64,000 nt of DNA from Pedobacter boryungensis (lineage in GTDB: Bacteria; Bacteroidota; Bacteroidia; Sphingobacteriales; Sphingobacteriaceae): assembly GCF_013204825.1 (NCBI RefSeq), contig NZ_JABMKV010000001.1:558001-622000 (forward strand). The letters are read 5' to 3'. Each line of letters opens with the position of its first letter. Position 1 is the stretch's first letter. Position numbers and translations under genes: made by a program. Positions 1-64,000 of the stretch are shown here, one piece after another. Below the pieces are notes generated by a model. That model saw only the letters and a program-made list of their open reading frames with translations, was not told the origin of the DNA and made no database searches.

Positions 1-449
1 ATACAGGATATGTTTATTTCTCGAAAGGTGAGTTGAAGGTAGAAGACAATCAACTCATAGGTGGTACATTGGAGGTAGACATGAATACGATTGAAGACAA
101 TAAGCATGGAAAAAATAATGGATTAATTAATCACTTAAAAAACCCTGATTTCTTTGATGTCAAAAATTTTCCTACTGCTACGATAACAATTACTGCAGTT
201 GAGCCACTACATACAGCAATGATGCAAATTACAGGCGACCTTACCATTAAAGGCATCACACGACCAGTTACATTTACTGCTCAAGTACAAATTAAAGACG
301 GAGTTGTTAATGCAAGTGGCAAACTGAATATTGACCGAACGGAGTGGGGGATCCGTTATAAATCTGGGAAGTTCTTAGAGAATTTAGCCGATCAAACCAT
401 TTCCGACACCCTTGAATTCGACATCAAAGTTGTAGCAAAGCATAAATAG
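1..449 (+). CDS. YceI family protein (5' truncated by window edge)
   Basis: The reading frame is open from base 3 and has no start inside the window, so the N-terminus lies upstream. A TTG at base 33 is in frame but the homologous reading (TGYVYFSKGELKVEDNQ) continues through it, so it is not the start. The visible part has the YceI lipocalin-like signature: a GGTLEVDMNTIE segment, a 'HLKNPDFFDVKNFPTATI' segment, 'GDLTIKGITRPVTF', and a C-terminal 'DRTEWGIRYKSGKF' strand. YceI proteins are periplasmic or secreted beta-barrels that bind isoprenoid-like lipids. The specific ligand here is unknown. The family call is secure. Confidence 0.9.
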   Translation, partial: TGYVYFSKGELKVEDNQLIGGTLEVDMNTIEDNKHGKNNGLINHLKNPDFFDVKNFPTATITITAVEPLHTAMMQITGDLTIKGITRPVTFTAQVQIKDGVVNASGKLNIDRTEWGIRYKSGKFLENLADQTISDTLEFDIKVVAKHK

Positions 450-1805
450 GAGTAGACAAGACCGTAAAACCTATATTGCACTGAAAGGGTAACAACAATC
501 CGTCATTTCGACTGGAGCGCAGCGCAATGGAGAACTAAAAGAAAGCGTAGCTAAATCTTTGGACCTAATACTTAGTGCAAAATGGAAAGATTTAGCTTCG
601 CTGAGCAAGCGTGGTTTTGGTGCATAGATTTAGCTTCGCTGAGCACTGCGTGGTTCTCGGCTATGCTCGAAATGACGATCCGTTACTCTTATCACTATCA
701 AATTGTCTTAGCAGGAACCCAAGAGCGTAGGGCCGACAGGAACGGCGGGCCAGCGTAAGCCTAGCGAGGAAGCATCGTTCCTGAATTGATCTTTTGCATA
801 CTTTTCCATCAAGGGAAAAGTTTGATGCCCCCGTGGCAAAGAGCGGACAACAAAAAGTGCAAAATGCAAAGATTTAGCTTCGCTGAGCAAGCGTGGTTCT
901 CGGCTACGCTCGAAATGACGATAGCTTATTTGCCCCCGCGGCAAGAGATCGACACTATTTAGGTTAACTAAACTTTTTGAATGTATTTCGCATTAGGATA
1001 CCCAATCGAGTTGGGTATGACGAGTCTAGAAAGCACTGCCCCAAGAGCGTAGGGCCGACAGGAACGGCGGGCCAGCGTAAGCCTAGCGAGGAAGCATCGT
1101 TCCTGGCTTGATCTTTTGCATACTTTTCCATCAAGGGAAAAGTTTGATGCCCCCGCGGCAAAGAGCGGACAAATAATAATCCGTCATTTCGACTGGAGCG
1201 CAGCGAAATGGAGAACTAAAAGAAAGCGAAGCTAAATCCTTGAATTATTACTTAGTGTAAAGATTTCTCTGCTACGCTCGAAATGACGATCCATTACTCT
1301 CATCACTATCAAATTGTCTTGGCAGGAACCCAAGAGCGTAGGGTAGACAGGAACGGCGGGCCATGCGTGAGCCTATAGCGGGGAAGCTTCGTTCCTGGCT
1401 TGATCTTTTGCATACTTTTCCATCAAGGGAAAAGTTTGATGCCCCCGCGGCAAAGAGCGGAAAAACAATAATCCCTCCTTTCGACTGTAGCGCAGCGAAA
1501 TGGAGAACTAAAAGAAAGCGAAGCTAAATCTTTGAACTTATTATTTAGTGTAAAGATTTAGCTTCGCTGAGCAAACGTGGTTCTCGGCTACGCTCGAAAT
1601 GACGATAGCTTATTTGCCCCCGCGGCAAGAGATCGACACTATTTAGGTTAACTAAACTTTTTGAATGTATTTCGCATTAGGATACCCAATCGAGTTGGGT
1701 ATGACGAGTCTAGAAAGCAGTGCCCCAAAGAGCTGACGTGAACTAAAAAAGAAACCCTCTCTAATTTCAAGAGAAGGTATCTTTTAACAACTAAATAAAA
1801 CCAAA
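450..1805. repeat. Mosaic of long intergenic repeats (three unit types)
   Basis: This 1.36 kb stretch has no credible gene. It is built of repeated blocks. Unit A (starts with CGTCATTTCGACTG-GAGCGCAG) begins near 501, 1182 and 1473. Unit B (AAGAGCGTAGGG..GACAGG to GCAAAGAGCGG, about 130 bp) begins near 720, 1042 and 1331. Unit C (TTTGCCCCCGCGGCAAGAG to GAAAGCA.TGCCCC, about 120 bp) lies at about 928-1041 and 1609-1728 and is nearly identical in both copies. Unit C contains a perfect hairpin, ATACCCAA / TTGGGTAT. Short phrases such as GATTTAGCTTCGCTGAGCA and CTACGCTCGAAATGACGAT recur between units. Open frames here on the minus strand are translations of the repeats, not genes. Confidence 0.85.
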
Positions 1806-2330
1806 TCATGGCAACCAATGCGCATATAACGCAATAGTCTTTCGATGGCGCCACTTCCGATACACCCCATCACCATCACTACTCCCATTAACATTGGTAT
1901 TCCCTTCAATAGCAATCACCCAATCACTTTGCGTTCTTTCTACCAATCCACAATGTACAATCCGACCTTTTTCAGTCGAATACAAACCTAATACATCACC
2001 AGAATGCGGAACGAGCACCTGCTTTCCTTTGGGGAATAAAGCCGGCGACCATGCCGTTTGTGGTTGACTATATCCTGCCTGACCAAAAACCCAACTCACG
2101 AAAGCAGCACACCAGGAATGTCCTTCCTTTAAATGCGTATAAGCTAAGTATTTCTTTACATGTGCACCGTGGTTATTTGATCCCGTCTCTCTCACGCCCA
2201 GTTGTGTAATGGCAATAGCTACAAGTTCTTTTTGTGCGCTATGTTGTACTAGCAAATGGCGATTAGACATCCCGTTGCCGAGAGTACCAATACAGCATAA
2301 AAGGCCAAGTATAATACGTGTTGTTGCCAT
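1806..2330 (-). CDS. CHAP-domain peptidoglycan hydrolase-like protein
   Basis: The protein has 174 residues, with a short hydrophobic N-terminus (TRIILGLLCCIGTLG) that could be an export signal. A CHAP-type amidase/endopeptidase fold is suggested by 'HSWCAAFVSWVFGQAGY' with the candidate nucleophile C74, 'IVHCGLVE' with H126, and 'IEGNTN' with E142/N144, in the order used by CHAP enzymes. Such proteins cut peptide or amide bonds of peptidoglycan. In Bacteroidota, small stand-alone forms like this are common in prophage-like and accessory modules. Its start overlaps the end of the upstream minus-strand membrane gene by 82 nt, so the two are probably co-transcribed. Family call good; biological role inferred. 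Confidence 0.75.
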   Translation of the reverse strand: MATTRIILGLLCCIGTLGNGMSNRHLLVQHSAQKELVAIAITQLGVRETGSNNHGAHVKKYLAYTHLKEGHSWCAAFVSWVFGQAGYSQPQTAWSPALFPKGKQVLVPHSGDVLGLYSTEKGRIVHCGLVERTQSDWVIAIEGNTNVNGSSDGDGVYRKWRHRKTIALYAHWLP

Positions 2331-2638
2331 GATGTAAGTGATGTTAAAGGTGCTACATGATCTTGCACTAACAGCAAGGTGAAATGTCGGTGTATAGGTT
2401 TGCTAAGGAGCATTGCACAGCTGAGTGCCAGCAGCCAACAGGCAAAGCCTAATCCAATTAATTGTAAAATACCAGCGTCTATCATCCCCGAAAGCGGATA
2501 AAGAAACTGAATAAGTTTTGGCATAATTAGCCAAATGGTCACCAACAAAGGGAATAGCCATTTGAGCATGACTATATTTCTGAAGCGTGTTGGTACGTTT
2601 TTTAAGGTAATGTTCATCATTTTAAAATTTAAGGGCAT
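2249..2638 (-). CDS. Small membrane protein, overlaps CHAP gene
   Basis: Predicted 129 residues from ATG 2638; an alternative start MMNITLKNV at 2620 is equally plausible, as neither has a clear ribosome binding site. Three hydrophobic segments are visible (about residues 27-46, 54-76 and 107-128). No known domain is recognised. The last 82 nt overlap the first codons of the CHAP gene in another frame, which suggests translational coupling. Position next to a lysin-like gene makes a holin-like role conceivable, but nothing in the sequence proves it. The long overlap lowers certainty that the full C-terminus is real. Confidence 0.5.
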   Translation of the reverse strand: MPLNFKMMNITLKNVPTRFRNIVMLKWLFPLLVTIWLIMPKLIQFLYPLSGMIDAGILQLIGLGFACWLLALSCAMLLSKPIHRHFTLLLVQDHVAPLTSLTSWQQHVLYLAFYAVLVLSATGCLIAIC

Positions 2639-3116
2639 GCTAAAGCAAACCCAGGGTTAATACTAAACTAATTTTAACGTGAATTCGGACTAAGCACTTC
2701 GCTGTTCAACTAACTCAAGCCTAAGTACATCCTCTTCGTTCTACTAAAGTCGGCCTTGGCCTGTTCGGGATGCAGAAATTAGCCTAGCTACTGATGTTAA
2801 CAGAACAGGGCGCAGCCGTGGATTTATTTATGAGCATATATTTGTAAATTGTATAAATGAGCTTCGCTTTGCTGCGGTATTTGCATACTTTTTTCATCTA
2901 TAGGAAACCTGCGAAGCAAGCATGAATACCTTTATAAACACAAAAACTCGTGAATAAAAGTTTGTCCGCGAAGCGACAGAACTACAAATAGATCTCAAGA
3001 TCAATGATTTTTAAATCACGACCATTGTGATAGCTATAAAAAGCTATGCTTATCCCAATTTCATGTAATATATCGGCGGCGCCTTAGCACCGCCGATATT
3101 AAATGCATGAGTTTTT
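2639..3116. other. Intergenic stretch with hairpin and repeat remnants
   Basis: There is no credible gene in these 478 bp between two minus-strand genes. A segment near 2881-2905 (TTTGCATACTTTT-TCATC..AGGAAA) matches part of repeat unit B of 450-1805, so the repeat family reaches into this module. A perfect 10-bp inverted repeat lies close to the 3' end of the DUF6266 gene and is listed separately. Confidence 0.6.
3070..3099 (-). terminator. Perfect 10-bp hairpin downstream of DUF6266 gene
   Basis: The stem is ATATCGGCGG / CCGCCGATAT with a 10-nt loop, starting 18 bp beyond the stop of the minus-strand DUF6266 gene. It is GC-rich for this genome. On the minus strand no clear U-tract follows, so it may be a weak or mRNA-protecting terminator rather than a textbook intrinsic one. 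Confidence 0.5.
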
Positions 3117-3755
3117 TTACAACACCGTTACCGTACCCAAGTACACACTGGTAGCAGCGTTTTTGCCATTAGCAGCAAGATAGCCCATATAACAATGCAC
3201 CACATCATTAGCAAATTCTGCCGGAACCACTATGGATGCAGCCCCCACCAGTCTTGTAAATGAAAGATCAGTTACGTACAGCTTTTTAGCTGGGTTATAA
3301 ATCAATAAGATGGCTTGATCATCTATCGCACTTAAAGTAGTGCCCGCATTATTCTCCCAGATAAAATCTACTACACCCGCATTGGTAGCGCTTACTGCTG
3401 CGTTTTTTGCACCCAATAATTCGCCTTTTGAAATCACCACCTTGGTAAAGTCGATGTCTAAATTGGGCATGATACCCGTTACCGCTTGCTGAATATGATA
3501 AGCTGTAGCTAAATTAAACCTCGATTTGTTGCCCTGTGTGCTGCCAAATGCTTGCTCTAAGAGACCTTTGATCGGCGATAAAAATCCGATTGCCAAAGCA
3601 AATCTTATTCGTTGCTCCATTTGAATTTCACTTGGTAGCTTGTTGCTCTTTTTTGGTAAGCTGCGCATTACATCTAAGTTTCTCCAACTAGCACCAATCA
3701 CGTTGCCTATTTTTCCTGAGAATCCACCTAGGATTCCTTTTTTAAATGTTCCCAT
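3117..3755 (-). CDS. DUF6266 family protein
   Basis: The protein has 212 residues. Its N-terminus 'MGTFKKGILGGFSGKIGNVIG' followed by 'SWRNLDVMRSLPKKSNK' is the hallmark of DUF6266, a family of unknown function found in Sphingobacteriaceae and relatives, often in several copies per genome. The rest is predicted beta-rich ('FIWENNAGTT', 'AILLIYNPAKKLYV'). No signal peptide or catalytic motif is visible. It faces an RteC-like gene across a 369-bp divergent region full of short phased repeats, which suggests that these genes share regulation. Glycine-rich N-terminus and beta content resemble structural or phage-particle-like proteins, but that is only an impression. Confidence 0.8.
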   Translation of the reverse strand: MGTFKKGILGGFSGKIGNVIGASWRNLDVMRSLPKKSNKLPSEIQMEQRIRFALAIGFLSPIKGLLEQAFGSTQGNKSRFNLATAYHIQQAVTGIMPNLDIDFTKVVISKGELLGAKNAAVSATNAGVVDFIWENNAGTTLSAIDDQAILLIYNPAKKLYVTDLSFTRLVGAASIVVPAEFANDVVHCYMGYLAANGKNAATSVYLGTVTVL

Positions 3756-4124
3756 TTTTTCTTTGTTTTTAAAGGGTTAATAATCTGTTAAAACTTCGAG
3801 TGTCGACAACGAATGTTAAACGAAAGTAGGGTGCCTAGTAGAGATAAAAAAGCATCGACGGGCGGATGTCCGAAGATGTCCGAAAATGTCTGGATTTGTC
3901 AGTGAAAAAGTAGTTTTCTCCTAGACTTCTCCTAGGTTTGTTCTGGTATTGTTCTGTTCAAACGCAGTTTTCTAGGAGGAGTGTAGGCGCAATCTGGGAG
4001 AAAACCAGATGTTAAAATATGTTACATTTCTAGCGCATCTTCTCTAAGAGATCATAATTTGTTTAGTTTAGATTTTAAGCCGAAATCATCCCTGCTACAA
4101 ATTGTAAGACAAGATTAGGCGTTG
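3756..4124. promoter_or_regulatory. Divergent regulatory region with helically phased repeats
   Basis: This gap separates the minus-strand DUF6266 gene from the plus-strand RteC-like gene. It holds GATGTCCGAA twice in tandem (3865, 3875) followed by AATGTCTGG (3885), all at 10-bp period; TTCTCCTAG twice (3916 and 3927, 11-bp period); TGTTCTG twice (3939 and 3950, 11-bp period); and CTAGGAGGA (3972) as a near-inverse of TTCTCCTAG. GTTTTCTCC (3913) and GGAGAAAAC (3997) form an inverted pair about 84 bp apart. Repeats on one helical face in a divergent promoter are typical of cooperative protein binding. The binding protein is unknown. Confidence 0.55.
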
Positions 4125-4940
4125 ATGAAAGACCGACTAAAAGAAATGACTGCCTTGATACAGCAGTCGGAAGGACATGAGGAGCTACCCGATAACCTGA
4201 AAACAAGGTTTGAAGAATGCTGTTTGCAGGTAAATGAATTATTGACTGAAAAGGTGCTAGCCAATGATTCGGAAGCTCAGCTCATTGCATTTATCAGTTA
4301 TACGCATCGCTGTTTAGTGACGATGTGCAATACCTTATGTCAACATCCTAAAGATTTTAGGGGTTTGAGTTTGCTGCTTGCACCCTTGCAACAGCTCATT
4401 AATGCAATAGAGGATCAGCATACAGCGAAACTAGATTCGCAAAATGTGATTAGCCATTTCAACTTAAAGGCCTTGCGACATTGCTTTAACGCGAAAAAAG
4501 TTAGCTTAACTGCATATTTTAGAAAGCATAGGGTGGACAAAAAATTGTTACTGGTGCTAGCGAAGCATCATCAAGCGATACAAAAGCAACAGGAAATGTC
4601 GTATGCGCAGTATCATTACAATGAGTTGCTGCTGGCAGAGCTGGAAGCTATCCATTTTAAAAGTTCGAGGTTAAACAGTACCGAGCAGGTGATTTTATTA
4701 CTTGTTCGACTAAATTTTAACTACCTGCCCTTTATGGTGTATTGCAGAAATTTGCATATGGCGGAGTTAGCTCAAGCAGATGGCAAAGCAGCCAAACTAA
4801 ACGTGTTAAGTGCTCAATTCAAAACTTTGCGCTTAATTCAGCCTAAACCAGGCTATGCTTTCGAGCCAGCTACAGACAGTGTAATTGAGGTATTGAGTTC
4901 GTGGATTTTAGCCGAGCGTGTCTATTTAGAAACGATGTGA
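4125..4940 (+). CDS. RteC-like protein, N-terminal part (ends at in-frame TGA)
   Basis: There are 271 residues from ATG 4125; a TTG at 4122 is also in frame but less likely. The region is helical, with 'LTAYFRKHRVDKKLLLVLAKH' and 'LNFNYLPFMVYCRNLHMAEL' segments that resemble the body of RteC-type proteins, which in Bacteroides regulate excision of conjugative transposons. Similarity is by eye and moderate. The frame stops at TGA 4938-4940. Seven codons later, in the same frame, a 90-residue ORF begins that looks like the missing RteC-like C-terminus. The gene may therefore be a nonsense-mutated copy of one ~370-residue protein, or two genuine genes. Confidence 0.6.
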   Translation: MKDRLKEMTALIQQSEGHEELPDNLKTRFEECCLQVNELLTEKVLANDSEAQLIAFISYTHRCLVTMCNTLCQHPKDFRGLSLLLAPLQQLINAIEDQHTAKLDSQNVISHFNLKALRHCFNAKKVSLTAYFRKHRVDKKLLLVLAKHHQAIQKQQEMSYAQYHYNELLLAELEAIHFKSSRLNSTEQVILLLVRLNFNYLPFMVYCRNLHMAELAQADGKAAKLNVLSAQFKTLRLIQPKPGYAFEPATDSVIEVLSSWILAERVYLETM

Positions 4941-4961
4941 GAAATTACAGCACCTGAACCC

Positions 4962-5234
4962 ATGCACTCGACCAACATGGAAAAAATAGCCTTGAATTTA
5001 TCGGTAGATCAGTTGGCGCTACTGCTCAAACTTTTTAAGGAACAGGCTATTTTTAAGGATACAGATATTTCTAAACTCTTAAATTTTGTCATTACCTATT
5101 ACACCACAGTAAAAGGCAAAGACATTTCTTTTGAAAGCTTACGGAATAAGTATTACCTCGCTGAAAGTAGTACCATCACTCATCTTAAAGGGAAGCTTAT
5201 TAAAATGGTGAATGCCTTAAACCAGCTTAAATAG
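4962..5234 (+). CDS. RteC-like C-terminal domain (same frame as preceding gene)
   Basis: The ORF has 90 residues from ATG 4962 (ATG 4977 also possible). 'LSVDQLALLLKLFKEQAIFKDTDISKLLNFVITYYTT' (shown in part here) followed by 'ISFESLRNKYY' and a terminal helix matches the pattern of the C-terminal region of RteC-like regulators in Bacteroidota. It lies 21 nt after the stop of the preceding ORF, in the same frame, so only one TGA separates the two. If the TGA is real and not read through, this could still be made as a free domain from its own ATG. No other function is suggested. Confidence 0.5.
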   Translation: MHSTNMEKIALNLSVDQLALLLKLFKEQAIFKDTDISKLLNFVITYYTTVKGKDISFESLRNKYYLAESSTITHLKGKLIKMVNALNQLK

Positions 5235-5327
5235 GACTAAACATATCTGCGGAGTTGCCTTTCAATTTGCAACCCTTGCAACCTGTGTATTGATAGCCAA
5301 AAATTTCTATTTGTGGTATTAAAACAC

Positions 5328-5591
5328 ATGCCCATGGAAATGATAGCCTTACAAGAACAGTTACAGCAATTACTCGTGATGCAACAGCAAATGATGCTCT
5401 TGCTAGAACACATCCATGGCAATGCCTTTAATACTGATGAATGGTTAGATAATAACGATCTATGTCGCGAATTAAAAATAACCGAACGCACCTTGTATCG
5501 TTGGCGTAAACAAGGTTTCGTTAAGCCAGTAGTGATTGGTGGTAAATGTTATTATCATAAAAAGATGATGGAAAGGTTGGAGAAGGGGTGA
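5328..5591 (+). CDS. Small helix-turn-helix (MerR/excisionase-like) protein
   Basis: The protein has 87 residues from ATG 5328 (ATG 5334 or GTG 5313 are alternatives). A glutamine- and leucine-rich N-terminal helix (about residues 5-28) is probably a dimerising coiled coil. It is followed by 'WLDNNDLCRELKITERTLYRW', a winged HTH of the kind found in small DNA-binding proteins of Bacteroidota conjugative elements ('WLDNQDVC...ISPRTLQ'), then 'VIGGKCYYHKKMMERL'. These proteins usually act as excisionase or transcription factors of mobile elements. It lies about 94 nt downstream of the RteC-like part on the same strand, which supports a mobile-element origin for the 1.8-5.6 kb module. Confidence 0.7.
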   Translation: MPMEMIALQEQLQQLLVMQQQMMLLLEHIHGNAFNTDEWLDNNDLCRELKITERTLYRWRKQGFVKPVVIGGKCYYHKKMMERLEKG

Positions 5592-5759
5592 GTGTGGGAA
5601 TGGAATTACGGAAAACCATACTTTTATTTAAAACAATGCTATAATTTGGTAATGGCGAAAAGTTAATATTAGAATTGACTACGTTTTGGAAGCAATAAAG
5701 ATTTAAACAATAGCTAAATTAAATTATTATCTTGCAACAAAACTAAGTAATACAACTCG

Positions 5760-8579
5760 GTGAATAACGAACTCAATCAAAATCCAGAACAAAAAGCTCG
5801 CGACCAAATTGATGCGATGTTGCAACTGGCAGGTTGGCATGTTCAATCAAAAAATCATATAGATTTCAGCGTAGGATTAGGCATTGCTGTTAGGGAATAC
5901 CAAACCAGTGTTGGTCCGGCAGATTATGTGCTTTTCGTAAATCAAAAACCTTTAGGTTTAATTGAAGCTAAAAAGGAAGATGAAGGTCATCGGCTTACCG
6001 TTGTTGAAGAGCAGTCAAAAGAATATGCAACTGCTGACCTGAAGTTTTTCAAAAATACAGAAAGGTTAAAATACATTTACGAAAGCACGGGTGTTGTTAC
6101 CCGATTTACCGATTATACCGACCCAAAGCCTCGGGGCAGAAATGTTTTCAGTTTTCATAAGCCGGAGACTTTATTGGAATGGTCGAAGAGAGAAAAAAGT
6201 TTAAGAGGAAGGTTTGCTGATTATCCCGTATTGGATGAAACAAATTTGCGTCCGGCGCAGATTATTGCCATTAATAATTTGGAGAAATCGTTTAAAGGCA
6301 ACCGACCAAAAGCATTAATTCAAATGGCGACGGGTGCCGGAAAAACCTTTACTGCCGCTACTTTTATTTACCGCTTACTGAAATTTGCAAAGGCTAAACG
6401 CATTTTGTTTTTAGTAGATACCAAAAACTTAGGAGAGCAAGCCGAGCAGGAGTTCAGAGCTTTTCAGCCACAGGATGATAACCGCAAGTTTACAGAGTTG
6501 TATAACGTACAAAGATTGACGTCGAGCTATATCGCCGATGAAAGTCAGGTTTGTATTTCTACTATACAGCGGATGTATTCTATTTTGCAGGGTGAAGAAA
6601 TGGAGGAGGATGAAGATGTAATCAATCCCAATGAAAATTCATCGTGGATAGAAAAACAGTTGGCAAAAAAAGATGCCATTCCGGTTGCCTACAATCCGAA
6701 AGTTCCTATTGAGCAGTTTGATTTTATTATTATCGATGAATGTCACCGTTCTATTTATAACCTTTGGAAACAGGTGTTAGATTATTACGATGCTTTTTTG
6801 GTGGGCTTAACTGCAACGCCTGATAAAAGAACTTTTGGTTTCTTTAATGAAAATGTAGTCAGCCAATATACATATGAAGAATCGGTGATTGACGGAGTGA
6901 ACGTTCCTTACGATGTTTATTTAATAGAAACCGATATTTCCACCAAAGGAGCCTTGATAGAGAAAGGTTGGTTTGTGGACAGAAGAGATAAACTTTCCAG
7001 AGCCAAACGCTGGCAACAGGAAGATGAAGATACCGCTTATCTGCGAAATGATTTAGATAAAAAGGTAGTCAACATCAGCCAAATCAGAACAATTATCACT
7101 GCTTATAGAGATGCATTAAGAAAGGATATTTTCCCGAATCGTTTTGATGAAAATGGTGAATATGAAGTGCCGAAAACTTTGATCTTTGCCAAAACCGACA
7201 GCCACGCTGATGACATCATCAACATCATCAGAGAAGTATTTGAAGAAGGCAATGATTTCTGTAAAAAGGTAACCTATAAAATAGAAGAAGACCCGAAATC
7301 GGTGCTTAACCGTTTTAGGAACGACTATTATCCGCGTATTGCCGTAACGGTTGATATGATTGCAACCGGAACCGATGTGAAACCTTTGGAGGTGTTGCTG
7401 TTTATGCGGGATGTGAGAAGCATCAATTATTTTGAACAGATGAAAGGACGTGGTACCCGTACCATTTCTGCTGATAAATTAAAACTGGTGACCAAAACTG
7501 CCGATGCTAAAACGCATTTCGTGATTGTGGATGCAGTAGGTGCCACCAAATCTAAAAAGACCGACAGCCGTCCATTGGAGCGACAGCCAACTATTCCGTT
7601 GAAAGATTTGTTGCAGGCCGTGACAATGGGTGTGCAGGAAGAAGACGTGTATCTTTCATTGGCAAACCGACTCATCCGTCTGGAAAAACAACTGACCGAT
7701 GCCGAAAAAGAGAAAATACAGGAATTGGCAAAAGGGAAAAGCTTAAAGCAGATGACCCGCGAACTGATTGAGGCTTTTGATGCCGATGTTATTGCCGATA
7801 AAGCAAATGCAATTATTGCACAAATCCCGGTTGATGAACGTACGCCTGCCAAAGAAGCAGAAGCCAGAGCAGAAGCGCAGGAAGCTTTGCTGAGAACCGC
7901 GTCACTCACCTTTAACGGCAAACTGAACGACCATATTGATAATGTACGCAAACAGCACGACCAGATTATTGACCATATTAATCTGGATGAAGTGACCAAA
8001 GCAGAATGGGACACAGAATCGATGGACAAAGCCAAAGCCCTGATTAACGATTTCAGCGAATACCTGAAAGCCAATAAAGACGAGATACAGGCGCTGAGTA
8101 TTTTTTACGACCAGCCTTATAACCGCCGCAACATTACTTTTAAAATGATAAAAGAAGTAATGGATAAACTGAAACTGGAAAAACCGTTGTTGGCTCCGGC
8201 TCACGTTTGGAATGCGTATGCGGGTATAGAAGAAGTGAAAAGCGACTGCCCGAAAGATGAACTGACGGCATTGGTTTCTTTAATTAGAAAAGTGTGTGGC
8301 ATAGATGAAGAACTGAAACCTTTTGATAAAACCATTGACGAGAATTTTAAGCGTTGGATTTTTGCACAAAATGCTGGACAGCACAACCGCTTTAGCACCG
8401 AGCAAATGGATTGGCTGCGAATGATAAAAGACCACATTGTAAGTTCTTACCATATTGAACTGGACGATTTAGATTATAACCCGTTTGACAGCAAAGGCGG
8501 AAGAGGAAAGATGTACCAATTATTTGGTAATGAAATGGATAGTATTATTAACGAATTAAATGAAGCATTAGCTGCATAA
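5760..8579 (+). CDS. hsdR: Type I restriction endonuclease R subunit
   Basis: The protein has 939 residues from GTG 5760; no better ATG is near. It is the motor and nuclease subunit of a type I restriction system, translocating DNA and cutting unmethylated targets. The N-terminal PD-(D/E)xK nuclease shows D55 ('GPADYVLF') and E69-A-K71 ('LIEAKK'). The SF2 helicase shows Walker A ATGAGKT (190-196), DECH (326-329) and TATP (351-354), plus 'FEQMKGRGTRT' as motif VI. The C-terminal helical part (about 640-939) would contact the methylase. Its TAA stop overlaps the ATG of hsdS (TAATG), a sign of translational coupling. Length and motifs indicate an intact gene. The gene order R-S-M is less common than R-M-S. 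Confidence 0.95.
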   Translation: MNNELNQNPEQKARDQIDAMLQLAGWHVQSKNHIDFSVGLGIAVREYQTSVGPADYVLFVNQKPLGLIEAKKEDEGHRLTVVEEQSKEYATADLKFFKNTERLKYIYESTGVVTRFTDYTDPKPRGRNVFSFHKPETLLEWSKREKSLRGRFADYPVLDETNLRPAQIIAINNLEKSFKGNRPKALIQMATGAGKTFTAATFIYRLLKFAKAKRILFLVDTKNLGEQAEQEFRAFQPQDDNRKFTELYNVQRLTSSYIADESQVCISTIQRMYSILQGEEMEEDEDVINPNENSSWIEKQLAKKDAIPVAYNPKVPIEQFDFIIIDECHRSIYNLWKQVLDYYDAFLVGLTATPDKRTFGFFNENVVSQYTYEESVIDGVNVPYDVYLIETDISTKGALIEKGWFVDRRDKLSRAKRWQQEDEDTAYLRNDLDKKVVNISQIRTIITAYRDALRKDIFPNRFDENGEYEVPKTLIFAKTDSHADDIINIIREVFEEGNDFCKKVTYKIEEDPKSVLNRFRNDYYPRIAVTVDMIATGTDVKPLEVLLFMRDVRSINYFEQMKGRGTRTISADKLKLVTKTADAKTHFVIVDAVGATKSKKTDSRPLERQPTIPLKDLLQAVTMGVQEEDVYLSLANRLIRLEKQLTDAEKEKIQELAKGKSLKQMTRELIEAFDADVIADKANAIIAQIPVDERTPAKEAEARAEAQEALLRTASLTFNGKLNDHIDNVRKQHDQIIDHINLDEVTKAEWDTESMDKAKALINDFSEYLKANKDEIQALSIFYDQPYNRRNITFKMIKEVMDKLKLEKPLLAPAHVWNAYAGIEEVKSDCPKDELTALVSLIRKVCGIDEELKPFDKTIDENFKRWIFAQNAGQHNRFSTEQMDWLRMIKDHIVSSYHIELDDLDYNPFDSKGGRGKMYQLFGNEMDSIINELNEALAA

Positions 8580-9901
8580 TGGCATTAGGACTAGCACCGA
8601 AACAGATTATTGAGAAAAATAAATACCCCTTATTAAATATTTGTAATGACTGGGAAAGGGTATTTCTTGGTAATATTATTGAAATACAAAATGGATACGC
8701 ATTTTCTTCTATATATTTTACAAGAGAAGAAGGTGTGCCTCTTATTAGGATTAGAGATATTGCGGATGAACAAACTGAAAATTATTTTAATGGAGAATAC
8801 TCAGACGATTTTGTAGTACAAAAAGGAGATTTCCTGATTGGGATGGATGGTGACTTTAAGTTATCCAAATGGCCAGGAGAACGAGGGCTTTTAAATCAGC
8901 GAGTTTGCAGATTAAGAAATGAATCAAAACTTTACAACAAACAGTTTTTATTCTTTGTGTTACAGCCTTATTTAAATGCGATACATTCTGAAACATCTTC
9001 AGTAACAGTGAAACATTTATCATCAAGAACTATTGCTGATATACCAATACCTTTACCACCCCTTCCCGAACAACGAGCCATTGTTAAAAAATTAGAAAGT
9101 TTATTTAGCAGTTTAGATGCCGGTGTTACCGATTTAAAAAAAGCACAACAGCAATTAAAAATTTACAGGCAAGCGGTTTTGAAAAAGGCTTTTGAGGGGG
9201 AATGGAAAAGAGAGTTATTAGGTGACGTAAGTGTTGTCAAAAGAGGTAAGTCTAAACACCGACCAAGGAATGACCAAAGATTATTTGGAGGAAATTATCC
9301 ATTTATTCAAACTGGAGAGATAAGAAAAGCAAATGGCGGTATTGTAAAAGAATATGAAAATGCCTATTCTGAATTTGGATTAGCTCAAAGTAAATTATGG
9401 CCAAAAGGAACTTTATGTTTAACCATAGCCGCAAATATAGGTGAAACAGCATTTCTCGGATTTGATGCTTGTTTTCCTGATAGTGTTGTTGGAATAACTT
9501 CTGACATCAAAGTTCTTAATTTGTATTATCTTAATTATTATATTCAACTTACAAAACAGGAGATTGATAGAGTTGCATCAGCAACGGCTCAAAAAAATAT
9601 TAATGTTGATTTTTTAGAGAACTTAGAAATACCTGTTCCAAATCCTGATGAACAATACAAAATCGTCAAACAAATCGAATCCCGTTTATCCGTTTGTGAT
9701 TCTATCGAACAAAACATCAAAGAAAGTTTAGAAAAAGCCGAAGCCTTGCGCCAGAGCATCCTTAAAAAAGCATTTGAGGGTAGTTTGTTAACTGCAAAGG
9801 AATTGGAAGAATGCAAAAAAGCTGCAGATTATGAACCTGCAAGTGTACTGCTGGAACGGATAAAAGCGGAACAAAAGCAAGCAATTAAACAAAAGAAATA
9901 A
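8579..9901 (+). CDS. hsdS: Type I restriction-modification specificity subunit S
   Basis: The 440 residues are laid out as two target recognition domains, each followed by a conserved helical region. TRD1 covers about 20-160 and ends in 'PIPLPPLPEQRAIVKKLESLF'. The first helix ends 'QAVLKKAFEGEW' near 210. TRD2 covers about 215-360 and ends 'IPVPNPDEQYKIVKQIESRL'. The second helix ends 'QSILKKAFEGSL' near 398. HsdS reads the bipartite DNA target and guides both HsdM and HsdR. The start codon overlaps the hsdR stop. The two helical repeats are similar in protein and partly in DNA, which would allow TRD exchange by recombination. The gene appears intact. Confidence 0.94.
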   Translation: MALGLAPKQIIEKNKYPLLNICNDWERVFLGNIIEIQNGYAFSSIYFTREEGVPLIRIRDIADEQTENYFNGEYSDDFVVQKGDFLIGMDGDFKLSKWPGERGLLNQRVCRLRNESKLYNKQFLFFVLQPYLNAIHSETSSVTVKHLSSRTIADIPIPLPPLPEQRAIVKKLESLFSSLDAGVTDLKKAQQQLKIYRQAVLKKAFEGEWKRELLGDVSVVKRGKSKHRPRNDQRLFGGNYPFIQTGEIRKANGGIVKEYENAYSEFGLAQSKLWPKGTLCLTIAANIGETAFLGFDACFPDSVVGITSDIKVLNLYYLNYYIQLTKQEIDRVASATAQKNINVDFLENLEIPVPNPDEQYKIVKQIESRLSVCDSIEQNIKESLEKAEALRQSILKKAFEGSLLTAKELEECKKAADYEPASVLLERIKAEQKQAIKQKK

Positions 9902-9911
9902 AATCAAAAAC

Positions 9912-9990
9912 AGCCACATCGTGACGAAATATGAATAGCAAAACAATCAAACATCAATATTTAGCTCCGTAGGAGCGGCATATAAATAGC
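9912..9990. repeat. REP-like palindromes left of RAYT gene
   Basis: Two short palindromic elements precede the transposase: a CCACATCGTG-type unit ending in GAATAGC (9912-9939) and a TAGCTCCGTAGGAGCGG unit ending in AAATAGC (9962-9990). The stem of the second is GCTCC / GGAGC. Both reappear in inverted orientation on the right side of the transposase gene. Confidence 0.8.
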
Positions 9991-10005
9991 AACATTTTAA
10001 TTATA

Positions 10006-10464
10006 ATGGCAAATACCTACACACAATTATATTTTCATATTGTTTTTGCTGTAAAAGGACGAAACAATTTCATTTCAGAAAAATGGAAAGACGAATTATA
10101 TAAATACATTTCGGGTATTATTTCCAATAAAAACCAGAAACTAATGATTGTAAATGGAATGCCAAACCACATTCATTTATTAATAGGTACCAAACCCAAT
10201 TGTAATTTATCCGATTTAATTCGGGATATAAAAGCCAATTCATCTAAATGGGTAAACGAGAAAAAATTGACAAACATCAATTTTGAATGGCAAACCGGTT
10301 TTGGTGCATTTACCGTAAGTCAATCGGTTGTTCCCAATGTAATTGAATACATCAAAAATCAAGAAGAGCATCATAGAAAAAAAACCTTTAAAGAAGAATA
10401 TATGGAATTTTTAAAAGCCTATCAAATAGATTTTAAAGATGAATATTTGTTTGATGAAGAATAA
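10006..10464 (+). CDS. REP-associated tyrosine transposase (IS200/IS605 TnpA-like, RAYT)
   Basis: The protein has 152 residues, the usual size for a single-domain Y1 HUH transposase. It starts 'MANTYTQLYFHIVFAVKGR', carries the HUH motif as 'PNHIHLLIG' (H55-I-H57) and a catalytic tyrosine in 'VIEYIKNQEEHH' (Y115). These enzymes cut and join single-stranded DNA at hairpins. REP-like hairpins in opposite orientation flank the gene on both sides (9912-9990 and 10471-10601), which is the arrangement of RAYT/REP systems. It sits between hsdS and hsdM of the restriction operon, on the same strand. All key residues are present, so it looks active or recently active. Confidence 0.9.
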   Translation: MANTYTQLYFHIVFAVKGRNNFISEKWKDELYKYISGIISNKNQKLMIVNGMPNHIHLLIGTKPNCNLSDLIRDIKANSSKWVNEKKLTNINFEWQTGFGAFTVSQSVVPNVIEYIKNQEEHHRKKTFKEEYMEFLKAYQIDFKDEYLFDEE

Positions 10465-10470
10465 ACTTTA

Positions 10471-10601
10471 TTAATATTCCGCTTCTACGGAGCTATTGAT
10501 AATTCGCCACGATGTGGCTAATAATATTTCGCTCCTACGGAGCTTGACAATCTAAAAAAATAGAGCTATTAGGATTTCGCTCCTCCGGAGCTACAAATAA
10601 C
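10471..10601. repeat. REP-like palindrome cluster right of RAYT gene
   Basis: Four elements follow the transposase: GCTTCTACGGAGCT (about 10480-10493), CGCCACGATGTGGC (10505-10518), CGCTCCTACGGAGCT (about 10530-10544) and CGCTCCTCCGGAGCT (about 10578-10592). The first two mirror the left-flank pair in inverted order. Three variants of the GCTCC/GGAGC hairpin differ at one or two bases, so they are older copies or have been corrected unequally. The cluster fills the 145 bp before hsdM. Confidence 0.8.
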
Positions 10602-10609
10602 AAATTAAA

Positions 10610-12136
10610 ATGACAGAAGCAGCAATCGTATCAAAAATATGGAACCTGGCAAATGTAATGCGCCACGATGGCGTTGGGTATGGAGATTACTTGGAACAGA
10701 TCACTTATCTGCTATTTCTTAAAATGGTGGACGAGTTAAATAAACCACCTTATAACAGAAACCTGAAACTACCAAGACTTAAAGATGTAGAAGGAAAAGA
10801 AGTGGAAGGTGCAGAAGTTTGTTCATGGGAGAACTTAGTTTCAAAAAACGGTGCAGAACTGGAATCGTTTTACATTCAGGCATTACGTTCTTTGGGTACA
10901 GAAAAAGGAATGTTGGGACAAATCTATGTAAAGAGTCAGAACAAAATACAGGACCCTTCTAATCTGCAACGCATCATTACCATGATTGGCAAAGAAGACT
11001 GGAGTTTGATGGGTGCTGACGTGAAAGGAACGATTTACGAAGGTTTACTGGAAAAGAATGCAGAAGATACAAAATCGGGTGCAGGGCAATATTTTACGCC
11101 AAGAGCATTAATTAGAACAATGGTAGCCTGTGTACAACCTAAGCCTATGAAAACTGTTATTGACCCGGCTTGTGGTTCGGGCGGTTTCTTTCTGGCAGCT
11201 TATGATTGGTTAACTGAAAACAATAAACTGGATAAAGACGAAAAGATGTTCTTAAAGAACAGTACTTTTCATGGAAATGAAATTGTAGCCAGTACACGCA
11301 GAATGTGTTTGATGAATTTATATCTGCATGGTATCGGAGAAATAGATGCAGAACCTTTGGTAAAATCAAACGATGCGTTAATTGCAGCCGAAAGCCAGAC
11401 TTACGATTATGTGTTGGCCAATCCACCATTCGGCAAAAAGAGCGGGATGACCGTTACCAATGAAGATGGCGATATTGAAAAAGAAGATATCAGCTACAAC
11501 CGTCAGGATTTTTGGGAAACCACAAGTAATAAACAGTTGAACTTTTTGCAGCACATTAAATCATTAATGAAGATTGATGGTGAAGCGGCAGTTGTTTTAC
11601 CAGATAATGTGTTGTTTGAAGGTGGTGCAGGAGAAGAAATTAGAAAGCAATTGTTGAAGACAACAGAACTACACACTATTTTACGTTTGCCTACGGGTAT
11701 TTTCTACGCCAATGGTGTAAAAGCGAATGTATTGTTCTTTAATAACAAGCCCGCTAATAAAGAAGCTTGGACTAAAGAAGTTTGGTTTTATGATTATAGA
11801 ACTAATGTTCATCATACCCTAAAGAAAAAGCCATTGGCAGAATCTGATTTATCAGATTTCGTTAAATGCTATAACTCTTCCAACATCAATAAGAGAAAAG
11901 AAACCTGGAGCGAAGAAAACCCTGACGGTCGCTGGAGGAAATACAGCTACGATGAAATCATTGCCCGCGATAAAACCAGTTTGGATATCTTTTGGGTCAA
12001 AGACCAAAGTTTAACAGATTTGGATAATTTGCCGGACCCTGATGTTTTGGCACTGGAGATTATTGATAATATTGAGGCAGGATTGGCAAGTTTTAGGGAG
12101 ATTGTGAGTGAGCTGGAGAAGAGTGAAGAAGTTTAA
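10610..12136 (+). CDS. hsdM: Type I DNA methyltransferase subunit M
   Basis: The protein has 508 residues from ATG 10610. It is the N6-adenine methylase of the type I system, using S-adenosylmethionine. The N-terminal helical domain (1-150, 'LWNLANVMRHDG'-like) is followed by 'GAGQYFTPR' (157-165), the AdoMet-binding motif I DPACGSGGF (185-193), and catalytic motif IV NPPF (271-274). The C-terminus 'LASFREIVSELEKS' forms a helix that would pack on HsdS. Length is normal. The RAYT insertion separates it from hsdS by about 700 bp, so it may depend on read-through transcription or on a promoter within the REP cluster. Confidence 0.95.
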   Translation: MTEAAIVSKIWNLANVMRHDGVGYGDYLEQITYLLFLKMVDELNKPPYNRNLKLPRLKDVEGKEVEGAEVCSWENLVSKNGAELESFYIQALRSLGTEKGMLGQIYVKSQNKIQDPSNLQRIITMIGKEDWSLMGADVKGTIYEGLLEKNAEDTKSGAGQYFTPRALIRTMVACVQPKPMKTVIDPACGSGGFFLAAYDWLTENNKLDKDEKMFLKNSTFHGNEIVASTRRMCLMNLYLHGIGEIDAEPLVKSNDALIAAESQTYDYVLANPPFGKKSGMTVTNEDGDIEKEDISYNRQDFWETTSNKQLNFLQHIKSLMKIDGEAAVVLPDNVLFEGGAGEEIRKQLLKTTELHTILRLPTGIFYANGVKANVLFFNNKPANKEAWTKEVWFYDYRTNVHHTLKKKPLAESDLSDFVKCYNSSNINKRKETWSEENPDGRWRKYSYDEIIARDKTSLDIFWVKDQSLTDLDNLPDPDVLALEIIDNIEAGLASFREIVSELEKSEEV

Positions 12137-12144
12137 TTAATATT

Positions 12145-12441
12145 ATGTATATAAAGACGGATCCAACAATCAGTTTTGCTAAATTTAAAGAATTTGTTTT
12201 GCCTATCACAAATTTTAAAAGCTTAAATGGAAGAGAATATAAAGTTTTGGGTGTAGAAGATAATATGATGAATTTCATACGTATGTCTAGTGGTAAAAAA
12301 TGGGCAATGGATTTGATAAAGGTTCATCAAGCTTATTTAGAACTAATGGACTTTAGAACAGAAAATTTCAGACCCTTCGTACCACGAACTCATTCCCCAG
12401 CCTTAGGTTTGCTATTGCATTTAGGTTTATTAAAAAGATAA
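12145..12441 (+). CDS. Small hypothetical protein downstream of hsdM
   Basis: The protein has 98 residues and starts 8 nt after the hsdM stop, so it is very likely in the same transcript. I do not recognise the family. It has a mixed alpha/beta look, with 'ISFAKFKEFVLPITNFKSLNG' (split here) and 'EYKVLGVEDNMMNFIRMSSGKKWAMDL', and a proline-rich turn before the C-terminal 'ALGLLLHLGLLKR'. There is no signal peptide or membrane segment. Close coupling to the restriction operon suggests an accessory or anti-conflict role, but this is inference only. Codon usage resembles the flanking genes, so it is probably real. Confidence 0.6.
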   Translation: MYIKTDPTISFAKFKEFVLPITNFKSLNGREYKVLGVEDNMMNFIRMSSGKKWAMDLIKVHQAYLELMDFRTENFRPFVPRTHSPALGLLLHLGLLKR

Positions 12442-13155
12442 ATTCATATAAAATTAAATTAACGCTCTCTCAATTATTACTCTCCTCTTAAAAATAGGGT
12501 ACTAATTATTGGCATTTAATCTTACTGTGCAAACTGTATAAAGTATAGAACCTCACATACGATTCTGGGAAATGTATCATAAATGTTAGAAAAGCGAGGC
12601 TAATCTGCCTTGCTTAATTTCTGTAAAATTTCTATTTTCGGGAAATCGTTCTTTTGTAAGAGAGAACGACTACCAGATAAACGTTAACCAGTGAAAATTA
12701 TCGCTCTCTCAAGCCGTATAATCGCATCATTGCCCTGTTTGCAGTATCTGCAAATTAAGGGTATTCGCTATGCAATCTACCTAGATAGCAAGCACAAGGA
12801 AATAACAAGCCTGGTAATTGCCTACTTCAGCAGAAAGGATAGCTTTGTTTGTGGGAAGCCTGAAGAGCCTCAATTCTTATTTCATTATCAATTTCAATCC
12901 CTTTTATAAAAGCATTTCCATATCATCCCTTATCCTCTCAACTCATGACACTTAATCTCAATTACGCTCAATCTTGTTTTTTGCTAGTCAAATCGCAGCC
13001 TAGTTAACCAGAATTTTCCGAATGATTAATCCATACATAGGTATCAAGAATGCTTATGCATAAGATTGCTATATGCCTCAACCAACTCGCTTGGTCGAGG
13101 TAAGGAAAGGTAATAAACAAACTCTACTCAAAACTCAAACTCCGGACTAAATTAT
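12442..13155. other. 714-bp intergenic region before giant adhesin
   Basis: I see no convincing gene here. A GTG-started 72-codon frame (12691-12909) has no family features and is probably chance. GCTCTCTCAA occurs at about 12464 and 12704. The last 80 bp hold a hairpin (13076-13100) in what is likely the leader of the adhesin gene. No clear promoter match was found. Confidence 0.5.
13076..13100 (+). promoter_or_regulatory. Leader hairpin upstream of adhesin gene
   Basis: CCTCAACCAA and TTGGTCGAGG form a 10-bp stem with one mismatch and a 5-nt CTCGC loop. It ends 55 nt before the adhesin ATG. No U-tract follows, so it is more likely an mRNA 5' stabiliser or regulatory structure than a terminator. 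Confidence 0.4.
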
Positions 13156-16100
13156 ATGATGAACATGATCTCACCAGCTGGTACGCGTACACGTTCCATT
13201 AATGCTACGCTATTTATTAAATCAATTAAAAGCCATTCGTTGGCAGTAGTTGCAGGCCTTGTGCTGGCATTGCTTACGTTAACAGATGTTAAAGCGCAAA
13301 CTCAATTTTGGAGTGATACGTTTGAAGATACTGGTGCGCCAAGTGCAGGTACACGAACATCCTCATATAATCAAGGTGGGGCTGGGCTATCTTCACCTTA
13401 TACCAGTTACTTTCTACGAACAGATGGAAGTAACATTGTTTTAAACCAGCCTTTTGCCCCCTATACCCAAACAGTTTATTCGGGTATGCAAGGGAGTAAA
13501 TTTTGGGCTGGCGAAGATACTGACAGGATAGGCACTACAACCACTAATGCAAGCGATAAAATACAAAATATTACTTGGACTGGAATAGATATTAGTGGTA
13601 AATCGGGTTTAACATTTAAAGGTTTATTTGCTGCCCTACCAAGCCAAGGTTGGCAAAATAAAAATTCCTTTCCATCTACCTACGATTTTTTGGAAGTAGA
13701 ATACAATATTGATAATACAGGATGGGTTAGAGCAGGAGGGTTTTATGGTGGAACTGAAGCTGGAACTGGAGGAAATTTAAGAGAAGATACCAATGGTGAT
13801 ATGATTGGAGATGGTACAGAGTTAACGCGTACTTTTGGAGAGTTTAACTGGGCTATTACAGGTACAGGAACTACAATGTCACTTCGTTTTCGCGTAAGCG
13901 CAGATGGAGGTAGCACTCAAGAATTTGCGGTTGATAATTTCCGTCTTTTAAATAGTAGTAGTTCTGGTCCGGCAGCAAGTCCAGGAAATGTAGAGTATTT
14001 TGAAGGAGCTACAGCAGCTGCACAAACCTTTACCAATGCCACAACAGGGTTGAAGTTCACGCTGGGTAATAAATTGGCAGTGCAAAACTATACGGGTTAT
14101 GGTGTAAATGCCGCTAATCCACCAGCGGCAACAATAGGTTCTAATTTTTATATTGGCAATGACGGAAATACTGCAGCTGGTCAGGTAAACACCATCAAAA
14201 CGACTAATAAAACACCATTTGCAGTTAAAACGATGTGGGTTTATCCATCTGCTAATGCAAGCGGTACCCCACCTACAAATGGAGGAACGATTACCTTCAC
14301 TGGAAAGAAAAACGGAGTTCAACAATATACGTTTACCAAATCTGGAATTTTTCAGACTTCGGTAAGTTTAGGTACCAATTACAATGGCTTTGCCTTAGTT
14401 GATTTTAGTACGGGAACAGATAATAGCAATACCTTAATAGATGAGCTTGAAATTACCTTAGGTGGCGGTTTCCAATATATTGCCATAGACAATTTTGCTT
14501 TTACCGCAACACCATCCATTACCAATGCTGCGGCAACTTCAGTTGCGGGTACAACGGCAACCTTAAACGCTTCGGTAAATCCATCTAATTTAGCTACAAG
14601 TGCCATTAGTTTCGATTACAGTACTTCGCCTACCTTAGCATCGGGTGTGGTGAACGTTGCCGCATCACCTGCCACCTTAACGGCAAGTGCTAGTGCTACT
14701 TCAGTTTCGGCAAATATTACAGGCTTAAACGGAAACACCACCTATTATTATCGAGCAAAAGGAACCAATAGTGTGGGTACGAATAATAACTCAGATATAC
14801 AGAGTTTCACCACGACATCCACAGGTGTGCTTTTATCAACTTCGCCAACTCTAACCTTTACCAATAGCACAGGCATGAGCAGTATGGCTGTTGATGGAAA
14901 TGGTACTTCGGCAACAATCAGTGATCTAGATCTTCAGATTTTTGCAGGAAATAAAGCGAGTGGAACATATACTGCGGGAACAACAATGAGATGGGAAAAT
15001 GCTGCTTGGTTTGCTTCTGCAAATGGTTTTAACGGTATTACCCCAGGTCCAGATCCAGGTATCACAAACACTGGTTTCTCGGCATTGGTTATCAAAAGTG
15101 CTAGTCAAGCATCAAATTTCTCTTTAAAATCAATTCAAATGCAAGATTGGGGTGCTGTGGGCTCCATCGTATTAACAGGATATGACAATGGCACACCGGT
15201 AGGTTCAATCGCTTTAAACATACCTACAAATGGCACTTCATTTACGGCTAATCAAGCAGGGCAATTAACAGCTGCTTTTAATAATATTGATGAAGTAAGG
15301 ATTTATTCCCCTGCCTCAAACATTTGGATTGGGGTTAACAATATCCAAGTTGGATCTCCAATAAATGCGCCATCAAATTCAGCACCCACCAATATAGCCT
15401 TGAGTGCTAGCTCAGTTAACGAAAATGTTGCCGCGAATACGGTTGTAGGTACATTGAGTACCACCGATGCTGACGCTGGAAATACCTTTACCTATTCCTT
15501 AGTAGCGGGTACTGGCGATACAGATAACGCAGCATTCAGCATTAGTGGGAATAGTTTAAGCATTAAGGCTTCGCCTGATTTTGAAAATCAAAACAGCTTT
15601 AGCATTAGAGTGAGAACAACTGATCAAGGAAACTTAACTTTTGATAAAGTGTTTAACATTACCATTAATAATGTGAATGAAGCACCAAATGGTATTTTCT
15701 TTTCTAGTACATCCATTGCCGAAAACGCTGTGGCTAACACAACTGTAGGTACCTTAAGCCCTTCAGATCCAGATCCAGCGGGTGGCCATACTTATTTATT
15801 GGTAAGCGGAACTGGCGATACAGATAATGGTTCATTTAATCTATCTGGGAATGCTTTACGTTTTACAGGAGTACCTAATTATGAAGCAAAGAATAGTTAT
15901 TCGATCAGACTTCGCATCACGGATCAAGATGGGTTAACTTTTGAAAACTCCTATGCGATTACCGTGAGCAATGTGAATGAAGCTCCGGTAGCTGTTACAG
16001 ATAGCTATAGTGTGAACAACGCAGGAACACTTACGGTTAGTTCGCCGAATATATTAGCTAATGATACAGATCCGGAAAATGATGTATTAACTGCAATATT

Positions 16101-19100
16101 GGTAACTGGACCAACAAATGGTTCGCTTACATTGAATGCCAATGGAACATTCACCTATACACATAATGGCTCAAATACAACTACCGATTCGTTTACGTAT
16201 AAGGTTAGTGATGGCAGTTTGCAAAGCAATGTGGTTATGGTGAGTATGACCATCAGTCCAGCGGTAACCGTAACTTCAATTGTAAGGGTTGATGCCCAAA
16301 CCACAAACGCTACTAGCATTAACTATACCGTTACTTTCTCTGAGTCTGTTACCGGAGTTGATGCAAGTGATTTCACTTTGACAAAAACAGGCACAGCAAA
16401 TGGTACTATTGGCACGCCTACGGGTTCTGGTACCACCTGGACGGTTCCTATTACTTCAGTTACAGGAGATGGAACTTTCCGTCTTGATTTTACCGGTACA
16501 AGGGGTGTAACTCCAAATTTGAATGCAGCCTACCTTTCAGGGCAGGTGTATACGCTAGATCATACAGCGCCAGTGTTAGCAACTGGTTCTTATTTTTCAA
16601 ACAATGGCTCATCAATCCAATACGCTAAGGTTGGCGATGTGGTGACACTATCTATTGGCTTCAATGAGCCTCTTCAATCTACCACCATTACTATTGGGGG
16701 ACATACGGTAACGGCTACAGGATCTAACGGAAATAAAAATTGGACAGCTACCTACACCTTAGCTACAGGCGATACAGAAGGCAATGTGCCATGGACATTT
16801 GCAGCTACCGATATTGCTGGAAATGTAAGAGCACAATCCAATACAGACTACGGTACAGTTCTGACTTTTGATAAAACAGGTCCTGCAATTAACATCACCC
16901 CAACGGCTACTATAGTTGCTCCTGGTGCTAATGCAGCCTTTAGTATAGCGTATGTTGATGCTAACTTTAACACTTCAACGCTTACGTCGAGCAACATTAC
17001 CGTTAATGCTACGGGTACAGCTACCTATAGTTCTTTAAGCTTAACAGGAAGCGGTTCGGCATATACTGCAACTTTAAACGGAGTAAGTGGATCTGGTACC
17101 TTGGGTATTTCAGTTGCAGCGGGTACTGCTACAGATATTCCAGGCAATAGTGCTGGAGCAAGCGCCCCGTCGGCAACTGCGCTAATCGCATCAAATAATG
17201 CAGACCTATCGGCATTAACCACAACTGCAACTGGCTTATTACCTACATTTAGCGCTAGTACAGTAGCCTATACAGCTAATGTGCCCTATGCAACTACATC
17301 TACTACTGTTACAGCAACTAAGGCTCAAGCTGGTGCAACACTGAAAGTAAGTGTGAACGGAGGGGCCAACGCTACTTTAACTAGCGGTGTTGCCTCTGGT
17401 GCTTTAGCACTGAACGTTGGAACGAACACAATAGATATATTGGTAACCGCCGAAAATGGAATAACGAACAAATTATATACACTAACCGTTACTAGGGTGA
17501 ATTCAGCGCCTACGAATGTAGCCTTAAGTGCAACTGCGATAAACGAAAATGTAGCTGCGAATACGACAATTGGAACGTTAAGTACCACAGATCCAGATGC
17601 AGGTAATACTTTTACTTATGCCTTAGTCACTGGAACGGGCGATACCGATAATGCAGCCTTTACCATCAGTGGAAGCGATTTAAAAATCAATGCTTCACCA
17701 GATTTTGAAACCAAATCGAGTTACTCAGTGCGCATTAGAACAACAGATCAAAGCGGATTAAGCTTTGAGAAAGTATTTGCCATTGCCATTAACAACCTTA
17801 ACGAAGCACCAACCGATATTGCCATGAGCTCAAGTTCATTTAATGAAAATATATCAGCTGGGCCTATTGGTTTACTTTCCTCAACAGATCCCGATGCTTC
17901 AAATACCTTTACCTATACGCTGGTGTCTGGTACAGGCGATACTGATAATGCCTTATTCTCTATTTTTGCTACAAGTTTGAGAATTACTACCTCACCTGAT
18001 TTTGAGACCAAAAGCAGTTATTCTGTGAGAGTAAGGTCTACTGACCAAGGGGGCCTAGCCTTTGAGAAAGTATTAACTCTTAGCGTTAACAATGTAAATG
18101 AGGTTCCTGTAGATCTATCTTTAAGTGCAACATCAATTAATGAAAATGTGGCTGCAAATTCAACTGTTGGCACTTTAAGTACTATTGATCCTGATGCTGG
18201 AAATACCTTCACCTATACCTTGGTCGCGGGTACTGGAAGTACGAACAATGCCGCCTTTACCATTAGTGGCAACAGCTTAAAAATTAATAATTCTCCAGAT
18301 TTCGAGAACCAAAATAGTTTCAGCATTCGAGTACGTACCACAGATCAGGGTGGATTAAGCTTTGAAAAGGTGTTTAACATTACCATTACTAATGTGAACG
18401 AAGCACCAACTGATATTTTCCTAACCCAAACAACGATAGCAGAAAATTCGGCTGCAAACACAACGGTAGGTATTTTAAGTCCAGGTGATCCAGATCCTGC
18501 AGGTAGCCACAGCTATTCGTTGGTGTCAGGAACAGGGGATACGGATAATGCATTCTTTACCATTAGCGGTACGAGTTTGAAATTTACTGGTGTACCAGAT
18601 TATGAAGCAAAAAGTAGCTATTCTATCCGTTTGCGCATTACCGATCAAGACGCATTAACTTACGAAAAGGTAGTTGCCATCACAGTTACTAACGTAAACG
18701 AAGCACCGACAAATATTGCTTTAAGCGCATCATCGATTAATGAAAATGTAACGGCAAATTCGGTAGTAGGTACATTAAGTACTACCGATGTAGATGCTGC
18801 AAATACTTTCACCTATACCTTAGTGTCAGGAACTGGCGATACTGATAATGCTGCTTTCAACATTAGCGGAAACAGTTTGAAAATATCGGCTTCGCCTGAT
18901 TTTGAAACCAAATCAAGTTACTCGGTAAGAATAAGAACAACCGATCAAGGTAGCTTAAGCTTTGAGAAAGTAATTGTTATTACCATTAACAATGTAAACG
19001 AGGCACCAACTGATCTTGCATTGAGCGCTACGGCTATTAATGAAAACGTGGCTGCTAATTCGACAGTTGGAACTTTGACCACCACAGATATTGATGCTGG

Positions 19101-22100
19101 AAATACTTTTACCTACACTTTGGTTGCAGGAACTGGTGATACCGATAATGCATCATTCAACATTAATGCAGGTAATTTACGAATTACAGCTTCACCTAAT
19201 TTTGAAACCAAAAGTAGCTATTCAATAAGAGTTCGTACCACGGACCAAGGTGGCTTAACCTTTGAGAAAGTTTTTGTAATTACCATTAACAACCTAAACG
19301 AAGCACCAACTGATATCGCATTAAGTGCATCTTCTATTAACGAGAATGTAACAGCGAATTCAATAATCGGAGCTTTAAGTACCACAGATGTTGATGCAGG
19401 AAGTACGTTTACGTATAGCCTTGTTTCTGGAACTGGTGATACTGATAATGCAGCCTTCAACATTAGTACAGGTAATTTAAGGATTACGGCTTCGCCTAAT
19501 TTTGAAGCGAAAAACAGTTATTCGGTAAGAATTAGAACGACTGATCAGGATGGCTTAACTTACGAAGAAGCTTTTGTGATAATCATTAATAACGTAAACG
19601 AAGCGCCAACTAATATCGCTTTAAGTGCTTCATCAATTAGCGAGAATGTAGCTGCCAACTCAACAGTTGGTTCATTTAGTACAACTGATGTGGATGCGGC
19701 AAATACCTTTACCTATACCTTGGTGTCAGGAACGGGTGATACCGATAATGCGGCCTTTACGATTAGTAGCAACACTTTAAGGATTTCAGCTTCTCCTGAT
19801 TTTGAAATTAAGAACAGTTACTCGATCAGAGTGCGTACCACAGATCAGGGAGGCTTAACTTACGATAAGGTTTTCAGCATTGCGATAAACGATGTAACCG
19901 AATTGGTATTTAATACTACTGCCTTAAACACTGCAACGGTAGCTGCTGGCTATTCACAACAAATTAATGTAACAGTGGGTGCAAGTCCGTATGCATTTGC
20001 AGTTACAACTGGTGCATTACCAACTGGATTAACCTTGTCTACAACAGGTTTGTTAAGTGGTACGCCAACTGCAGGAGGTAATTTTAATTTTACAATTACA
20101 GCGACAGATCAAAACAATGTAAGCGCATCATACGCCTATAGTTTAACAGTAGGAGCACCTACCTTGGCTTTAACTGCGTCAGTACCTAACGGAACGGTTA
20201 ATACAGCATATACACAAACTCTAGCTACTACAGGAGGAACAGCGCCGTATACCTATGCAGTTACAGCGGGCGCCTTGCCTTCAGGCTTAACTCTATCAGC
20301 AGCTGGAGTAATCAGCGGTACGCCAACGCTGGGAGGTACGTTTAACTTTACCGTTACAACAACCGATGCGTCTATCGGTACTGGTCCGTACAGCACAACC
20401 AAGGCTTATGCACTTGTGATAGACCCTACGGTACAGACCATTACTTTTGCGGCTTCGGCAAGCAAAACGTATGGTGATGCCGATTTCGATCCTGCGGCAA
20501 CAAGTACCAATTCAAGTATTGGCATTACCTATACAAGTAGTGATCCAACAATTGCTACGATTGTAGCTGGTAAGGTACATATTGTAAAAGCTGGTACGGT
20601 GACGATTGCTGCAAACCAAGCAGCAGATGCATCATACACCGCTGCGGTTCAAAAACAACAGACCTTAACCATTAGTCCTAAAACATTAACGGTAGCATTA
20701 ACTGGAACCGTTAGCAAAACCTATAATAACAGTACATCAGCTACATTAGCGGCAAACAATTTCTCAATTACCGGTAAAGTTGGAACGGATGAGGTAAGCA
20801 TTGCTATTCCAGTAACGGCTACCTACAACAACAAAACTATAGGTACTGGTAAATTGGTAAGTGTAACTGGTTTAACGCTTGCTGGTGCTCAGCAAGCCAA
20901 CTATCAACTTGCTTCAACTACTGCAAATGCAGCTATTGGTGTGATCTTGGTAAAACCAGTTACGGTTACGTTGAATGCTGCACCAGTAGTAACTAAAATG
21001 TACGATAGAACTACAGGAGCAACGCTGGTTGCACAGAATTATACGCTAGCAGGTATTGAAAGTGGTGATGACGTTGCGGTAACTGGTACAGCAACTTATG
21101 ATAATCTTAACGTTGGAACAGCGAAGGTAATTACTGCAACGAGCTTGATATTAAGTGGAACAGATAAAGATAATTATAACTTAACTACAGCTTCGGCAAC
21201 TACAACAGGTAACATTACTGCCAAACCAATTACCTTAGCTTTAAATGCAGCACCAATTGTAACAAAAGTTTACGATGGCTTAACAACTGCTACACTTGTT
21301 CCAAGCAACTATACCTTAACAGGGGTACAAACTGGTGATGTGGTTACTGTAACAGGAACGGCTACTTACGATAACAAAACGGTTGGTACAGGTAAGACCA
21401 TTTCGGTGAACACGTTCGTATTAGCAGGTGCAAACAAAGACAATTATAGTTTAACCACCACTACGGCAACGACAACTGGGGCAATAACCGCTAAACCAAT
21501 TACCTTAGCTTTAAATGCAAATCCAGCGATTACCAAGGTATACGATGCCACCAATTCGGCAACGTTGCTAGCAGGTAATTACAGTTTAACAGGGGTAACA
21601 GGTAATGATGATGTATTGGTGACAGGAACTGCTACCTACAACAACAAAACCGTTGGAACAGGAAAAGTAGTTAATGCGGGTAGTTTTGTGGTAAGTGGAG
21701 CAGATAAGGACAATTACAACTTAACCACCACCACAGCAAGCACCACTGGAGACATCACAGGCAAACCAATTACGGTTGCGTTAAATGCTTCACCAGTGAT
21801 TACCAAAGTCTACGATGGAAATACCACTGCTTCACTGGCTGCTGGCAATTATACCTTAACAGGAGTACAGGTGGGCGATGTAGTTACCGTAACAGGAAGT
21901 ACTACTTACGATACGAGAACTGCTGGAATAAGGAAAACTGTAACGGCAACTACTTTTGTACTTGCTGGAGCGGATAAAGATAATTACAGCATCAGCACTA
22001 CCTCAGCAACTACTACTGGAGTTATTACAGCTAAACCAATTACTTTAGCTTTAAATGCAGCACCAATCATTACCAAGGTGTACGATGGAAATAATTCGGC

Positions 22101-23667
22101 TAGCTTAGTGGCAGGTAACTATAACCTAACAGGTTTGGTAGGAAGTGATAATGTAACCGTTACAGGAACTACTACTTATGATAATGCATTGGCTAATACG
22201 GGCAAAACTATTACTGCAACCGCTTTTGTACTAAATGGAACTGATAAGGGCAATTACAACTTAACTACCTCTACCGCAACAAGCACCGGTACTATTACCA
22301 AAGCCCCTTTGGTGATTACTGCTGATAATAAAACTAGGGTACAGAATACACCAGATCCTAGCTTTACGGCAAGCTATTCAGGTTTTGTAAATGCAGAAAC
22401 AAATACTGTCCTTACAACTCAACCAACATTCACCACTACCGCAACACTTTCTTCATTGCAGGGAGATTATCCAATCGTTCCAGCAGGAGCTACTGCCAAT
22501 AATTATAGCATAAGTTATGTGAATGGTACGTTGACCATTACACCTGGTTCGCCAACAAGCATTACACTTGCACAGGCTACCTTGTTTGAAAACAGACCTG
22601 CTGGCACTTCATCAGGTACGTTAAGCAGTACTTCAGATGATCCAAATGCAATATTTGCCTATACTTTGGTAAGTGGAACTGGAGATACTGATAATAACTT
22701 GTTTGCTATTGTTGGTTCACAACTGAACACTGCCTCATCATTGAATTATGAACAAAAGGCTAGCTATAGCGTAAGGGTGCGCAGTACAACGCAATATGGT
22801 TTGAGTTTAGAGCGTGTGTTAAATATTGCATTGAGCGATGTGAACGAACAGCCTACCTTAAATGATATCACCAGCCAAGTATTGTGTGCTGATGGGGATA
22901 GAAAGACGATCAATTTAACAGGTATTAGTGCTGGACCAGAAACTAGTCAAACGACCAGCTTAACAGTTACAAGTACCAATGCTTCCTTATTTAGTGAACT
23001 TGCGGTAACCAATGCAGGTGTACTTACCTATAAAACAGCAAACGGACGAAGTGGATCAGCTACAGTAACAGTGACCGTGAAAGACAATGGCGGAACGAAT
23101 AATGGCGGTGTAGATAGCTATACCAGAAGTTTCACCATTACGGTAAATCCTCTCCCAGTTGCAGATATTACAACTGATGGTGGTAAGATCACTTTGTCTA
23201 AAGGAGAAACTTTGACGCTTAGAGCTAGTGGAGGTACAACCTATAACTGGACAAATGCTCCTGGAATTGTTGGAGCAAGAAATGGCAATGAGCTTAACAT
23301 TAGACCAGAAGCTACAACCACTTATACGGTAGAAGTAATTTCTGCAAGTGGATGTAGTGTGACTAAATCAATTACCATTACGGTAAACGAAGATTTTGTA
23401 GTAGTTAAAGGAACAAACCTTTTAACACCAAATGGTGATGGAAAGAATGATCGCTTTGTGATCAAGAACATTGATATGTATCCTAATAACACAGTTAAGA
23501 TTTACGATCGTGCTGGAAGGTTATTATTTAGCAAAGTAAATTATACCGATCAGTTCGATGGTACCTTCCAAGGTTCGCCACTTGCAGAAGATACGTATTA
23601 CTATATTGTTGATTTTGGCCCAACTAAGCTTAAGTTAAAAGGATTTATAACCATTGTAAGAGACTAA
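13156..23667 (+). CDS. Giant multi-domain surface adhesin with T9SS type B sorting domain
   Basis: 3503 residues. A Sec signal with an unusually long n-region (hydrophobic core about 28-45, cut near KAQ) is followed by a DUF-like exported region and an FN3-like segment (about 450-550). Two cadherin-type repeats lie at about 741-940 ('NVNEAP' boundaries), then an Ig-like tandem 'ILANDTDPENDVL' domain, Ig-like strain domains, and a cadherin-like beta-sandwich (about 1350-1450). Eight more cadherin repeats cover about 1449-2250, with about 100 residues each. Two putative Ig domains ('GALPTGLTLS..GLLSGTP') lie at 2250-2425, then an MBG-like domain, six YDG repeats of about 90 residues ('ITKVYDG'), and another MBG_2 domain. 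The last 90 residues ('LLTPNGDGKNDRFVI', 'VKIYDRAGRLLF', 'YYYIVDFG') are the CHU_C / type B domain that directs type IX secretion. Family roles: cell-surface adhesion or gliding. The gene is intact. Confidence 0.92.
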   Translation: MMNMISPAGTRTRSINATLFIKSIKSHSLAVVAGLVLALLTLTDVKAQTQFWSDTFEDTGAPSAGTRTSSYNQGGAGLSSPYTSYFLRTDGSNIVLNQPFAPYTQTVYSGMQGSKFWAGEDTDRIGTTTTNASDKIQNITWTGIDISGKSGLTFKGLFAALPSQGWQNKNSFPSTYDFLEVEYNIDNTGWVRAGGFYGGTEAGTGGNLREDTNGDMIGDGTELTRTFGEFNWAITGTGTTMSLRFRVSADGGSTQEFAVDNFRLLNSSSSGPAASPGNVEYFEGATAAAQTFTNATTGLKFTLGNKLAVQNYTGYGVNAANPPAATIGSNFYIGNDGNTAAGQVNTIKTTNKTPFAVKTMWVYPSANASGTPPTNGGTITFTGKKNGVQQYTFTKSGIFQTSVSLGTNYNGFALVDFSTGTDNSNTLIDELEITLGGGFQYIAIDNFAFTATPSITNAAATSVAGTTATLNASVNPSNLATSAISFDYSTSPTLASGVVNVAASPATLTASASATSVSANITGLNGNTTYYYRAKGTNSVGTNNNSDIQSFTTTSTGVLLSTSPTLTFTNSTGMSSMAVDGNGTSATISDLDLQIFAGNKASGTYTAGTTMRWENAAWFASANGFNGITPGPDPGITNTGFSALVIKSASQASNFSLKSIQMQDWGAVGSIVLTGYDNGTPVGSIALNIPTNGTSFTANQAGQLTAAFNNIDEVRIYSPASNIWIGVNNIQVGSPINAPSNSAPTNIALSASSVNENVAANTVVGTLSTTDADAGNTFTYSLVAGTGDTDNAAFSISGNSLSIKASPDFENQNSFSIRVRTTDQGNLTFDKVFNITINNVNEAPNGIFFSSTSIAENAVANTTVGTLSPSDPDPAGGHTYLLVSGTGDTDNGSFNLSGNALRFTGVPNYEAKNSYSIRLRITDQDGLTFENSYAITVSNVNEAPVAVTDSYSVNNAGTLTVSSPNILANDTDPENDVLTAILVTGPTNGSLTLNANGTFTYTHNGSNTTTDSFTYKVSDGSLQSNVVMVSMTISPAVTVTSIVRVDAQTTNATSINYTVTFSESVTGVDASDFTLTKTGTANGTIGTPTGSGTTWTVPITSVTGDGTFRLDFTGTRGVTPNLNAAYLSGQVYTLDHTAPVLATGSYFSNNGSSIQYAKVGDVVTLSIGFNEPLQSTTITIGGHTVTATGSNGNKNWTATYTLATGDTEGNVPWTFAATDIAGNVRAQSNTDYGTVLTFDKTGPAINITPTATIVAPGANAAFSIAYVDANFNTSTLTSSNITVNATGTATYSSLSLTGSGSAYTATLNGVSGSGTLGISVAAGTATDIPGNSAGASAPSATALIASNNADLSALTTTATGLLPTFSASTVAYTANVPYATTSTTVTATKAQAGATLKVSVNGGANATLTSGVASGALALNVGTNTIDILVTAENGITNKLYTLTVTRVNSAPTNVALSATAINENVAANTTIGTLSTTDPDAGNTFTYALVTGTGDTDNAAFTISGSDLKINASPDFETKSSYSVRIRTTDQSGLSFEKVFAIAINNLNEAPTDIAMSSSSFNENISAGPIGLLSSTDPDASNTFTYTLVSGTGDTDNALFSIFATSLRITTSPDFETKSSYSVRVRSTDQGGLAFEKVLTLSVNNVNEVPVDLSLSATSINENVAANSTVGTLSTIDPDAGNTFTYTLVAGTGSTNNAAFTISGNSLKINNSPDFENQNSFSIRVRTTDQGGLSFEKVFNITITNVNEAPTDIFLTQTTIAENSAANTTVGILSPGDPDPAGSHSYSLVSGTGDTDNAFFTISGTSLKFTGVPDYEAKSSYSIRLRITDQDALTYEKVVAITVTNVNEAPTNIALSASSINENVTANSVVGTLSTTDVDAANTFTYTLVSGTGDTDNAAFNISGNSLKISASPDFETKSSYSVRIRTTDQGSLSFEKVIVITINNVNEAPTDLALSATAINENVAANSTVGTLTTTDIDAGNTFTYTLVAGTGDTDNASFNINAGNLRITASPNFETKSSYSIRVRTTDQGGLTFEKVFVITINNLNEAPTDIALSASSINENVTANSIIGALSTTDVDAGSTFTYSLVSGTGDTDNAAFNISTGNLRITASPNFEAKNSYSVRIRTTDQDGLTYEEAFVIIINNVNEAPTNIALSASSISENVAANSTVGSFSTTDVDAANTFTYTLVSGTGDTDNAAFTISSNTLRISASPDFEIKNSYSIRVRTTDQGGLTYDKVFSIAINDVTELVFNTTALNTATVAAGYSQQINVTVGASPYAFAVTTGALPTGLTLSTTGLLSGTPTAGGNFNFTITATDQNNVSASYAYSLTVGAPTLALTASVPNGTVNTAYTQTLATTGGTAPYTYAVTAGALPSGLTLSAAGVISGTPTLGGTFNFTVTTTDASIGTGPYSTTKAYALVIDPTVQTITFAASASKTYGDADFDPAATSTNSSIGITYTSSDPTIATIVAGKVHIVKAGTVTIAANQAADASYTAAVQKQQTLTISPKTLTVALTGTVSKTYNNSTSATLAANNFSITGKVGTDEVSIAIPVTATYNNKTIGTGKLVSVTGLTLAGAQQANYQLASTTANAAIGVILVKPVTVTLNAAPVVTKMYDRTTGATLVAQNYTLAGIESGDDVAVTGTATYDNLNVGTAKVITATSLILSGTDKDNYNLTTASATTTGNITAKPITLALNAAPIVTKVYDGLTTATLVPSNYTLTGVQTGDVVTVTGTATYDNKTVGTGKTISVNTFVLAGANKDNYSLTTTTATTTGAITAKPITLALNANPAITKVYDATNSATLLAGNYSLTGVTGNDDVLVTGTATYNNKTVGTGKVVNAGSFVVSGADKDNYNLTTTTASTTGDITGKPITVALNASPVITKVYDGNTTASLAAGNYTLTGVQVGDVVTVTGSTTYDTRTAGIRKTVTATTFVLAGADKDNYSISTTSATTTGVITAKPITLALNAAPIITKVYDGNNSASLVAGNYNLTGLVGSDNVTVTGTTTYDNALANTGKTITATAFVLNGTDKGNYNLTTSTATSTGTITKAPLVITADNKTRVQNTPDPSFTASYSGFVNAETNTVLTTQPTFTTTATLSSLQGDYPIVPAGATANNYSISYVNGTLTITPGSPTSITLAQATLFENRPAGTSSGTLSSTSDDPNAIFAYTLVSGTGDTDNNLFAIVGSQLNTASSLNYEQKASYSVRVRSTTQYGLSLERVLNIALSDVNEQPTLNDITSQVLCADGDRKTINLTGISAGPETSQTTSLTVTSTNASLFSELAVTNAGVLTYKTANGRSGSATVTVTVKDNGGTNNGGVDSYTRSFTITVNPLPVADITTDGGKITLSKGETLTLRASGGTTYNWTNAPGIVGARNGNELNIRPEATTTYTVEVISASGCSVTKSITITVNEDFVVVKGTNLLTPNGDGKNDRFVIKNIDMYPNNTVKIYDRAGRLLFSKVNYTDQFDGTFQGSPLAEDTYYYIVDFGPTKLKLKGFITIVRD
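15379..19902 (+). repeat. In-gene cadherin repeats with 300-bp period
   Basis: Inside the adhesin gene, domain boundaries coding for NEAP or its variants recur at 15379, 15679 and 15979, then at 17503, 17803, 18100, 18400, 18700, 19000, 19300 and 19600. The period is 300 bp except for one unit of 297. Neighbouring units share long stretches of nearly identical DNA, for example the GGAACTGGTGATAC(T/C)GATAATGC block. Such arrays gain and lose units by recombination and are prone to short-read misassembly. Confidence 0.9.
20953..22305 (+). repeat. In-gene YDG repeats with exact 270-bp period
   Basis: Five units in the adhesin gene start with codons for K-P-(I/V)-T at 20953, 21223, 21493, 21763 and 22033, each exactly 270 bp apart; a more diverged unit precedes them. 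Each encodes 'TKVYDG'-type YDG domain sequence and ends in 'TTTATTTG.ITAKP'-like linkers. The DNA similarity is strongest at the linkers. Confidence 0.9.
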
Positions 23668-23686
23668 CCTCAAAAAGACGATTAAG

Positions 23687-24595
23687 ATGAAAACAAATAA
23701 AAATATCATAGTTATACTGTTAACAGTTCCATTCTTATGGGCTGTTAACAGTCAAAAGGTAAAGGCACAGCTCAATCCACTGGGTATGTTATATTACAGT
23801 AATCAATACCTTGGCAATCCGGCAATGGCAGGAGTGGATGAGGGGCTCAATATCAATTTGGGACATCGCCAACAGTGGAGTGGTGTTCCAGGGGCTCCAT
23901 CTACACAAGCGCTAACGGCAGAATATGGCAAGAACAAGGTAGGACTTGGTTTAAATTTGAATAATGATGTAGCAGGACTATTGAAACGCACCAGAGTTGC
24001 AGCAACTTATGCCTATCATCTTCCTTTAAGTGATAGTCAGAAATTACACTTTGGAATTTCATTGGGCATGATGTATGAGAGAGTAGAAAATGAGATGATT
24101 GATGGTGATCCTACCGACGCAAGTCTTGGTAAATTTGCAAGAAAGGAAAACTACTTTGATGGCGATTTCGGAGTGGCCTACACCTCTAATGGTCTAACCA
24201 TTCAAGGTGCAATTCCCAACTTACAACAGTTTATAAAAAAAGAAACGAATTTTAAATCAGTAGATAAATCTACTTTTCTTACTGCAGTGAGCTATTATTG
24301 GACTCTTGATCCACAAAACAATGCATCGCTGGAGCCAAAGGTTACTTTTAGAGGGGTGAAAGGTTATCACAACATTGTTGATGTAGGTGTTAATTTGGGT
24401 CTTGTAGAAGATAAAGTAAGCATAATTGGCATATACCACAGCTCAAAGAGTGCTACTTTCGGTTTAGGTTCAACCTATAAATCTTTTTTCTTAATGGGGA
24501 TGTATACCACCGAAACAGCTGCGTTAAGATCTTACGTAAATGGAGAGTTTGAATTGTCATTGGGCTACAAATTTGCTAAAAACGTAAAAAAATAA
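23687..24595 (+). CDS. PorP/SprF family T9SS membrane protein
   Basis: 302 residues with a signal peptide (cut near KAQ, 28). 'YYSNQYLGNPAMAGVDEGLNINLGHRQQW' (split here) followed by 'GVPGAPSTQALTAEY' is the typical PorP/SprF start; the rest forms beta strands of an outer membrane barrel and ends 'LSLGYKF'. Known members help deliver or anchor specific type IX cargo at the cell surface (SprF for the gliding adhesin SprB). It lies 19 nt after the giant type B cargo gene and is followed by a terminator, so the two form an operon and this is very likely the dedicated partner of that adhesin. Confidence 0.92.
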   Translation: MKTNKNIIVILLTVPFLWAVNSQKVKAQLNPLGMLYYSNQYLGNPAMAGVDEGLNINLGHRQQWSGVPGAPSTQALTAEYGKNKVGLGLNLNNDVAGLLKRTRVAATYAYHLPLSDSQKLHFGISLGMMYERVENEMIDGDPTDASLGKFARKENYFDGDFGVAYTSNGLTIQGAIPNLQQFIKKETNFKSVDKSTFLTAVSYYWTLDPQNNASLEPKVTFRGVKGYHNIVDVGVNLGLVEDKVSIIGIYHSSKSATFGLGSTYKSFFLMGMYTTETAALRSYVNGEFELSLGYKFAKNVKK

Positions 24596-24614
24596 ATCTC
24601 ACAAGTAGAGATAT

Positions 24615-24660
24615 AGCCACAGTTTAAGACAGTTGATTGTTCTTAGGCTGTGACTTTTTT
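24615..24660 (+). terminator. Intrinsic terminator of the adhesin/porP operon
   Basis: An imperfect stem pairs GCCACAGTTTAAGAC with GTTCTTAGGCTGTGAC and is followed by a run of six T (24655-24660). It lies 20 bp after the PorP/SprF stop. Confidence 0.75.
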
Positions 24661-24849
24661 CTAAGGAAATTTGTAAAATAATAGTTGTCAACTGACAGCC
24701 GCTATTTCGTACTTCATTTTACAATGAACGAAATTAATATTGCTTCATAGATAGGATAGTCTTTTGTTGATATCAATTTACATGTTGATAATAAAATTTG
24801 CCCTTCCCTGTAAATAATTTAAACTTCGTAGCTCAAACCAAAACAAAAA

Positions 24850-25323
24850 ATGGAAGATTTAAATGCATTGAGCCAAGTTGCCGAATTTCACAAAACCTTT
24901 AAACACCCTATCCTAGAACAGGCAACCATTCCACCTGTAGAAAGAAGTCAGCTAAGGATTGATTTAATTGCTGAGGAATTAGAAGAGTTGCAAGAGGCGG
25001 TTAATCAGGGTAACCTAGTGGAGGTTGCAGATGCACTTTGCGATTTACAATATGTATTGGCAGGTGCAGTATTAGAATTTGGATTAGGTGCACAGTTTAA
25101 GACTTTGTTTGATGAAGTTCATCGTTCGAACATGAGCAAAGCTTGCAAAACGGTAGAGGAAGCGAATGAAACCATTGCACATTATAAAGCAAATGGAAAT
25201 GTGGATGCTTATTACAAAGAAATTGATTCATTGTTTTTGGTGTATAGGAATGGGGATCATAAGACTTTAAAGTCGGTTAATTACTCGCCTGCAGATTTAA
25301 AGGGCTTGTTGGGGAATCAGTAA
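24850..25323 (+). CDS. MazG-like / PRA-PH family nucleotide pyrophosphohydrolase
   Basis: 157 residues. An all-alpha NTP pyrophosphohydrolase fold is indicated by 'IAEELEELQEA' (E42, E43, E46) and 'VEVADALCDLQYVL' (E58, D61, D65), the metal-binding E-E-x-x-E ... E-x-x-D pattern of the MazG/PRA-PH superfamily. Such enzymes hydrolyse (d)NTPs or related nucleotides to monophosphate and pyrophosphate. Residues 87-157 ('RSNMSKACKTVEEANETIAHY' in part) match the house-cleaning subfamily common in Bacteroidota. It has its own upstream region of 254 bp after the terminator and is probably monocistronic. Substrate unknown. Confidence 0.85.
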   Translation: MEDLNALSQVAEFHKTFKHPILEQATIPPVERSQLRIDLIAEELEELQEAVNQGNLVEVADALCDLQYVLAGAVLEFGLGAQFKTLFDEVHRSNMSKACKTVEEANETIAHYKANGNVDAYYKEIDSLFLVYRNGDHKTLKSVNYSPADLKGLLGNQ

Positions 25324-25520
25324 TGGTTTTTAAGTCCTTGTCATTCCGACTTTGGAGGAATCTGTTTAATGCCCTTCGACAGGCTCAGGATGAAATAGGA
25401 CTGTGTGGCAGGGGTCATCCTCGCGTAGGCGGGGATCCTAAAGCTATAGGAATTAGCATTACGATTGCCAGTCAAGCTGGCAATGACGCATGGCGGCCAA
25501 AAACAAGGGATGCGAAAACA
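25324..25520. repeat. Dispersed intergenic palindromic repeats
   Basis: The gap after the pyrophosphohydrolase gene is made of repeat pieces, not coding sequence. GTCATTCCGACTTTGGAGGAA and CCTTCGACAGGCTCAGGATGA are followed by the hairpin ATCCTCGC-GTAG-GCGGGGAT (25417-25436) and the perfect hairpin ATTGCCAG-TCAAG-CTGGCAAT (25464-25484). The latter has the same outer flanks as the unit C hairpin of the 0.5-1.8 kb array. A 69-codon frame here is an artefact. Confidence 0.75.
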
Positions 25521-25572
25521 AACAAAATATAATTTAAAATGTTAATTTAGCCTATCACACAAGCTAAATTAT

Positions 25573-26034
25573 ATGTTAATAGTTAACAACTACGAAGAAT
25601 TCGAATCTCATTTAGGTAAGGAACTGGGTATCTCTCAATGGCATACCATTACGCAACAACAAATCAATTTGTTTTCTGATGCTACCTTAGATCATCAATG
25701 GATTCATACCGATCCAGAAAGAGCAGCTACAGAAGGTCCATTTAAAGGAACTATTGCACACGGTTATTTAACGCTTTCACTCATTCCATATTTATGGAAA
25801 CAAATTGCTGATATCCGTAATATTAAAATGGAGATCAACTATGGGATTGAGAGTTTCAAATTCGGTCAGGCAGTAGTTGTAAATAGTGAAGTGCGATTAA
25901 AAGCAAAGCTAAAAAGTATTGCAAATTTAAGAGGAATTACTAAGGTTTCAATTGAAGCAGAATTAGAAATTAAAGACCTGCCGAAACCAGCCTATACTGG
26001 TGCTGTACAATTCTTGTATCACTTTAATTCTTAA
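25573..26034 (+). CDS. MaoC family (R)-specific enoyl-CoA hydratase-like protein
   Basis: 153 residues with a single hot-dog fold. The hydratase signature is visible: 'FSDATLDHQWIHTDPERA' with D40 and H45 as the catalytic pair, followed by 'GPFKGTIAHGYLTLSL'. MaoC-like hydratases add water to trans-2-enoyl-CoA to give (R)-3-hydroxyacyl-CoA, in fatty acid breakdown or related pathways. The gene stands alone between a repeat region and a convergent PL6 gene, with only 3 bp between the two stop codons. Start ATG 25573 gives the normal length. Physiological substrate unknown. Confidence 0.88.
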   Translation: MLIVNNYEEFESHLGKELGISQWHTITQQQINLFSDATLDHQWIHTDPERAATEGPFKGTIAHGYLTLSLIPYLWKQIADIRNIKMEINYGIESFKFGQAVVVNSEVRLKAKLKSIANLRGITKVSIEAELEIKDLPKPAYTGAVQFLYHFNS

Positions 26035-26037
26035 GCA

Positions 26038-27213
26038 TTACTGATTCACAATAGCATTTTTGGTGTTCGAAAATGTATTGCCTGAAATTTTATTATCGAA
26101 AGGAGCTACATCTTGCATTACGCGAGAAGGATATCTCACTGTATCAAATTTTCCAGTCCAGTCGGCATTTTTGCTATCGCCGACTAAAATTCCTGTGTTG
26201 GCATTGGAAATTTGATTGTTGGTAATTGTAGAATTGCTGGCTGCGATATAAAATCCTGTTTCTTCTTTTCCTTTAGCCATGCCGTACATTAATCTGATGG
26301 CGGTTTTAATGTTGTTGATTTTGTTATTTGTAATTATATGACCAGTACCATTGATTCGAATACCGCCAGTGCCACCTTCAAAAACATTCTCTGAAATAAT
26401 ACAATCGTGCCCGCCACGCATCACTAACTCACCATCACATGCTTCGAAATAATTCTTTAGGTAGCTGTTACGGCTACTTTTATTGCTGATCACCTCATTT
26501 TCTCCATCGCAATGAACAAAGCGATTAGCACGTACGATTGAATTGGCTTCTTTTGTACCTAATAAAATAGGGTCTTGACCAATTTGAATACATTCACCTC
26601 CATTGCCATTGCTCCAGCTTACTTTATTTTTATTGGTGAACACATTGTTTTCAATCAAGGTTTTTTGCGGACAACTGTCTTTAGTTATTTTAACTTGTAC
26701 ATCTTGGTTGTCTACGTTAGCATTAAACGTACAACCATCCACTTGATTTGCAGTGCCATTGCCAGAGATAATGACTAATGGCATGAATTGCCCTTTCACC
26801 ACATTGGCTACAAATCTGCAGTCGTTTAGTCTGCAATTGCTGGTATTTTTAAACTCTACTAATATACCATTTGCGCCATTCGCTTTGAGTAGGGTACAAG
26901 CATTAAAAGTAATGCCGCTTAGCGTGGTAAACTCACCAGTTAATTTAAATAATGTTTGGTTAACTTCCCCATTGAATATCACTTTTCCGGCAGTTTCTGC
27001 GCTAACGACCACAGGTTTTGATTTAGTTCCTTTAGTTGGAATTTCCAAACTCCAATTACTGTAAGTACCATTGGCAATTATGATATGGTCTCCAGGAACA
27101 ATTTTAGGAAGGATGGCTTTGAATTCTTGTTCGGATTTTACGATATAAGTACTTGCCATACTGGCTTTAGTTATAAAAAGTAGAACGAGAAGTGGTAACA
27201 TTAGTTTTTTCAT
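26038..27213 (-). CDS. Polysaccharide lyase family 6 (alginate / chondroitin lyase-like)
   Basis: 391 residues with a signal peptide (cut near ASMA, 20). The protein is a right-handed parallel beta-helix rich in asparagine ladders ('ITNNKINN', 'ITNNQISN'). The PL6 signature 'ENEVISNKSSRNSYLKNYFE' provides K245 as candidate base, and 'GELVMRGGHD' provides R266 as candidate acid. Family members cleave alginate (mannuronate or mixed blocks) or dermatan/chondroitin by beta-elimination. It is encoded opposite to the large utilization operon and starts 114 bp from the membrane regulator gene, so it probably belongs to the same regulon. At 391 residues it is a single-domain member. Confidence 0.87.
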   Translation of the reverse strand: MKKLMLPLLVLLFITKASMASTYIVKSEQEFKAILPKIVPGDHIIIANGTYSNWSLEIPTKGTKSKPVVVSAETAGKVIFNGEVNQTLFKLTGEFTTLSGITFNACTLLKANGANGILVEFKNTSNCRLNDCRFVANVVKGQFMPLVIISGNGTANQVDGCTFNANVDNQDVQVKITKDSCPQKTLIENNVFTNKNKVSWSNGNGGECIQIGQDPILLGTKEANSIVRANRFVHCDGENEVISNKSSRNSYLKNYFEACDGELVMRGGHDCIISENVFEGGTGGIRINGTGHIITNNKINNIKTAIRLMYGMAKGKEETGFYIAASNSTITNNQISNANTGILVGDSKNADWTGKFDTVRYPSRVMQDVAPFDNKISGNTFSNTKNAIVNQ

Positions 27214-27327
27214 TGTTTAAATCGTTTAATGCCCTATCGGTGATAGAAAAATTAATTTATTGTTAATATATTTAAGCCTTACTAAAAATCAACTAAGTTT
27301 AACGAACACTAATCTATTAATTAGTTA

Positions 27328-29253
27328 ATGATGTTAAAAGCATTAATTAAAGCTGGTATTTTATTTTTATTTCTAATTCAAACGAGTCAACTGCATGCGC
27401 AGCAAACGGTCGAATTAAGTGATGTTTCTAAAGAACATTTTTTTGTAAATAAAGAAATTGTGTGTTTAGAAGATCCTAGTGGTAAACTTACTATTAATGA
27501 TGTAAGCAATGCAGCTTATGCCAATAAATTTATCCCAAATAAGAATTATTATCCAAAAAATTACAATCGTTCGTCGGCGTACTGGTATCGTATAAAAGTA
27601 AAGTTTACTAAAGACCTTGGTCATTCGGCTATATTTGAATTTTTTGATCAGATTACAGACCATATCGAATCTTATTTACCAGATGAATCTGGCCGGTATG
27701 TGAAGAGTGTAGCTGGTGCTGATTTAACCTTTACCGAACGCTCATTTCATCATAAAAACTTTGAGTTTTTAATTAACGATACAAAAAAAGGAGAGTACTA
27801 CTATTATTTTAGGGTAAAGTCTAAAGATCAAGTAAATGTTATCATTGTATTTAGAACAGTAGAACGTTTTATTGGTTATGCGCTCTCGGAGTACATTGTA
27901 TTTGGCTTCTTCTATGGGATGATTGTGATTTTTAGTTTTCATAATCTCTTAATGTATCTTGCTGTAAGAAGGAGACAGTACCTTTTTTATATTCTGTATA
28001 TTTTAAGTGTGGGTTTGTATGAGATGTCTACAGATGGCATTGCATTTCAATATTTGTGGCCAAATCATCCTGTATGGAATGAATATGCGTATGGAGTAGC
28101 CTTATTCTTTTTGAGTTCTTTTGGGTTAATCTTTACCAAGGAGCTGTTGCATGTAAAAATTAAAGCACCAATAATTAACACTGCAATTAATGTATTATTG
28201 GTTGTTCGCTTCTTGTTTTTCTTAAGCTGTTTATTTTATAATCCAGACTGGTTTAAGTATAAATATTTAGAATTCATTCCCCTATCATTGTGTTTCTCTA
28301 CAGGTATTTACATCTGGTGGAAGAAGAAATATGGACCAGCTCGGTTCTTTGTATTGGGTTATTCTTTCTTGTTCCTGGGTTTTATCATTAAAATCGTTCA
28401 TATTTTAGGCTGGTCAAGGCTTTTTATTGGGAATGTAATTGGGTATTACAGTTTAAGTTTCGGGTTTTTGTTAGAAATGGTTTTCCTTTCCTTTGCTATT
28501 GGCGACCAGGTGCGCATTTTACGACGTAAGAGGGAGACTGCACGAAAACAAATCATGAAGCAAATGCAAGTGAATGCGGAATTAAAAGATAGCATTAACA
28601 GAGATTTGGAAATTAAAGTGGAAGAACGTACAAAAGAAGTACAACTTAAGTCTAAAGAACTACAAGAACAAAATATAACTATCGAACATCAGAATGAGGA
28701 ATTGTTAGTCATTAACTCTTTATTAGCGCAACAGGCGGAAGAAATTTCGAGGATGAATATCCTGCTGGAAAAAGATAATATCACCTTAAAAACAAATATT
28801 GAAAAAGTAACGGACGCCCGTTTAAATGCAACTGACCTTGATTTTGATGAATTTAGTTTAAAATACCCAGATCGTGATTCGTGTTATAAGTTTTTAGCAG
28901 ACATGAAATGGGAGCATGGTTATGCCTGTATTAAATGCAAGAATACCAGTTATTGTAATGGTAAAGTGCCATTTAACCGTAGGTGTACAAAGTGTGCTTA
29001 CGAAGAATCGGTATTGCACCAAACCATTTTCGAAAACAACCGCATCCCTATTAATAAGGCATTCTACTTAGTTTACTTAATGTACAACCACAAAGGTGCT
29101 ATTTCTTCTCATAAACTGTCTGAAAAGCTGGGGATACGTCAAAGTACCTGCTGGACCTACGCTTCTAAAATTAAAAAAGTAATGGATGAGCGTAAAAAAG
29201 ATTTGAAAGGTGTGGGCAAATCTGGCTGGAGTAAACTCATTTTAGAGAAATAA
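27328..29253 (+). CDS. 7TMR-DISM sensor fused to IS1595-type zinc ribbon and HTH: putative PUL regulator
   Basis: 641 residues. A signal peptide (about 1-25) is followed by an extracytoplasmic 7TMR-DISMED2-like domain (about 30-175, 'SAYWYRIKVKF', 'YYYYFRVKSKDQ'). Seven membrane segments lie at about 185-400 (7TMR-DISM 7TM). A long coiled coil covers about 405-505. The C-terminus (about 512-625) is like the start of IS1595-family transposases: 'YPDRDSCYKFLADMKWEHGY', a zinc ribbon with C534-x2-C537 and C553-x2-C556, 'LHQTIFENNRIPINKAF', and the helix-turn-helix 'SSHKLSEKLGIRQSTCWTYA'. The DDE nuclease is absent. The protein probably senses an outer signal and binds DNA while in the inner membrane. 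It sits between the PL6 gene and the first susC, with a likely operator downstream. Domains well supported; regulatory role inferred. Confidence 0.82.
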   Translation: MMLKALIKAGILFLFLIQTSQLHAQQTVELSDVSKEHFFVNKEIVCLEDPSGKLTINDVSNAAYANKFIPNKNYYPKNYNRSSAYWYRIKVKFTKDLGHSAIFEFFDQITDHIESYLPDESGRYVKSVAGADLTFTERSFHHKNFEFLINDTKKGEYYYYFRVKSKDQVNVIIVFRTVERFIGYALSEYIVFGFFYGMIVIFSFHNLLMYLAVRRRQYLFYILYILSVGLYEMSTDGIAFQYLWPNHPVWNEYAYGVALFFLSSFGLIFTKELLHVKIKAPIINTAINVLLVVRFLFFLSCLFYNPDWFKYKYLEFIPLSLCFSTGIYIWWKKKYGPARFFVLGYSFLFLGFIIKIVHILGWSRLFIGNVIGYYSLSFGFLLEMVFLSFAIGDQVRILRRKRETARKQIMKQMQVNAELKDSINRDLEIKVEERTKEVQLKSKELQEQNITIEHQNEELLVINSLLAQQAEEISRMNILLEKDNITLKTNIEKVTDARLNATDLDFDEFSLKYPDRDSCYKFLADMKWEHGYACIKCKNTSYCNGKVPFNRRCTKCAYEESVLHQTIFENNRIPINKAFYLVYLMYNHKGAISSHKLSEKLGIRQSTCWTYASKIKKVMDERKKDLKGVGKSGWSKLILEK

Positions 29254-29320
29254 GTACTAATAAATACCTTCTCATAGCTCTAAACAGCGATTGTTGAAAA
29301 AAATTACTGGTTTTTTTCAA

Positions 29321-29339
29321 TGCGCATCAAGCGTATCAA
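29321..29339 (+). promoter_or_regulatory. Putative operator box 1 of susC promoter
   Basis: TGCGCATCAAGCGTATCAA, identical to box 2 located 79 bp downstream. It contains two tandem 9-mers, GCGCATCAA and GCGTATCAA, that differ at one base. Lies in the non-coding gap between the regulator gene and susC. A short TTTTTTTCAA run precedes it. Confidence 0.65.
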
Positions 29340-29399
29340 TCCATAAATGTATTGTTTGATAATCTTACACAAAATCAGTGAGTTAGTGATTTGTCTTAG

Positions 29400-29418
29400 T
29401 GCGCATCAAGCGTATCAA
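29400..29418 (+). promoter_or_regulatory. Putative operator box 2 of susC promoter
   Basis: Second perfect copy of TGCGCATCAAGCGTATCAA. It ends 46 bp upstream of the TTTG element of the susC promoter, a normal place for an activator site. The 79-bp offset between boxes is about 7.5 helical turns. Confidence 0.65.
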
Positions 29419-29464
29419 ATTTATTATAACTTATTAAATATCAGCTATTTATGACAATTATTTA

Positions 29465-29497
29465 TTTGTAATTCTGAATAGTATTGCTCTATATTTA
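29465..29497 (+). promoter_or_regulatory. Bacteroidota-type promoter for first susC
   Basis: TTTG (29465-29468), 21-nt spacer, TATATTTA (29490-29497). This matches the Bacteroides consensus TTTG-N19-21-TAnnTTTG at all but the last base. Transcription would begin near 29503 and leave a leader of about 45 nt before ATG 29548. Confidence 0.6.
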
Positions 29498-29547
29498 CCT
29501 CACCAAATATTTTGGTCATTACTAAAATCAAACCAATTGTAAACTGT

Positions 29548-32500
29548 ATGAGGAAAATTCTACTAAAAAGAATTTTGCGGAAAATTTCTATAACACTACT
29601 CTGGTGTTCTATTCTGCAAATTAATGCTTCGACTACTTACGCAAAAAGTAGTACAACAATCAATTATTCAACACTAAACACAAATTTTCGAACACACGGC
29701 ACTTTAAACAACACTACATTAGCTTCTTTTGCTGATGTTTCTGGCGTTGTAAAAGATGCAAGCGGCTTGCCAATTCCAGGTGTAGGCGTAAAAGTGAAAG
29801 GAACACAAAATGCAATAAGCACAGACGGAGAGGGTAGGTTTACTTTAAGAAATGTAGCGGTGGGTGCGGTATTAGAGTTTACCAGCATCGGCATGAAATC
29901 GCAAGAAGTTGTTTACAACGGACAGGCGAGTATTCAAGTTACTTTGCAAGAAGATTCTAAAGGTCTAAACGAAGTTATTGTAACTGCTTATGGGGGATCA
30001 CAAAAAAGATCGAGTGTAACAGCTGCTATTTCTCAAATTAGTGCAAGTGAGGTAATGAAATCTCCAACCCCAAATGCAACAAATGCATTAATTGGTAAGT
30101 TGCCAGGTTTAATTGCAATACAAACTAGCGGTCAGCCTGGAGCTGATGCTTCTTTACTTCGAGTACGTGGTATTTCTACCTTAAATGGTGCGAATTCTAG
30201 TGCTATTGTAGTAGTAGATGGTATCGAACGCCCTAGTTTTTCAGATGTAGATCCAAACGAAATTGAGACGGTAACGATTCTGAAAGATGCAGCTTCAACA
30301 GCAGTATATGGTTTAAAAGGTGCAAACGGTGTAATTGTAATTACAACTAAACAAGGTAAAATTGGTAAACCAAGAGTTACTTACACTGGTAATTATGCCG
30401 CACAAACTTATACAGGATTAGCTATTGGTTTGCCTGCTTATGAGAACGCAAAATTGCTAAATCAAGCTTATATAAATGATAATGCTGTGGCTATTGCCAA
30501 TGGTACTTTTAAACCACCATTTTCCGATGATGCTATTCAAAAATTTGCTGATCATTCAGATCCAATTGGTTATCCTGATGTGCAATGGTTTGATTTTTTA
30601 ACTAAAAAGTATTATTCTCAAACACAGCACAACATCCAAATTAATGGGGGTACTAAAATAGCGAAGTACTTTGTTTCGGCAGGTTATTCTTTCCAGGATG
30701 GTATTTTCAAAAAGTTCCCATCACCTTATGGTATCAATACCGTACCAAATTATAATAGATACAACTTCCGTTCGAACGTTGATTTAACATTGAATAAAGA
30801 TTTCACAGTTGGTATTAAATTGGGCGGTCGTTTTGCTACACGTTATCAGCCTTCAGGTTTATTATCTTCTTCAGCATTTTCTTATGATACGATTGAAGGG
30901 ATGATTTCTCGTATTTTGCAAGTACCGGCCTATGCTTATCCGGTTACCTTGCCAGATGGTAGAATTACCGCAAACCCTAACGTAGGTACAAACATTTGGA
31001 ATCCTTATGCAGTACTCACACGCTTTGGAACACGTAATGATGATACAAATACAATAGAGAGTACATTTAATGCTAACTATAAATTAGATTTCATTACGAA
31101 AGGGTTAGCTTTTAAAGGGAACTTCGCGTATGATTCTTACTATTTGAACGTTGAAAGAAGAAATGCAAACTGGGCAGCGTATGTATATAATCCACAAACA
31201 GGAACTGCAACTTTATCTGGCGATACCAGAAATCGTGATGAGCCTTTAGGTGCTATTCAAGATGGTGGTGTAACTACAGGAACTACAACTACCAATTTAC
31301 AAGCAGGTTTTACTTATGCAAGAGTATTTGGTAAACATAACATTAGTGCATTAGCATTGGGAACTCGCCAATTGGTTAGAGGTGTAGGTACTACTACTTT
31401 TACCGCTCCTCCAAGAGCAGCACAAGGTGTAGTTGGAAATGTTGATTATAACTACGATGACCGTTACTTTATCGGGGCAAGTGCAACGTATAATGGATCG
31501 GAAAACTTTGCTGATGGATTGAGATATGGATTTTTCCCAGCATTCTCGGCGGGTTATACCTTATCTAATGAGCATTTTTGGAAGAAAAATAATATTGTAA
31601 GCTATTTGAAATTTAGAGGAAGTTATGGTTTAGTTGGTAACGATCAAGGTATTGGGCGTTTCTTATTCTTAACTTCATATAATCCTACTGGCCCAACAGT
31701 TCCATTTGGTAATCCATTAGCTATTACCAATTGGCCGACCATAAATTTACCAGATGCTAGCTTAGGTAATGCAGAATTGACTTGGGAAACAGGTACCAAA
31801 AGAAATATTGGTATGGAAGCTCGTTTCCTTAAAGATCAATTAAAATTAACTGTAGACCTTTTTGACGAAACACGTAAAGATATTTTATTAGATCCATTAA
31901 GTGGTTCGGCATTGTTCGGTCACGTTTATCCAAAATTGAATAGAGGTGTGGTGTATAACAAAGGTTATGAAGTAGAGTTAGATTACCAAGGTAAAATTGG
32001 CAACGTAACTTTAGGAATTAATGGACAAGTAGGTTATGCAAAGAATAGAATTGTAGAAAATGATGAGCCAGATGGCTTACCTAAAGCTCAAATTAGAAAA
32101 GGAACTTCGGTAGGACAATTTTTTGGGTATGTAAATGACGGATTCTACACTTCAGCAGCTGATATCGCAGCTTCACCTAAACAACAAGGATTTAATCCAA
32201 TTCCTGGAGATTTAAAATTCAAAGATTTAGACGGTGATGGTATAATTACAACTTTAGATCAACAAGCGATTGGCTATACAAGCAATCCAGAGTACATCTA
32301 CAGTTTTACGCCTCGTTTCAGCTACAAAGCTTTCAGTTTATCTGTAATGTTTCAAGGAGCAGCTCATATCAGTTCAAATGTAATTTTGAGCGAGCAGAAC
32401 AACGGTCAGCAGATGTATGAATTTATGCTAAACTCATGGACACCTACTACTGCAGCTACCGCGACTTGGCCAGCATTACACTCAAGAGGAACTGCCTCAC

Positions 32501-32775
32501 TAAACTATTCCAATAATGATTTTACACTTCAAAATGCAGCTTATTTGAAGATTAGAAACGTAGAAATGTCTTATAATTTGCCTAAGTCTTGGATGGAATC
32601 ATTAAAGATAGCAAGTGCAAGAGTGTATTTAAATGGTCAGAACTTGTATACATGGACTAAGTTTAAGATGTATGTAGATCCAGAAAATTTAAACGTGGTA
32701 AATCAGGCTTTCCCATTACAAGCACTTTACCCAAGTTCGAGAGTTTATAATATCGGTTTACAAGTTAATTTTTAA
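29548..32775 (+). CDS. SusC/RagA family TonB-dependent outer membrane transporter (first pair)
   Basis: 1075 residues from ATG 29548. A TTG 36 nt upstream is in frame but would put it at the transcription start. A long signal (about 1-33) is followed by a carboxypeptidase-D-like domain (about 60-140, 'GVVKDASGLPIPGVGVKVKG'), the plug ('VVVDGIERPSFSDVDPNEIE', 'ILKDAASTAVYGLKGANGVI') and a 22-strand barrel ending in a terminal F ('YNIGLQVNF'). It imports glycan oligosaccharides through the outer membrane with its SusD partner, which starts 2 nt downstream. The promoter and boxes upstream indicate it heads the operon. Confidence 0.95.
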   Translation: MRKILLKRILRKISITLLWCSILQINASTTYAKSSTTINYSTLNTNFRTHGTLNNTTLASFADVSGVVKDASGLPIPGVGVKVKGTQNAISTDGEGRFTLRNVAVGAVLEFTSIGMKSQEVVYNGQASIQVTLQEDSKGLNEVIVTAYGGSQKRSSVTAAISQISASEVMKSPTPNATNALIGKLPGLIAIQTSGQPGADASLLRVRGISTLNGANSSAIVVVDGIERPSFSDVDPNEIETVTILKDAASTAVYGLKGANGVIVITTKQGKIGKPRVTYTGNYAAQTYTGLAIGLPAYENAKLLNQAYINDNAVAIANGTFKPPFSDDAIQKFADHSDPIGYPDVQWFDFLTKKYYSQTQHNIQINGGTKIAKYFVSAGYSFQDGIFKKFPSPYGINTVPNYNRYNFRSNVDLTLNKDFTVGIKLGGRFATRYQPSGLLSSSAFSYDTIEGMISRILQVPAYAYPVTLPDGRITANPNVGTNIWNPYAVLTRFGTRNDDTNTIESTFNANYKLDFITKGLAFKGNFAYDSYYLNVERRNANWAAYVYNPQTGTATLSGDTRNRDEPLGAIQDGGVTTGTTTTNLQAGFTYARVFGKHNISALALGTRQLVRGVGTTTFTAPPRAAQGVVGNVDYNYDDRYFIGASATYNGSENFADGLRYGFFPAFSAGYTLSNEHFWKKNNIVSYLKFRGSYGLVGNDQGIGRFLFLTSYNPTGPTVPFGNPLAITNWPTINLPDASLGNAELTWETGTKRNIGMEARFLKDQLKLTVDLFDETRKDILLDPLSGSALFGHVYPKLNRGVVYNKGYEVELDYQGKIGNVTLGINGQVGYAKNRIVENDEPDGLPKAQIRKGTSVGQFFGYVNDGFYTSAADIAASPKQQGFNPIPGDLKFKDLDGDGIITTLDQQAIGYTSNPEYIYSFTPRFSYKAFSLSVMFQGAAHISSNVILSEQNNGQQMYEFMLNSWTPTTAATATWPALHSRGTASLNYSNNDFTLQNAAYLKIRNVEMSYNLPKSWMESLKIASARVYLNGQNLYTWTKFKMYVDPENLNVVNQAFPLQALYPSSRVYNIGLQVNF

Positions 32776-32777
32776 AA

Positions 32778-34517
32778 ATGATGAGAAACTATAAAATATA
32801 TACAGCCGTTGTTTTACTAACGCTCTGTTTTGTTTCCTGCAAAAAAGATTTCTTGGAAAGAACACCAGGAACTCCATTAAGCGAGGATGAAATTTTTGCA
32901 GATCCTGCTTTGGCAGCCAAATTTGCAGACAATGCCTATAACTATACTATTACCAAATATGTTCGTTTCAACGATCACCGCGGTTGCCTAGCGCAAGCAT
33001 CTGATGAAGCCGTTTCTGGAAACTCTGAAGGTACCGTAACTTCATTAAATCGTGGTTTGTATCATGAGCACTCTACACAGGCTAGTTTAAACGATATCGG
33101 TGATATCTGGAAAAGAATGTATGCCTGTATTGCGATTAACAATAAGGTACTTGCAAAATTACCTACTATACCACCTGCACCAAATGCAACGGTTTCAGTT
33201 TTCGATCCTAAAAGGGTAGAAGGTGAAATGCGTTTCCTTCGTGCTATGTCATATTTCGAATTAACGAAAAGATTTGGTGGTGTTCCAATTGTAGATAAAG
33301 TATATGAAGTAAATGATGATATCAATTTACCACGTTCATCATTTGATCAGGTAACTAAATTTATTTTGAGCGATTTAGAGATTGCGATTAATAAGCTTGG
33401 GGAAGAAGGAACTTATAGTGCATCTAACTATGGTAGACCAACTGTTGGTGCTGCACAAGCCTTAAAAGCTCGTGTTTTGTTATATGCAGCAAGCCCTTTA
33501 AATAATCCATCTAGTGATAAAGCTAAATGGAAAGCAGCAGCTGATGCGGCATTGGTATTAATGGATGGTAGATATGCCTTACAAACAACTTATGGCGATA
33601 TCTTAAATGTACCTAACTCACCAGAGTACATCATGATTAAAATCAAAGGTAATACACCTTTAGCTGGTGAAATGATGCAGGATTTCTCGATGTCGCCAGG
33701 TTCTGGAGGTGCGCAAGGGCAAATGAACCCTACACAAAACCATGTTGACATGTATGAAATGGCAAATGGTAAAGCAATTACCGATCCTACTTCAGGTTAT
33801 GACCCAACAAAACCTTATGTGGGTAGAGAACCACGTTTTTATAACAACATTATTTATAACGATTTGCCTTGGCAAGGTGGTAAAATAGAAATGTGGGCTT
33901 TCCCAACGCTAGATGCACAAGGTAAACCAATTACTTTATATGGTAAAGATTGGAACCCAGGAAACATCACCTATACTGCTACACGTTACTATTGCAAAAA
34001 ATACTGGCCAGAAGTATATAGAACTGTTGGTGGAAGTACAACACTATTGAACTATATCTATTTCCGTTACGCTGAAGTATTATTGAATTATGCAGAAGCC
34101 CAAAATGAGGCAGATTATAAAGTTGATGACGCAACCGTATATAAAGCATTGGATGATATTCGTAAACGTGCTGGTATTCAATTAGGAGCAAATGGCCATT
34201 ACGGATTAAAATCTGGAATGACACAACTAGAGATGCGTGACGCGATTAGACATGAACGTGCAATTGAACTAGCGTTTGAAGATCACCGTTGGTATGATAT
34301 TATGCGTTGGAAAATAGGTTCAACTACCATTGGCGTACCTATGAAAGGAATGGATGTGGTTAAAAACACAAACGGAACCTTTACATATACACCGTTTGTT
34401 TTGGGAACTAATTTCCAAAAAACATGGGATGAGAAACAAAACCTTTACCCAATTCCAAGAACGGAAATCTATAAAAGTAAAGGAGTGCTTACTCAAAACC
34501 CAGGTTGGGAGAATTAG
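32778..34517 (+). CDS. SusD/RagB family glycan-binding lipoprotein (first pair)
   Basis: 579 residues. A lipoprotein signal 'VVLLTLCFVSCKK' places the lipidated cysteine near residue 21. The N-terminal 'FLERTPGTPLSEDEIF' and the TPR-like helices with 'EMRFLRAMSYFELTKRFGGVP', and the C-terminal 'AIRHERAIELAFEDHRWYDIMRW' and 'LYPIPRTEI', are all SusD hallmarks. It is surface-exposed, caps the preceding SusC barrel and binds the glycan. It starts 2 nt after the susC stop and is therefore co-transcribed. The MM start could be at either methionine. Confidence 0.95.
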   Translation: MMRNYKIYTAVVLLTLCFVSCKKDFLERTPGTPLSEDEIFADPALAAKFADNAYNYTITKYVRFNDHRGCLAQASDEAVSGNSEGTVTSLNRGLYHEHSTQASLNDIGDIWKRMYACIAINNKVLAKLPTIPPAPNATVSVFDPKRVEGEMRFLRAMSYFELTKRFGGVPIVDKVYEVNDDINLPRSSFDQVTKFILSDLEIAINKLGEEGTYSASNYGRPTVGAAQALKARVLLYAASPLNNPSSDKAKWKAAADAALVLMDGRYALQTTYGDILNVPNSPEYIMIKIKGNTPLAGEMMQDFSMSPGSGGAQGQMNPTQNHVDMYEMANGKAITDPTSGYDPTKPYVGREPRFYNNIIYNDLPWQGGKIEMWAFPTLDAQGKPITLYGKDWNPGNITYTATRYYCKKYWPEVYRTVGGSTTLLNYIYFRYAEVLLNYAEAQNEADYKVDDATVYKALDDIRKRAGIQLGANGHYGLKSGMTQLEMRDAIRHERAIELAFEDHRWYDIMRWKIGSTTIGVPMKGMDVVKNTNGTFTYTPFVLGTNFQKTWDEKQNLYPIPRTEIYKSKGVLTQNPGWEN

Positions 34518-34551
34518 TCAATCAATATAACGCTAAAGATTTTATTCAATT

Positions 34552-37500
34552 ATGAAATTATCAAAATCAAAATATATAGTATGCCTCCTGTTTTTATGGA
34601 TGGCTGTACTAAACGTTTACGGGCAAAAGCCTGATGAACAAATTACAGTAAAAGGACGGGTAATCGATCAGGATAAAAAACCATTGCCTGGTGTATCTAT
34701 CTCTATACAAGAAGATAAAAAGAATACAACTGTGAATACCAATGCAAATGGAGAATATACTATTGAAACAACTACTAGTGATGTTTTAGTATTTAAAATG
34801 GTTGGATATGGCACTACATTTAAACCGGCAGGAGAAATAAATGATGGTGTTGTTACGTTGACTAAATCGTTAATTGATGCAGGCGATGAGGATTTAGTAT
34901 ACATTCCTTTTGGTGTTAGAAAGAAAAGAGAGGTGACGGCCACCATTAGTACTATTTCTGCGCTTAACTTGCCTCAAATACCTTCATCTTCTTTAACTAA
35001 TGTATTTACAGGAAGACTTCCAGGATTATCAATTTATCCAAGTGGTTCTCAACAACCTGGTTACGATGTATCTAGTTTTTTAATTCGTGGTCGCTCGTCT
35101 TACAATAGTAATCAAGAACCTTTAGTTTTAGTAGATGGAATAGAGCGTAGTTTCGCTGCAATGGATTTAGGCGAGATAGAAAGTGTAAGTGTGTTAAAAG
35201 ATGCTGCAACTTTAGCTTGGTATGGCATGTATGCTGCAAATGGTGTTATCTATGTAAAAACTAGACGTGGTAGTGCAACATCAACTAAAGTTACTTTTGA
35301 TGCTCAAGCGGGTTTACAAGCGCCATTGCAAATTGCTCAACCTTTAGATTCATATACTTATGCTACTTTGTATAATGAAGCTTCAATTAATAGTGGAGGA
35401 ACAGCAGTTTATAGTCAAGCTGCATTACAAGCCTATCAGGATGGCTCTGATCCCTATAAATATCCAAACAATAATTTTGTTAGAGATTTTACCAAAAATG
35501 TAGCGCCAACACAACGTTATGTAGCTACTGTAACTGGCGGTAACGCATTTTTGAAGTATTATACCTTATTAAGCGCTTATCAACAAGGAGGTTTTTATAA
35601 AGGTGGTCATAATGAAACTTATGACGCCAATACTAATTTTAACAGATATAACTTAAGAACAAATCTTGATTTACACGTAAACAAAAATCTAGATGTTGCC
35701 TTAGATATTGGTGGTAGAATTACCAACTTAACTTTCCCTAATCAAGGAACTGCAGCGTTTTTGAATGCTGTATATTCTACACCACCAAATGCTTTTCCAG
35801 TGCTTAATCCGGATGGTTCTTATGGGGGAACTTCAATTTTCCCAGCGAGTAATCCAAAGGCGATGTTAGAAGCTAGAGGAGCAAGTACAGATTTAGTACG
35901 TAACATGATAGCCACAATTAGTGCCAGACAAAAAATGGATGGCATTTTAAAAGGGTTGACTGCAGAAGTATTTTATGCATATGATATTGCTGGATCATAC
36001 CGTTCTGGTTTTACACAGACTTATGCAACCTTCGAACCCAATGGAAGTGGAGGATATCTTCCAGGATATGGAACAGCATCAAAAGTTGATTATCTAGGAA
36101 ATTCATTTTCAGGTAACGTTAAGAAAAGTGAATTTTGGGCTGGTCTAGATTACAATAGAACTTTTGGAAACCATGACATCAAGTTTAGTTCAAGAGTTTC
36201 AAGACAAGTGTATTCTGTTTTTGGAAACTTAGATACCAAACGTGAAGGTATCTCAAACCGTTTAACCTATGGTTTTAAACAACGTTATTTTGTTGATTTA
36301 ACAGCTGGTTATTCAGGTTCAGAAAACTTTGCAGTAGGTCAGCGCTTTGGGTTTTTCCCTGCCGCATCTGCAGGTTGGATCATCTCTGATGAAGATTTCA
36401 TGAAAGGCTCAAGCTCATTTCTTGACCTGTTAAAAATTAGAGGTTCATACGGTTTAGTGGGCAACGATGCAATTGGAAATGCTAGAAGGTTTGCGTTTAA
36501 CGATTTCTTCTCTAGAAGTACAACTGGTTACACCTTTGGTACTGGTTATACGGGCGTAAGTGGTACTGCACAATTGGCATTGGGTAATCCTTATTTAACA
36601 TGGGAAAAAGCATACAAAACAAGTGTTGGCTTTGATGCTAAACTATTTAAACAAGCTTTCTCTATTAGTGCTGATTATTTTTATGAAATTAGAAAAGACT
36701 TAGCAACAGGATCTCAATTACCAAGTACGTTAGGCCAATCTTTAGTTTATGTAAATGAGGGAGAAGCTTCTTATAAAGGATTTGAGACAGGTTTAAATTT
36801 CAATAAAAAGTTAGGTAATGTTGACTTAAATATTTTTGGAAATTACACTTATCAGAAAAGTAAAATCTTAAAAATAAATGAGGCGGCTAATTTACCGGCT
36901 TATCAAAAATCAGTGGGTCACCCAATTACAAGTGTGATCAGCCCTGCTGCAACAGCTAATACTGCTGCAGGTTATATCAGCAGCATGTATAAATCGATGG
37001 GGATTTTTCAATCTCAAGCAGAAATAGATGCAGCGCCAAAACAATTATTGTCTAAAGATGTGAAACCTGGAGATATTAGATATGTAGATCAAAATGGTGA
37101 TGGAATCATTAACGGTTTAGATATCGTAAAAACAGATTACAATTTTGTACCAAATTCTGTTTTTGGTCTTGGTGCATCAGTTGCAGTAAAAGGTTTTGAT
37201 TTAAATTTCTTATTTCAAGGAACTGTAGGTAGCTCGGTTACCATTAATCAATTGGTAAATGCTGGTAACTCAAATAATGGTTATTTAAATCAATTTAGTG
37301 TAGACAGATGGACACCAACCAATACTTCAGCTCCATATCCTAGGTTGTTAATTGCTGATCGTGGTAATAACACGGTAAACTCTGATTTCTGGATCCGCTC
37401 TAGTGATTATGTGAGATTGAAAAATGTAGAGTTAGGTTATTCGCTATCAGATCGTTTTGTTAAAAAGTTAAAATTATCTCAGTTGAGATTTTACGTGAGT

Positions 37501-37629
37501 GGTTTAAACCTATTGACATTTAGCAAATTGAACGATTTAAATATTGATCCAGAATTACCGGAGTCTGGTTTTAACTCCTCATATCCGTACATGAAAATTT
37601 ATTCATTCGGTGTTAATTTGAAATTTTAA
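34552..37629 (+). CDS. SusC/RagA family TonB-dependent transporter (second pair)
   Basis: 1025 residues with signal peptide (cut near YGQ, 25). Carboxypeptidase-D-like domain at about 30-105 ('KGRVIDQDKKPLPGVSISIQE'-type, split), plug with 'VLVDGIERSFAAMDLGEIES' and 'VLKDAATLAWYGMYAANGVI', and a barrel ending 'FGVNLKF'. It is only moderately similar to the first SusC, so the pairs probably take different oligomers or parts of one complex glycan. It begins 34 nt after the first SusD and has no promoter of its own that I can recognise. Confidence 0.95.
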   Translation: MKLSKSKYIVCLLFLWMAVLNVYGQKPDEQITVKGRVIDQDKKPLPGVSISIQEDKKNTTVNTNANGEYTIETTTSDVLVFKMVGYGTTFKPAGEINDGVVTLTKSLIDAGDEDLVYIPFGVRKKREVTATISTISALNLPQIPSSSLTNVFTGRLPGLSIYPSGSQQPGYDVSSFLIRGRSSYNSNQEPLVLVDGIERSFAAMDLGEIESVSVLKDAATLAWYGMYAANGVIYVKTRRGSATSTKVTFDAQAGLQAPLQIAQPLDSYTYATLYNEASINSGGTAVYSQAALQAYQDGSDPYKYPNNNFVRDFTKNVAPTQRYVATVTGGNAFLKYYTLLSAYQQGGFYKGGHNETYDANTNFNRYNLRTNLDLHVNKNLDVALDIGGRITNLTFPNQGTAAFLNAVYSTPPNAFPVLNPDGSYGGTSIFPASNPKAMLEARGASTDLVRNMIATISARQKMDGILKGLTAEVFYAYDIAGSYRSGFTQTYATFEPNGSGGYLPGYGTASKVDYLGNSFSGNVKKSEFWAGLDYNRTFGNHDIKFSSRVSRQVYSVFGNLDTKREGISNRLTYGFKQRYFVDLTAGYSGSENFAVGQRFGFFPAASAGWIISDEDFMKGSSSFLDLLKIRGSYGLVGNDAIGNARRFAFNDFFSRSTTGYTFGTGYTGVSGTAQLALGNPYLTWEKAYKTSVGFDAKLFKQAFSISADYFYEIRKDLATGSQLPSTLGQSLVYVNEGEASYKGFETGLNFNKKLGNVDLNIFGNYTYQKSKILKINEAANLPAYQKSVGHPITSVISPAATANTAAGYISSMYKSMGIFQSQAEIDAAPKQLLSKDVKPGDIRYVDQNGDGIINGLDIVKTDYNFVPNSVFGLGASVAVKGFDLNFLFQGTVGSSVTINQLVNAGNSNNGYLNQFSVDRWTPTNTSAPYPRLLIADRGNNTVNSDFWIRSSDYVRLKNVELGYSLSDRFVKKLKLSQLRFYVSGLNLLTFSKLNDLNIDPELPESGFNSSYPYMKIYSFGVNLKF

Positions 37630-37631
37630 TT

Positions 37632-39389
37632 ATGATGAAGATGAAAAAATATATATGCTATATATTCCTTGCGACGATGTTGATCTCGCAAGGCTGTGAA
37701 AAAGATAGCTTTCTTCAAGATGGGTCGTTTAGTGGCGATAATAACGTTACTGAAGCTCAACTTTGGGCAAACCCAGATTATGCTAGGAACTTTTTAAATA
37801 ATATTTATGCGACACTTTCTGATCGATATAATTTAGATGGAGATGGCGGTATTTTAGCATCAGGTACTGATGAAGCTGTAAATTCTAACGCTAATGGCGG
37901 AATAAATGTTTTAACCAACGGCACCTGGAGTCCGGTAAAAACATTTGATGATGTTTATGCCAATATGTATTCGGGTATCCGTAAAGCGAATATGTTTATT
38001 GAGAAAGCACCAACAAGTCCATTTATTGTATTGGATGAGTTGTTACCAGCTAACGTTCCAGCTAATCAAACTTATGAATTGCAATTGGCACGTTTAGTTG
38101 GGCAAGCTTATTTCTTAAAAGCATTCTTTGAATTTGAGCTTCTGAAACGCTATGGCAGTTTTGTAATTGTAAATAAAACATTAACTGTGAATGATGAACT
38201 AGACGTACCTCGTAATTCATTTGATGAATGTGTTGCGCAAATTTCTAAGGATTGTGAAGAAGCAATTTCTAGATTGCCTTTGTCGCCATCAGAATGGAGA
38301 ACAACAGATCGTGGAAGAGCTACACAAACTGCTGCTATGGCATTAAAAGCACGTCTATTGCTATATGCAGCTAGCCCACAGTACAATCCAACTAATGATT
38401 TAACGAAATGGCAAGCAGCAGCTGATGCTGCCAAAAGAGTGATGGACACTGGTAAACACGGTATTTACAGTTCATATCCAAATATTTGGTTATGGAATAC
38501 AGCAGGTGCATTTAATAATGAAGTTATTTTTGCAACATCAGCAACAGCAACAGTTGCTATAGAGCAAAACAATGCGCCTGTAAGTTATGATGCAGCAAAT
38601 GGTCGTACGAACCCAACTCAAGAAATGGTTGATGCGTATGAAATGAAAACTACAGGAAGACCAATTACTGATGGAGCATCTGGCTACAGCGCAACTGCGC
38701 CTTATACCAATCGCGATCCTAGATTAGGGTTTTCAGTTTTATTTAATTCTGCTTCTGTGCAACCACTAGTTGCAGCTAATAACTTTAAAAGCAAACCTGT
38801 AGAAACTTTTGTTGGCGGTAAAGATGGATTAGGTTTAAACGTTAACGCGACCAAAACAGGTTATTACATGCGTAAATACCTAAGTGAAAGTGCATCATGG
38901 GCAGGTACAACAACAACCATCCGTAGACCATGGATTTTCTTCAGGTATGGAGAAGTATTGTTAAACTATGCAGAAGCCTTAAATGAAGCACAAGGAACAG
39001 CAGCATCAACACTTATTCTTAAAGCATTAAATGATATTAGAGCTAGAGGAGGTGTAGCTATGCCAGCCTTACAAACTACAAATCCGGCAGGCAATGGTTA
39101 TGTAGCTCTAAATCAAATCGAACTTCGTAAACGTATCCATAATGAACGTAGAGTAGAGTTAGCTTTTGAAGAGCACCGTTTCTTTGATGTTCGTCGTTGG
39201 AAAGAAGGAGAAACTACATTTAACGGTCCAGTAAGTGGAATGAGAATAGTTCCAACATCTGCTACAACATTTACCTATACCAAGTTTACTGTAGAAAACA
39301 GATCATTTACTGCTAAGAACTATTTATATCCAATATCTCAAAACGAATTAAATAGAGCAACTAAACTAGGTCAAAATACGGGATACTAA
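37632..39389 (+). CDS. SusD/RagB family glycan-binding lipoprotein (second pair)
   Basis: 585 residues. The signal ends in a lipobox 'LISQGC' (cysteine near 22). 'LARLVGQAYFLKAFFEFELLKRYG', 'FRYGEVLLNYAEALNEA' and 'RRVELAFEEHRFFDVRRWK' are typical SusD segments. It starts 2 nt after the second SusC and forms its outer lid. A hairpin follows its stop, separating the transport genes from the enzyme genes. Confidence 0.95.
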   Translation: MMKMKKYICYIFLATMLISQGCEKDSFLQDGSFSGDNNVTEAQLWANPDYARNFLNNIYATLSDRYNLDGDGGILASGTDEAVNSNANGGINVLTNGTWSPVKTFDDVYANMYSGIRKANMFIEKAPTSPFIVLDELLPANVPANQTYELQLARLVGQAYFLKAFFEFELLKRYGSFVIVNKTLTVNDELDVPRNSFDECVAQISKDCEEAISRLPLSPSEWRTTDRGRATQTAAMALKARLLLYAASPQYNPTNDLTKWQAAADAAKRVMDTGKHGIYSSYPNIWLWNTAGAFNNEVIFATSATATVAIEQNNAPVSYDAANGRTNPTQEMVDAYEMKTTGRPITDGASGYSATAPYTNRDPRLGFSVLFNSASVQPLVAANNFKSKPVETFVGGKDGLGLNVNATKTGYYMRKYLSESASWAGTTTTIRRPWIFFRYGEVLLNYAEALNEAQGTAASTLILKALNDIRARGGVAMPALQTTNPAGNGYVALNQIELRKRIHNERRVELAFEEHRFFDVRRWKEGETTFNGPVSGMRIVPTSATTFTYTKFTVENRSFTAKNYLYPISQNELNRATKLGQNTGY

Positions 39390-39397
39390 TTTTAAAC

Positions 39398-39439
39398 AAC
39401 AACACTACTGGCTGGTATAATTCAACTGGTAGTGTTGTT
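39398..39439 (+). terminator. Hairpin between second susD and first GH2 gene
   Basis: AACAACACTAC pairs perfectly with GTAGTGTTGTT across a 20-nt loop. No long U-tract follows, so it may be an attenuator or mRNA 3' stabiliser rather than a full stop. It lies 33 bp before the GH2 start. Such a structure would let the transporter genes be made in excess over the enzymes. Confidence 0.55.
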
Positions 39440-39471
39440 TATCATCCTATTGAAAACACAATAACCTTAAC

Positions 39472-41301
39472 ATGTTAAAATTAAACTATAGACTACTTAT
39501 ACTTTGCCTTTCCTTATTATCCATTAGCGCTTACGCACAAGTTAGTTCTATACAAAATATCCAATCGAGGAAAATATTAAGTTTAAACGGTAAATGGAAT
39601 TACATTGTAGATCCTTACGAAAATGGATTTTATGATTATAGACACGACCCATTTGATCAATCTAAATCAGGTTCGGGTGGTTTTTATGATGATAAAGTAC
39701 AAAAGGATAAAACAGAATTGATTGAATATAATTTCGATTTATCTCCTCAAATGAATGTGCCAGGCGACTGGAACTCACAAGCTGAAAAATTAGAACTGTA
39801 CGAGGGAACGGTTTGGTTAAGACGCAAATTTACCACACAGCCAGAAAAAGATAAAAGATACTTCGTTTACTTCACTGCAGTAAATTATGAAGCCCACGTT
39901 TATTTAAATGGAAAAAAATTAGGTGTACACAAAGGTGGATTTACGCCTTTCCAATTTGAAGTTACCGGAAAATTAAAAGCTGGCGAAAACTCATTAGTTG
40001 TTAAAGCAGATAACACTAGAAAACCTGATGAAATTCCTACTATTAATACCGATTGGTGGAATTACGGGGGTATTACTCGTGATGTTTTCTTAACAGAATT
40101 ACCTCAGCATTTTATTAATGATTATAAATTGCAATTGGTAAAAGGAAGTACGAATACATTAAATTTCTCGGTTAAACTTGCAGATTCTACTGCTGGACAA
40201 AACATCACGGTATCAATTCCTGAGTTAAAACTTGAAAAAACCTTTACTACTAATGGTGAAGGTAAGGTTGATCAGCAATTTACATGGAACAAGATCAATT
40301 TATGGTCGCCAGAAAATCCAAAGTTATATGCAGTAACTATAAAAACTGCAACAGAAAATATACAAGATAAAATAGGTTTTAGAACGATAGCCGTTCAAGG
40401 AACAAATATTTTATTAAACGGAAAATCTGTCTTTTTAAGAGGGATTTCTATCCACGATGAAAACCCATTGTTAGCTGGAAGATTAAGATCCGAAGGTGAC
40501 ATGAGAATGTTATTGCAATGGGCAAAAGATATGAACTGTAACTATGTTCGTTTGGCTCATTATCCTCATAATGAAGAAATGGTGCGCTTGGCAGATGAAA
40601 TGGGTTTATTGGTTTGGGCAGAAGTTCCTGTGTATTGGACAATCTCTTGGACAAATCCTGCTACATATGCCAATGCAAAACAACAATTAACAGATTTAAT
40701 TGTGCGTGATAAAAATCGGGCAAGTGTGATCGTGTGGTCTATTGGGAATGAAACGCCTTTAAGCGAACCTCGTCATAAGTTCATGGGGAATTTGGCTGAA
40801 ACTGCTCGATCTTTAGATGATACAAGATTAGTAGCTGCGGCTTTGGAAGTTCACAGAGATGGTAAAACAATCATTCTAAATGATCCGCTAGGTGAGAAGA
40901 TAGATTTAGTAAGTTTTAACGAATATGCGGGTTGGTATTGGGGTGGAACTCCAAGTGAAATTACGAGCTATAATTTCGATATTAAATACAATAAACCAGT
41001 TGTCATTACCGAATTTGGTGGAGATGCTTTAGGTGGTTTTCATGCAGATGAAAATACAAGGTGGAGTGAGGAATATCAAGAAGCCTTATATAAAAACCAA
41101 CTTATTTTATTAGGTAAAATTAATGCCTTAAGAGGGATGACGCCTTGGATTTTAACAGATTTTAGATCGCCAAGGAGACAACATCCAGTTTATCAAAATT
41201 TCTGGAATCGCAAGGGTTTGATCTCTGAAACAGGTAAAAAGAAAAAGGCATTTTTTGTGCTTCGAGATTTCTATAATCAGATGCAAATCAACTACAAATA
41301 A
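39472..41301 (+). CDS. Glycoside hydrolase family 2, beta-glucuronidase-like
   Basis: 609 residues with signal peptide (cut near AYAQ). Sugar-binding jelly roll (about 30-215), Ig-like linker (215-310) and TIM barrel (310-609). Acid/base E427 lies in 'WSIGNETPL', nucleophile E514 in 'VITEFGGD'. A tyrosine/asparagine cluster 'FNEYAGWYWGG' and the motif N579-R-K581 ('FWNRKGL') follow. N-x-K at this place binds the uronic carboxylate in beta-glucuronidases, though it also occurs in other GH2 enzymes. Short length, lack of further domains and the uronate context favour glucuronidase. Periplasmic or secreted. Confidence 0.85.
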   Translation: MLKLNYRLLILCLSLLSISAYAQVSSIQNIQSRKILSLNGKWNYIVDPYENGFYDYRHDPFDQSKSGSGGFYDDKVQKDKTELIEYNFDLSPQMNVPGDWNSQAEKLELYEGTVWLRRKFTTQPEKDKRYFVYFTAVNYEAHVYLNGKKLGVHKGGFTPFQFEVTGKLKAGENSLVVKADNTRKPDEIPTINTDWWNYGGITRDVFLTELPQHFINDYKLQLVKGSTNTLNFSVKLADSTAGQNITVSIPELKLEKTFTTNGEGKVDQQFTWNKINLWSPENPKLYAVTIKTATENIQDKIGFRTIAVQGTNILLNGKSVFLRGISIHDENPLLAGRLRSEGDMRMLLQWAKDMNCNYVRLAHYPHNEEMVRLADEMGLLVWAEVPVYWTISWTNPATYANAKQQLTDLIVRDKNRASVIVWSIGNETPLSEPRHKFMGNLAETARSLDDTRLVAAALEVHRDGKTIILNDPLGEKIDLVSFNEYAGWYWGGTPSEITSYNFDIKYNKPVVITEFGGDALGGFHADENTRWSEEYQEALYKNQLILLGKINALRGMTPWILTDFRSPRRQHPVYQNFWNRKGLISETGKKKKAFFVLRDFYNQMQINYK

Positions 41302-41340
41302 CATTACAAATTTATTAAGAAGGTTTATTAGGCTTTTTCT

Positions 41341-44025
41341 ATGCTGTTAATTACAAAAAACAAAACTTATTCATTAAAAAGGCCTATTCTTTTATTGGTA
41401 TGTGCAGTCGTTAGTATGCTAAATGCTTTTGGACAGCTTAATGTTCGAAAAGTGATTAATATTAATCAGGGCTGGGCTTTTCACAAAGGAAATAGTACAA
41501 CGGTAACAAGGGTAAATGTCCCACATACGTGGAATGCGGTTGATGTGATGGACGATGAGCCTGGATATTACCGTGGTATTGGATGGTATAAGAAAAAATT
41601 AACGCTTAAACCCGAGTGGAAAACCAAAAAGCTTTCGCTCTATTTTGAAGGTGCCAATCAAGAAACGACAGTTTATCTAAATGGTAAAAAAGTGGGTAAT
41701 CACATTGGTGGATATACAGCCTTTACAATTCCTCTAAATGGTTTAAAATTTAATGGCACAGATGAAATTATAGTAAAAGTTGATAATAGTTTTAATGAGA
41801 ATATTGCCCCATTAACTGCTGATTTCACCTTTTTTGGTGGAATGTATCGTACAGTTTCTCTCGTGGTTTTAAATCCTATTCATTTTGAGGATGACCAATA
41901 TGCATCTAAAGGAGTATATGTACATGCCACTAATGTGTCTAAAACTGTTGCTGATGTAATTGTAAATGGCAATCTAATGAATTCCTCAGCCAATGCTGAT
42001 TTAACAATATTGACTACATTAACAGATGCGACTGGAAAAAAGATCAATGAGTCGAAAACAGCCATTCACTCTACTTTAAATAAAGCAATTCCTTTTACAG
42101 TTGCCCCCATAAAAGTTGATCATCCCATATTATGGTCGCCAGAAAGACCATATTTATATCAAGTTACAACACAATTGCTAAGCAAAAACGGTAGGGTGTT
42201 AGATGAAGTTAAATTACCTGTTGGGTTACGTTTTTTTAGTTTTGACGCTGAGAAAGGCTTTTTTTTAAATGGAATGCCTTATAAATTGATTGGAACAAGT
42301 CGTCACCAAGATTTTGCAGGAATGGGTAATGCCGTTCCATCTGCTTTGCAGGTAAAAGATGTAGAATTATTGAAAGATATGGGTGGTAACTTTTTGCGTG
42401 TGGCACATTATCCTCAAGACCAAGCTATTTTAGATGCATGTGATAGAATGGGTATTCTGGCCTCTGTAGAAATTCCCATTGTAAATGAAATCACGGAATC
42501 AGAGGGTTTTACTCGCAATTGCAAAAATATGCAAGTAGAAATGATCAAACAGAATTACAATCATCCCAGCATCATTATATGGGCATATATGAATGAGGTT
42601 TTGTTAAAAATGAAGTTTAATAATGAGCCTGAAAGAAAGTTAAAATACATTGCTAACGTTACAACTTTGGCGCAAGAACTGGAAGATTTAACTAGAGCAA
42701 CTGATCCAACTAGATATACAATGATGTCTAATCATGGTGATGTAAATGGATATATAAAAGCTGGTTTAGTGAAAATTCCAATGTTAGTGGGATGGAATTT
42801 ATATCAGGGTTGGTATGGAGGTAAGTCTGAAGATTTTGGACCGAACTTGGATAAAATACATCAACAAATACCTGATAAACCAATCCTAGTGACAGAATTT
42901 GGTGCGGATATAGATCCAAGAATACATTCTTTTCTGCCTGTCCGATTTGATAAGAGTTTAGAATATGGTATGCTTTATCATCAAATATATATTTCAGCTA
43001 TTTTAAAAAGACCTTTCGTGGCTGGTGCTGCGGTGTGGAATTTGGCAGATTTCAGTTCCGAAACTCGTGATGAAACGATGCCTCATATTAATAATAAAGG
43101 CTTACTAACATTAGATCGTCAGCCTAAAAACACGTATTATTTATACAAAGCCAATTTTCAAACGAAACCTTTTCTTAAAATAGGAGATGGCTCTTGGAAA
43201 TTACGAGGTGGTAATGCAACTTCAAATGAACAAACGCTAAGTCAACCTTTGCAAGTAATTAGTAATACCGATACAGTTGAACTATTTGTAAACGGCAAGA
43301 GTTTAGGTAAAAAAAGGGTAACAGAGTGTGTTACCAATTGGGATGCTCCATTTAAAAATGGTAAAAATGATATTAAAGCAGTTGCTGTAGCTGGTGGGAT
43401 AAAAATTGAAGATGCAGCAAGTATAAATTTTAATTTACAACCTCTAACATTTAATAGTAAAATACCATTTTCATCTATCAATATTATCTTAGGTAGCCAG
43501 AGACAATTTATTGACGATCAAAAACATGAAGTATGGTTGCCAAGTCAACCATATAAAACCGGTTCTTGGGGCAGTGTTGGTGGCGAAGCTTTCAAAATAA
43601 AAAATAGTGGACGTCAAAGTTATGGCTCTGATAAGAACATACGAGGAACTTTTAACGATCCGATCTACCAAACACAATTGATTGGCTTAGAGCGCTATCA
43701 ATTAGATTTGCCTAAAGGGAAATATGAAGTAATCATGCACTTCGCAGAGTTAATGGGAAATGGAATTCAATCATCTTTACCTTATAACTTAGATAGTTTA
43801 ATTGCAGTTAGTAAGGAAGTGCCACCTCAACGTATTTTTGATGTTTATTTAAATGATAAATTAGTTATCAAAAACATCAACTTAGCAGCGACTTATGGGG
43901 TAGCGAATAGTGTGCAGAAAAAGTTTGAGTGTAGTGTTGCTGATAATAAAGGCATACAAATTCTATTTAAAAGTATTAAAGGTAAAGCTGTTTTAAATGC
44001 TTTGCAGGTAAAGAAAATAAATTAA
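41341..44025 (+). CDS. Glycoside hydrolase family 2 with C-terminal malectin-like domain
   Basis: 894 residues with signal peptide (cut near AFGQ). GH2 jelly roll (about 45-185), Ig-like part, TIM barrel with acid/base E419 ('WAYMNEVLL') and nucleophile E519 ('LVTEFGAD'). The next segment (about 640-720) is a GH2-type Ig domain ('DTVELFVNGKSLGKKRV'). The last 150 residues hold a malectin-like carbohydrate-binding domain ('YEVIMHFAELMGNG', 'RIFDVYLNDKLVIKNINL'). Likely beta-galactosidase or related exo-enzyme; the precise sugar is not deducible. It lies 39 nt after the first GH2 gene. Confidence 0.88.
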   Translation: MLLITKNKTYSLKRPILLLVCAVVSMLNAFGQLNVRKVININQGWAFHKGNSTTVTRVNVPHTWNAVDVMDDEPGYYRGIGWYKKKLTLKPEWKTKKLSLYFEGANQETTVYLNGKKVGNHIGGYTAFTIPLNGLKFNGTDEIIVKVDNSFNENIAPLTADFTFFGGMYRTVSLVVLNPIHFEDDQYASKGVYVHATNVSKTVADVIVNGNLMNSSANADLTILTTLTDATGKKINESKTAIHSTLNKAIPFTVAPIKVDHPILWSPERPYLYQVTTQLLSKNGRVLDEVKLPVGLRFFSFDAEKGFFLNGMPYKLIGTSRHQDFAGMGNAVPSALQVKDVELLKDMGGNFLRVAHYPQDQAILDACDRMGILASVEIPIVNEITESEGFTRNCKNMQVEMIKQNYNHPSIIIWAYMNEVLLKMKFNNEPERKLKYIANVTTLAQELEDLTRATDPTRYTMMSNHGDVNGYIKAGLVKIPMLVGWNLYQGWYGGKSEDFGPNLDKIHQQIPDKPILVTEFGADIDPRIHSFLPVRFDKSLEYGMLYHQIYISAILKRPFVAGAAVWNLADFSSETRDETMPHINNKGLLTLDRQPKNTYYLYKANFQTKPFLKIGDGSWKLRGGNATSNEQTLSQPLQVISNTDTVELFVNGKSLGKKRVTECVTNWDAPFKNGKNDIKAVAVAGGIKIEDAASINFNLQPLTFNSKIPFSSINIILGSQRQFIDDQKHEVWLPSQPYKTGSWGSVGGEAFKIKNSGRQSYGSDKNIRGTFNDPIYQTQLIGLERYQLDLPKGKYEVIMHFAELMGNGIQSSLPYNLDSLIAVSKEVPPQRIFDVYLNDKLVIKNINLAATYGVANSVQKKFECSVADNKGIQILFKSIKGKAVLNALQVKKIN

Positions 44026-44044
44026 GCATTCGCAAATCGGAGCC

Positions 44045-45220
44045 ATGAAACAATTACCTAAAAGGATTTTATCTATTGACGTGTTAAGGGCAATTACCAT
44101 GTTTTTGATGATTTTTGTGAATGACGTTGCCGGAGTGGATCGTATCCCTAAATGGATAGAACATACCGCTGCCGATTTTGATGGAATGGGTTTTTCGGAT
44201 ATTATATTTCCAGCTTTCTTATTTATTGTAGGCCTGTCTTTACCTTTCGCAATCCAAGGCAGAATAAAAAAAGGAGATTCCCATTTGTCCATTGTTACTT
44301 ACATCGTTTTAAGGGCATTGGCCTTAATTATAATGGGCTTTTTTCATGTTAATTTGGAAAGTTATAATGCTGATGCCGCTCTACTCAGCTATCCAGTTTT
44401 TGTAATTGTATTAACGATGGGTTTTTTTCTAATTTGGCTTGATTACCCGTCTCAGTTGACTAAAACTTGGAGGTATATATTAATTACTGTCGGAATTTTA
44501 ATAGTTGCCACCATGGCTTATTTATACAAAGGTGGTAGCACCGAGCATCCCAAAGGTTTGGAGCCAGAATGGTGGGGTATTTTAGGTATAATTGGTTGGG
44601 CATACTTTTTTGCAGCCTTAGTTTACTTAATCTCAAAGGGAAAAATGGCTGTTTTATTACCTGCATTTATGGTGTTTGCAGTAATAAACATCACTATTCA
44701 TATGGATTTACTGCATGTAGATTTATGGATGATTGGGGATGCATCATCCATTACATTAATGTTGGGTGGAGCCGTGGTTTCTACTTTATACACAGGTTTG
44801 ATTGGTAAAGGCAAGGATAGCAGGTTATGGATTTCCTTGACTTTATCTGGTATTTTAGCTATCGCATTCGGTTTTGTTATTCGCCCTTATTCGGGTGGAA
44901 TCTCCAAGATCTATTCTACGCCGGCATGGGTTTTTATATGTATGGGCATCACCATTTTAGTATTTGAATTGCTCGTGTATGTAATAGATATTAAGGATAA
45001 GAAAAACTGGTTTAGTTTAATTAAACCGGCAGGTACAAGCACATTAACCTGTTACTTGATGCCTTATATTTTATATGCATTATTTAGTTTGATAGATTTT
45101 AACTACCCTCACTATTTTAATTATGGTATAGGTGGAATTATCAGATCATTTTTTATTGCCTTTTTAGTAATTAGAATAGTCGCCTTTATGGAAAAGAAAA
45201 GTATTCGTTTAAAAGTATAA
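44045..45220 (+). CDS. DUF5009 / HGSNAT-like multi-pass membrane protein
   Basis: 391 residues with about ten membrane segments. The start 'RILSIDVLRAITMFLMIFVND' and 'GMGFSDIIFPAFLFIVGLSLPFAI' (split) are typical of DUF5009/COG4299 proteins, which are related to human heparan-alpha-glucosaminide N-acetyltransferase. They are frequent in Bacteroidota utilization loci and are thought to move an acyl group across the inner membrane onto sugar units. Located 19 nt after the GH2/malectin gene and 2 nt before the GH18 gene, hence in the same operon. The acetyltransfer role is inferred from distant homology. Confidence 0.8.
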   Translation: MKQLPKRILSIDVLRAITMFLMIFVNDVAGVDRIPKWIEHTAADFDGMGFSDIIFPAFLFIVGLSLPFAIQGRIKKGDSHLSIVTYIVLRALALIIMGFFHVNLESYNADAALLSYPVFVIVLTMGFFLIWLDYPSQLTKTWRYILITVGILIVATMAYLYKGGSTEHPKGLEPEWWGILGIIGWAYFFAALVYLISKGKMAVLLPAFMVFAVINITIHMDLLHVDLWMIGDASSITLMLGGAVVSTLYTGLIGKGKDSRLWISLTLSGILAIAFGFVIRPYSGGISKIYSTPAWVFICMGITILVFELLVYVIDIKDKKNWFSLIKPAGTSTLTCYLMPYILYALFSLIDFNYPHYFNYGIGGIIRSFFIAFLVIRIVAFMEKKSIRLKV

Positions 45221-45222
45221 TT

Positions 45223-46356
45223 ATGGTAGCATTTATAAACAACAAAATAAACTGGATTTTCCTTTTACTGCTCATTATTGCTGTCCTGTCGGCAATGAAA
45301 ATTGAGACCAAAAAACCAGTAGTAATTGGTTACGTAACAGGATATAGTGGTTTAATTAATGTAGATGAAATTGCTGCAGAAAAACTCACGCATATCAATT
45401 ACGCATTTGTAAATGTAAAGAATAACAAAGCTTATTTGGATAACGAAAAAAGAGATGTAGAAAATTTCAAAAGGTTAAATACACTAAAAATAAAAAATCC
45501 AAATCTTCAACTATTAATTTCAATAGGCGGTTGGTCTTGGAGCGAGAATTTTTCTGATGCAGTTTTAACTGATTCACTTAGAAACGGCTTTGCAAAAAGT
45601 GCAGTTGATATTATCCGTAAAAATAACTTAGATGGCGTAGACATAGATTGGGAATACCCGGGTATGCAAGGAGAAGAAGGAAATGTTTACCGTATGGAAG
45701 ACAAAATGAATTTTACACTCATGTTTGAGGCGATTAGAAAAGAATTGGATGTTTTAGAAAAAGAAACTGGTAAAAAGAAGTGGTTAACAACAGCTACCGG
45801 AGGATTTCCATATTTCTTAACCAATACCGAAATGGGAAAAGCTCAGAAATATCTAAATTTCATTAACTTAATGACTTACGATTATTATTCTTCAAAACAA
45901 GCAGGTCACCACACCAATTTGTATAATTCTAAAACATTATCAGATAATTCGGCAGATAAAGCCATTAAAGCATATATTAAAGACGGTGTACCCGCTTCAA
46001 AAATAGTAATGGGTATTGCTTTTTATGGAAGAAACTTAACATTAACTCCAAGTTCGCAAAGGGGTTTGGGAGATACCATACTTTCATCTGCAAATAGCTA
46101 TGGCAAAGGATATACTTTTTTAAAAGACAGCTTAATTAACAAAAAGGGATTTGTAGAATATAGAGATGAAGATGCAAAAGCACCCTATCTATTTAATCCA
46201 ACCACAAAACAATACATTTCTTACGATAATGAATGGTCTGTAGCCCAAAAATGTGATTACGTACTCAAAAATAAGTTGGGTGGTGTCATGTTTTGGGAAT
46301 ATAGTTCAGATAAAAAAGGGTATTTACTTGACCAGATTACCAAGAGTTTCAAATAA
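45223..46356 (+). CDS. Glycoside hydrolase family 18 chitinase-like enzyme
   Basis: 377 residues with an N-terminal hydrophobic signal or anchor (about 10-24). The GH18 catalytic motif DGVDIDWE covers D137-E144 with E144 as acid. 'LQLLISIGGWSWSENF' is the substrate-binding SxGG strand, and 'INLMTYDYYSS' and 'KLGGVMFWEYSSD' are the later barrel motifs. It should cleave beta-1,4 bonds next to N-acetylglucosamine by substrate-assisted catalysis. Presence of a single GH18 enzyme among uronate enzymes suggests that the target glycan also contains an N-acetylhexosamine. It starts 2 nt after the DUF5009 gene. Confidence 0.92.
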   Translation: MVAFINNKINWIFLLLLIIAVLSAMKIETKKPVVIGYVTGYSGLINVDEIAAEKLTHINYAFVNVKNNKAYLDNEKRDVENFKRLNTLKIKNPNLQLLISIGGWSWSENFSDAVLTDSLRNGFAKSAVDIIRKNNLDGVDIDWEYPGMQGEEGNVYRMEDKMNFTLMFEAIRKELDVLEKETGKKKWLTTATGGFPYFLTNTEMGKAQKYLNFINLMTYDYYSSKQAGHHTNLYNSKTLSDNSADKAIKAYIKDGVPASKIVMGIAFYGRNLTLTPSSQRGLGDTILSSANSYGKGYTFLKDSLINKKGFVEYRDEDAKAPYLFNPTTKQYISYDNEWSVAQKCDYVLKNKLGGVMFWEYSSDKKGYLLDQITKSFK

Positions 46357-46404
46357 ATTTACTTCAACAGATAAAAAGAGTGTTAAGACAAAAGAATTAA
46401 AATT

Positions 46405-48864
46405 ATGTTGAAAAAAGTAAGTGTTACTGTATTGTTTTTTTTGAGTTTAAGCCAATTGCTTCATGCACAAACTTCAAAGCGATTAATTAACAATTGGGAA
46501 TTTGTAAAGCAAGATTTAGGTGGAGTTTGGGAAGCGTTAAGACCTGTTAAAACAGGTAATCCTGAAGAACTTCCATTTTGGCAAAAAGTGAATTTGCCAC
46601 ATTGTTTTAATGCGACAGATGCAGTAGATCCTGATGTGAATTATTATCAAGGTCCAGGTTGGTACCGTTCAAATATTGAGGTTGAAAATCCTTTTGAAAA
46701 CGGAAGGACATTGTTACATTTTGAAGGTGCTGGACAAAAAACTGCAGTTTACATTTACAATATTAAAGTTGCAGAACATGTAGGGGGTTATGATGAATGG
46801 ACTGCAGATATTACGGATGCTGTAGCAAAGTTTAAGAAAACCGATGTTTTTAAAAGTCAATTTAAAGGAAAAATCCCTGTAGTTGTTCGATGTGATAATT
46901 CTAGAGATTTAGAAATGATCCCTTCAAATTTATCAGATTTTAATGTTTACGGTGGGATTTATAGATACCTAAACTTAGTATATACACCACAACTTTCAGT
47001 TGACAAAATGTTTGTAAAAGCGTCGATAAACGAAGTTGGTGGTTATGGGAAATTAACGGTTACCGCTCGCTTAAATAATCCAAACAACATCAAAAATGCT
47101 CAGGTAAAAATTTACATAACTGATCCTAATGGGATAGCAATTGCAGATTTTACCAGAGACATCAACACATTCAAAGGAGATTCATTACTGTGGAACTGGA
47201 GTTTAAGAGCGCCAAAATTATGGTCAACGGATGTGCCTCAACAGTATACCGTTCAAATGGACATCATTGCTGGAGGTCAAAAGTCTACAATCACACAAAA
47301 AGTAGGTTTCAGGAAATTCGAATTTATTAAAAAAGGTCCATTTATGTTAAATGGTAAGCGATTGCTGTTGCGTGGAACGCATAGACATGAAGATCATGCA
47401 GGTGTGGGTGCCGCTATGACAGAGGAGATGATTGCCACAGAAATAAAATTGATGAAAGAAATGGGTGTAAATTTCATCCGTTTAGGTCATTATCAGCAAT
47501 CTAGAATTGTGCTTGATCTTTGTGACAGCTTAGGAATTTTAGTTTGGGAAGAAATTCCGTGGTGCAGAGGAGGTTTAGGTGGACCAATTTATCAGGAACA
47601 AGCAAAGAGAATGTTGACCAATATGATCGAACAACATTACAATCACCCTTCAATAATTATTTGGGGTTTAGGAAATGAAAACGATTGGCCAGGAGATTTT
47701 ACAGAATTCGATCAAGAAAAGATTAGAACTTTTATGAAAGAATTAAATCAACTTTCACATCAGTTAGATCCTTCAAGAAGCACTGCTATAAGGAGATGTG
47801 ATTTTTGCAGAGATATTGTAGATGTTTATTCTCCATCTATTTGGGCAGGTTGGTATCGTGGTTTTTACACCGAATACAAAGACGTTTCTTTAGAGGAGTT
47901 TAATAAATCTGATCGATTTTTGCACGTAGAATGGGGCGGAGATAGTCATGCTCGTAGACATTCAGAAAATCCAGATAATGCGTTGAGTAAGATTAAGAAA
48001 GGTGGCGGTGCAGATGAAAGAGCAGGAGATGCTTCACTATATGGAGGTGCGGCTAGAGTAAGTAAAGATGGTGATTGGAGCGAAAGTTATATCGCAAATT
48101 TAATCGATTGGCATTTAAAAGAACAAGAAACAATGCCATGGCTAAGTGGAACAGCCTATTGGCCATTTAAAGATTTCTCTACGCCAATTAGACCAGAAAA
48201 TCCAGTTCCTTATGTCAATCAAAAAGGCGTTATTGAAAGAGATTTTACTAAGAAAGAGGCATTTTATATTTTTCAATCTTATTGGACAAAAGAACCAATG
48301 GTTCATTTATATGGACATACCTGGCCAATTCGTTGGGGAGAAGCAGGAGAAGAAAAAATGGTTAAAGTCTACTCTAATTGCGACGAAGCTGAATTATTTG
48401 TGAATGGTAAAAGCTTTGGTGTAAGGAAAAGAGATAGCCAGAATTTCCCTGCTGCTGGGTTACGCTGGCAAGTGCCAATGAACAAAGGTACTTACACATT
48501 TAAGGTAGTTGCTAAGAAAGGGAAAGTTGTAGTTACTGACGAAATTACGCAGGAGTATCAAACTGAGAAGTGGGGAAAACCTGCAAAAATGACCTTACAA
48601 AAAATTGATGAAAAAGATGGAATTGCAACTATTGAAGTGAAAGCTTTTGATGCGAAAAACGTATTGTGTTTAGATGCCATCAATTTAGTATCCTTCAGTT
48701 TAATAGGCGATGGAGAACTAATCAGAGATCAAGGCACATCAACTGGTTCGGCAAAAGTGCAGTTGTATAATGGCAGAGCAATTATCAAAATGAAAACGAA
48801 CAATGCTAAAAGTATAATTTCAGTTCAATCTAAAGGATTACCAACTGTTTTTTTAAATCAATAA
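46405..48864 (+). CDS. Glycoside hydrolase family 2 (third copy)
   Basis: 819 residues with signal peptide (cut near LLHAQ). Jelly roll (about 25-190, 'LPHCFNATDAVDPDVNYYQG'), Ig-like linker, TIM barrel with acid/base E425 ('WGLGNENDW') and nucleophile E509 ('FLHVEWGGDSH'), and C-terminal Ig domains ('EAELFVNGKSFGVRKR'). The nucleophile neighbourhood EWGGD differs from the TEFG(G/A)D of the other two GH2 proteins, so this enzyme is of another subgroup and likely has a different linkage specificity. It lies 48 nt after the GH18 gene and 1 nt before the lyase gene. Confidence 0.88.
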   Translation: MLKKVSVTVLFFLSLSQLLHAQTSKRLINNWEFVKQDLGGVWEALRPVKTGNPEELPFWQKVNLPHCFNATDAVDPDVNYYQGPGWYRSNIEVENPFENGRTLLHFEGAGQKTAVYIYNIKVAEHVGGYDEWTADITDAVAKFKKTDVFKSQFKGKIPVVVRCDNSRDLEMIPSNLSDFNVYGGIYRYLNLVYTPQLSVDKMFVKASINEVGGYGKLTVTARLNNPNNIKNAQVKIYITDPNGIAIADFTRDINTFKGDSLLWNWSLRAPKLWSTDVPQQYTVQMDIIAGGQKSTITQKVGFRKFEFIKKGPFMLNGKRLLLRGTHRHEDHAGVGAAMTEEMIATEIKLMKEMGVNFIRLGHYQQSRIVLDLCDSLGILVWEEIPWCRGGLGGPIYQEQAKRMLTNMIEQHYNHPSIIIWGLGNENDWPGDFTEFDQEKIRTFMKELNQLSHQLDPSRSTAIRRCDFCRDIVDVYSPSIWAGWYRGFYTEYKDVSLEEFNKSDRFLHVEWGGDSHARRHSENPDNALSKIKKGGGADERAGDASLYGGAARVSKDGDWSESYIANLIDWHLKEQETMPWLSGTAYWPFKDFSTPIRPENPVPYVNQKGVIERDFTKKEAFYIFQSYWTKEPMVHLYGHTWPIRWGEAGEEKMVKVYSNCDEAELFVNGKSFGVRKRDSQNFPAAGLRWQVPMNKGTYTFKVVAKKGKVVVTDEITQEYQTEKWGKPAKMTLQKIDEKDGIATIEVKAFDAKNVLCLDAINLVSFSLIGDGELIRDQGTSTGSAKVQLYNGRAIIKMKTNNAKSIISVQSKGLPTVFLNQ

Positions 48865-48865
48865 A

Positions 48866-50026
48866 ATGAAGAAAATAAGTCTAAGCTTTGCATTCTTTTT
48901 GTGTATGTTATCGTGTTTTGCGCAAGGGAACATTAAGCAACAAACTATAGCTGTACTAAAACAACAGGTTTTAGCAGAGGCTGATTGGACAATGAAGCAA
49001 AGTCCAATCACCATCACAGCAGAAAGTTCACCAAGGAGTGCAGGTGGAAAACATGATTTCTTTTCAGAAGCAGATTATTTTTGGCCAAATCCAGCCAATC
49101 CGGATGGACCATACATTAATCGTGATGGAGAGACCAATCCAAATAACTTTGTAGCCCACCGCAAAGCGATGATACGGTTTAGCACAATTATTGGCGCTTT
49201 AGCATCAGCATATCAGCTTACACATGATGAAAAATATGTAAAACAAGCACTTATACATCTAAAAGCTTGGTTTGTAAATCCAGAAACCTTAATGAATCCA
49301 AATTTATCGTTCGCACAAGCCGTTAAAGGTTCGTCAACTGGTAGAAGTTGGGGGATTATTGATACTATCCATTTTATGGAAGTTGCACAAGGTGTTTTGG
49401 TGATGGAAAAGGCTAAGTCATTTGATAAACAAAGTTTAACAACGATTAAAAAATGGTTCGCTAACTATATTTTGTGGTTAAATACCAGTAAAAATGGTGT
49501 TGCAGAAAAAACATCAAAAAATAACCATAGCGCATGTTGGGTAATGCAGGTTGCTTCATTTGCTAAATTATGTAATGATCAATCGATGTTAGATTCGTTG
49601 CGTGAACGCTATAAAACTGTTTTATTGCCTAATCAAATGGCAACAAATGGTAGTTTTCCATTAGAGTTAGCTCGTACCAAAGCTTATGGATATTCTATTT
49701 TTAATTTGGATGCGTTTACGATGATCTGTCAAATTCTATCCACTTCAAAAGATAACCTTTGGAAATTTGAAACTGAAGACGGAAAATCAATTCAAAAAGG
49801 ATTAAATTATTTATATCCATTTGTGTCAGATAAAAATAAATGGGTCTTAAAACCCGATGTCATGTTTTGGGATAATTGGCCTGTTGCACAACCTTTTTTA
49901 GTGTTTGGTGCGAATGCCTATCAAAATCAAAATTGGTTTAATACCTGGAAAAAACTGGATTTAAAACCAACAAACGAAGAAGTTATTCGGAATTTACCAA
50001 TTAGACATCCCTTAATTTGGATGTAA
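48866..50026 (+). CDS. Alginate lyase family (PF05426-type) polysaccharide lyase
   Basis: 386 residues with signal peptide (cut near CFAQ). An (alpha/alpha) barrel is indicated by 'DFFSEADYFWPNPANPDGPY' and 'AKTYKA'-like helices; 'KNNHSACWVMQVASF' carries the conserved N-N-H stretch around the catalytic histidine, and 'LARTKAYGYSIFNLDAFTMI' the conserved R...Y. The family includes alginate and glucuronan lyases (CAZy PL5, PL38), which cut uronic bonds by beta-elimination and leave an unsaturated uronate. The GH88 gene immediately downstream is made to remove this product. Family secure, substrate open. Confidence 0.85.
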   Translation: MKKISLSFAFFLCMLSCFAQGNIKQQTIAVLKQQVLAEADWTMKQSPITITAESSPRSAGGKHDFFSEADYFWPNPANPDGPYINRDGETNPNNFVAHRKAMIRFSTIIGALASAYQLTHDEKYVKQALIHLKAWFVNPETLMNPNLSFAQAVKGSSTGRSWGIIDTIHFMEVAQGVLVMEKAKSFDKQSLTTIKKWFANYILWLNTSKNGVAEKTSKNNHSACWVMQVASFAKLCNDQSMLDSLRERYKTVLLPNQMATNGSFPLELARTKAYGYSIFNLDAFTMICQILSTSKDNLWKFETEDGKSIQKGLNYLYPFVSDKNKWVLKPDVMFWDNWPVAQPFLVFGANAYQNQNWFNTWKKLDLKPTNEEVIRNLPIRHPLIWM

Positions 50027-50057
50027 ACAGATAAAATTGAAAACAAAAACACAGTGT

Positions 50058-51239
50058 ATGAAATTGAAAATTAATTTAATGGTAGGGTTAGTATTAAGTT
50101 TTTGTGCTTGTAAAGCCCAAAAAGTTGATGTTGCAAAATCATTTGCAAGTGCTGCAAAACAAACAGATGTATTAGTAAAAAATGTTGATTCTGCTAGATT
50201 AGTTAAACCGACATTGGTATCTCCAAGAACGGTAGAAAACGGACAATTTAAAATGGTGAATTCTAGAGACTGGACCAGTGGCTTTTTTCCTGCAGAACTT
50301 TGGTATTTTTATGCCTATACAAAAGATAAAAAATGGCTCGACTTAGCTAAAAAATATACTGAAGATATTAAAAAAGAACAATTCAACAAAGGTACACATG
50401 ATTTAGGTTTCATGATTTATGGTCCCTTTGGTAATGGATATAAACTGACAAATGACCCTGATTATATGGCTGTAATCATACAAGCAGCTAAATCTTTGTC
50501 CACAAGATTTAACACTAAAGCTGGGGTGATTAAATCTTGGGATCACAATGGCGATAAATGGAAATATCCTGTAATTATTGATAATATGATGAATTTAGAA
50601 TTGCTTTTTGAAGCTACTAAATTCACTGGCGATTCATCGTTTTATAAAATCGCGATTTCTCATGCCAATACTACCATGAAAAATCATTTTAGACCTGATT
50701 TTAGTTCTTGGCATGTGGTTGATTATGATACTTTATCTGGCAATGTGCGAAATAAACTAACAGCTCAAGGTTATTCAAACGAATCAGCATGGGCTAGAGG
50801 TCAAGCGTGGGCACTGTATGGATATACTTTATGCTATCGATATACACACAACGCAGCTTACTTAGCGCAAGCAAATGGCATTGCTAATTTTATTCTAAGC
50901 AGTAAAATTACTCCAGAAGATGGTATCCCATATTGGGACTATAATGATCCGCAAATTCCGAATGTTTCGAGAGATGCCTCAGCTGCAGCAATCACTGCTT
51001 CTGCATTATATGAATTAGCAACTTACAGTAAAGAAAGTAAAAGATATAAGGCTGCCGCTAATAAAATTTTATCGTCTTTAAGTACAAAATATACGAGTAA
51101 ACCTGGGGCAAATTATGGTTTTATATTAGAACACAGCACAGGCCACCGTCCTGCAAAGTCTGAAATTGACGTACCCATAAATTACGCAGATTATTATTAT
51201 TTGGAGGCTTTGTTAAGAAGTAAGGGGTTTAAACAATGA
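50058..51239 (+). CDS. GH88 unsaturated glucuronyl hydrolase
   Basis: 393 residues from ATG 50058. A TTG at 50037 is in frame, but the ATG gives a proper lipoprotein signal 'VGLVLSFCACK'. The (alpha/alpha)6 barrel carries the two conserved aspartates: D115 in 'GTHDLGFMIYG' and D175 in 'VIIDNMMNLELL'. 'RGQAWALYGYTLCYRYT' is a typical GH88 helix. GH88 hydrates the C4-C5 double bond of unsaturated uronates at oligosaccharide ends left by lyases. It sits 31 nt after the lyase gene and its stop overlaps the next start (ATGA). The pairing supports a uronate-rich substrate. Confidence 0.93.
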   Translation: MKLKINLMVGLVLSFCACKAQKVDVAKSFASAAKQTDVLVKNVDSARLVKPTLVSPRTVENGQFKMVNSRDWTSGFFPAELWYFYAYTKDKKWLDLAKKYTEDIKKEQFNKGTHDLGFMIYGPFGNGYKLTNDPDYMAVIIQAAKSLSTRFNTKAGVIKSWDHNGDKWKYPVIIDNMMNLELLFEATKFTGDSSFYKIAISHANTTMKNHFRPDFSSWHVVDYDTLSGNVRNKLTAQGYSNESAWARGQAWALYGYTLCYRYTHNAAYLAQANGIANFILSSKITPEDGIPYWDYNDPQIPNVSRDASAAAITASALYELATYSKESKRYKAAANKILSSLSTKYTSKPGANYGFILEHSTGHRPAKSEIDVPINYADYYYLEALLRSKGFKQ

Positions 51240-52657
51240 GGAAAATTATAGGTATTTCTTTTGGGATTATTATGGCCTGTAGCTATTCGGTTGCAGCTCA
51301 AGATAGTTTAGATTTTAACCAAAAGGTTGAGGTTAGAAAAGTATTAAATAACTCAAGTGATAAAGCTTCATTTACAGCATATAAATATTTTAAAACGAGA
51401 TCATTAAGTAGTTTATCTAAATTTAAATCTAAGCCAATAAGGACAGATAAATACGGTGGTAGAATGGATAAAAAAGAACATGCTACCGGGTTTTATTATA
51501 CAAAAAAAATAGCTGATCGTTGGTGGGCAATTGATCCACAAGGGCATTTGTTTATTCATAATGCATTAAATGCAGTAAGCATGGGTTCATCTGATCGAAA
51601 TAAAGATGCCTTCACTAAATTATATGGTAACGAAAATCAATGGATCACAAAAACACAGGATTTTTTAATCGAAAATGGTTTTAATGGAACAGGTGCTTGG
51701 TCTAATACGAAGGCAATTCAAAACTCACCTTTGCAACAAACTAAACCCTTGGCATATACTATCAATTTAGATTTTATGAGTGCTTATGGGGACAAGAGAG
51801 GCGGCACTTATGTTGTTCCTGGACATAAGGGTTATCCTAACAATGTGATTTTTGTATTTGATCCTGCATTTGAAACTTTTTGCGATGAAGCTGCAAAGAA
51901 ATTAGTGGCCAATCAAAATGATGCCAATTTGTTCGGTTATTTCTCAGATAACGAAATGCCTTTAGGTATTAAGAATTTAGATGGTTACCTCACTTTAAAA
52001 GATCAACAAGATCCAGGGTATTTGGTCGCTAAAAAATTTATTGACAATAAAGGAGTAGCAGCAGATAAAATTACAGATGTAGATCGTCGTGAATTCTTAT
52101 CGATAGTAGCTGATAAATACTTTTCTATCGTTTCAAAAGCAATTAAAAAATACGATCCAAATCACATGTATTTAGGATGCAGGTTTCATGGTCAACAGGG
52201 TTTTATTGCAGAGCTATGGAAATCTGCTGGTAAATATTTAGATGCTATTTCAATGAACTATTATAATGCATGGACGCCCGATCAAGCATTAATGGCTAAT
52301 TGGACAGCATGGTCTGGTAAACCATTTATCATTACCGAATGGTATGTAAAAGGAGATGACTCGGAATTGGGAAATACAGCAGGAGCAGGATGGGTAGTTA
52401 AAACACAATCAGACAGAGGTTTATTTTATCAGAACTTTACCTTAGGTTTAATTGAATCTAAAAATTGTATTGGTTGGCATTGGTTTAAATATATGGATAA
52501 CGATCCCTTACAAAAAGGTGCTGAACCATCAAATACCAATGCAAATAAAGGTGTGATTGATAATAATTACCAAGTCTATCAGCCTTTACTAGAAAAGATG
52601 AAAGCATTAAATTTTCAGATGTATCAATTGGCAGATTTTTTTGATCAAAAGAAATAG
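51236..52657 (+). CDS. Clan GH-A glycoside hydrolase (agarase/GH42-like)
   Basis: 473 residues with signal peptide (cut near VAAQ). 'KIADRWWAIDPQGHLFIHNALN' at about 92-113 (split) is the start seen in many Bacteroidota beta-agarase-like or GH-A proteins. TIM barrel catalytic pair: acid/base E240 in 'YFSDNEMPLG' and nucleophile E368 in 'FIITEWYVKGD', at the expected strands 4 and 7. 'YLGCRFHG' and 'GWHWFKYMDNDP' line the active site. I cannot assign a numbered family with certainty. It overlaps the GH88 gene by 4 nt and closes the operon, as a hairpin follows. Confidence 0.75.
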   Translation: MRKIIGISFGIIMACSYSVAAQDSLDFNQKVEVRKVLNNSSDKASFTAYKYFKTRSLSSLSKFKSKPIRTDKYGGRMDKKEHATGFYYTKKIADRWWAIDPQGHLFIHNALNAVSMGSSDRNKDAFTKLYGNENQWITKTQDFLIENGFNGTGAWSNTKAIQNSPLQQTKPLAYTINLDFMSAYGDKRGGTYVVPGHKGYPNNVIFVFDPAFETFCDEAAKKLVANQNDANLFGYFSDNEMPLGIKNLDGYLTLKDQQDPGYLVAKKFIDNKGVAADKITDVDRREFLSIVADKYFSIVSKAIKKYDPNHMYLGCRFHGQQGFIAELWKSAGKYLDAISMNYYNAWTPDQALMANWTAWSGKPFIITEWYVKGDDSELGNTAGAGWVVKTQSDRGLFYQNFTLGLIESKNCIGWHWFKYMDNDPLQKGAEPSNTNANKGVIDNNYQVYQPLLEKMKALNFQMYQLADFFDQKK

Positions 52658-52695
52658 ATAAAGCTATTTATCGCCATGAATAAAAATAATCAGTG

Positions 52696-52747
52696 GTTGT
52701 AGTGTTTTTGATGTGGTTGCAAAAAGCAGTCACATCAACTATACAAC
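52696..52747 (+). terminator. Long imperfect hairpin before GH3 gene
   Basis: GTTGTA...TTGATGTG pairs with CACATCAA...TACAAC around a 15-nt loop, within the 132-bp gap after the GH-A gene. Weak downstream T content. It may end or attenuate the enzyme operon. Confidence 0.4.
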
Positions 52748-52789
52748 TATTTTAGCAAAGCATAACAGCATAAAAACATAACTATAAAA

Positions 52790-55012
52790 ATGAATAAAAT
52801 TTCGAGCCTAATCCTACTACTTTTTATCGGATTTGCACCTAAACTAAATGCACAAAAAAAATCTATTGACCAACGTGTAGATTCAGTATTGAAACTGATG
52901 ACTTTAAAAGAAAAGGTTGGTCAGCTTAATCAATATTCTGGGAGAGAAGTAACAGGACCGACTAGCGATAGGAAAAATTACTTGCTAAACGATATCAAAA
53001 CTGGTATGGTAGGTTCAATGTTAAATGTGAAAGGCGTAAAAGATACAAGGGAAATACAAGCAATCGCTTTACAGTCTCGTTTAAAAATTCCTTTATTATT
53101 TAGTTTAGATGTTATTCATGGCTATAAAACGGTATTTCCAATCCCTTTGGCTGAGTCTGCATCTTGGGATATGTCTGCGATAAGAGAAACTGCACATGTT
53201 GCAGCAGAAGAAGCAGCAGCATCTGGCATCCATTGGACATTTGCACCAATGGTGGATATTGCTCGCGATCCACGTTGGGGAAGGGTAATGGAAGGTGCAG
53301 GTGAAGATACTTACTTAGGTTCGGCAATTGCTAAAGCACGAGTTTTAGGTTTTCAAGGCGATAAATTAGGAGGAGTCGATGCAATTATGGCCTGTGCAAA
53401 ACATTTCGCAGCTTATGGTGCCGCAATTGCGGGAAGAGATTACAATCCTGTAGATATGAGTGAGCAGCAATTAAATGAGATTTATTTACCTCCCTTTAAA
53501 GCAGCAGCCGATGCTAAAGTAGCTACTTTCATGAATTCGTTTAACACTTTAAATGGTATTCCGGCAACAGCTAATTCCTATTTACAACGTGATATCTTAA
53601 AAGGACAGTGGGGCTACAAAGGGTTTGTAGTAAGTGATTGGGGCTCTATGAGAGAAATGGTGCCTTGGGGATATGCTAAAAATGGAAATGAAGCTGCACA
53701 AAAAGCAATCTTAGCAGGTAGCGATATGGATATGGAAAGTGAAGTCTACAAAAAAGAATTAGAAAGCTTAGTGAAGAGCGGTAAAGTTGATATTAAGTTT
53801 GTAGATGATGCTGTAAGACGCATATTATACAAGAAGTTTGAACTAGGTTTATTTGATAATCCTTACAAATTCTCTGATGAAAAAAGAGAAGCTAAAGTAA
53901 TGAATGATCCTAAACACAAAGAAATTGCAAGATCAGCAGCTAGAAAATCAATTGTGTTATTAAAAAATGAAGGTAATATCCTGCCTTTAAAGCAGAACTT
54001 TAAAAACATTGCGCTAATTGGGCCAATGGTAAATGCAAAGCGGGATCAGGCTGGAAGTTGGGTAGTATATGCTGATACAGCAAATATTACCAGTGTTTAT
54101 GATGGCTTACAGACAAAATTTAGCAATACAACCAAATTCAGTTATACACAAGGAACTAGTGTCACAGATACAAGTTCTGCAGGTTTTGCTGCTGCTATTG
54201 CTAATGCAAAAAATGCAGATGCAGTAATTATGGTTTTAGGTGAAACTTGGGATATGAGTGGTGAATCGAAATCGCGGACAGATATCAGTTTACCAGGTCG
54301 TCAGGAAGAATTATTTAATGCAGTTAAAGCTACTGGAAAGCCTGTAATTGTGGTAATTATGGCTGGTCGCCCTTTAATTTTTAATAGCATTGCTGATAAA
54401 GCAGATGCAGTTGTGTATGCTTGGTTTTTAGGTGATGAAGGCGGGAATGCTATTGCTGATGTGTTAAGTGGGGATTACAATCCTTCTGGTAAATTGCCAA
54501 TTAGTTTCCCTAGAAACGTTGGTCAAATTCCAATTTTCTATAATCATTACAACACAGGTCGTCCGGTTACAAAACCTAAAGATATTACCTACAAATCTGC
54601 TTATATCGATTCGCCAAACGACCCTAAATTTGCGTTTGGTTATGGTTTGAGTTATACAAACTTCACATACAGCAACTTAAAATTAGATAAAACAGCTCTT
54701 CAAAAAGGACAGACAGTTAAAATAAGTTTCACACTAACCAATAGTGGCAAGGTAGCTGGCGAAGAGGTAGCTCAATTGTATATGCAAGATAAATTTGCAT
54801 CTATTGTAAGACCAGTTAAAGAATTAAAAGATTTTGCAAAGGTGAAGTTAAATGCTGGAGAAAGTAAAACGATTACCTTCGAATTAACTCCTGAAAAACT
54901 AGCATTTTTTAAAGAAAAAGAAGGTTGGATTACCGAATCTGGAGATTTTAAAGTTATGGTTGGAGGTTCTTCTGATTCAATTAAGCTAGAAACAAGCTTC
55001 GAATTGAAATAA
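52790..55012 (+). CDS. bglX: GH3 beta-glucosidase (BglX-like)
   Basis: 740 residues with signal peptide (cut near LNAQ). GH3 N-terminal TIM barrel (about 30-350) with 'GVDAIMACAKHFAAYGA' and nucleophile D283 in 'FVVSDWGSM'. C-terminal alpha/beta sandwich (about 385-600), 'SIVLLKNEGNILPLK', and the fibronectin-like domain (about 650-735, 'VSFTLTNSGKVAGEEVAQLYM'-type). BglX enzymes are periplasmic and remove terminal beta-glucose or similar sugars. Order and length match E. coli BglX. Intergenic gaps on both sides suggest a separate transcription unit within the locus. Confidence 0.92.
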   Translation: MNKISSLILLLFIGFAPKLNAQKKSIDQRVDSVLKLMTLKEKVGQLNQYSGREVTGPTSDRKNYLLNDIKTGMVGSMLNVKGVKDTREIQAIALQSRLKIPLLFSLDVIHGYKTVFPIPLAESASWDMSAIRETAHVAAEEAAASGIHWTFAPMVDIARDPRWGRVMEGAGEDTYLGSAIAKARVLGFQGDKLGGVDAIMACAKHFAAYGAAIAGRDYNPVDMSEQQLNEIYLPPFKAAADAKVATFMNSFNTLNGIPATANSYLQRDILKGQWGYKGFVVSDWGSMREMVPWGYAKNGNEAAQKAILAGSDMDMESEVYKKELESLVKSGKVDIKFVDDAVRRILYKKFELGLFDNPYKFSDEKREAKVMNDPKHKEIARSAARKSIVLLKNEGNILPLKQNFKNIALIGPMVNAKRDQAGSWVVYADTANITSVYDGLQTKFSNTTKFSYTQGTSVTDTSSAGFAAAIANAKNADAVIMVLGETWDMSGESKSRTDISLPGRQEELFNAVKATGKPVIVVIMAGRPLIFNSIADKADAVVYAWFLGDEGGNAIADVLSGDYNPSGKLPISFPRNVGQIPIFYNHYNTGRPVTKPKDITYKSAYIDSPNDPKFAFGYGLSYTNFTYSNLKLDKTALQKGQTVKISFTLTNSGKVAGEEVAQLYMQDKFASIVRPVKELKDFAKVKLNAGESKTITFELTPEKLAFFKEKEGWITESGDFKVMVGGSSDSIKLETSFELK

Positions 55013-55023
55013 GTTAGTTAAAT

Positions 55024-55084
55024 AGTCCATTAGTATTACTGGTTTTGTTGTTGCAAAAATTTACGAGCTGGTTACTACTGGACT
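55024..55084 (+). terminator. Hairpin downstream of GH3 gene
   Basis: AGTCCATTAGTA pairs with TACTACTGGACT (one mismatch) across a 37-nt loop, beginning 12 bp after the GH3 stop. No long T-run follows. Possible transcript end. Confidence 0.35.
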
Positions 55085-55204
55085 TTCACAATGAACTAAT
55101 AAATAATTAAACTTTTTACGCTAACGTTTCCGTAACTATTTTTCAGGATTCGGCACTATCAAATTTTTTAATTTCTTAATATTGGTTATCCATTATTAAA
55201 CAAA

Positions 55205-56377
55205 ATGAGTACAAACCATAAATTATTACAAACATGGCGTTGGTACGGTCCATCAGATCCTGTAAGCCTACAAGACGTTAAGCAAGCAGGTGCTACTGGA
55301 ATTGTTACTGCCTTACATCATATTCCGCATGGCGAAGTATGGCCTTTAGCAGATATCAAGGACAGAAAAGCAATTATAGAAGAAGCAGGCCTAACTTGGT
55401 CTGTAGTAGAAAGTGTACCCGTTCACGAAGCTATCAAAACACGGAGATCGGATGCCAATAAGTATTTAGCAAACTACAATGCATCATTAAAAAACCTTGC
55501 AGAGTGTGGTATAAAAACTGTTTGCTATAATTTTATGCCCGTACTAGATTGGACGCGTACACAGTTAGATTTAACAATGACAGATGGCTCTAAAGCTTTG
55601 TATTTTAACTGGACAGATTTAGCGATTTTTGATTTATATATTTTTAAAAGGGAAGGTGCTGCTGCAGATTATAATGAGAATATCTTAGCGAAAGCGAGAG
55701 CTAAATATGCAAAAATGAGTGCAGCAGAGCTGGATGAATTACGCATAAACGTACTAATGGGTATCCCTAACGAAAAGGAAATTGAAATTGAAGCACTACG
55801 TACGGCAATCGACGAGTATACAGTAATAGGTACCAAAGGCTTAAAAGAAAATTTAACATGGTTTTTATCCGGTATAGCCGAAACTTGTACGCAGAATGGA
55901 ATTAAAATGACCATTCACCCAGATGATCCACCTTATCCAATTTTGGGTTTACCTCGTATTGCGAGCACTAAAGAAGATTTGACCTATATTTTAAAAAGCG
56001 TAGACCAAGCATTTAATGGGATTTGTTATTGCACAGGCTCGTTGGGGGCAGGTATGGATAATAATCTAGTCGAAATTTTTGAAGCTATAAAAGAACGTGT
56101 TTACTTTTTGCATTTGCGTAACGTAACCAAAGACGAAGAAGGTAATTTTTATGAAGCAGATCATTTAGGTGGTGATGTAAACATGTACGAAGTAATGAAA
56201 GTGGTTACTGCTGAAAACAGTAAACGAAAAGAACCTATTCCTTTTAGACCTGATCATGGACATCAAATGTTAGATGATTTAAATAAAATAACAAATCCAG
56301 GTTATTCAGCTATTGGGCGTTTACGCGGCTTAGCAGAACTCCGTGGTTTGGAAGTCGGTGTAACAGGAAATTATTAG
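55205..56377 (+). CDS. uxuA: D-mannonate dehydratase
   Basis: 390 residues. 'LLQTWRWYGPSDPVSLQDVKQ' at the N-terminus, 'GATGIVTALHHIPHGEVWP', 'MTIHPDDPPYPILGLPRI' and the metal ligands in 'FRPDHGHQML' are diagnostic for UxuA. The enzyme is cytosolic and turns D-mannonate into 2-keto-3-deoxygluconate, the third step of glucuronate use after UxaC and UxuB. These two partners are not in this window. Its place at the end of the utilization region ties the locus to a glucuronate product. A strong terminator follows. Confidence 0.96.
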   Translation: MSTNHKLLQTWRWYGPSDPVSLQDVKQAGATGIVTALHHIPHGEVWPLADIKDRKAIIEEAGLTWSVVESVPVHEAIKTRRSDANKYLANYNASLKNLAECGIKTVCYNFMPVLDWTRTQLDLTMTDGSKALYFNWTDLAIFDLYIFKREGAAADYNENILAKARAKYAKMSAAELDELRINVLMGIPNEKEIEIEALRTAIDEYTVIGTKGLKENLTWFLSGIAETCTQNGIKMTIHPDDPPYPILGLPRIASTKEDLTYILKSVDQAFNGICYCTGSLGAGMDNNLVEIFEAIKERVYFLHLRNVTKDEEGNFYEADHLGGDVNMYEVMKVVTAENSKRKEPIPFRPDHGHQMLDDLNKITNPGYSAIGRLRGLAELRGLEVGVTGNY

Positions 56378-56398
56378 CATAACTTTTGCATACGCAAG

Positions 56399-56433
56399 AA
56401 AAGCCTGTAAGTACATCACTTACAGGCTTTTTT
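56399..56433 (+). terminator. Intrinsic terminator after uxuA
   Basis: Perfect 12-bp stem AAGCCTGTAAGT / ACTTACAGGCTT with a 5-nt ACATC loop and six T at 56428-56433. Confidence 0.9.
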
Positions 56434-56499
56434 ATACATGCTGATATTTTTAGGCTTTAAATTAATAATTAGTTAGTTTAGTATAAAAATTTATAGACA

Positions 56500-57270
56500 A
56501 TGAAACATTATTTTATCGTCGCTACAATAGCTTTAGCGATTCATCCTTTTTTTGCAGTTCATGCGCAAACCAAACCAGAAGAGACAGAGTTTTACACACC
56601 GGTTCCGGCAATAGTTACGCCTGGGTCTACAAATAGCACAGCACCTTCTGATGCAATTATCTTATTCAACGGAAAAGATTTAAACGAATGGGTAAGTGTT
56701 AAAGATAATGGACCTGCCAAATGGATTGTAAAGGATGGGGCAGTAACTGTTGATAAAAGCACAGGTAACATTGAAACCAAAAGGAAATTCACCAACTATC
56801 AATTACATATCGAATGGCAAATTCCTTCAAATATTACAGGCGAAGGACAGGCAAGAGGTAATAGTGGCTTGTTTTTAGCCTCTACTGGCAGTGGAGATGC
56901 AGGGTATGAGTTGCAAATTTTAGATTCATACGCAAATAAAACATATACAAATGGTCAGGCAGGCAGTATTTATAAGCAAACTACGCCCTTGGTAAATGCA
57001 AATAGGAAACCAGGAGAGTGGCAAAGTTATGATGTAATTTGGACGGCACCTGTATTTAATGAAGATGGAAGTTTAAAAAGTGCAGCAAGAGTAACTGTGC
57101 TATTTAATGGAGTATTAATACAAAACAACTTCGAACTTAAAGGGCCAACACAATACATTGGGAAAGCAAGTTATGCTAAAGCTCATGGTGCATGTCCAAT
57201 TAAATTACAAGCACATGGTGATAAAAGTGAACCAATTAGCTTCCGCAACATTTGGATAAGAGAACTGTAG
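56500..57270 (+). CDS. DUF1080 (3-keto-disaccharide hydrolase-like) secreted protein
   Basis: 256 residues with signal peptide (cut near VHAQ, 23). The DUF1080 (PF06439) jelly roll runs from about 50 to 256: 'IILFNGKDLNEWVS', 'YQLHIEWQIP', 'GNSGLFLAS', 'YELQILDSYANKTY', 'GQAGSIYKQTTPLVNA', 'FRNIWIREL'. The fold resembles concanavalin-like glycan binders; some members cleave 3-keto-glycosides. It stands alone between two terminator-like gaps, at the end of the utilization region. Role here probably extracellular sugar processing or binding. No classical catalytic residue can be fixed from sequence alone. Confidence 0.87.
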   Translation: MKHYFIVATIALAIHPFFAVHAQTKPEETEFYTPVPAIVTPGSTNSTAPSDAIILFNGKDLNEWVSVKDNGPAKWIVKDGAVTVDKSTGNIETKRKFTNYQLHIEWQIPSNITGEGQARGNSGLFLASTGSGDAGYELQILDSYANKTYTNGQAGSIYKQTTPLVNANRKPGEWQSYDVIWTAPVFNEDGSLKSAARVTVLFNGVLIQNNFELKGPTQYIGKASYAKAHGACPIKLQAHGDKSEPISFRNIWIREL

Positions 57271-57459
57271 ACTAATTTACAGCGTTGATGACGGATTTAA
57301 TAACCTATTTATCCTTGTAATTCGTTAAAAATCAATGTGAAAACAATGTTTGTGGCTAATTAACAGCTGATAATTTTAAAATTTATTAAAATTATCCTTT
57401 CAAAATTATATCTTTGCAACATCATACAAAAACGATATCCATTGTTTCTGTGTGGAGAT

Positions 57460-57533
57460 GCCTCCATAGCTCAGCTGGATAGAGCACCGGTTTTCTAAAC
57501 CGTAGGTCATAGGTTCGAATCCTATTGGGGGTA
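57460..57533 (+). tRNA. tRNA-Arg (anticodon TCT)
   Basis: A 74-nt cloverleaf. Acceptor GCCTCCA pairs with TGGGGGT (two G-U type pairs). D arm GCTC..GAGC, anticodon stem CCGGT/ACCGT (first pair mismatched) around loop TTTCTAA with TCT at the anticodon, T arm ATAGG-TTCGAAT-CCTAT. Discriminator A; CCA is not encoded. The plus-strand gene is followed by a TTTTAAGCCATAACTAA..TTGGTTATGGCTTTTATTTT hairpin that probably ends its transcript. Confidence 0.95.
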
Positions 57534-57544
57534 CACGTTTTTAA

Positions 57545-57580
57545 GCCATAACTAAATTCATATTTGGTTATGGCTTTTAT
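57545..57580 (+). terminator. Terminator after tRNA-Arg
   Basis: AGCCATAACTAAAT pairs imperfectly with ATTTGGTTATGGCT and is followed by TTTATTTT. Twelve bp downstream of the tRNA. Confidence 0.7.
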
Positions 57581-57678
57581 TTTAAGTAAAAATCTTGATT
57601 TTACAGCGAAAGATGCTTTTGAAGACTTTTAATCTTAGATTTTCTATTAATAGAATTTAAATCTCGGAAATTGTCAGA

Positions 57679-58317
57679 TCAGCCAATCTTCATCTGAGTA
57701 GCGAAAGTTTCAAAGAATTTGGTTACGTGTAGCCCATCGCATAGTGCATGGTTGACATGAACGGAAACTGGAAGCAATACCTGATCGTTCAGTTCGCTTA
57801 GCTTACCGAAAACGATCTTGGGAATGCTGTCTGTCACACCCGTCATTTGTGCGTGCTGCATGCTGCTGAACCTTATTCCCGGTAGGATAGAATAGTGAAT
57901 GATGCTGTCCAGTGTGCTTTCCAGTTTCAATCCAGTGTCCATTCTTACCGAATTTATAGCAAGTTGCGCCTCTTTGGCAAATGTTCCAAAATCCTTATGG
58001 TAGTTAAAATAGGCAAAGCCAAATGTTTCGTCATTTCTCAGTACGGTAATTGAGCCTGAGATCTGCGCATATTCAATTACGTTGTCACCCTGAATCCTGT
58101 AGCGGAATTCTCTTACCAGATTAGCAGCTGCCAAGGATTTGTGGAGGTAGTACATTAAAAAGGGAACCTTGTAAGACTTGCAGAACCTATAGGCCTGGGT
58201 ACAGTTGATTTCGCTTGTAACACCGAAAAAGGGCTGTTGAAAGTTTCTAAAAAAATTATAGTGGTCTTGGCGCTTCCACTGGCTGATATCTATGTTATAT
58301 TTGTCTGTGTTTTCCAT
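57679..58317 (-). CDS. Chloramphenicol acetyltransferase-like protein (type A CAT family)
   Basis: 212 residues, the usual CAT monomer size. 'YNIDISQWKRQDHYNFFRNFQQPFFG' (split) at the N-terminus and 'VHVNHALCDGLHVTKFF' near the C-terminus, with H190 as catalytic base and D194 as structural residue (H-x3-D-G), are the family signature. Real CATs acetylate chloramphenicol with acetyl-CoA; many chromosomal homologues have other substrates. It is divergent from an AraC-type gene, with a direct-repeat operator between them, which hints at an inducible function. Resistance activity cannot be deduced from sequence. Confidence 0.85.
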   Translation of the reverse strand: MENTDKYNIDISQWKRQDHYNFFRNFQQPFFGVTSEINCTQAYRFCKSYKVPFLMYYLHKSLAAANLVREFRYRIQGDNVIEYAQISGSITVLRNDETFGFAYFNYHKDFGTFAKEAQLAINSVRMDTGLKLESTLDSIIHYSILPGIRFSSMQHAQMTGVTDSIPKIVFGKLSELNDQVLLPVSVHVNHALCDGLHVTKFFETFATQMKIG

Positions 58318-58349
58318 TGATGCAAGTTGCCGATTTGTCTAGGCTACTG

Positions 58350-58387
58350 ATATGCACTAAAGGATTTAAAATATGCACTAACGGATT
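58350..58387. promoter_or_regulatory. Direct-repeat operator between CAT and AraC genes
   Basis: ATATGCACTAAAGGATT (58350-58366) and ATATGCACTAACGGATT (58371-58387) are 17-bp copies with one mismatch at 21-bp spacing, two turns of the helix. This is the exact geometry of AraC-family paired sites. The second copy abuts the ATG of the AraC gene and the first lies 32 bp from the CAT start. Confidence 0.7.
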
Positions 58388-59344
58388 ATGTACCAGATCA
58401 CGGGATCCAACTTCAGCGAATTGATTACAAGGGAGTTTACCTCTGATGTGCTATCAAAGCAATCATTTGGGGAAATGGCGAGTGTCTTCGAGTGCAAAAC
58501 AAATAGTCTTAGGGCTGCTGATTTTGACATTTTAAGGTTTAGCGCCAGTTTTGACGAACAACTAGAAGTAACTGATTTCATCGACACTAGTCATGTAAGC
58601 ATGCATTTCCAGCTCTCCGGCTACTCCAATGCATCCATTTCAGGACTTGATGGGGACAAGCCAATGCAACAGGGGAGATTCAATGTGTTTAACTGCGTTG
58701 ATCCAGTAAGCTCTTTTGTTTTTCCAAGGCAAAAGAAGTACGAATATATTTGTGTAGGCCTTAAACCTTCGTTTTTCAATGGTATACTAGAAAAATGCGG
58801 AGATGGGTACAGCCAGTTACTGGAGCGCAGCATTGAGAGGAAGGGATTTAGCTTATTTACAGATGGAGTAGGAAGTAGTCTTGCCCAGCTGGAAGTCCTA
58901 AGGTTGCTCCATAAATCCCCAGTTTCAGATGGGTTGATGAATGAATACCTAAAGTCAAAGGTAAGCGAATTGGTATTGCTTTCTTTGGATGGCTGGCTGA
59001 CAAATAATTCCAAAAAAGAGTCATGGAGTGCAGCCGATTTGGAGAAACTTCAAGCGGTCAAAGAATATCTTGACAAAGAATACCTTTTGCCAGTATCCCT
59101 AGAAGGATTGGCTAGAAAGTTTCTGCTTAACGAGTTTAAGCTAAAAAAAGGATTTCGTATGCAATTCGGGAGCACAGTCTTTGGCCATATCCATTCACTT
59201 CGGATGCATCATGCTTCGCTGCTACTTGAAAGTGGTGGATTAAGGGTTGGAGAAGTTGCGGCGATAGTAGGCTATACTTCCGATTCCTCTTTTATAAGGT
59301 CGTTTAGGAATTTTTATGGCACTCCACCCGGTAAAACAAGGTAG
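58388..59344 (+). CDS. AraC family transcriptional regulator
   Basis: 318 residues. The N-terminal two thirds (about 1-200) is a sensor-type domain with no recognised family. The C-terminus (about 215-318) is the double HTH: 'LEKLQAVKEYLDKEYLLPVS', 'LEGLARKFLLNEFKLKKGFR' and 'VGEVAAIVGYTSDSSFIRSF' followed by 'FYGTPPGKTR'. It probably controls the divergent CAT-like gene and itself through the repeat at its start codon. Because one repeat ends at ATG 58388, the real start could lie further in (for example M at residue 30), but the frame and length fit as given. Confidence 0.88.
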   Translation: MYQITGSNFSELITREFTSDVLSKQSFGEMASVFECKTNSLRAADFDILRFSASFDEQLEVTDFIDTSHVSMHFQLSGYSNASISGLDGDKPMQQGRFNVFNCVDPVSSFVFPRQKKYEYICVGLKPSFFNGILEKCGDGYSQLLERSIERKGFSLFTDGVGSSLAQLEVLRLLHKSPVSDGLMNEYLKSKVSELVLLSLDGWLTNNSKKESWSAADLEKLQAVKEYLDKEYLLPVSLEGLARKFLLNEFKLKKGFRMQFGSTVFGHIHSLRMHHASLLLESGGLRVGEVAAIVGYTSDSSFIRSFRNFYGTPPGKTR

Positions 59345-59784
59345 GTGTCATTAAAAACGATATCGCAAATTAATACTGGACTTTTTGATGTGAGCCATTA
59401 AAAGCTTCTTACACATTTGTAAGAAGCTTTTTTATTTTCTATTGTCCTCACCTTGAAAGCTAGTATCTCTTCAGCTTTAACTACCTAATCATTAATGTGG
59501 TCAGGTACTAATTTGCTCTTATTGAAGAGATAATTACAGAGATAGTAATCTTACATACTGCCGAACATCATTTCTGAAAATGACTACAGTCACTATTTAA
59601 TTTTCGCTTATTCAACAAATTTGATAAGTAAACAAATAGTCATGAAAACTTTGTTCAATTTATCTCTTGCTCTTTCTTGTCCTAAATATACTTCTATGCC
59701 AAGATCCTTGTGTGAGTTAATTGATAGAAAAATCTTTATCGACATGATGTATGCTAGCAAAAAAAATAATCTAAATAAATTACT
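59345..59784. other. Intergenic region with terminator, before alcohol dehydrogenase
   Basis: 440 bp. The first part holds the terminator of the AraC gene (listed separately). The rest is AT-rich without a gene that I can support; a 70-codon minus-strand frame (59608-59820) overlaps the alcohol dehydrogenase start and lacks any family features. No clear promoter match was found for the dehydrogenase. Confidence 0.5.
59400..59433 (+). terminator. Intrinsic terminator after AraC gene
   Basis: Perfect 13-bp stem AAAGCTTCTTACA / TGTAAGAAGCTTT around CATT, followed by six T. The run of A before the stem allows it to work for the minus strand as well. Confidence 0.9.
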
Positions 59785-60819
59785 ATGATCCCAAAAATGA
59801 TGAAAGCTGCTGTGCTCCATGAGTTCGGTAAGCCCTTAACAATTGAAGAAGTAGAAGTCAAAATGCCTGGTGAAAACCAAATCCTGATCAAAGTTATCGC
59901 AAGTGGTGTGTGTCACACAGACCTGCATGCATGCATGGGTGACTGGCCAGTTAAACCAAAACTTCCTTTGATACCAGGACACGAGGCTGTTGGTTATGTG
60001 GTGGCATTGGGACGTGGAGTTGAAAATATTAAGGAAGGAGATATCGTTGGAGCTCCATGGCTTTTTAGTGCCTGCGGTTGCTGCGAATATTGCATTACTG
60101 GCTGGGAGACATTGTGTGAAAGCCAACAAAATGGAGGATATAGTGTGGATGGAGGCTATGCAGAATATGTCGTTGCAGATAGCAGATATGTGGCCAGGTT
60201 CCCAATGGGTATTGATTTTTCGGAAATGGCGCCTATTACCTGTGCTGGAGTAACAGTATATAAGGGCTTAAAAGAAACCGAAGCGAAACCCGGAGAATGG
60301 GTTGCCATTTCAGGAATAGGTGGACTTGGCCATCTTGCCGTCCAATATGCAAAAGCGATGGGCATGCATGTAGCTGCAATTGATGTTTCGGATGACAAGC
60401 TGGAACTGGCAAAACAACTTGGAGCCGATTTAACCGTAAATGCAATGCAAAATGATCCTGGTCTTTTTCTAAAAGAGAAAACTGGTGGTATGCATGGTGT
60501 TTTGGTAACAGCTGTCTCACCAATAGCTTTCAAACAAGCACTTACCGCACTCAGAAGAAAAGGTACAATTTCATTGAATGGTCTTCCACCAGGAAGTTTT
60601 GATCTACCAATCTTTGAAACCGTACTGAACCGATACACTGTGAGAGGATCTATTGTTGGTACGAGAAAAGATATGCAGGAAGCGATAGGCTTTGCTGTAG
60701 ACGGCAAGGTTAAGGCAACTGTTCATACTGCTAAGCTTGAAGATATAAATGAAGTTCTAGAGCAGATGAAAAAAGGAGAAATAGAAGGGCGTATCGTACT
60801 TCAGATCGCTCAACCATAA
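59785..60819 (+). CDS. adhP: Zinc-dependent alcohol dehydrogenase
   Basis: 344 residues. Catalytic zinc ligands C43, H66 (with E67) and C153; structural zinc C97, C100, C103, C111 in C-x2-C-x2-C-x7-C form. NAD-binding '[17 protein letters not shown]' at 177-193. All match AdhP-type enzymes that interconvert ethanol and acetaldehyde with NAD. It sits 18 nt before a universal stress protein gene, and both are followed by an HdeD-like gene, suggesting a stress or low-oxygen unit. Start could also be M5 or M6 (MMKAAV). Confidence 0.92.
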
Positions 60820-60837
60820 ATATTAAAGTTAATTATC

Positions 60838-61713
60838 ATGAAAAATATTCTGGTAGCTACCGACTTTTCTGCACCCGCTGAAAATGCTGCTCATTATGCA
60901 ATCGGACTTGCAAAGAAATTGAAGGCCGACGTTATTTTATGTAACGCTTTTAAAGTTCCTGCTGATGCACCAATGGCTGCTCAAGTTGCTTGGCCGTTGG
61001 TCGAGGAGGCAGACATGGAGCTTGAATCTAATGGTAACCTCAATGAACTCGTCAAAAAACTAGAAAAAACAAATTGCGAAGCTATAGATAGCTATTGCCC
61101 AAAGCTTTTATTTGAAAGTGAGAAGGGCAAGGTCTGTGAGGTAGTATCTGAGATAGTAAAGCTGAAAAAAATTGAGCTGGTAGTAATGGGAATGGCTGGT
61201 GCGGGACAATTGGTGCAGTGGGCTTTGGGAAGCAACAGCAAACAGATGATCGATGATGCAGATTTTCCGGTGCTCTATGTGCCTTTTAGTGCCAAGTTCT
61301 TAGATATTAAAAGAATCGCCTTTACCACAGACCTTTCTAGCGAAGATCTTGAGCCATTGCAATTTCTGTGCATCATGGCAAAAGAGATGGATGCAGAGAT
61401 TGTGGTGTACAACATCACTAATTTTGAAATGCAAAAGACAGCGGAGGAGGAGGGACTAAATAAGCAGTTTTTAAAAAACGTAGTTAGCAAGTTGGATTAC
61501 AAAAAGATTAGGTATGAAAACATATGGCATTCGGATATGAATGAAGGATTCAGGTGGATTAGGAATAACAAAGAGATTGATATGATAGCAATGGTGCATC
61601 GTCAGCATTCGCTTGTTGATAAACTCGTAAATGGCAGTTACGCCCATAAGCTATCTAGGTACACGAAAATACCCTTACTTATTTTTCAGCCCTGCGAAAA
61701 AATCTATAAATAA
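60838..61713 (+). CDS. Tandem universal stress protein (UspA family)
   Basis: 291 residues with two Usp domains. Domain 1 (1-145) starts 'MKNILVATDFSAPAENAAHYA' (split) and carries a nucleotide-binding 'GMAGAG' followed by 'LGSNSKQMI'. Domain 2 (about 155-291) starts 'KRIAFTTDLSSEDLEPLQFL' and has a degenerate loop ('MVHRQHSLVDKLVNGSYAHKL'). Usp proteins bind ATP or act in stress survival. It follows adhP by 18 nt and precedes the DUF308 gene by 7 nt, so all three are likely one operon. Confidence 0.9.
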   Translation: MKNILVATDFSAPAENAAHYAIGLAKKLKADVILCNAFKVPADAPMAAQVAWPLVEEADMELESNGNLNELVKKLEKTNCEAIDSYCPKLLFESEKGKVCEVVSEIVKLKKIELVVMGMAGAGQLVQWALGSNSKQMIDDADFPVLYVPFSAKFLDIKRIAFTTDLSSEDLEPLQFLCIMAKEMDAEIVVYNITNFEMQKTAEEEGLNKQFLKNVVSKLDYKKIRYENIWHSDMNEGFRWIRNNKEIDMIAMVHRQHSLVDKLVNGSYAHKLSRYTKIPLLIFQPCEKIYK

Positions 61714-61720
61714 AAAGAGA

Positions 61721-62332
61721 ATGAAGATAAAAAAAATTAGTGTGCTAGGCTATGATACAAGGTATTGGTGGCTTCTATTGGGTGGGGGTATACTTTTTAT
61801 TGCCCTCGGCACATGGATTATTCTTACGCCAGAAAAAACCTATCTATTTATGAGCCAGCTTCTTTCAGCCGGTATGCTGTTTACAGGTTTGTTCGACGCG
61901 ACTTTTTCTGTATTTAATAGCAGAAGGATAAAAGATTGGGGATGGATTTTTACTGGTGGAGTTATAGACACAATATTGGGTGTATATTTTTTAAACTATC
62001 CTTTACTTTCTCTCATTTTTATGCCTATGGTAATAGGTCTATGGATGATGTTCAGGGCATTCATGACTGTCAGCAGCCCAATAGCTCTTCAGGCTCTTGG
62101 TATAAAGGACTTTTTTCTACTGATTTTAACCAGCGGCATCCTCATACTGCCCTCATTAGTGATACTGATAGACCCGTTTGCTGGCCTTGCCAACATGGTG
62201 ATCATAACGGGAATAGGTTTTTTGCTCTCCGGTATTTTCAGAATTATTTTCTCCCAGCAACTTCGAAAGCTCAAAAAAGTGCATATTTCGGTAAAGAGGA
62301 GAAAAAAGTATCTCGATCGTCATGTTGGATAA
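61721..62332 (+). CDS. HdeD-like DUF308 membrane protein
   Basis: 203 residues from ATG 61721. An in-frame start 90 nt further upstream would overlap the Usp gene by 83 nt and is not needed. Six membrane segments are visible: 'WWLLLGGGILFIALGTWIIL', 'MSQLLSAGMLFTGLFDATF' and so on, with internal symmetry, as in HdeD (acid resistance) and other DUF308 proteins. Basic C-terminal tail 'KRRKKYLDRHVG'. Third gene of the adhP-usp unit; function in acid or general stress is inferred from the family. Confidence 0.83.
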   Translation: MKIKKISVLGYDTRYWWLLLGGGILFIALGTWIILTPEKTYLFMSQLLSAGMLFTGLFDATFSVFNSRRIKDWGWIFTGGVIDTILGVYFLNYPLLSLIFMPMVIGLWMMFRAFMTVSSPIALQALGIKDFFLLILTSGILILPSLVILIDPFAGLANMVIITGIGFLLSGIFRIIFSQQLRKLKKVHISVKRRKKYLDRHVG

Positions 62333-62555
62333 CTTCAAGAAATGACACTGAAAGTATGGTTTAAAATAAATTTAAAGCAAATTGTTCGCGATGTTTTAAA
62401 GCATATTAAAATTTTATATCCTTTATTCATAATCTTAAAGTTTTGTAGACCAAACCACTACAAGCCTTTCATTTATAAGTTGACAGCAAAACTCCCGTTT
62501 ATTGATGAATTTTGTACTTAATACTAAGTACTATTACTCAATAATCTACCTACTT

Positions 62556-62687
62556 ATGGACAGTATTCACGAAAAATATGACGTGTCGATCTTGCAACAA
62601 TATAAAGTTGGACTTTTTTACCTTTTTATTTTGTTCTTGGGTGCGCTCATCGCTTTTCCTAGAGCAGTTAGAGAGAAGTTATTTAAG
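62556..62687 (+). CDS. Small predicted membrane peptide
   Basis: 43-44 residues from ATG 62556; the longer frame from 62502 has a poor start. It has a polar N-terminus 'MDSIHEKYDVSILQQ', one membrane segment 'VGLFYLFILFLGALIAF' and a basic end 'RAVREKLFK'. No family recognised. Its amphipathic layout is protein-like, but it is short and isolated. Confidence 0.35.
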
Positions 62688-62811
62688 TAACTGACGAAAA
62701 TAACTTATTCATTTCAGTATAACCCTTCTATATTCTCGCCCTTGGCATTTACTTGTCTTCAATCCTAGCTTTTAAAAGCTGCGATATTCAGTCCAAGATA
62801 ATATTTGAGTT

Positions 62812-63171
62812 ATGAAAAATCTCAAAGCAATATTCTTTACGTTATTTTTATTTTGCAACTTATCATTATTTGCCCAAACTGGTTGTATAGCCAGTGGTAT
62901 TCCTTTTCAGTCCGATGGAACAATGTATTTGAGCTATAATGGTTCAACTGGTTATTATGATTTATATGGTGCAAAAAGTACAACCCCATATTCTACATAT
63001 TGCATAACTGCTACAGGCCGTAGCTGTTTAGTGAGAGGACTCGGTGTTTATAGTGGTACTGAAGTAACTTATGGACCATTTCCTTGCCCTGTTGACTCTA
63101 ATTTATATATTCTTTTGGGTTGCTGTGGACTATATTTTGTTATTAAAGTTAATAAAAGAAAATTTCCATAA
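62812..63171 (+). CDS. Small exported cysteine-rich protein with C-terminal TM and basic tail
   Basis: 119 residues. Signal peptide (cut near FAQ, 22), then a mature part with six or more cysteines ('TGCIASG', 'YCITATGRSCLVRG', 'PFPCPVD') and a C-terminal 'CPVDSNLYILLGCCGLYFVIK' followed by VNKRKFP. A short P-x-D motif, a membrane segment and a basic tail resemble the tripartite sorting signals of Bacteroidota exosortase-type systems (PID-CTERM-like). This is a visual match, not a proven one. Cargo function unknown. It stands alone. Confidence 0.6.
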   Translation: MKNLKAIFFTLFLFCNLSLFAQTGCIASGIPFQSDGTMYLSYNGSTGYYDLYGAKSTTPYSTYCITATGRSCLVRGLGVYSGTEVTYGPFPCPVDSNLYILLGCCGLYFVIKVNKRKFP

Positions 63172-63362
63172 TTATCTTAAAATCAGAACATAAGTTGAGC
63201 AGATAAGCATCATTAATGCTAATAACCATAATCTCTTGAATACAGATATAGATTTTATTAACTTAGATAAGTATATCAAAATTATTAATTAACGTTAATG
63301 TTAGTTTAACACGATTTTAATGCAATACAGCTAACTTTGATAGAATAATTAGTCTAAAATCA

Positions 63363-64000
63363 ATGATCAAAAAATACCTCTTATTTTTTATTTGCTTTTT
63401 CCTTTTTCAACAGGTAAATGCGCAATGGCCAGGGAAAATTGAAAACACCGCTCAAGTACTACTTCCAAACGGATGGAAATTAAGCCCTGCTGGTCACTCA
63501 TTATCACTTGGAGATTTACCATTAAATATGCAAGTGAGCTCATCAGGAAAGTTTATTGCCATAACCAACAATGGTCAAAGTACACAATCTCTTCAGCTTA
63601 TTGATGCCAAAACAGAAAAGATACTAGACGAAAAAGTATTGAGCAAATCATGGTATGGATTAGCGTTCAGTAAAGATGAGAAACACCTGTACGCATCTGG
63701 CGGAAATGATAACCTAATATTAGATTTTAGTCTTAAAAATAATAAGCTAGCAGGAAGCGATACCATCAAATTAGGGGATGCTTGGCCAAAACGTAAAATT
63801 AGTCCGGCTGGTATTGTGGTTAACAAAAATAACACGAAGCTTTTTACAGTAACCAAAGAAGATAGCTCGCTGTATATCATTAATCTTTCAGATAAGAAAA
63901 TACAAAAAAGAATTCAACTGCCTGCAATAGCTTATAGTTGTGTATTGTCATCAGATGAAACGAAATTATATATTTCTTTATGGGGAGGCCGGGCAATTGG
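63363..64000 (+). CDS. YncE-like beta-propeller protein, N-terminal part (runs off window)
   Basis: Starts ATG 63363 and stays open to the window end (212 codons). Signal peptide 'LFFICFFLFQQVNAQ', then 'LPNGWKLSPAGHSLSLGDLP' and repeated beta-propeller blades: 'QVSSSGKFIAITNNGQ', 'LIDAKTEKILDE', 'GLAFSKDEKHLYASGGND', 'IVVNKNNTKLFTVTKED'. This matches the N-terminus of Bacteroidota proteins that join a YncE-like propeller to an alkaline-phosphatase-type domain; the latter would lie beyond the window. The frame is absent from simple ORF lists because it lacks a stop here. Confidence 0.8.
   Translation, partial: MIKKYLLFFICFFLFQQVNAQWPGKIENTAQVLLPNGWKLSPAGHSLSLGDLPLNMQVSSSGKFIAITNNGQSTQSLQLIDAKTEKILDEKVLSKSWYGLAFSKDEKHLYASGGNDNLILDFSLKNNKLAGSDTIKLGDAWPKRKISPAGIVVNKNNTKLFTVTKEDSSLYIINLSDKKIQKRIQLPAIAYSCVLSSDETKLYISLWGGRAI

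Follow-up and report, generated by a model that had tools for sequence, protein, structure and literature searches.

PULs are regulated, among others, by SusR-like and hybrid two-component systems encoded next to SusCD genes, and regulators of the ToxR/CadC type are membrane-bound one-component proteins with one membrane helix. The window analysed here, a stretch of 64,000 nucleotides from Pedobacter boryungensis (contig NZ_JABMKV010000001.1, positions 558,001 to 622,000), encodes beside a PUL a 7TMR-DISM / zinc-ribbon-HTH sensor-regulator of 641 aa (27328..29253, + strand; an open ORF with an ATG start). From its anatomy, its homology, its linkage and the sites that lie next to its gene, we infer that the sensor is a one-component regulator that is tethered to the membrane and dedicated to activating transcription of the PUL beside it, with predicted DNA binding, activation and ligand, and we give this reading a probability of about 0.78. 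The original prediction had held that a transposase N-terminus was recruited as a membrane-tethered regulator of the PUL; homology and the linkage to SusCD support that proposal, and the candidate operator described below is regulatory evidence beyond it.

Anatomy of the sensor and its transposase-like C-terminus

The sensor, all of whose parts lie on the + strand, has a periplasmic 7TMR-DISMED2 domain (residues 43-175, 27454..27852; 94 bits) and a 7TMR-DISM_7TM domain (residues 188-394, 27889..28509; 142 bits), both well over the Pfam cut-offs, and this combination of a DISM extracellular domain with a DISM 7TM domain makes it a 7TMR-DISM receptor. In the AlphaFold2 model the first domain is built of beta strands and the second of seven helices, the last of which, TM7, continues as a long helix and then a coiled coil (residues 369-499, 28432..28824; helices at 369-459 and 471-499), followed by the ribbon strands and the HTH. 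Confidence is low from about residue 451, with pLDDT values of 41-49 in the blocks spanning 451-500, and the C-terminus modelled alone has a mean pLDDT of 86.8. Pfam, alignments and the C-terminal model place an IS1595-type zinc ribbon at residues 517-558 (28876..29001; Cys 534, 537, 553 and 556), and NCBIfam and the C-terminal model place an IS1595-type helix-turn-helix, without a DDE domain, at residues 571-628 (29038..29211). The outer domain, seven membrane segments and coiled coil foreseen in the original prediction were thus confirmed by Pfam and AlphaFold2, and profiles, alignments and tblastn did the same for its four-cysteine ribbon and HTH lacking a DDE domain. With sensor, membrane and DNA-binding parts in a single chain, the protein is by architecture alone a one-component membrane regulator, and Pfam searches up to E 1 gave no match to a histidine kinase, receiver or AraC domain.

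Taken singly, the C-terminus scores below the cut-offs of Zn_ribbon_IS1595 (residues 517-558; 17.7 bits, cut-off 25.4) and HTH_11 (15 bits, cut-off 25) in Pfam, and residues 571-628 align with positions 2-62 of the 215 in the NCBIfam IS1595 transposase profile at E 1.7e-8 (34.6 bits, cut-off 75). Because these single-sequence matches are sub-threshold, the homology rests on the family profile. A profile of 18 relatives (alignment A1) matches transposase-length frames elsewhere in the phylum at E values down to 1e-40, and with a transposase from genome G307 as query, frames of sensor length match at 45-53% identity across some 120 aa (47% for the window's sensor). Ribbon-HTH identity between transposases and sensors is 40-53%, and the four cysteines are invariant in 18/18 rows of A1 and in 41/41 rows of a second alignment (alignments A2, every second of 79 proteins, and A3, 43 of the 79, exclude L148). 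The sensor chain stops where the VEVDEFF of the transposases starts, i.e., before the first catalytic Asp, and tblastn with the DDE part of one transposase (E up to 1) found no DDE remnant in 53 loci. L085 and L086 have the same N-terminal ribbon-HTH and then a DDE-type domain; with the IS1595 transposase model L085 scores 161.9 bits and the G307 copy (L175) 74.7 bits, just below the cut-off.

In a midpoint-rooted tree of 99 distinct C-termini, built from few columns, with the named loci L088-L167 left out and L117 admitted to the input and dropped as a duplicate, the 64 sensors all group in one clade (support 99/93), together with one Reg_prop fusion and two short proteins; this clade adjoins the IS1595 transposases. 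The assignment of the C-terminus to the IS1595 ribbon and HTH therefore survived both the profile searches and the tree. The homology is evident, and the direction of descent, as read from the tree, would be from an IS1595 transposase to the sensor; a single capture of the transposase domain fits this short, midpoint-rooted tree. Among solved structures, no meaningful sequence match to the C-terminal alignment was found (best E 0.097), and Foldseek gave no match at E <= 0.001, only weak mixed matches that include some HTH regulators. Ribbon-HTH frames of 150-205 aa, in which a DDE domain would not fit, were also seen in L182, L184 and L191 and in phylum matches in G351, G366, G459, G174 and G315, mostly within one genus (f4/g29); they are possibly another capture or transposase fragments.

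Relatives of the sensor and their linkage to PULs

The 151 genomes of the window's family contain 55 full-length sensor copies, the window's included, where full-length denotes the 55 places fetched and 41 genomes count as sensor genomes. A named scan gave 288 related stretches, of which 80 were kept, mostly from Pedobacter, Mucilaginibacter and neighbouring genera, and the sensor in genome G125 is 87% identical to that of the window. In a phylum-wide draw of 395 genomes, the C-terminal profile has matches in 53; frames of sensor length (620-718 aa) occur in 11 of the 53, spread over four families, and the remaining matches are mostly transposase-length. Relatives with the same architecture occur in the Cytophagales genera Flammeovirga, Aureibacter and Persicobacter, where four annotated proteins of 597-620 aa carry all four cysteines. 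Their annotation reads simply "7TM diverse intracellular signaling domain-containing protein", and each of the four has genes for glycoside hydrolases, SusCD or sugar transport nearby. Genuine IS1595 copies are present in some of the group's genomes, which would suit the view that the C-terminus is a functionless piece of a transposon, fused recently and by chance. We find this view scarcely credible, as the ribbon cysteines do not vary in the 41 aligned rows, the architecture recurs in Cytophagales and DDE remnants are missing from the 53 loci.

Two cases of domain exchange bear on the recruitment of the ribbon-HTH as a regulatory part. In L083 the same receptor lies before SusCD (residues 12-512 are 41% identical) but has a LuxR-type HTH at its C-terminus (22.4 bits against GerE, cut-off 23.5). 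In Desertivirga arenae, a Reg_prop/Y_Y_Y sensor is joined to the same coiled coil and ribbon-HTH, with 57% identity there (L064:14896-17847, - strand; L117:247-3519, + strand). Because the output is swapped in L083 and the sensor in L064/L117, we argue from these sequences that the ribbon-HTH would be an exchangeable output module. A stand-alone 159-aa ribbon-HTH protein of the IS1595 type without a DDE domain was seen in L084 (7929-8408, - strand), where it lies at the end of a SusCD PUL and has GH88 and PL5-type genes as neighbours. Its presence in a PUL implies that the module can exist without a membrane part, which favours another possibility, namely that proteolysis frees the C-terminus of the sensor from the membrane to give a soluble regulator; we regard such release as unlikely and retain the membrane-tethered reading. 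In L106 of Pedobacter namyangjuensis (9563-10438, + strand) the frame that carries the ribbon-HTH has 291 aa and lacks the 7TM part, through a frameshift or as a true short form.

In the window, the sensor gene is followed on the same strand by a SusC-like TonB receptor (29512..32775, with an in-frame ATG at 29548), a SusD-like lipoprotein (32778..34517) and a second SusC/SusD pair (34552..39389). The PUL enzymes (39472..56377, + strand) comprise three GH2 proteins, GH18, a PL5-type alginate lyase, GH88, GH3 and UxuA, and among them lie a DUF5009/acyltransferase-like protein and one ORF without a Pfam match. A chondroitinase-B-type (PL6) gene is divergent from the sensor (26038..27213, - strand), and from PL5, PL6, GH88 and UxuA a uronate substrate of the PUL is plausible. 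Elsewhere in the window, a 3503-aa ORF is followed by a PorP/SprF-type protein (13156-24595), perhaps a large type IX-secreted protein and its partner, and beyond the PUL a chloramphenicol-acetyltransferase-fold gene is divergent from an AraC-type regulator (57679-59344, with the regulator at 58388-59344).

A SusC gene lies within 1.5 kb 3' on the same strand for 35 of the 55 sensors versus 0 of 40 DISM-histidine-kinase paralogues (p=5e-12), the latter having been picked by hand from high-scoring rows of the same genome draw, with a sensor not always in their genome. The 40 paralogues end in histidine-kinase ATPase motifs by eye. The other 20 sensors have no same-strand SusC within that distance; in one case a divergent SusC is present. 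Near the SusC-less sensors, 14 of 15 genes encode carbohydrate-active enzymes (9/10 in a first set and 5/5 in a second), these genes having been chosen by hand after the neighbourhoods were viewed and not always being the next gene; the exception is a trypsin/PDZ protease (L055). The tie to SusCD loci that had been claimed for the window's sensor thus holds in the family, with CAZyme loci in addition.

A candidate operator between sensor and SusC

Direct repeats of TAAAGCGTATCA occur between sensor and SusC, mostly 77-79 or 86-94 bp apart. In the window, the distal copy (TGCGCATCAAGCGTATCA) lies at 29320..29342 and the proximal copy (TGCGCATCAAGCGTATCA...AAATATCAGCTATTT), which starts 79 bp further on, at 29399..29450, both on the + strand. 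The pair is co-directional, ends about 15 bp before a Bacteroidota-type promoter and keeps recurring beside SusC proteins that are far apart in sequence (often about 30% identity). The core is present with at most 2 mismatches in 57 of 64 regions, and was not found at that threshold in seven (L171, L174, L176, L177 and L181, all f8/f9, and L081 and L164). An alignment was made of 31 of 58 regions, those with paired cores of at most 2 mismatches each, the duplicates L168 and L169 and the five f8/f9 sensors just named having been left out beforehand. In these 31 the proximal copy reads TGnnATTAAAGCGTATCAAAAT...TATAA...CTAATTATCAGTtATTT (38.9 bits over 52 bp), and the distal copy carries the first half of that motif. 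The copies are 77-79 bp apart in 11 of the regions and 86-94 bp apart in 20, a difference of about one helical turn; for L098 the spacing, taken as 88, could also be read as 79. In L044, two ORFs resembling an IS3-type transposase pair (10167-11614, - strand) stand between sensor and SusC, and the operator pair (11800, 11891) stays with SusC despite them.

The element TTTG ... TATATTTAC before SusC (29465..29498, + strand) resembles the Bacteroidota -33/-7 consensus, and we take it to be the probable promoter. After the proximal site, a -33-like TTTG/TTG[CT] is found at the expected place in 24 of the 31 rows and a -7-like TAnnTTT[AG] in 21, four other intervals giving 0 to 4 of 31 for the latter. 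The candidate operator sites leave the SusC promoter itself uncovered and stop a short way upstream of its -33-like element, and it is from their position alone that we read the sensor as an activator and not a repressor. An alternative is that the sensor represses through the repeats and releases them on sensing the glycan, for the sign of regulation is deduced from sequence alone. Sites that leave the promoter uncovered speak against this, as does their form, since spaced direct repeats are typical of activators; we therefore hold repression to be decidedly unlikely and keep to activation.

The strict operator pair occurs once in the window's 3.5-Mb genome, between sensor and SusC. Over the 151 genomes it has 37 matches versus 13 for a reversed control pattern, and it is present in 24/41 sensor genomes versus 7/110 others (p=3e-11), an enrichment that is partly circular because the pattern came from these same loci. 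In the sensor genomes, 19 of 29 strict pairs are within 500 bp of a sensor gene and 10 are not. In a stricter test, the matrix for each locus was trained only on sites of sensors with less than 70% C-terminal identity. The 52 sensor loci then gave 93 sites of at least 14 bits, of which 85 are intergenic; for 83 the gene that follows is co-directional and no more than 900 bp away. In 37 loci the top-scoring site is found 3' of the sensor at no more than 900 bp, and no site reached 14 bits in 8. Control loci, scored with the general matrix, have 3 sites of at least 14 bits in 370 kb, and at 15 bits that matrix finds 90 sites in the sensor loci (974 kb) versus 1 in the controls (370 kb).

Could the repeats instead belong to another factor, such as the AraC-type protein encoded beyond the PUL, with the sensor acting only in signalling or as a scaffold? 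The pairing of sensor and repeats is deduced from co-occurrence, which allows for this, but it is beside sensors that the sites are concentrated, with hardly any in DISM-kinase loci. The sites also follow the strand of the target: among sites near the sensor in the divergent loci L042, L114, L120 and L138, the strongest is on the strand of SusC in 4/4 cases (L120 has an additional weaker site of 13.0 bits on the opposite strand), and in the SusC-less loci L039, L040, L053, L057 and L063 sites stand before GH5, GH2 or GH30 genes. Moreover, loci with a swapped or diverged C-terminus have weak sites or none. L083, with its LuxR-type C-terminus, has no site of at least 10 bits, a comparison of one locus, and the f8 and f9 sensors have no operator site in the 3.4 kb examined, except for a 13.9-bit match in L171; the f2 sensor L170 has a site of 18.6 bits. 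A different factor is thus very improbable, and the sensor itself remains our candidate for binding the repeats. By eye, the intergenic regions of L174, L176 and L181, which follow diverged f8 sensors, have the element AGCAA[AT]CGATTTCGGA in common, and this is possibly the f8 sensors' own operator.

It is conceivable, if doubtful, that the operator derives from the termini of the ancestral transposon or mimics them, such that the captured domain brought its recognition site along. In the near-clade transposon L283, the end (AATAAGGCGTTTTAATATG) is similar to the operator core. As a set, near-clade ends are above background (p=0.0035) and far-clade ends are not (p=0.65), in a comparison of 11 elements whose ends were chosen by eye, the two ends of an element not being independent; the near/far split was made after the ends had been seen, and we take the comparison as a lead rather than a result. 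Only the two ends of L283, among eight near-clade ends, reach the top 5%, so the signal comes mainly from one element, and a further search for near-clade transposases returned only genomes already in the set. In L269, GCTAAAAATCAGTATCTTATG before the transposase gene has 20/21 letters in common, by eye, with the second half of the L032 operator. Should this origin be true, transposon ends would have been turned into a sugar-responsive promoter switch.

Proposed mode of action and relation to known regulators

By what route might a signal pass from the cell surface to the SusC promoter? In the activator reading, the periplasmic 7TMR-DISM domain would sense a glycan fragment, and the signal would pass through the seven helices and the coiled coil, which probably dimerises, to the ribbon-HTH module. 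The module would bind the two direct repeats found between the sensor gene and SusC, and the bound sensor would activate the SusC promoter from its position just upstream of the -33-like element.

A protein uniting 7TMR-DISM with an IS1595 ribbon-HTH is undescribed among the matches listed from the open-access literature searched, outside which most subscription journals lie, and the earlier remark that no functional description of such proteins was known agrees with those matches. The receptor and the DNA-binding module are each known; their union, the link to PULs and the candidate operator appear to be new within the open-access literature searched. If our reading is true, there is a class of Bacteroidota glycan regulators that annotation misses, and regulators have been built by joining a receptor to the DNA-binding domain of a transposase. 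With the candidate operator, regulon prediction and a direct binding test become possible, and the sensor family, together with the nearby transposase clade, provides a handle on how a transposase domain becomes a bacterial transcription factor.

Compared with known systems, the sensor has the extracellular and 7TM domains (PF07695/PF07696) in common with 7TMR-DISM receptors, whose outputs are histidine kinases in the 40 control paralogues and a LuxR-type HTH in L083, whereas the output of the window's sensor is a transposase ribbon-HTH. That ribbon and HTH are homologous to those of IS1595 transposases, but the sensor is without a DDE domain, is fused to a membrane receptor and is kept beside PULs. 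The Reg_prop/Y_Y_Y relative (L064/L117) has a different sensor on the same ribbon-HTH. As in SusR-like and hybrid two-component regulation of PULs, a local regulator stands beside SusCD, although here it has no kinase, receiver or AraC domain match. As in ToxR/CadC-type regulators, sensor, membrane part and DNA-binding domain are in one chain, but with seven helices instead of one, the opposite domain order and an unrelated DNA-binding domain.
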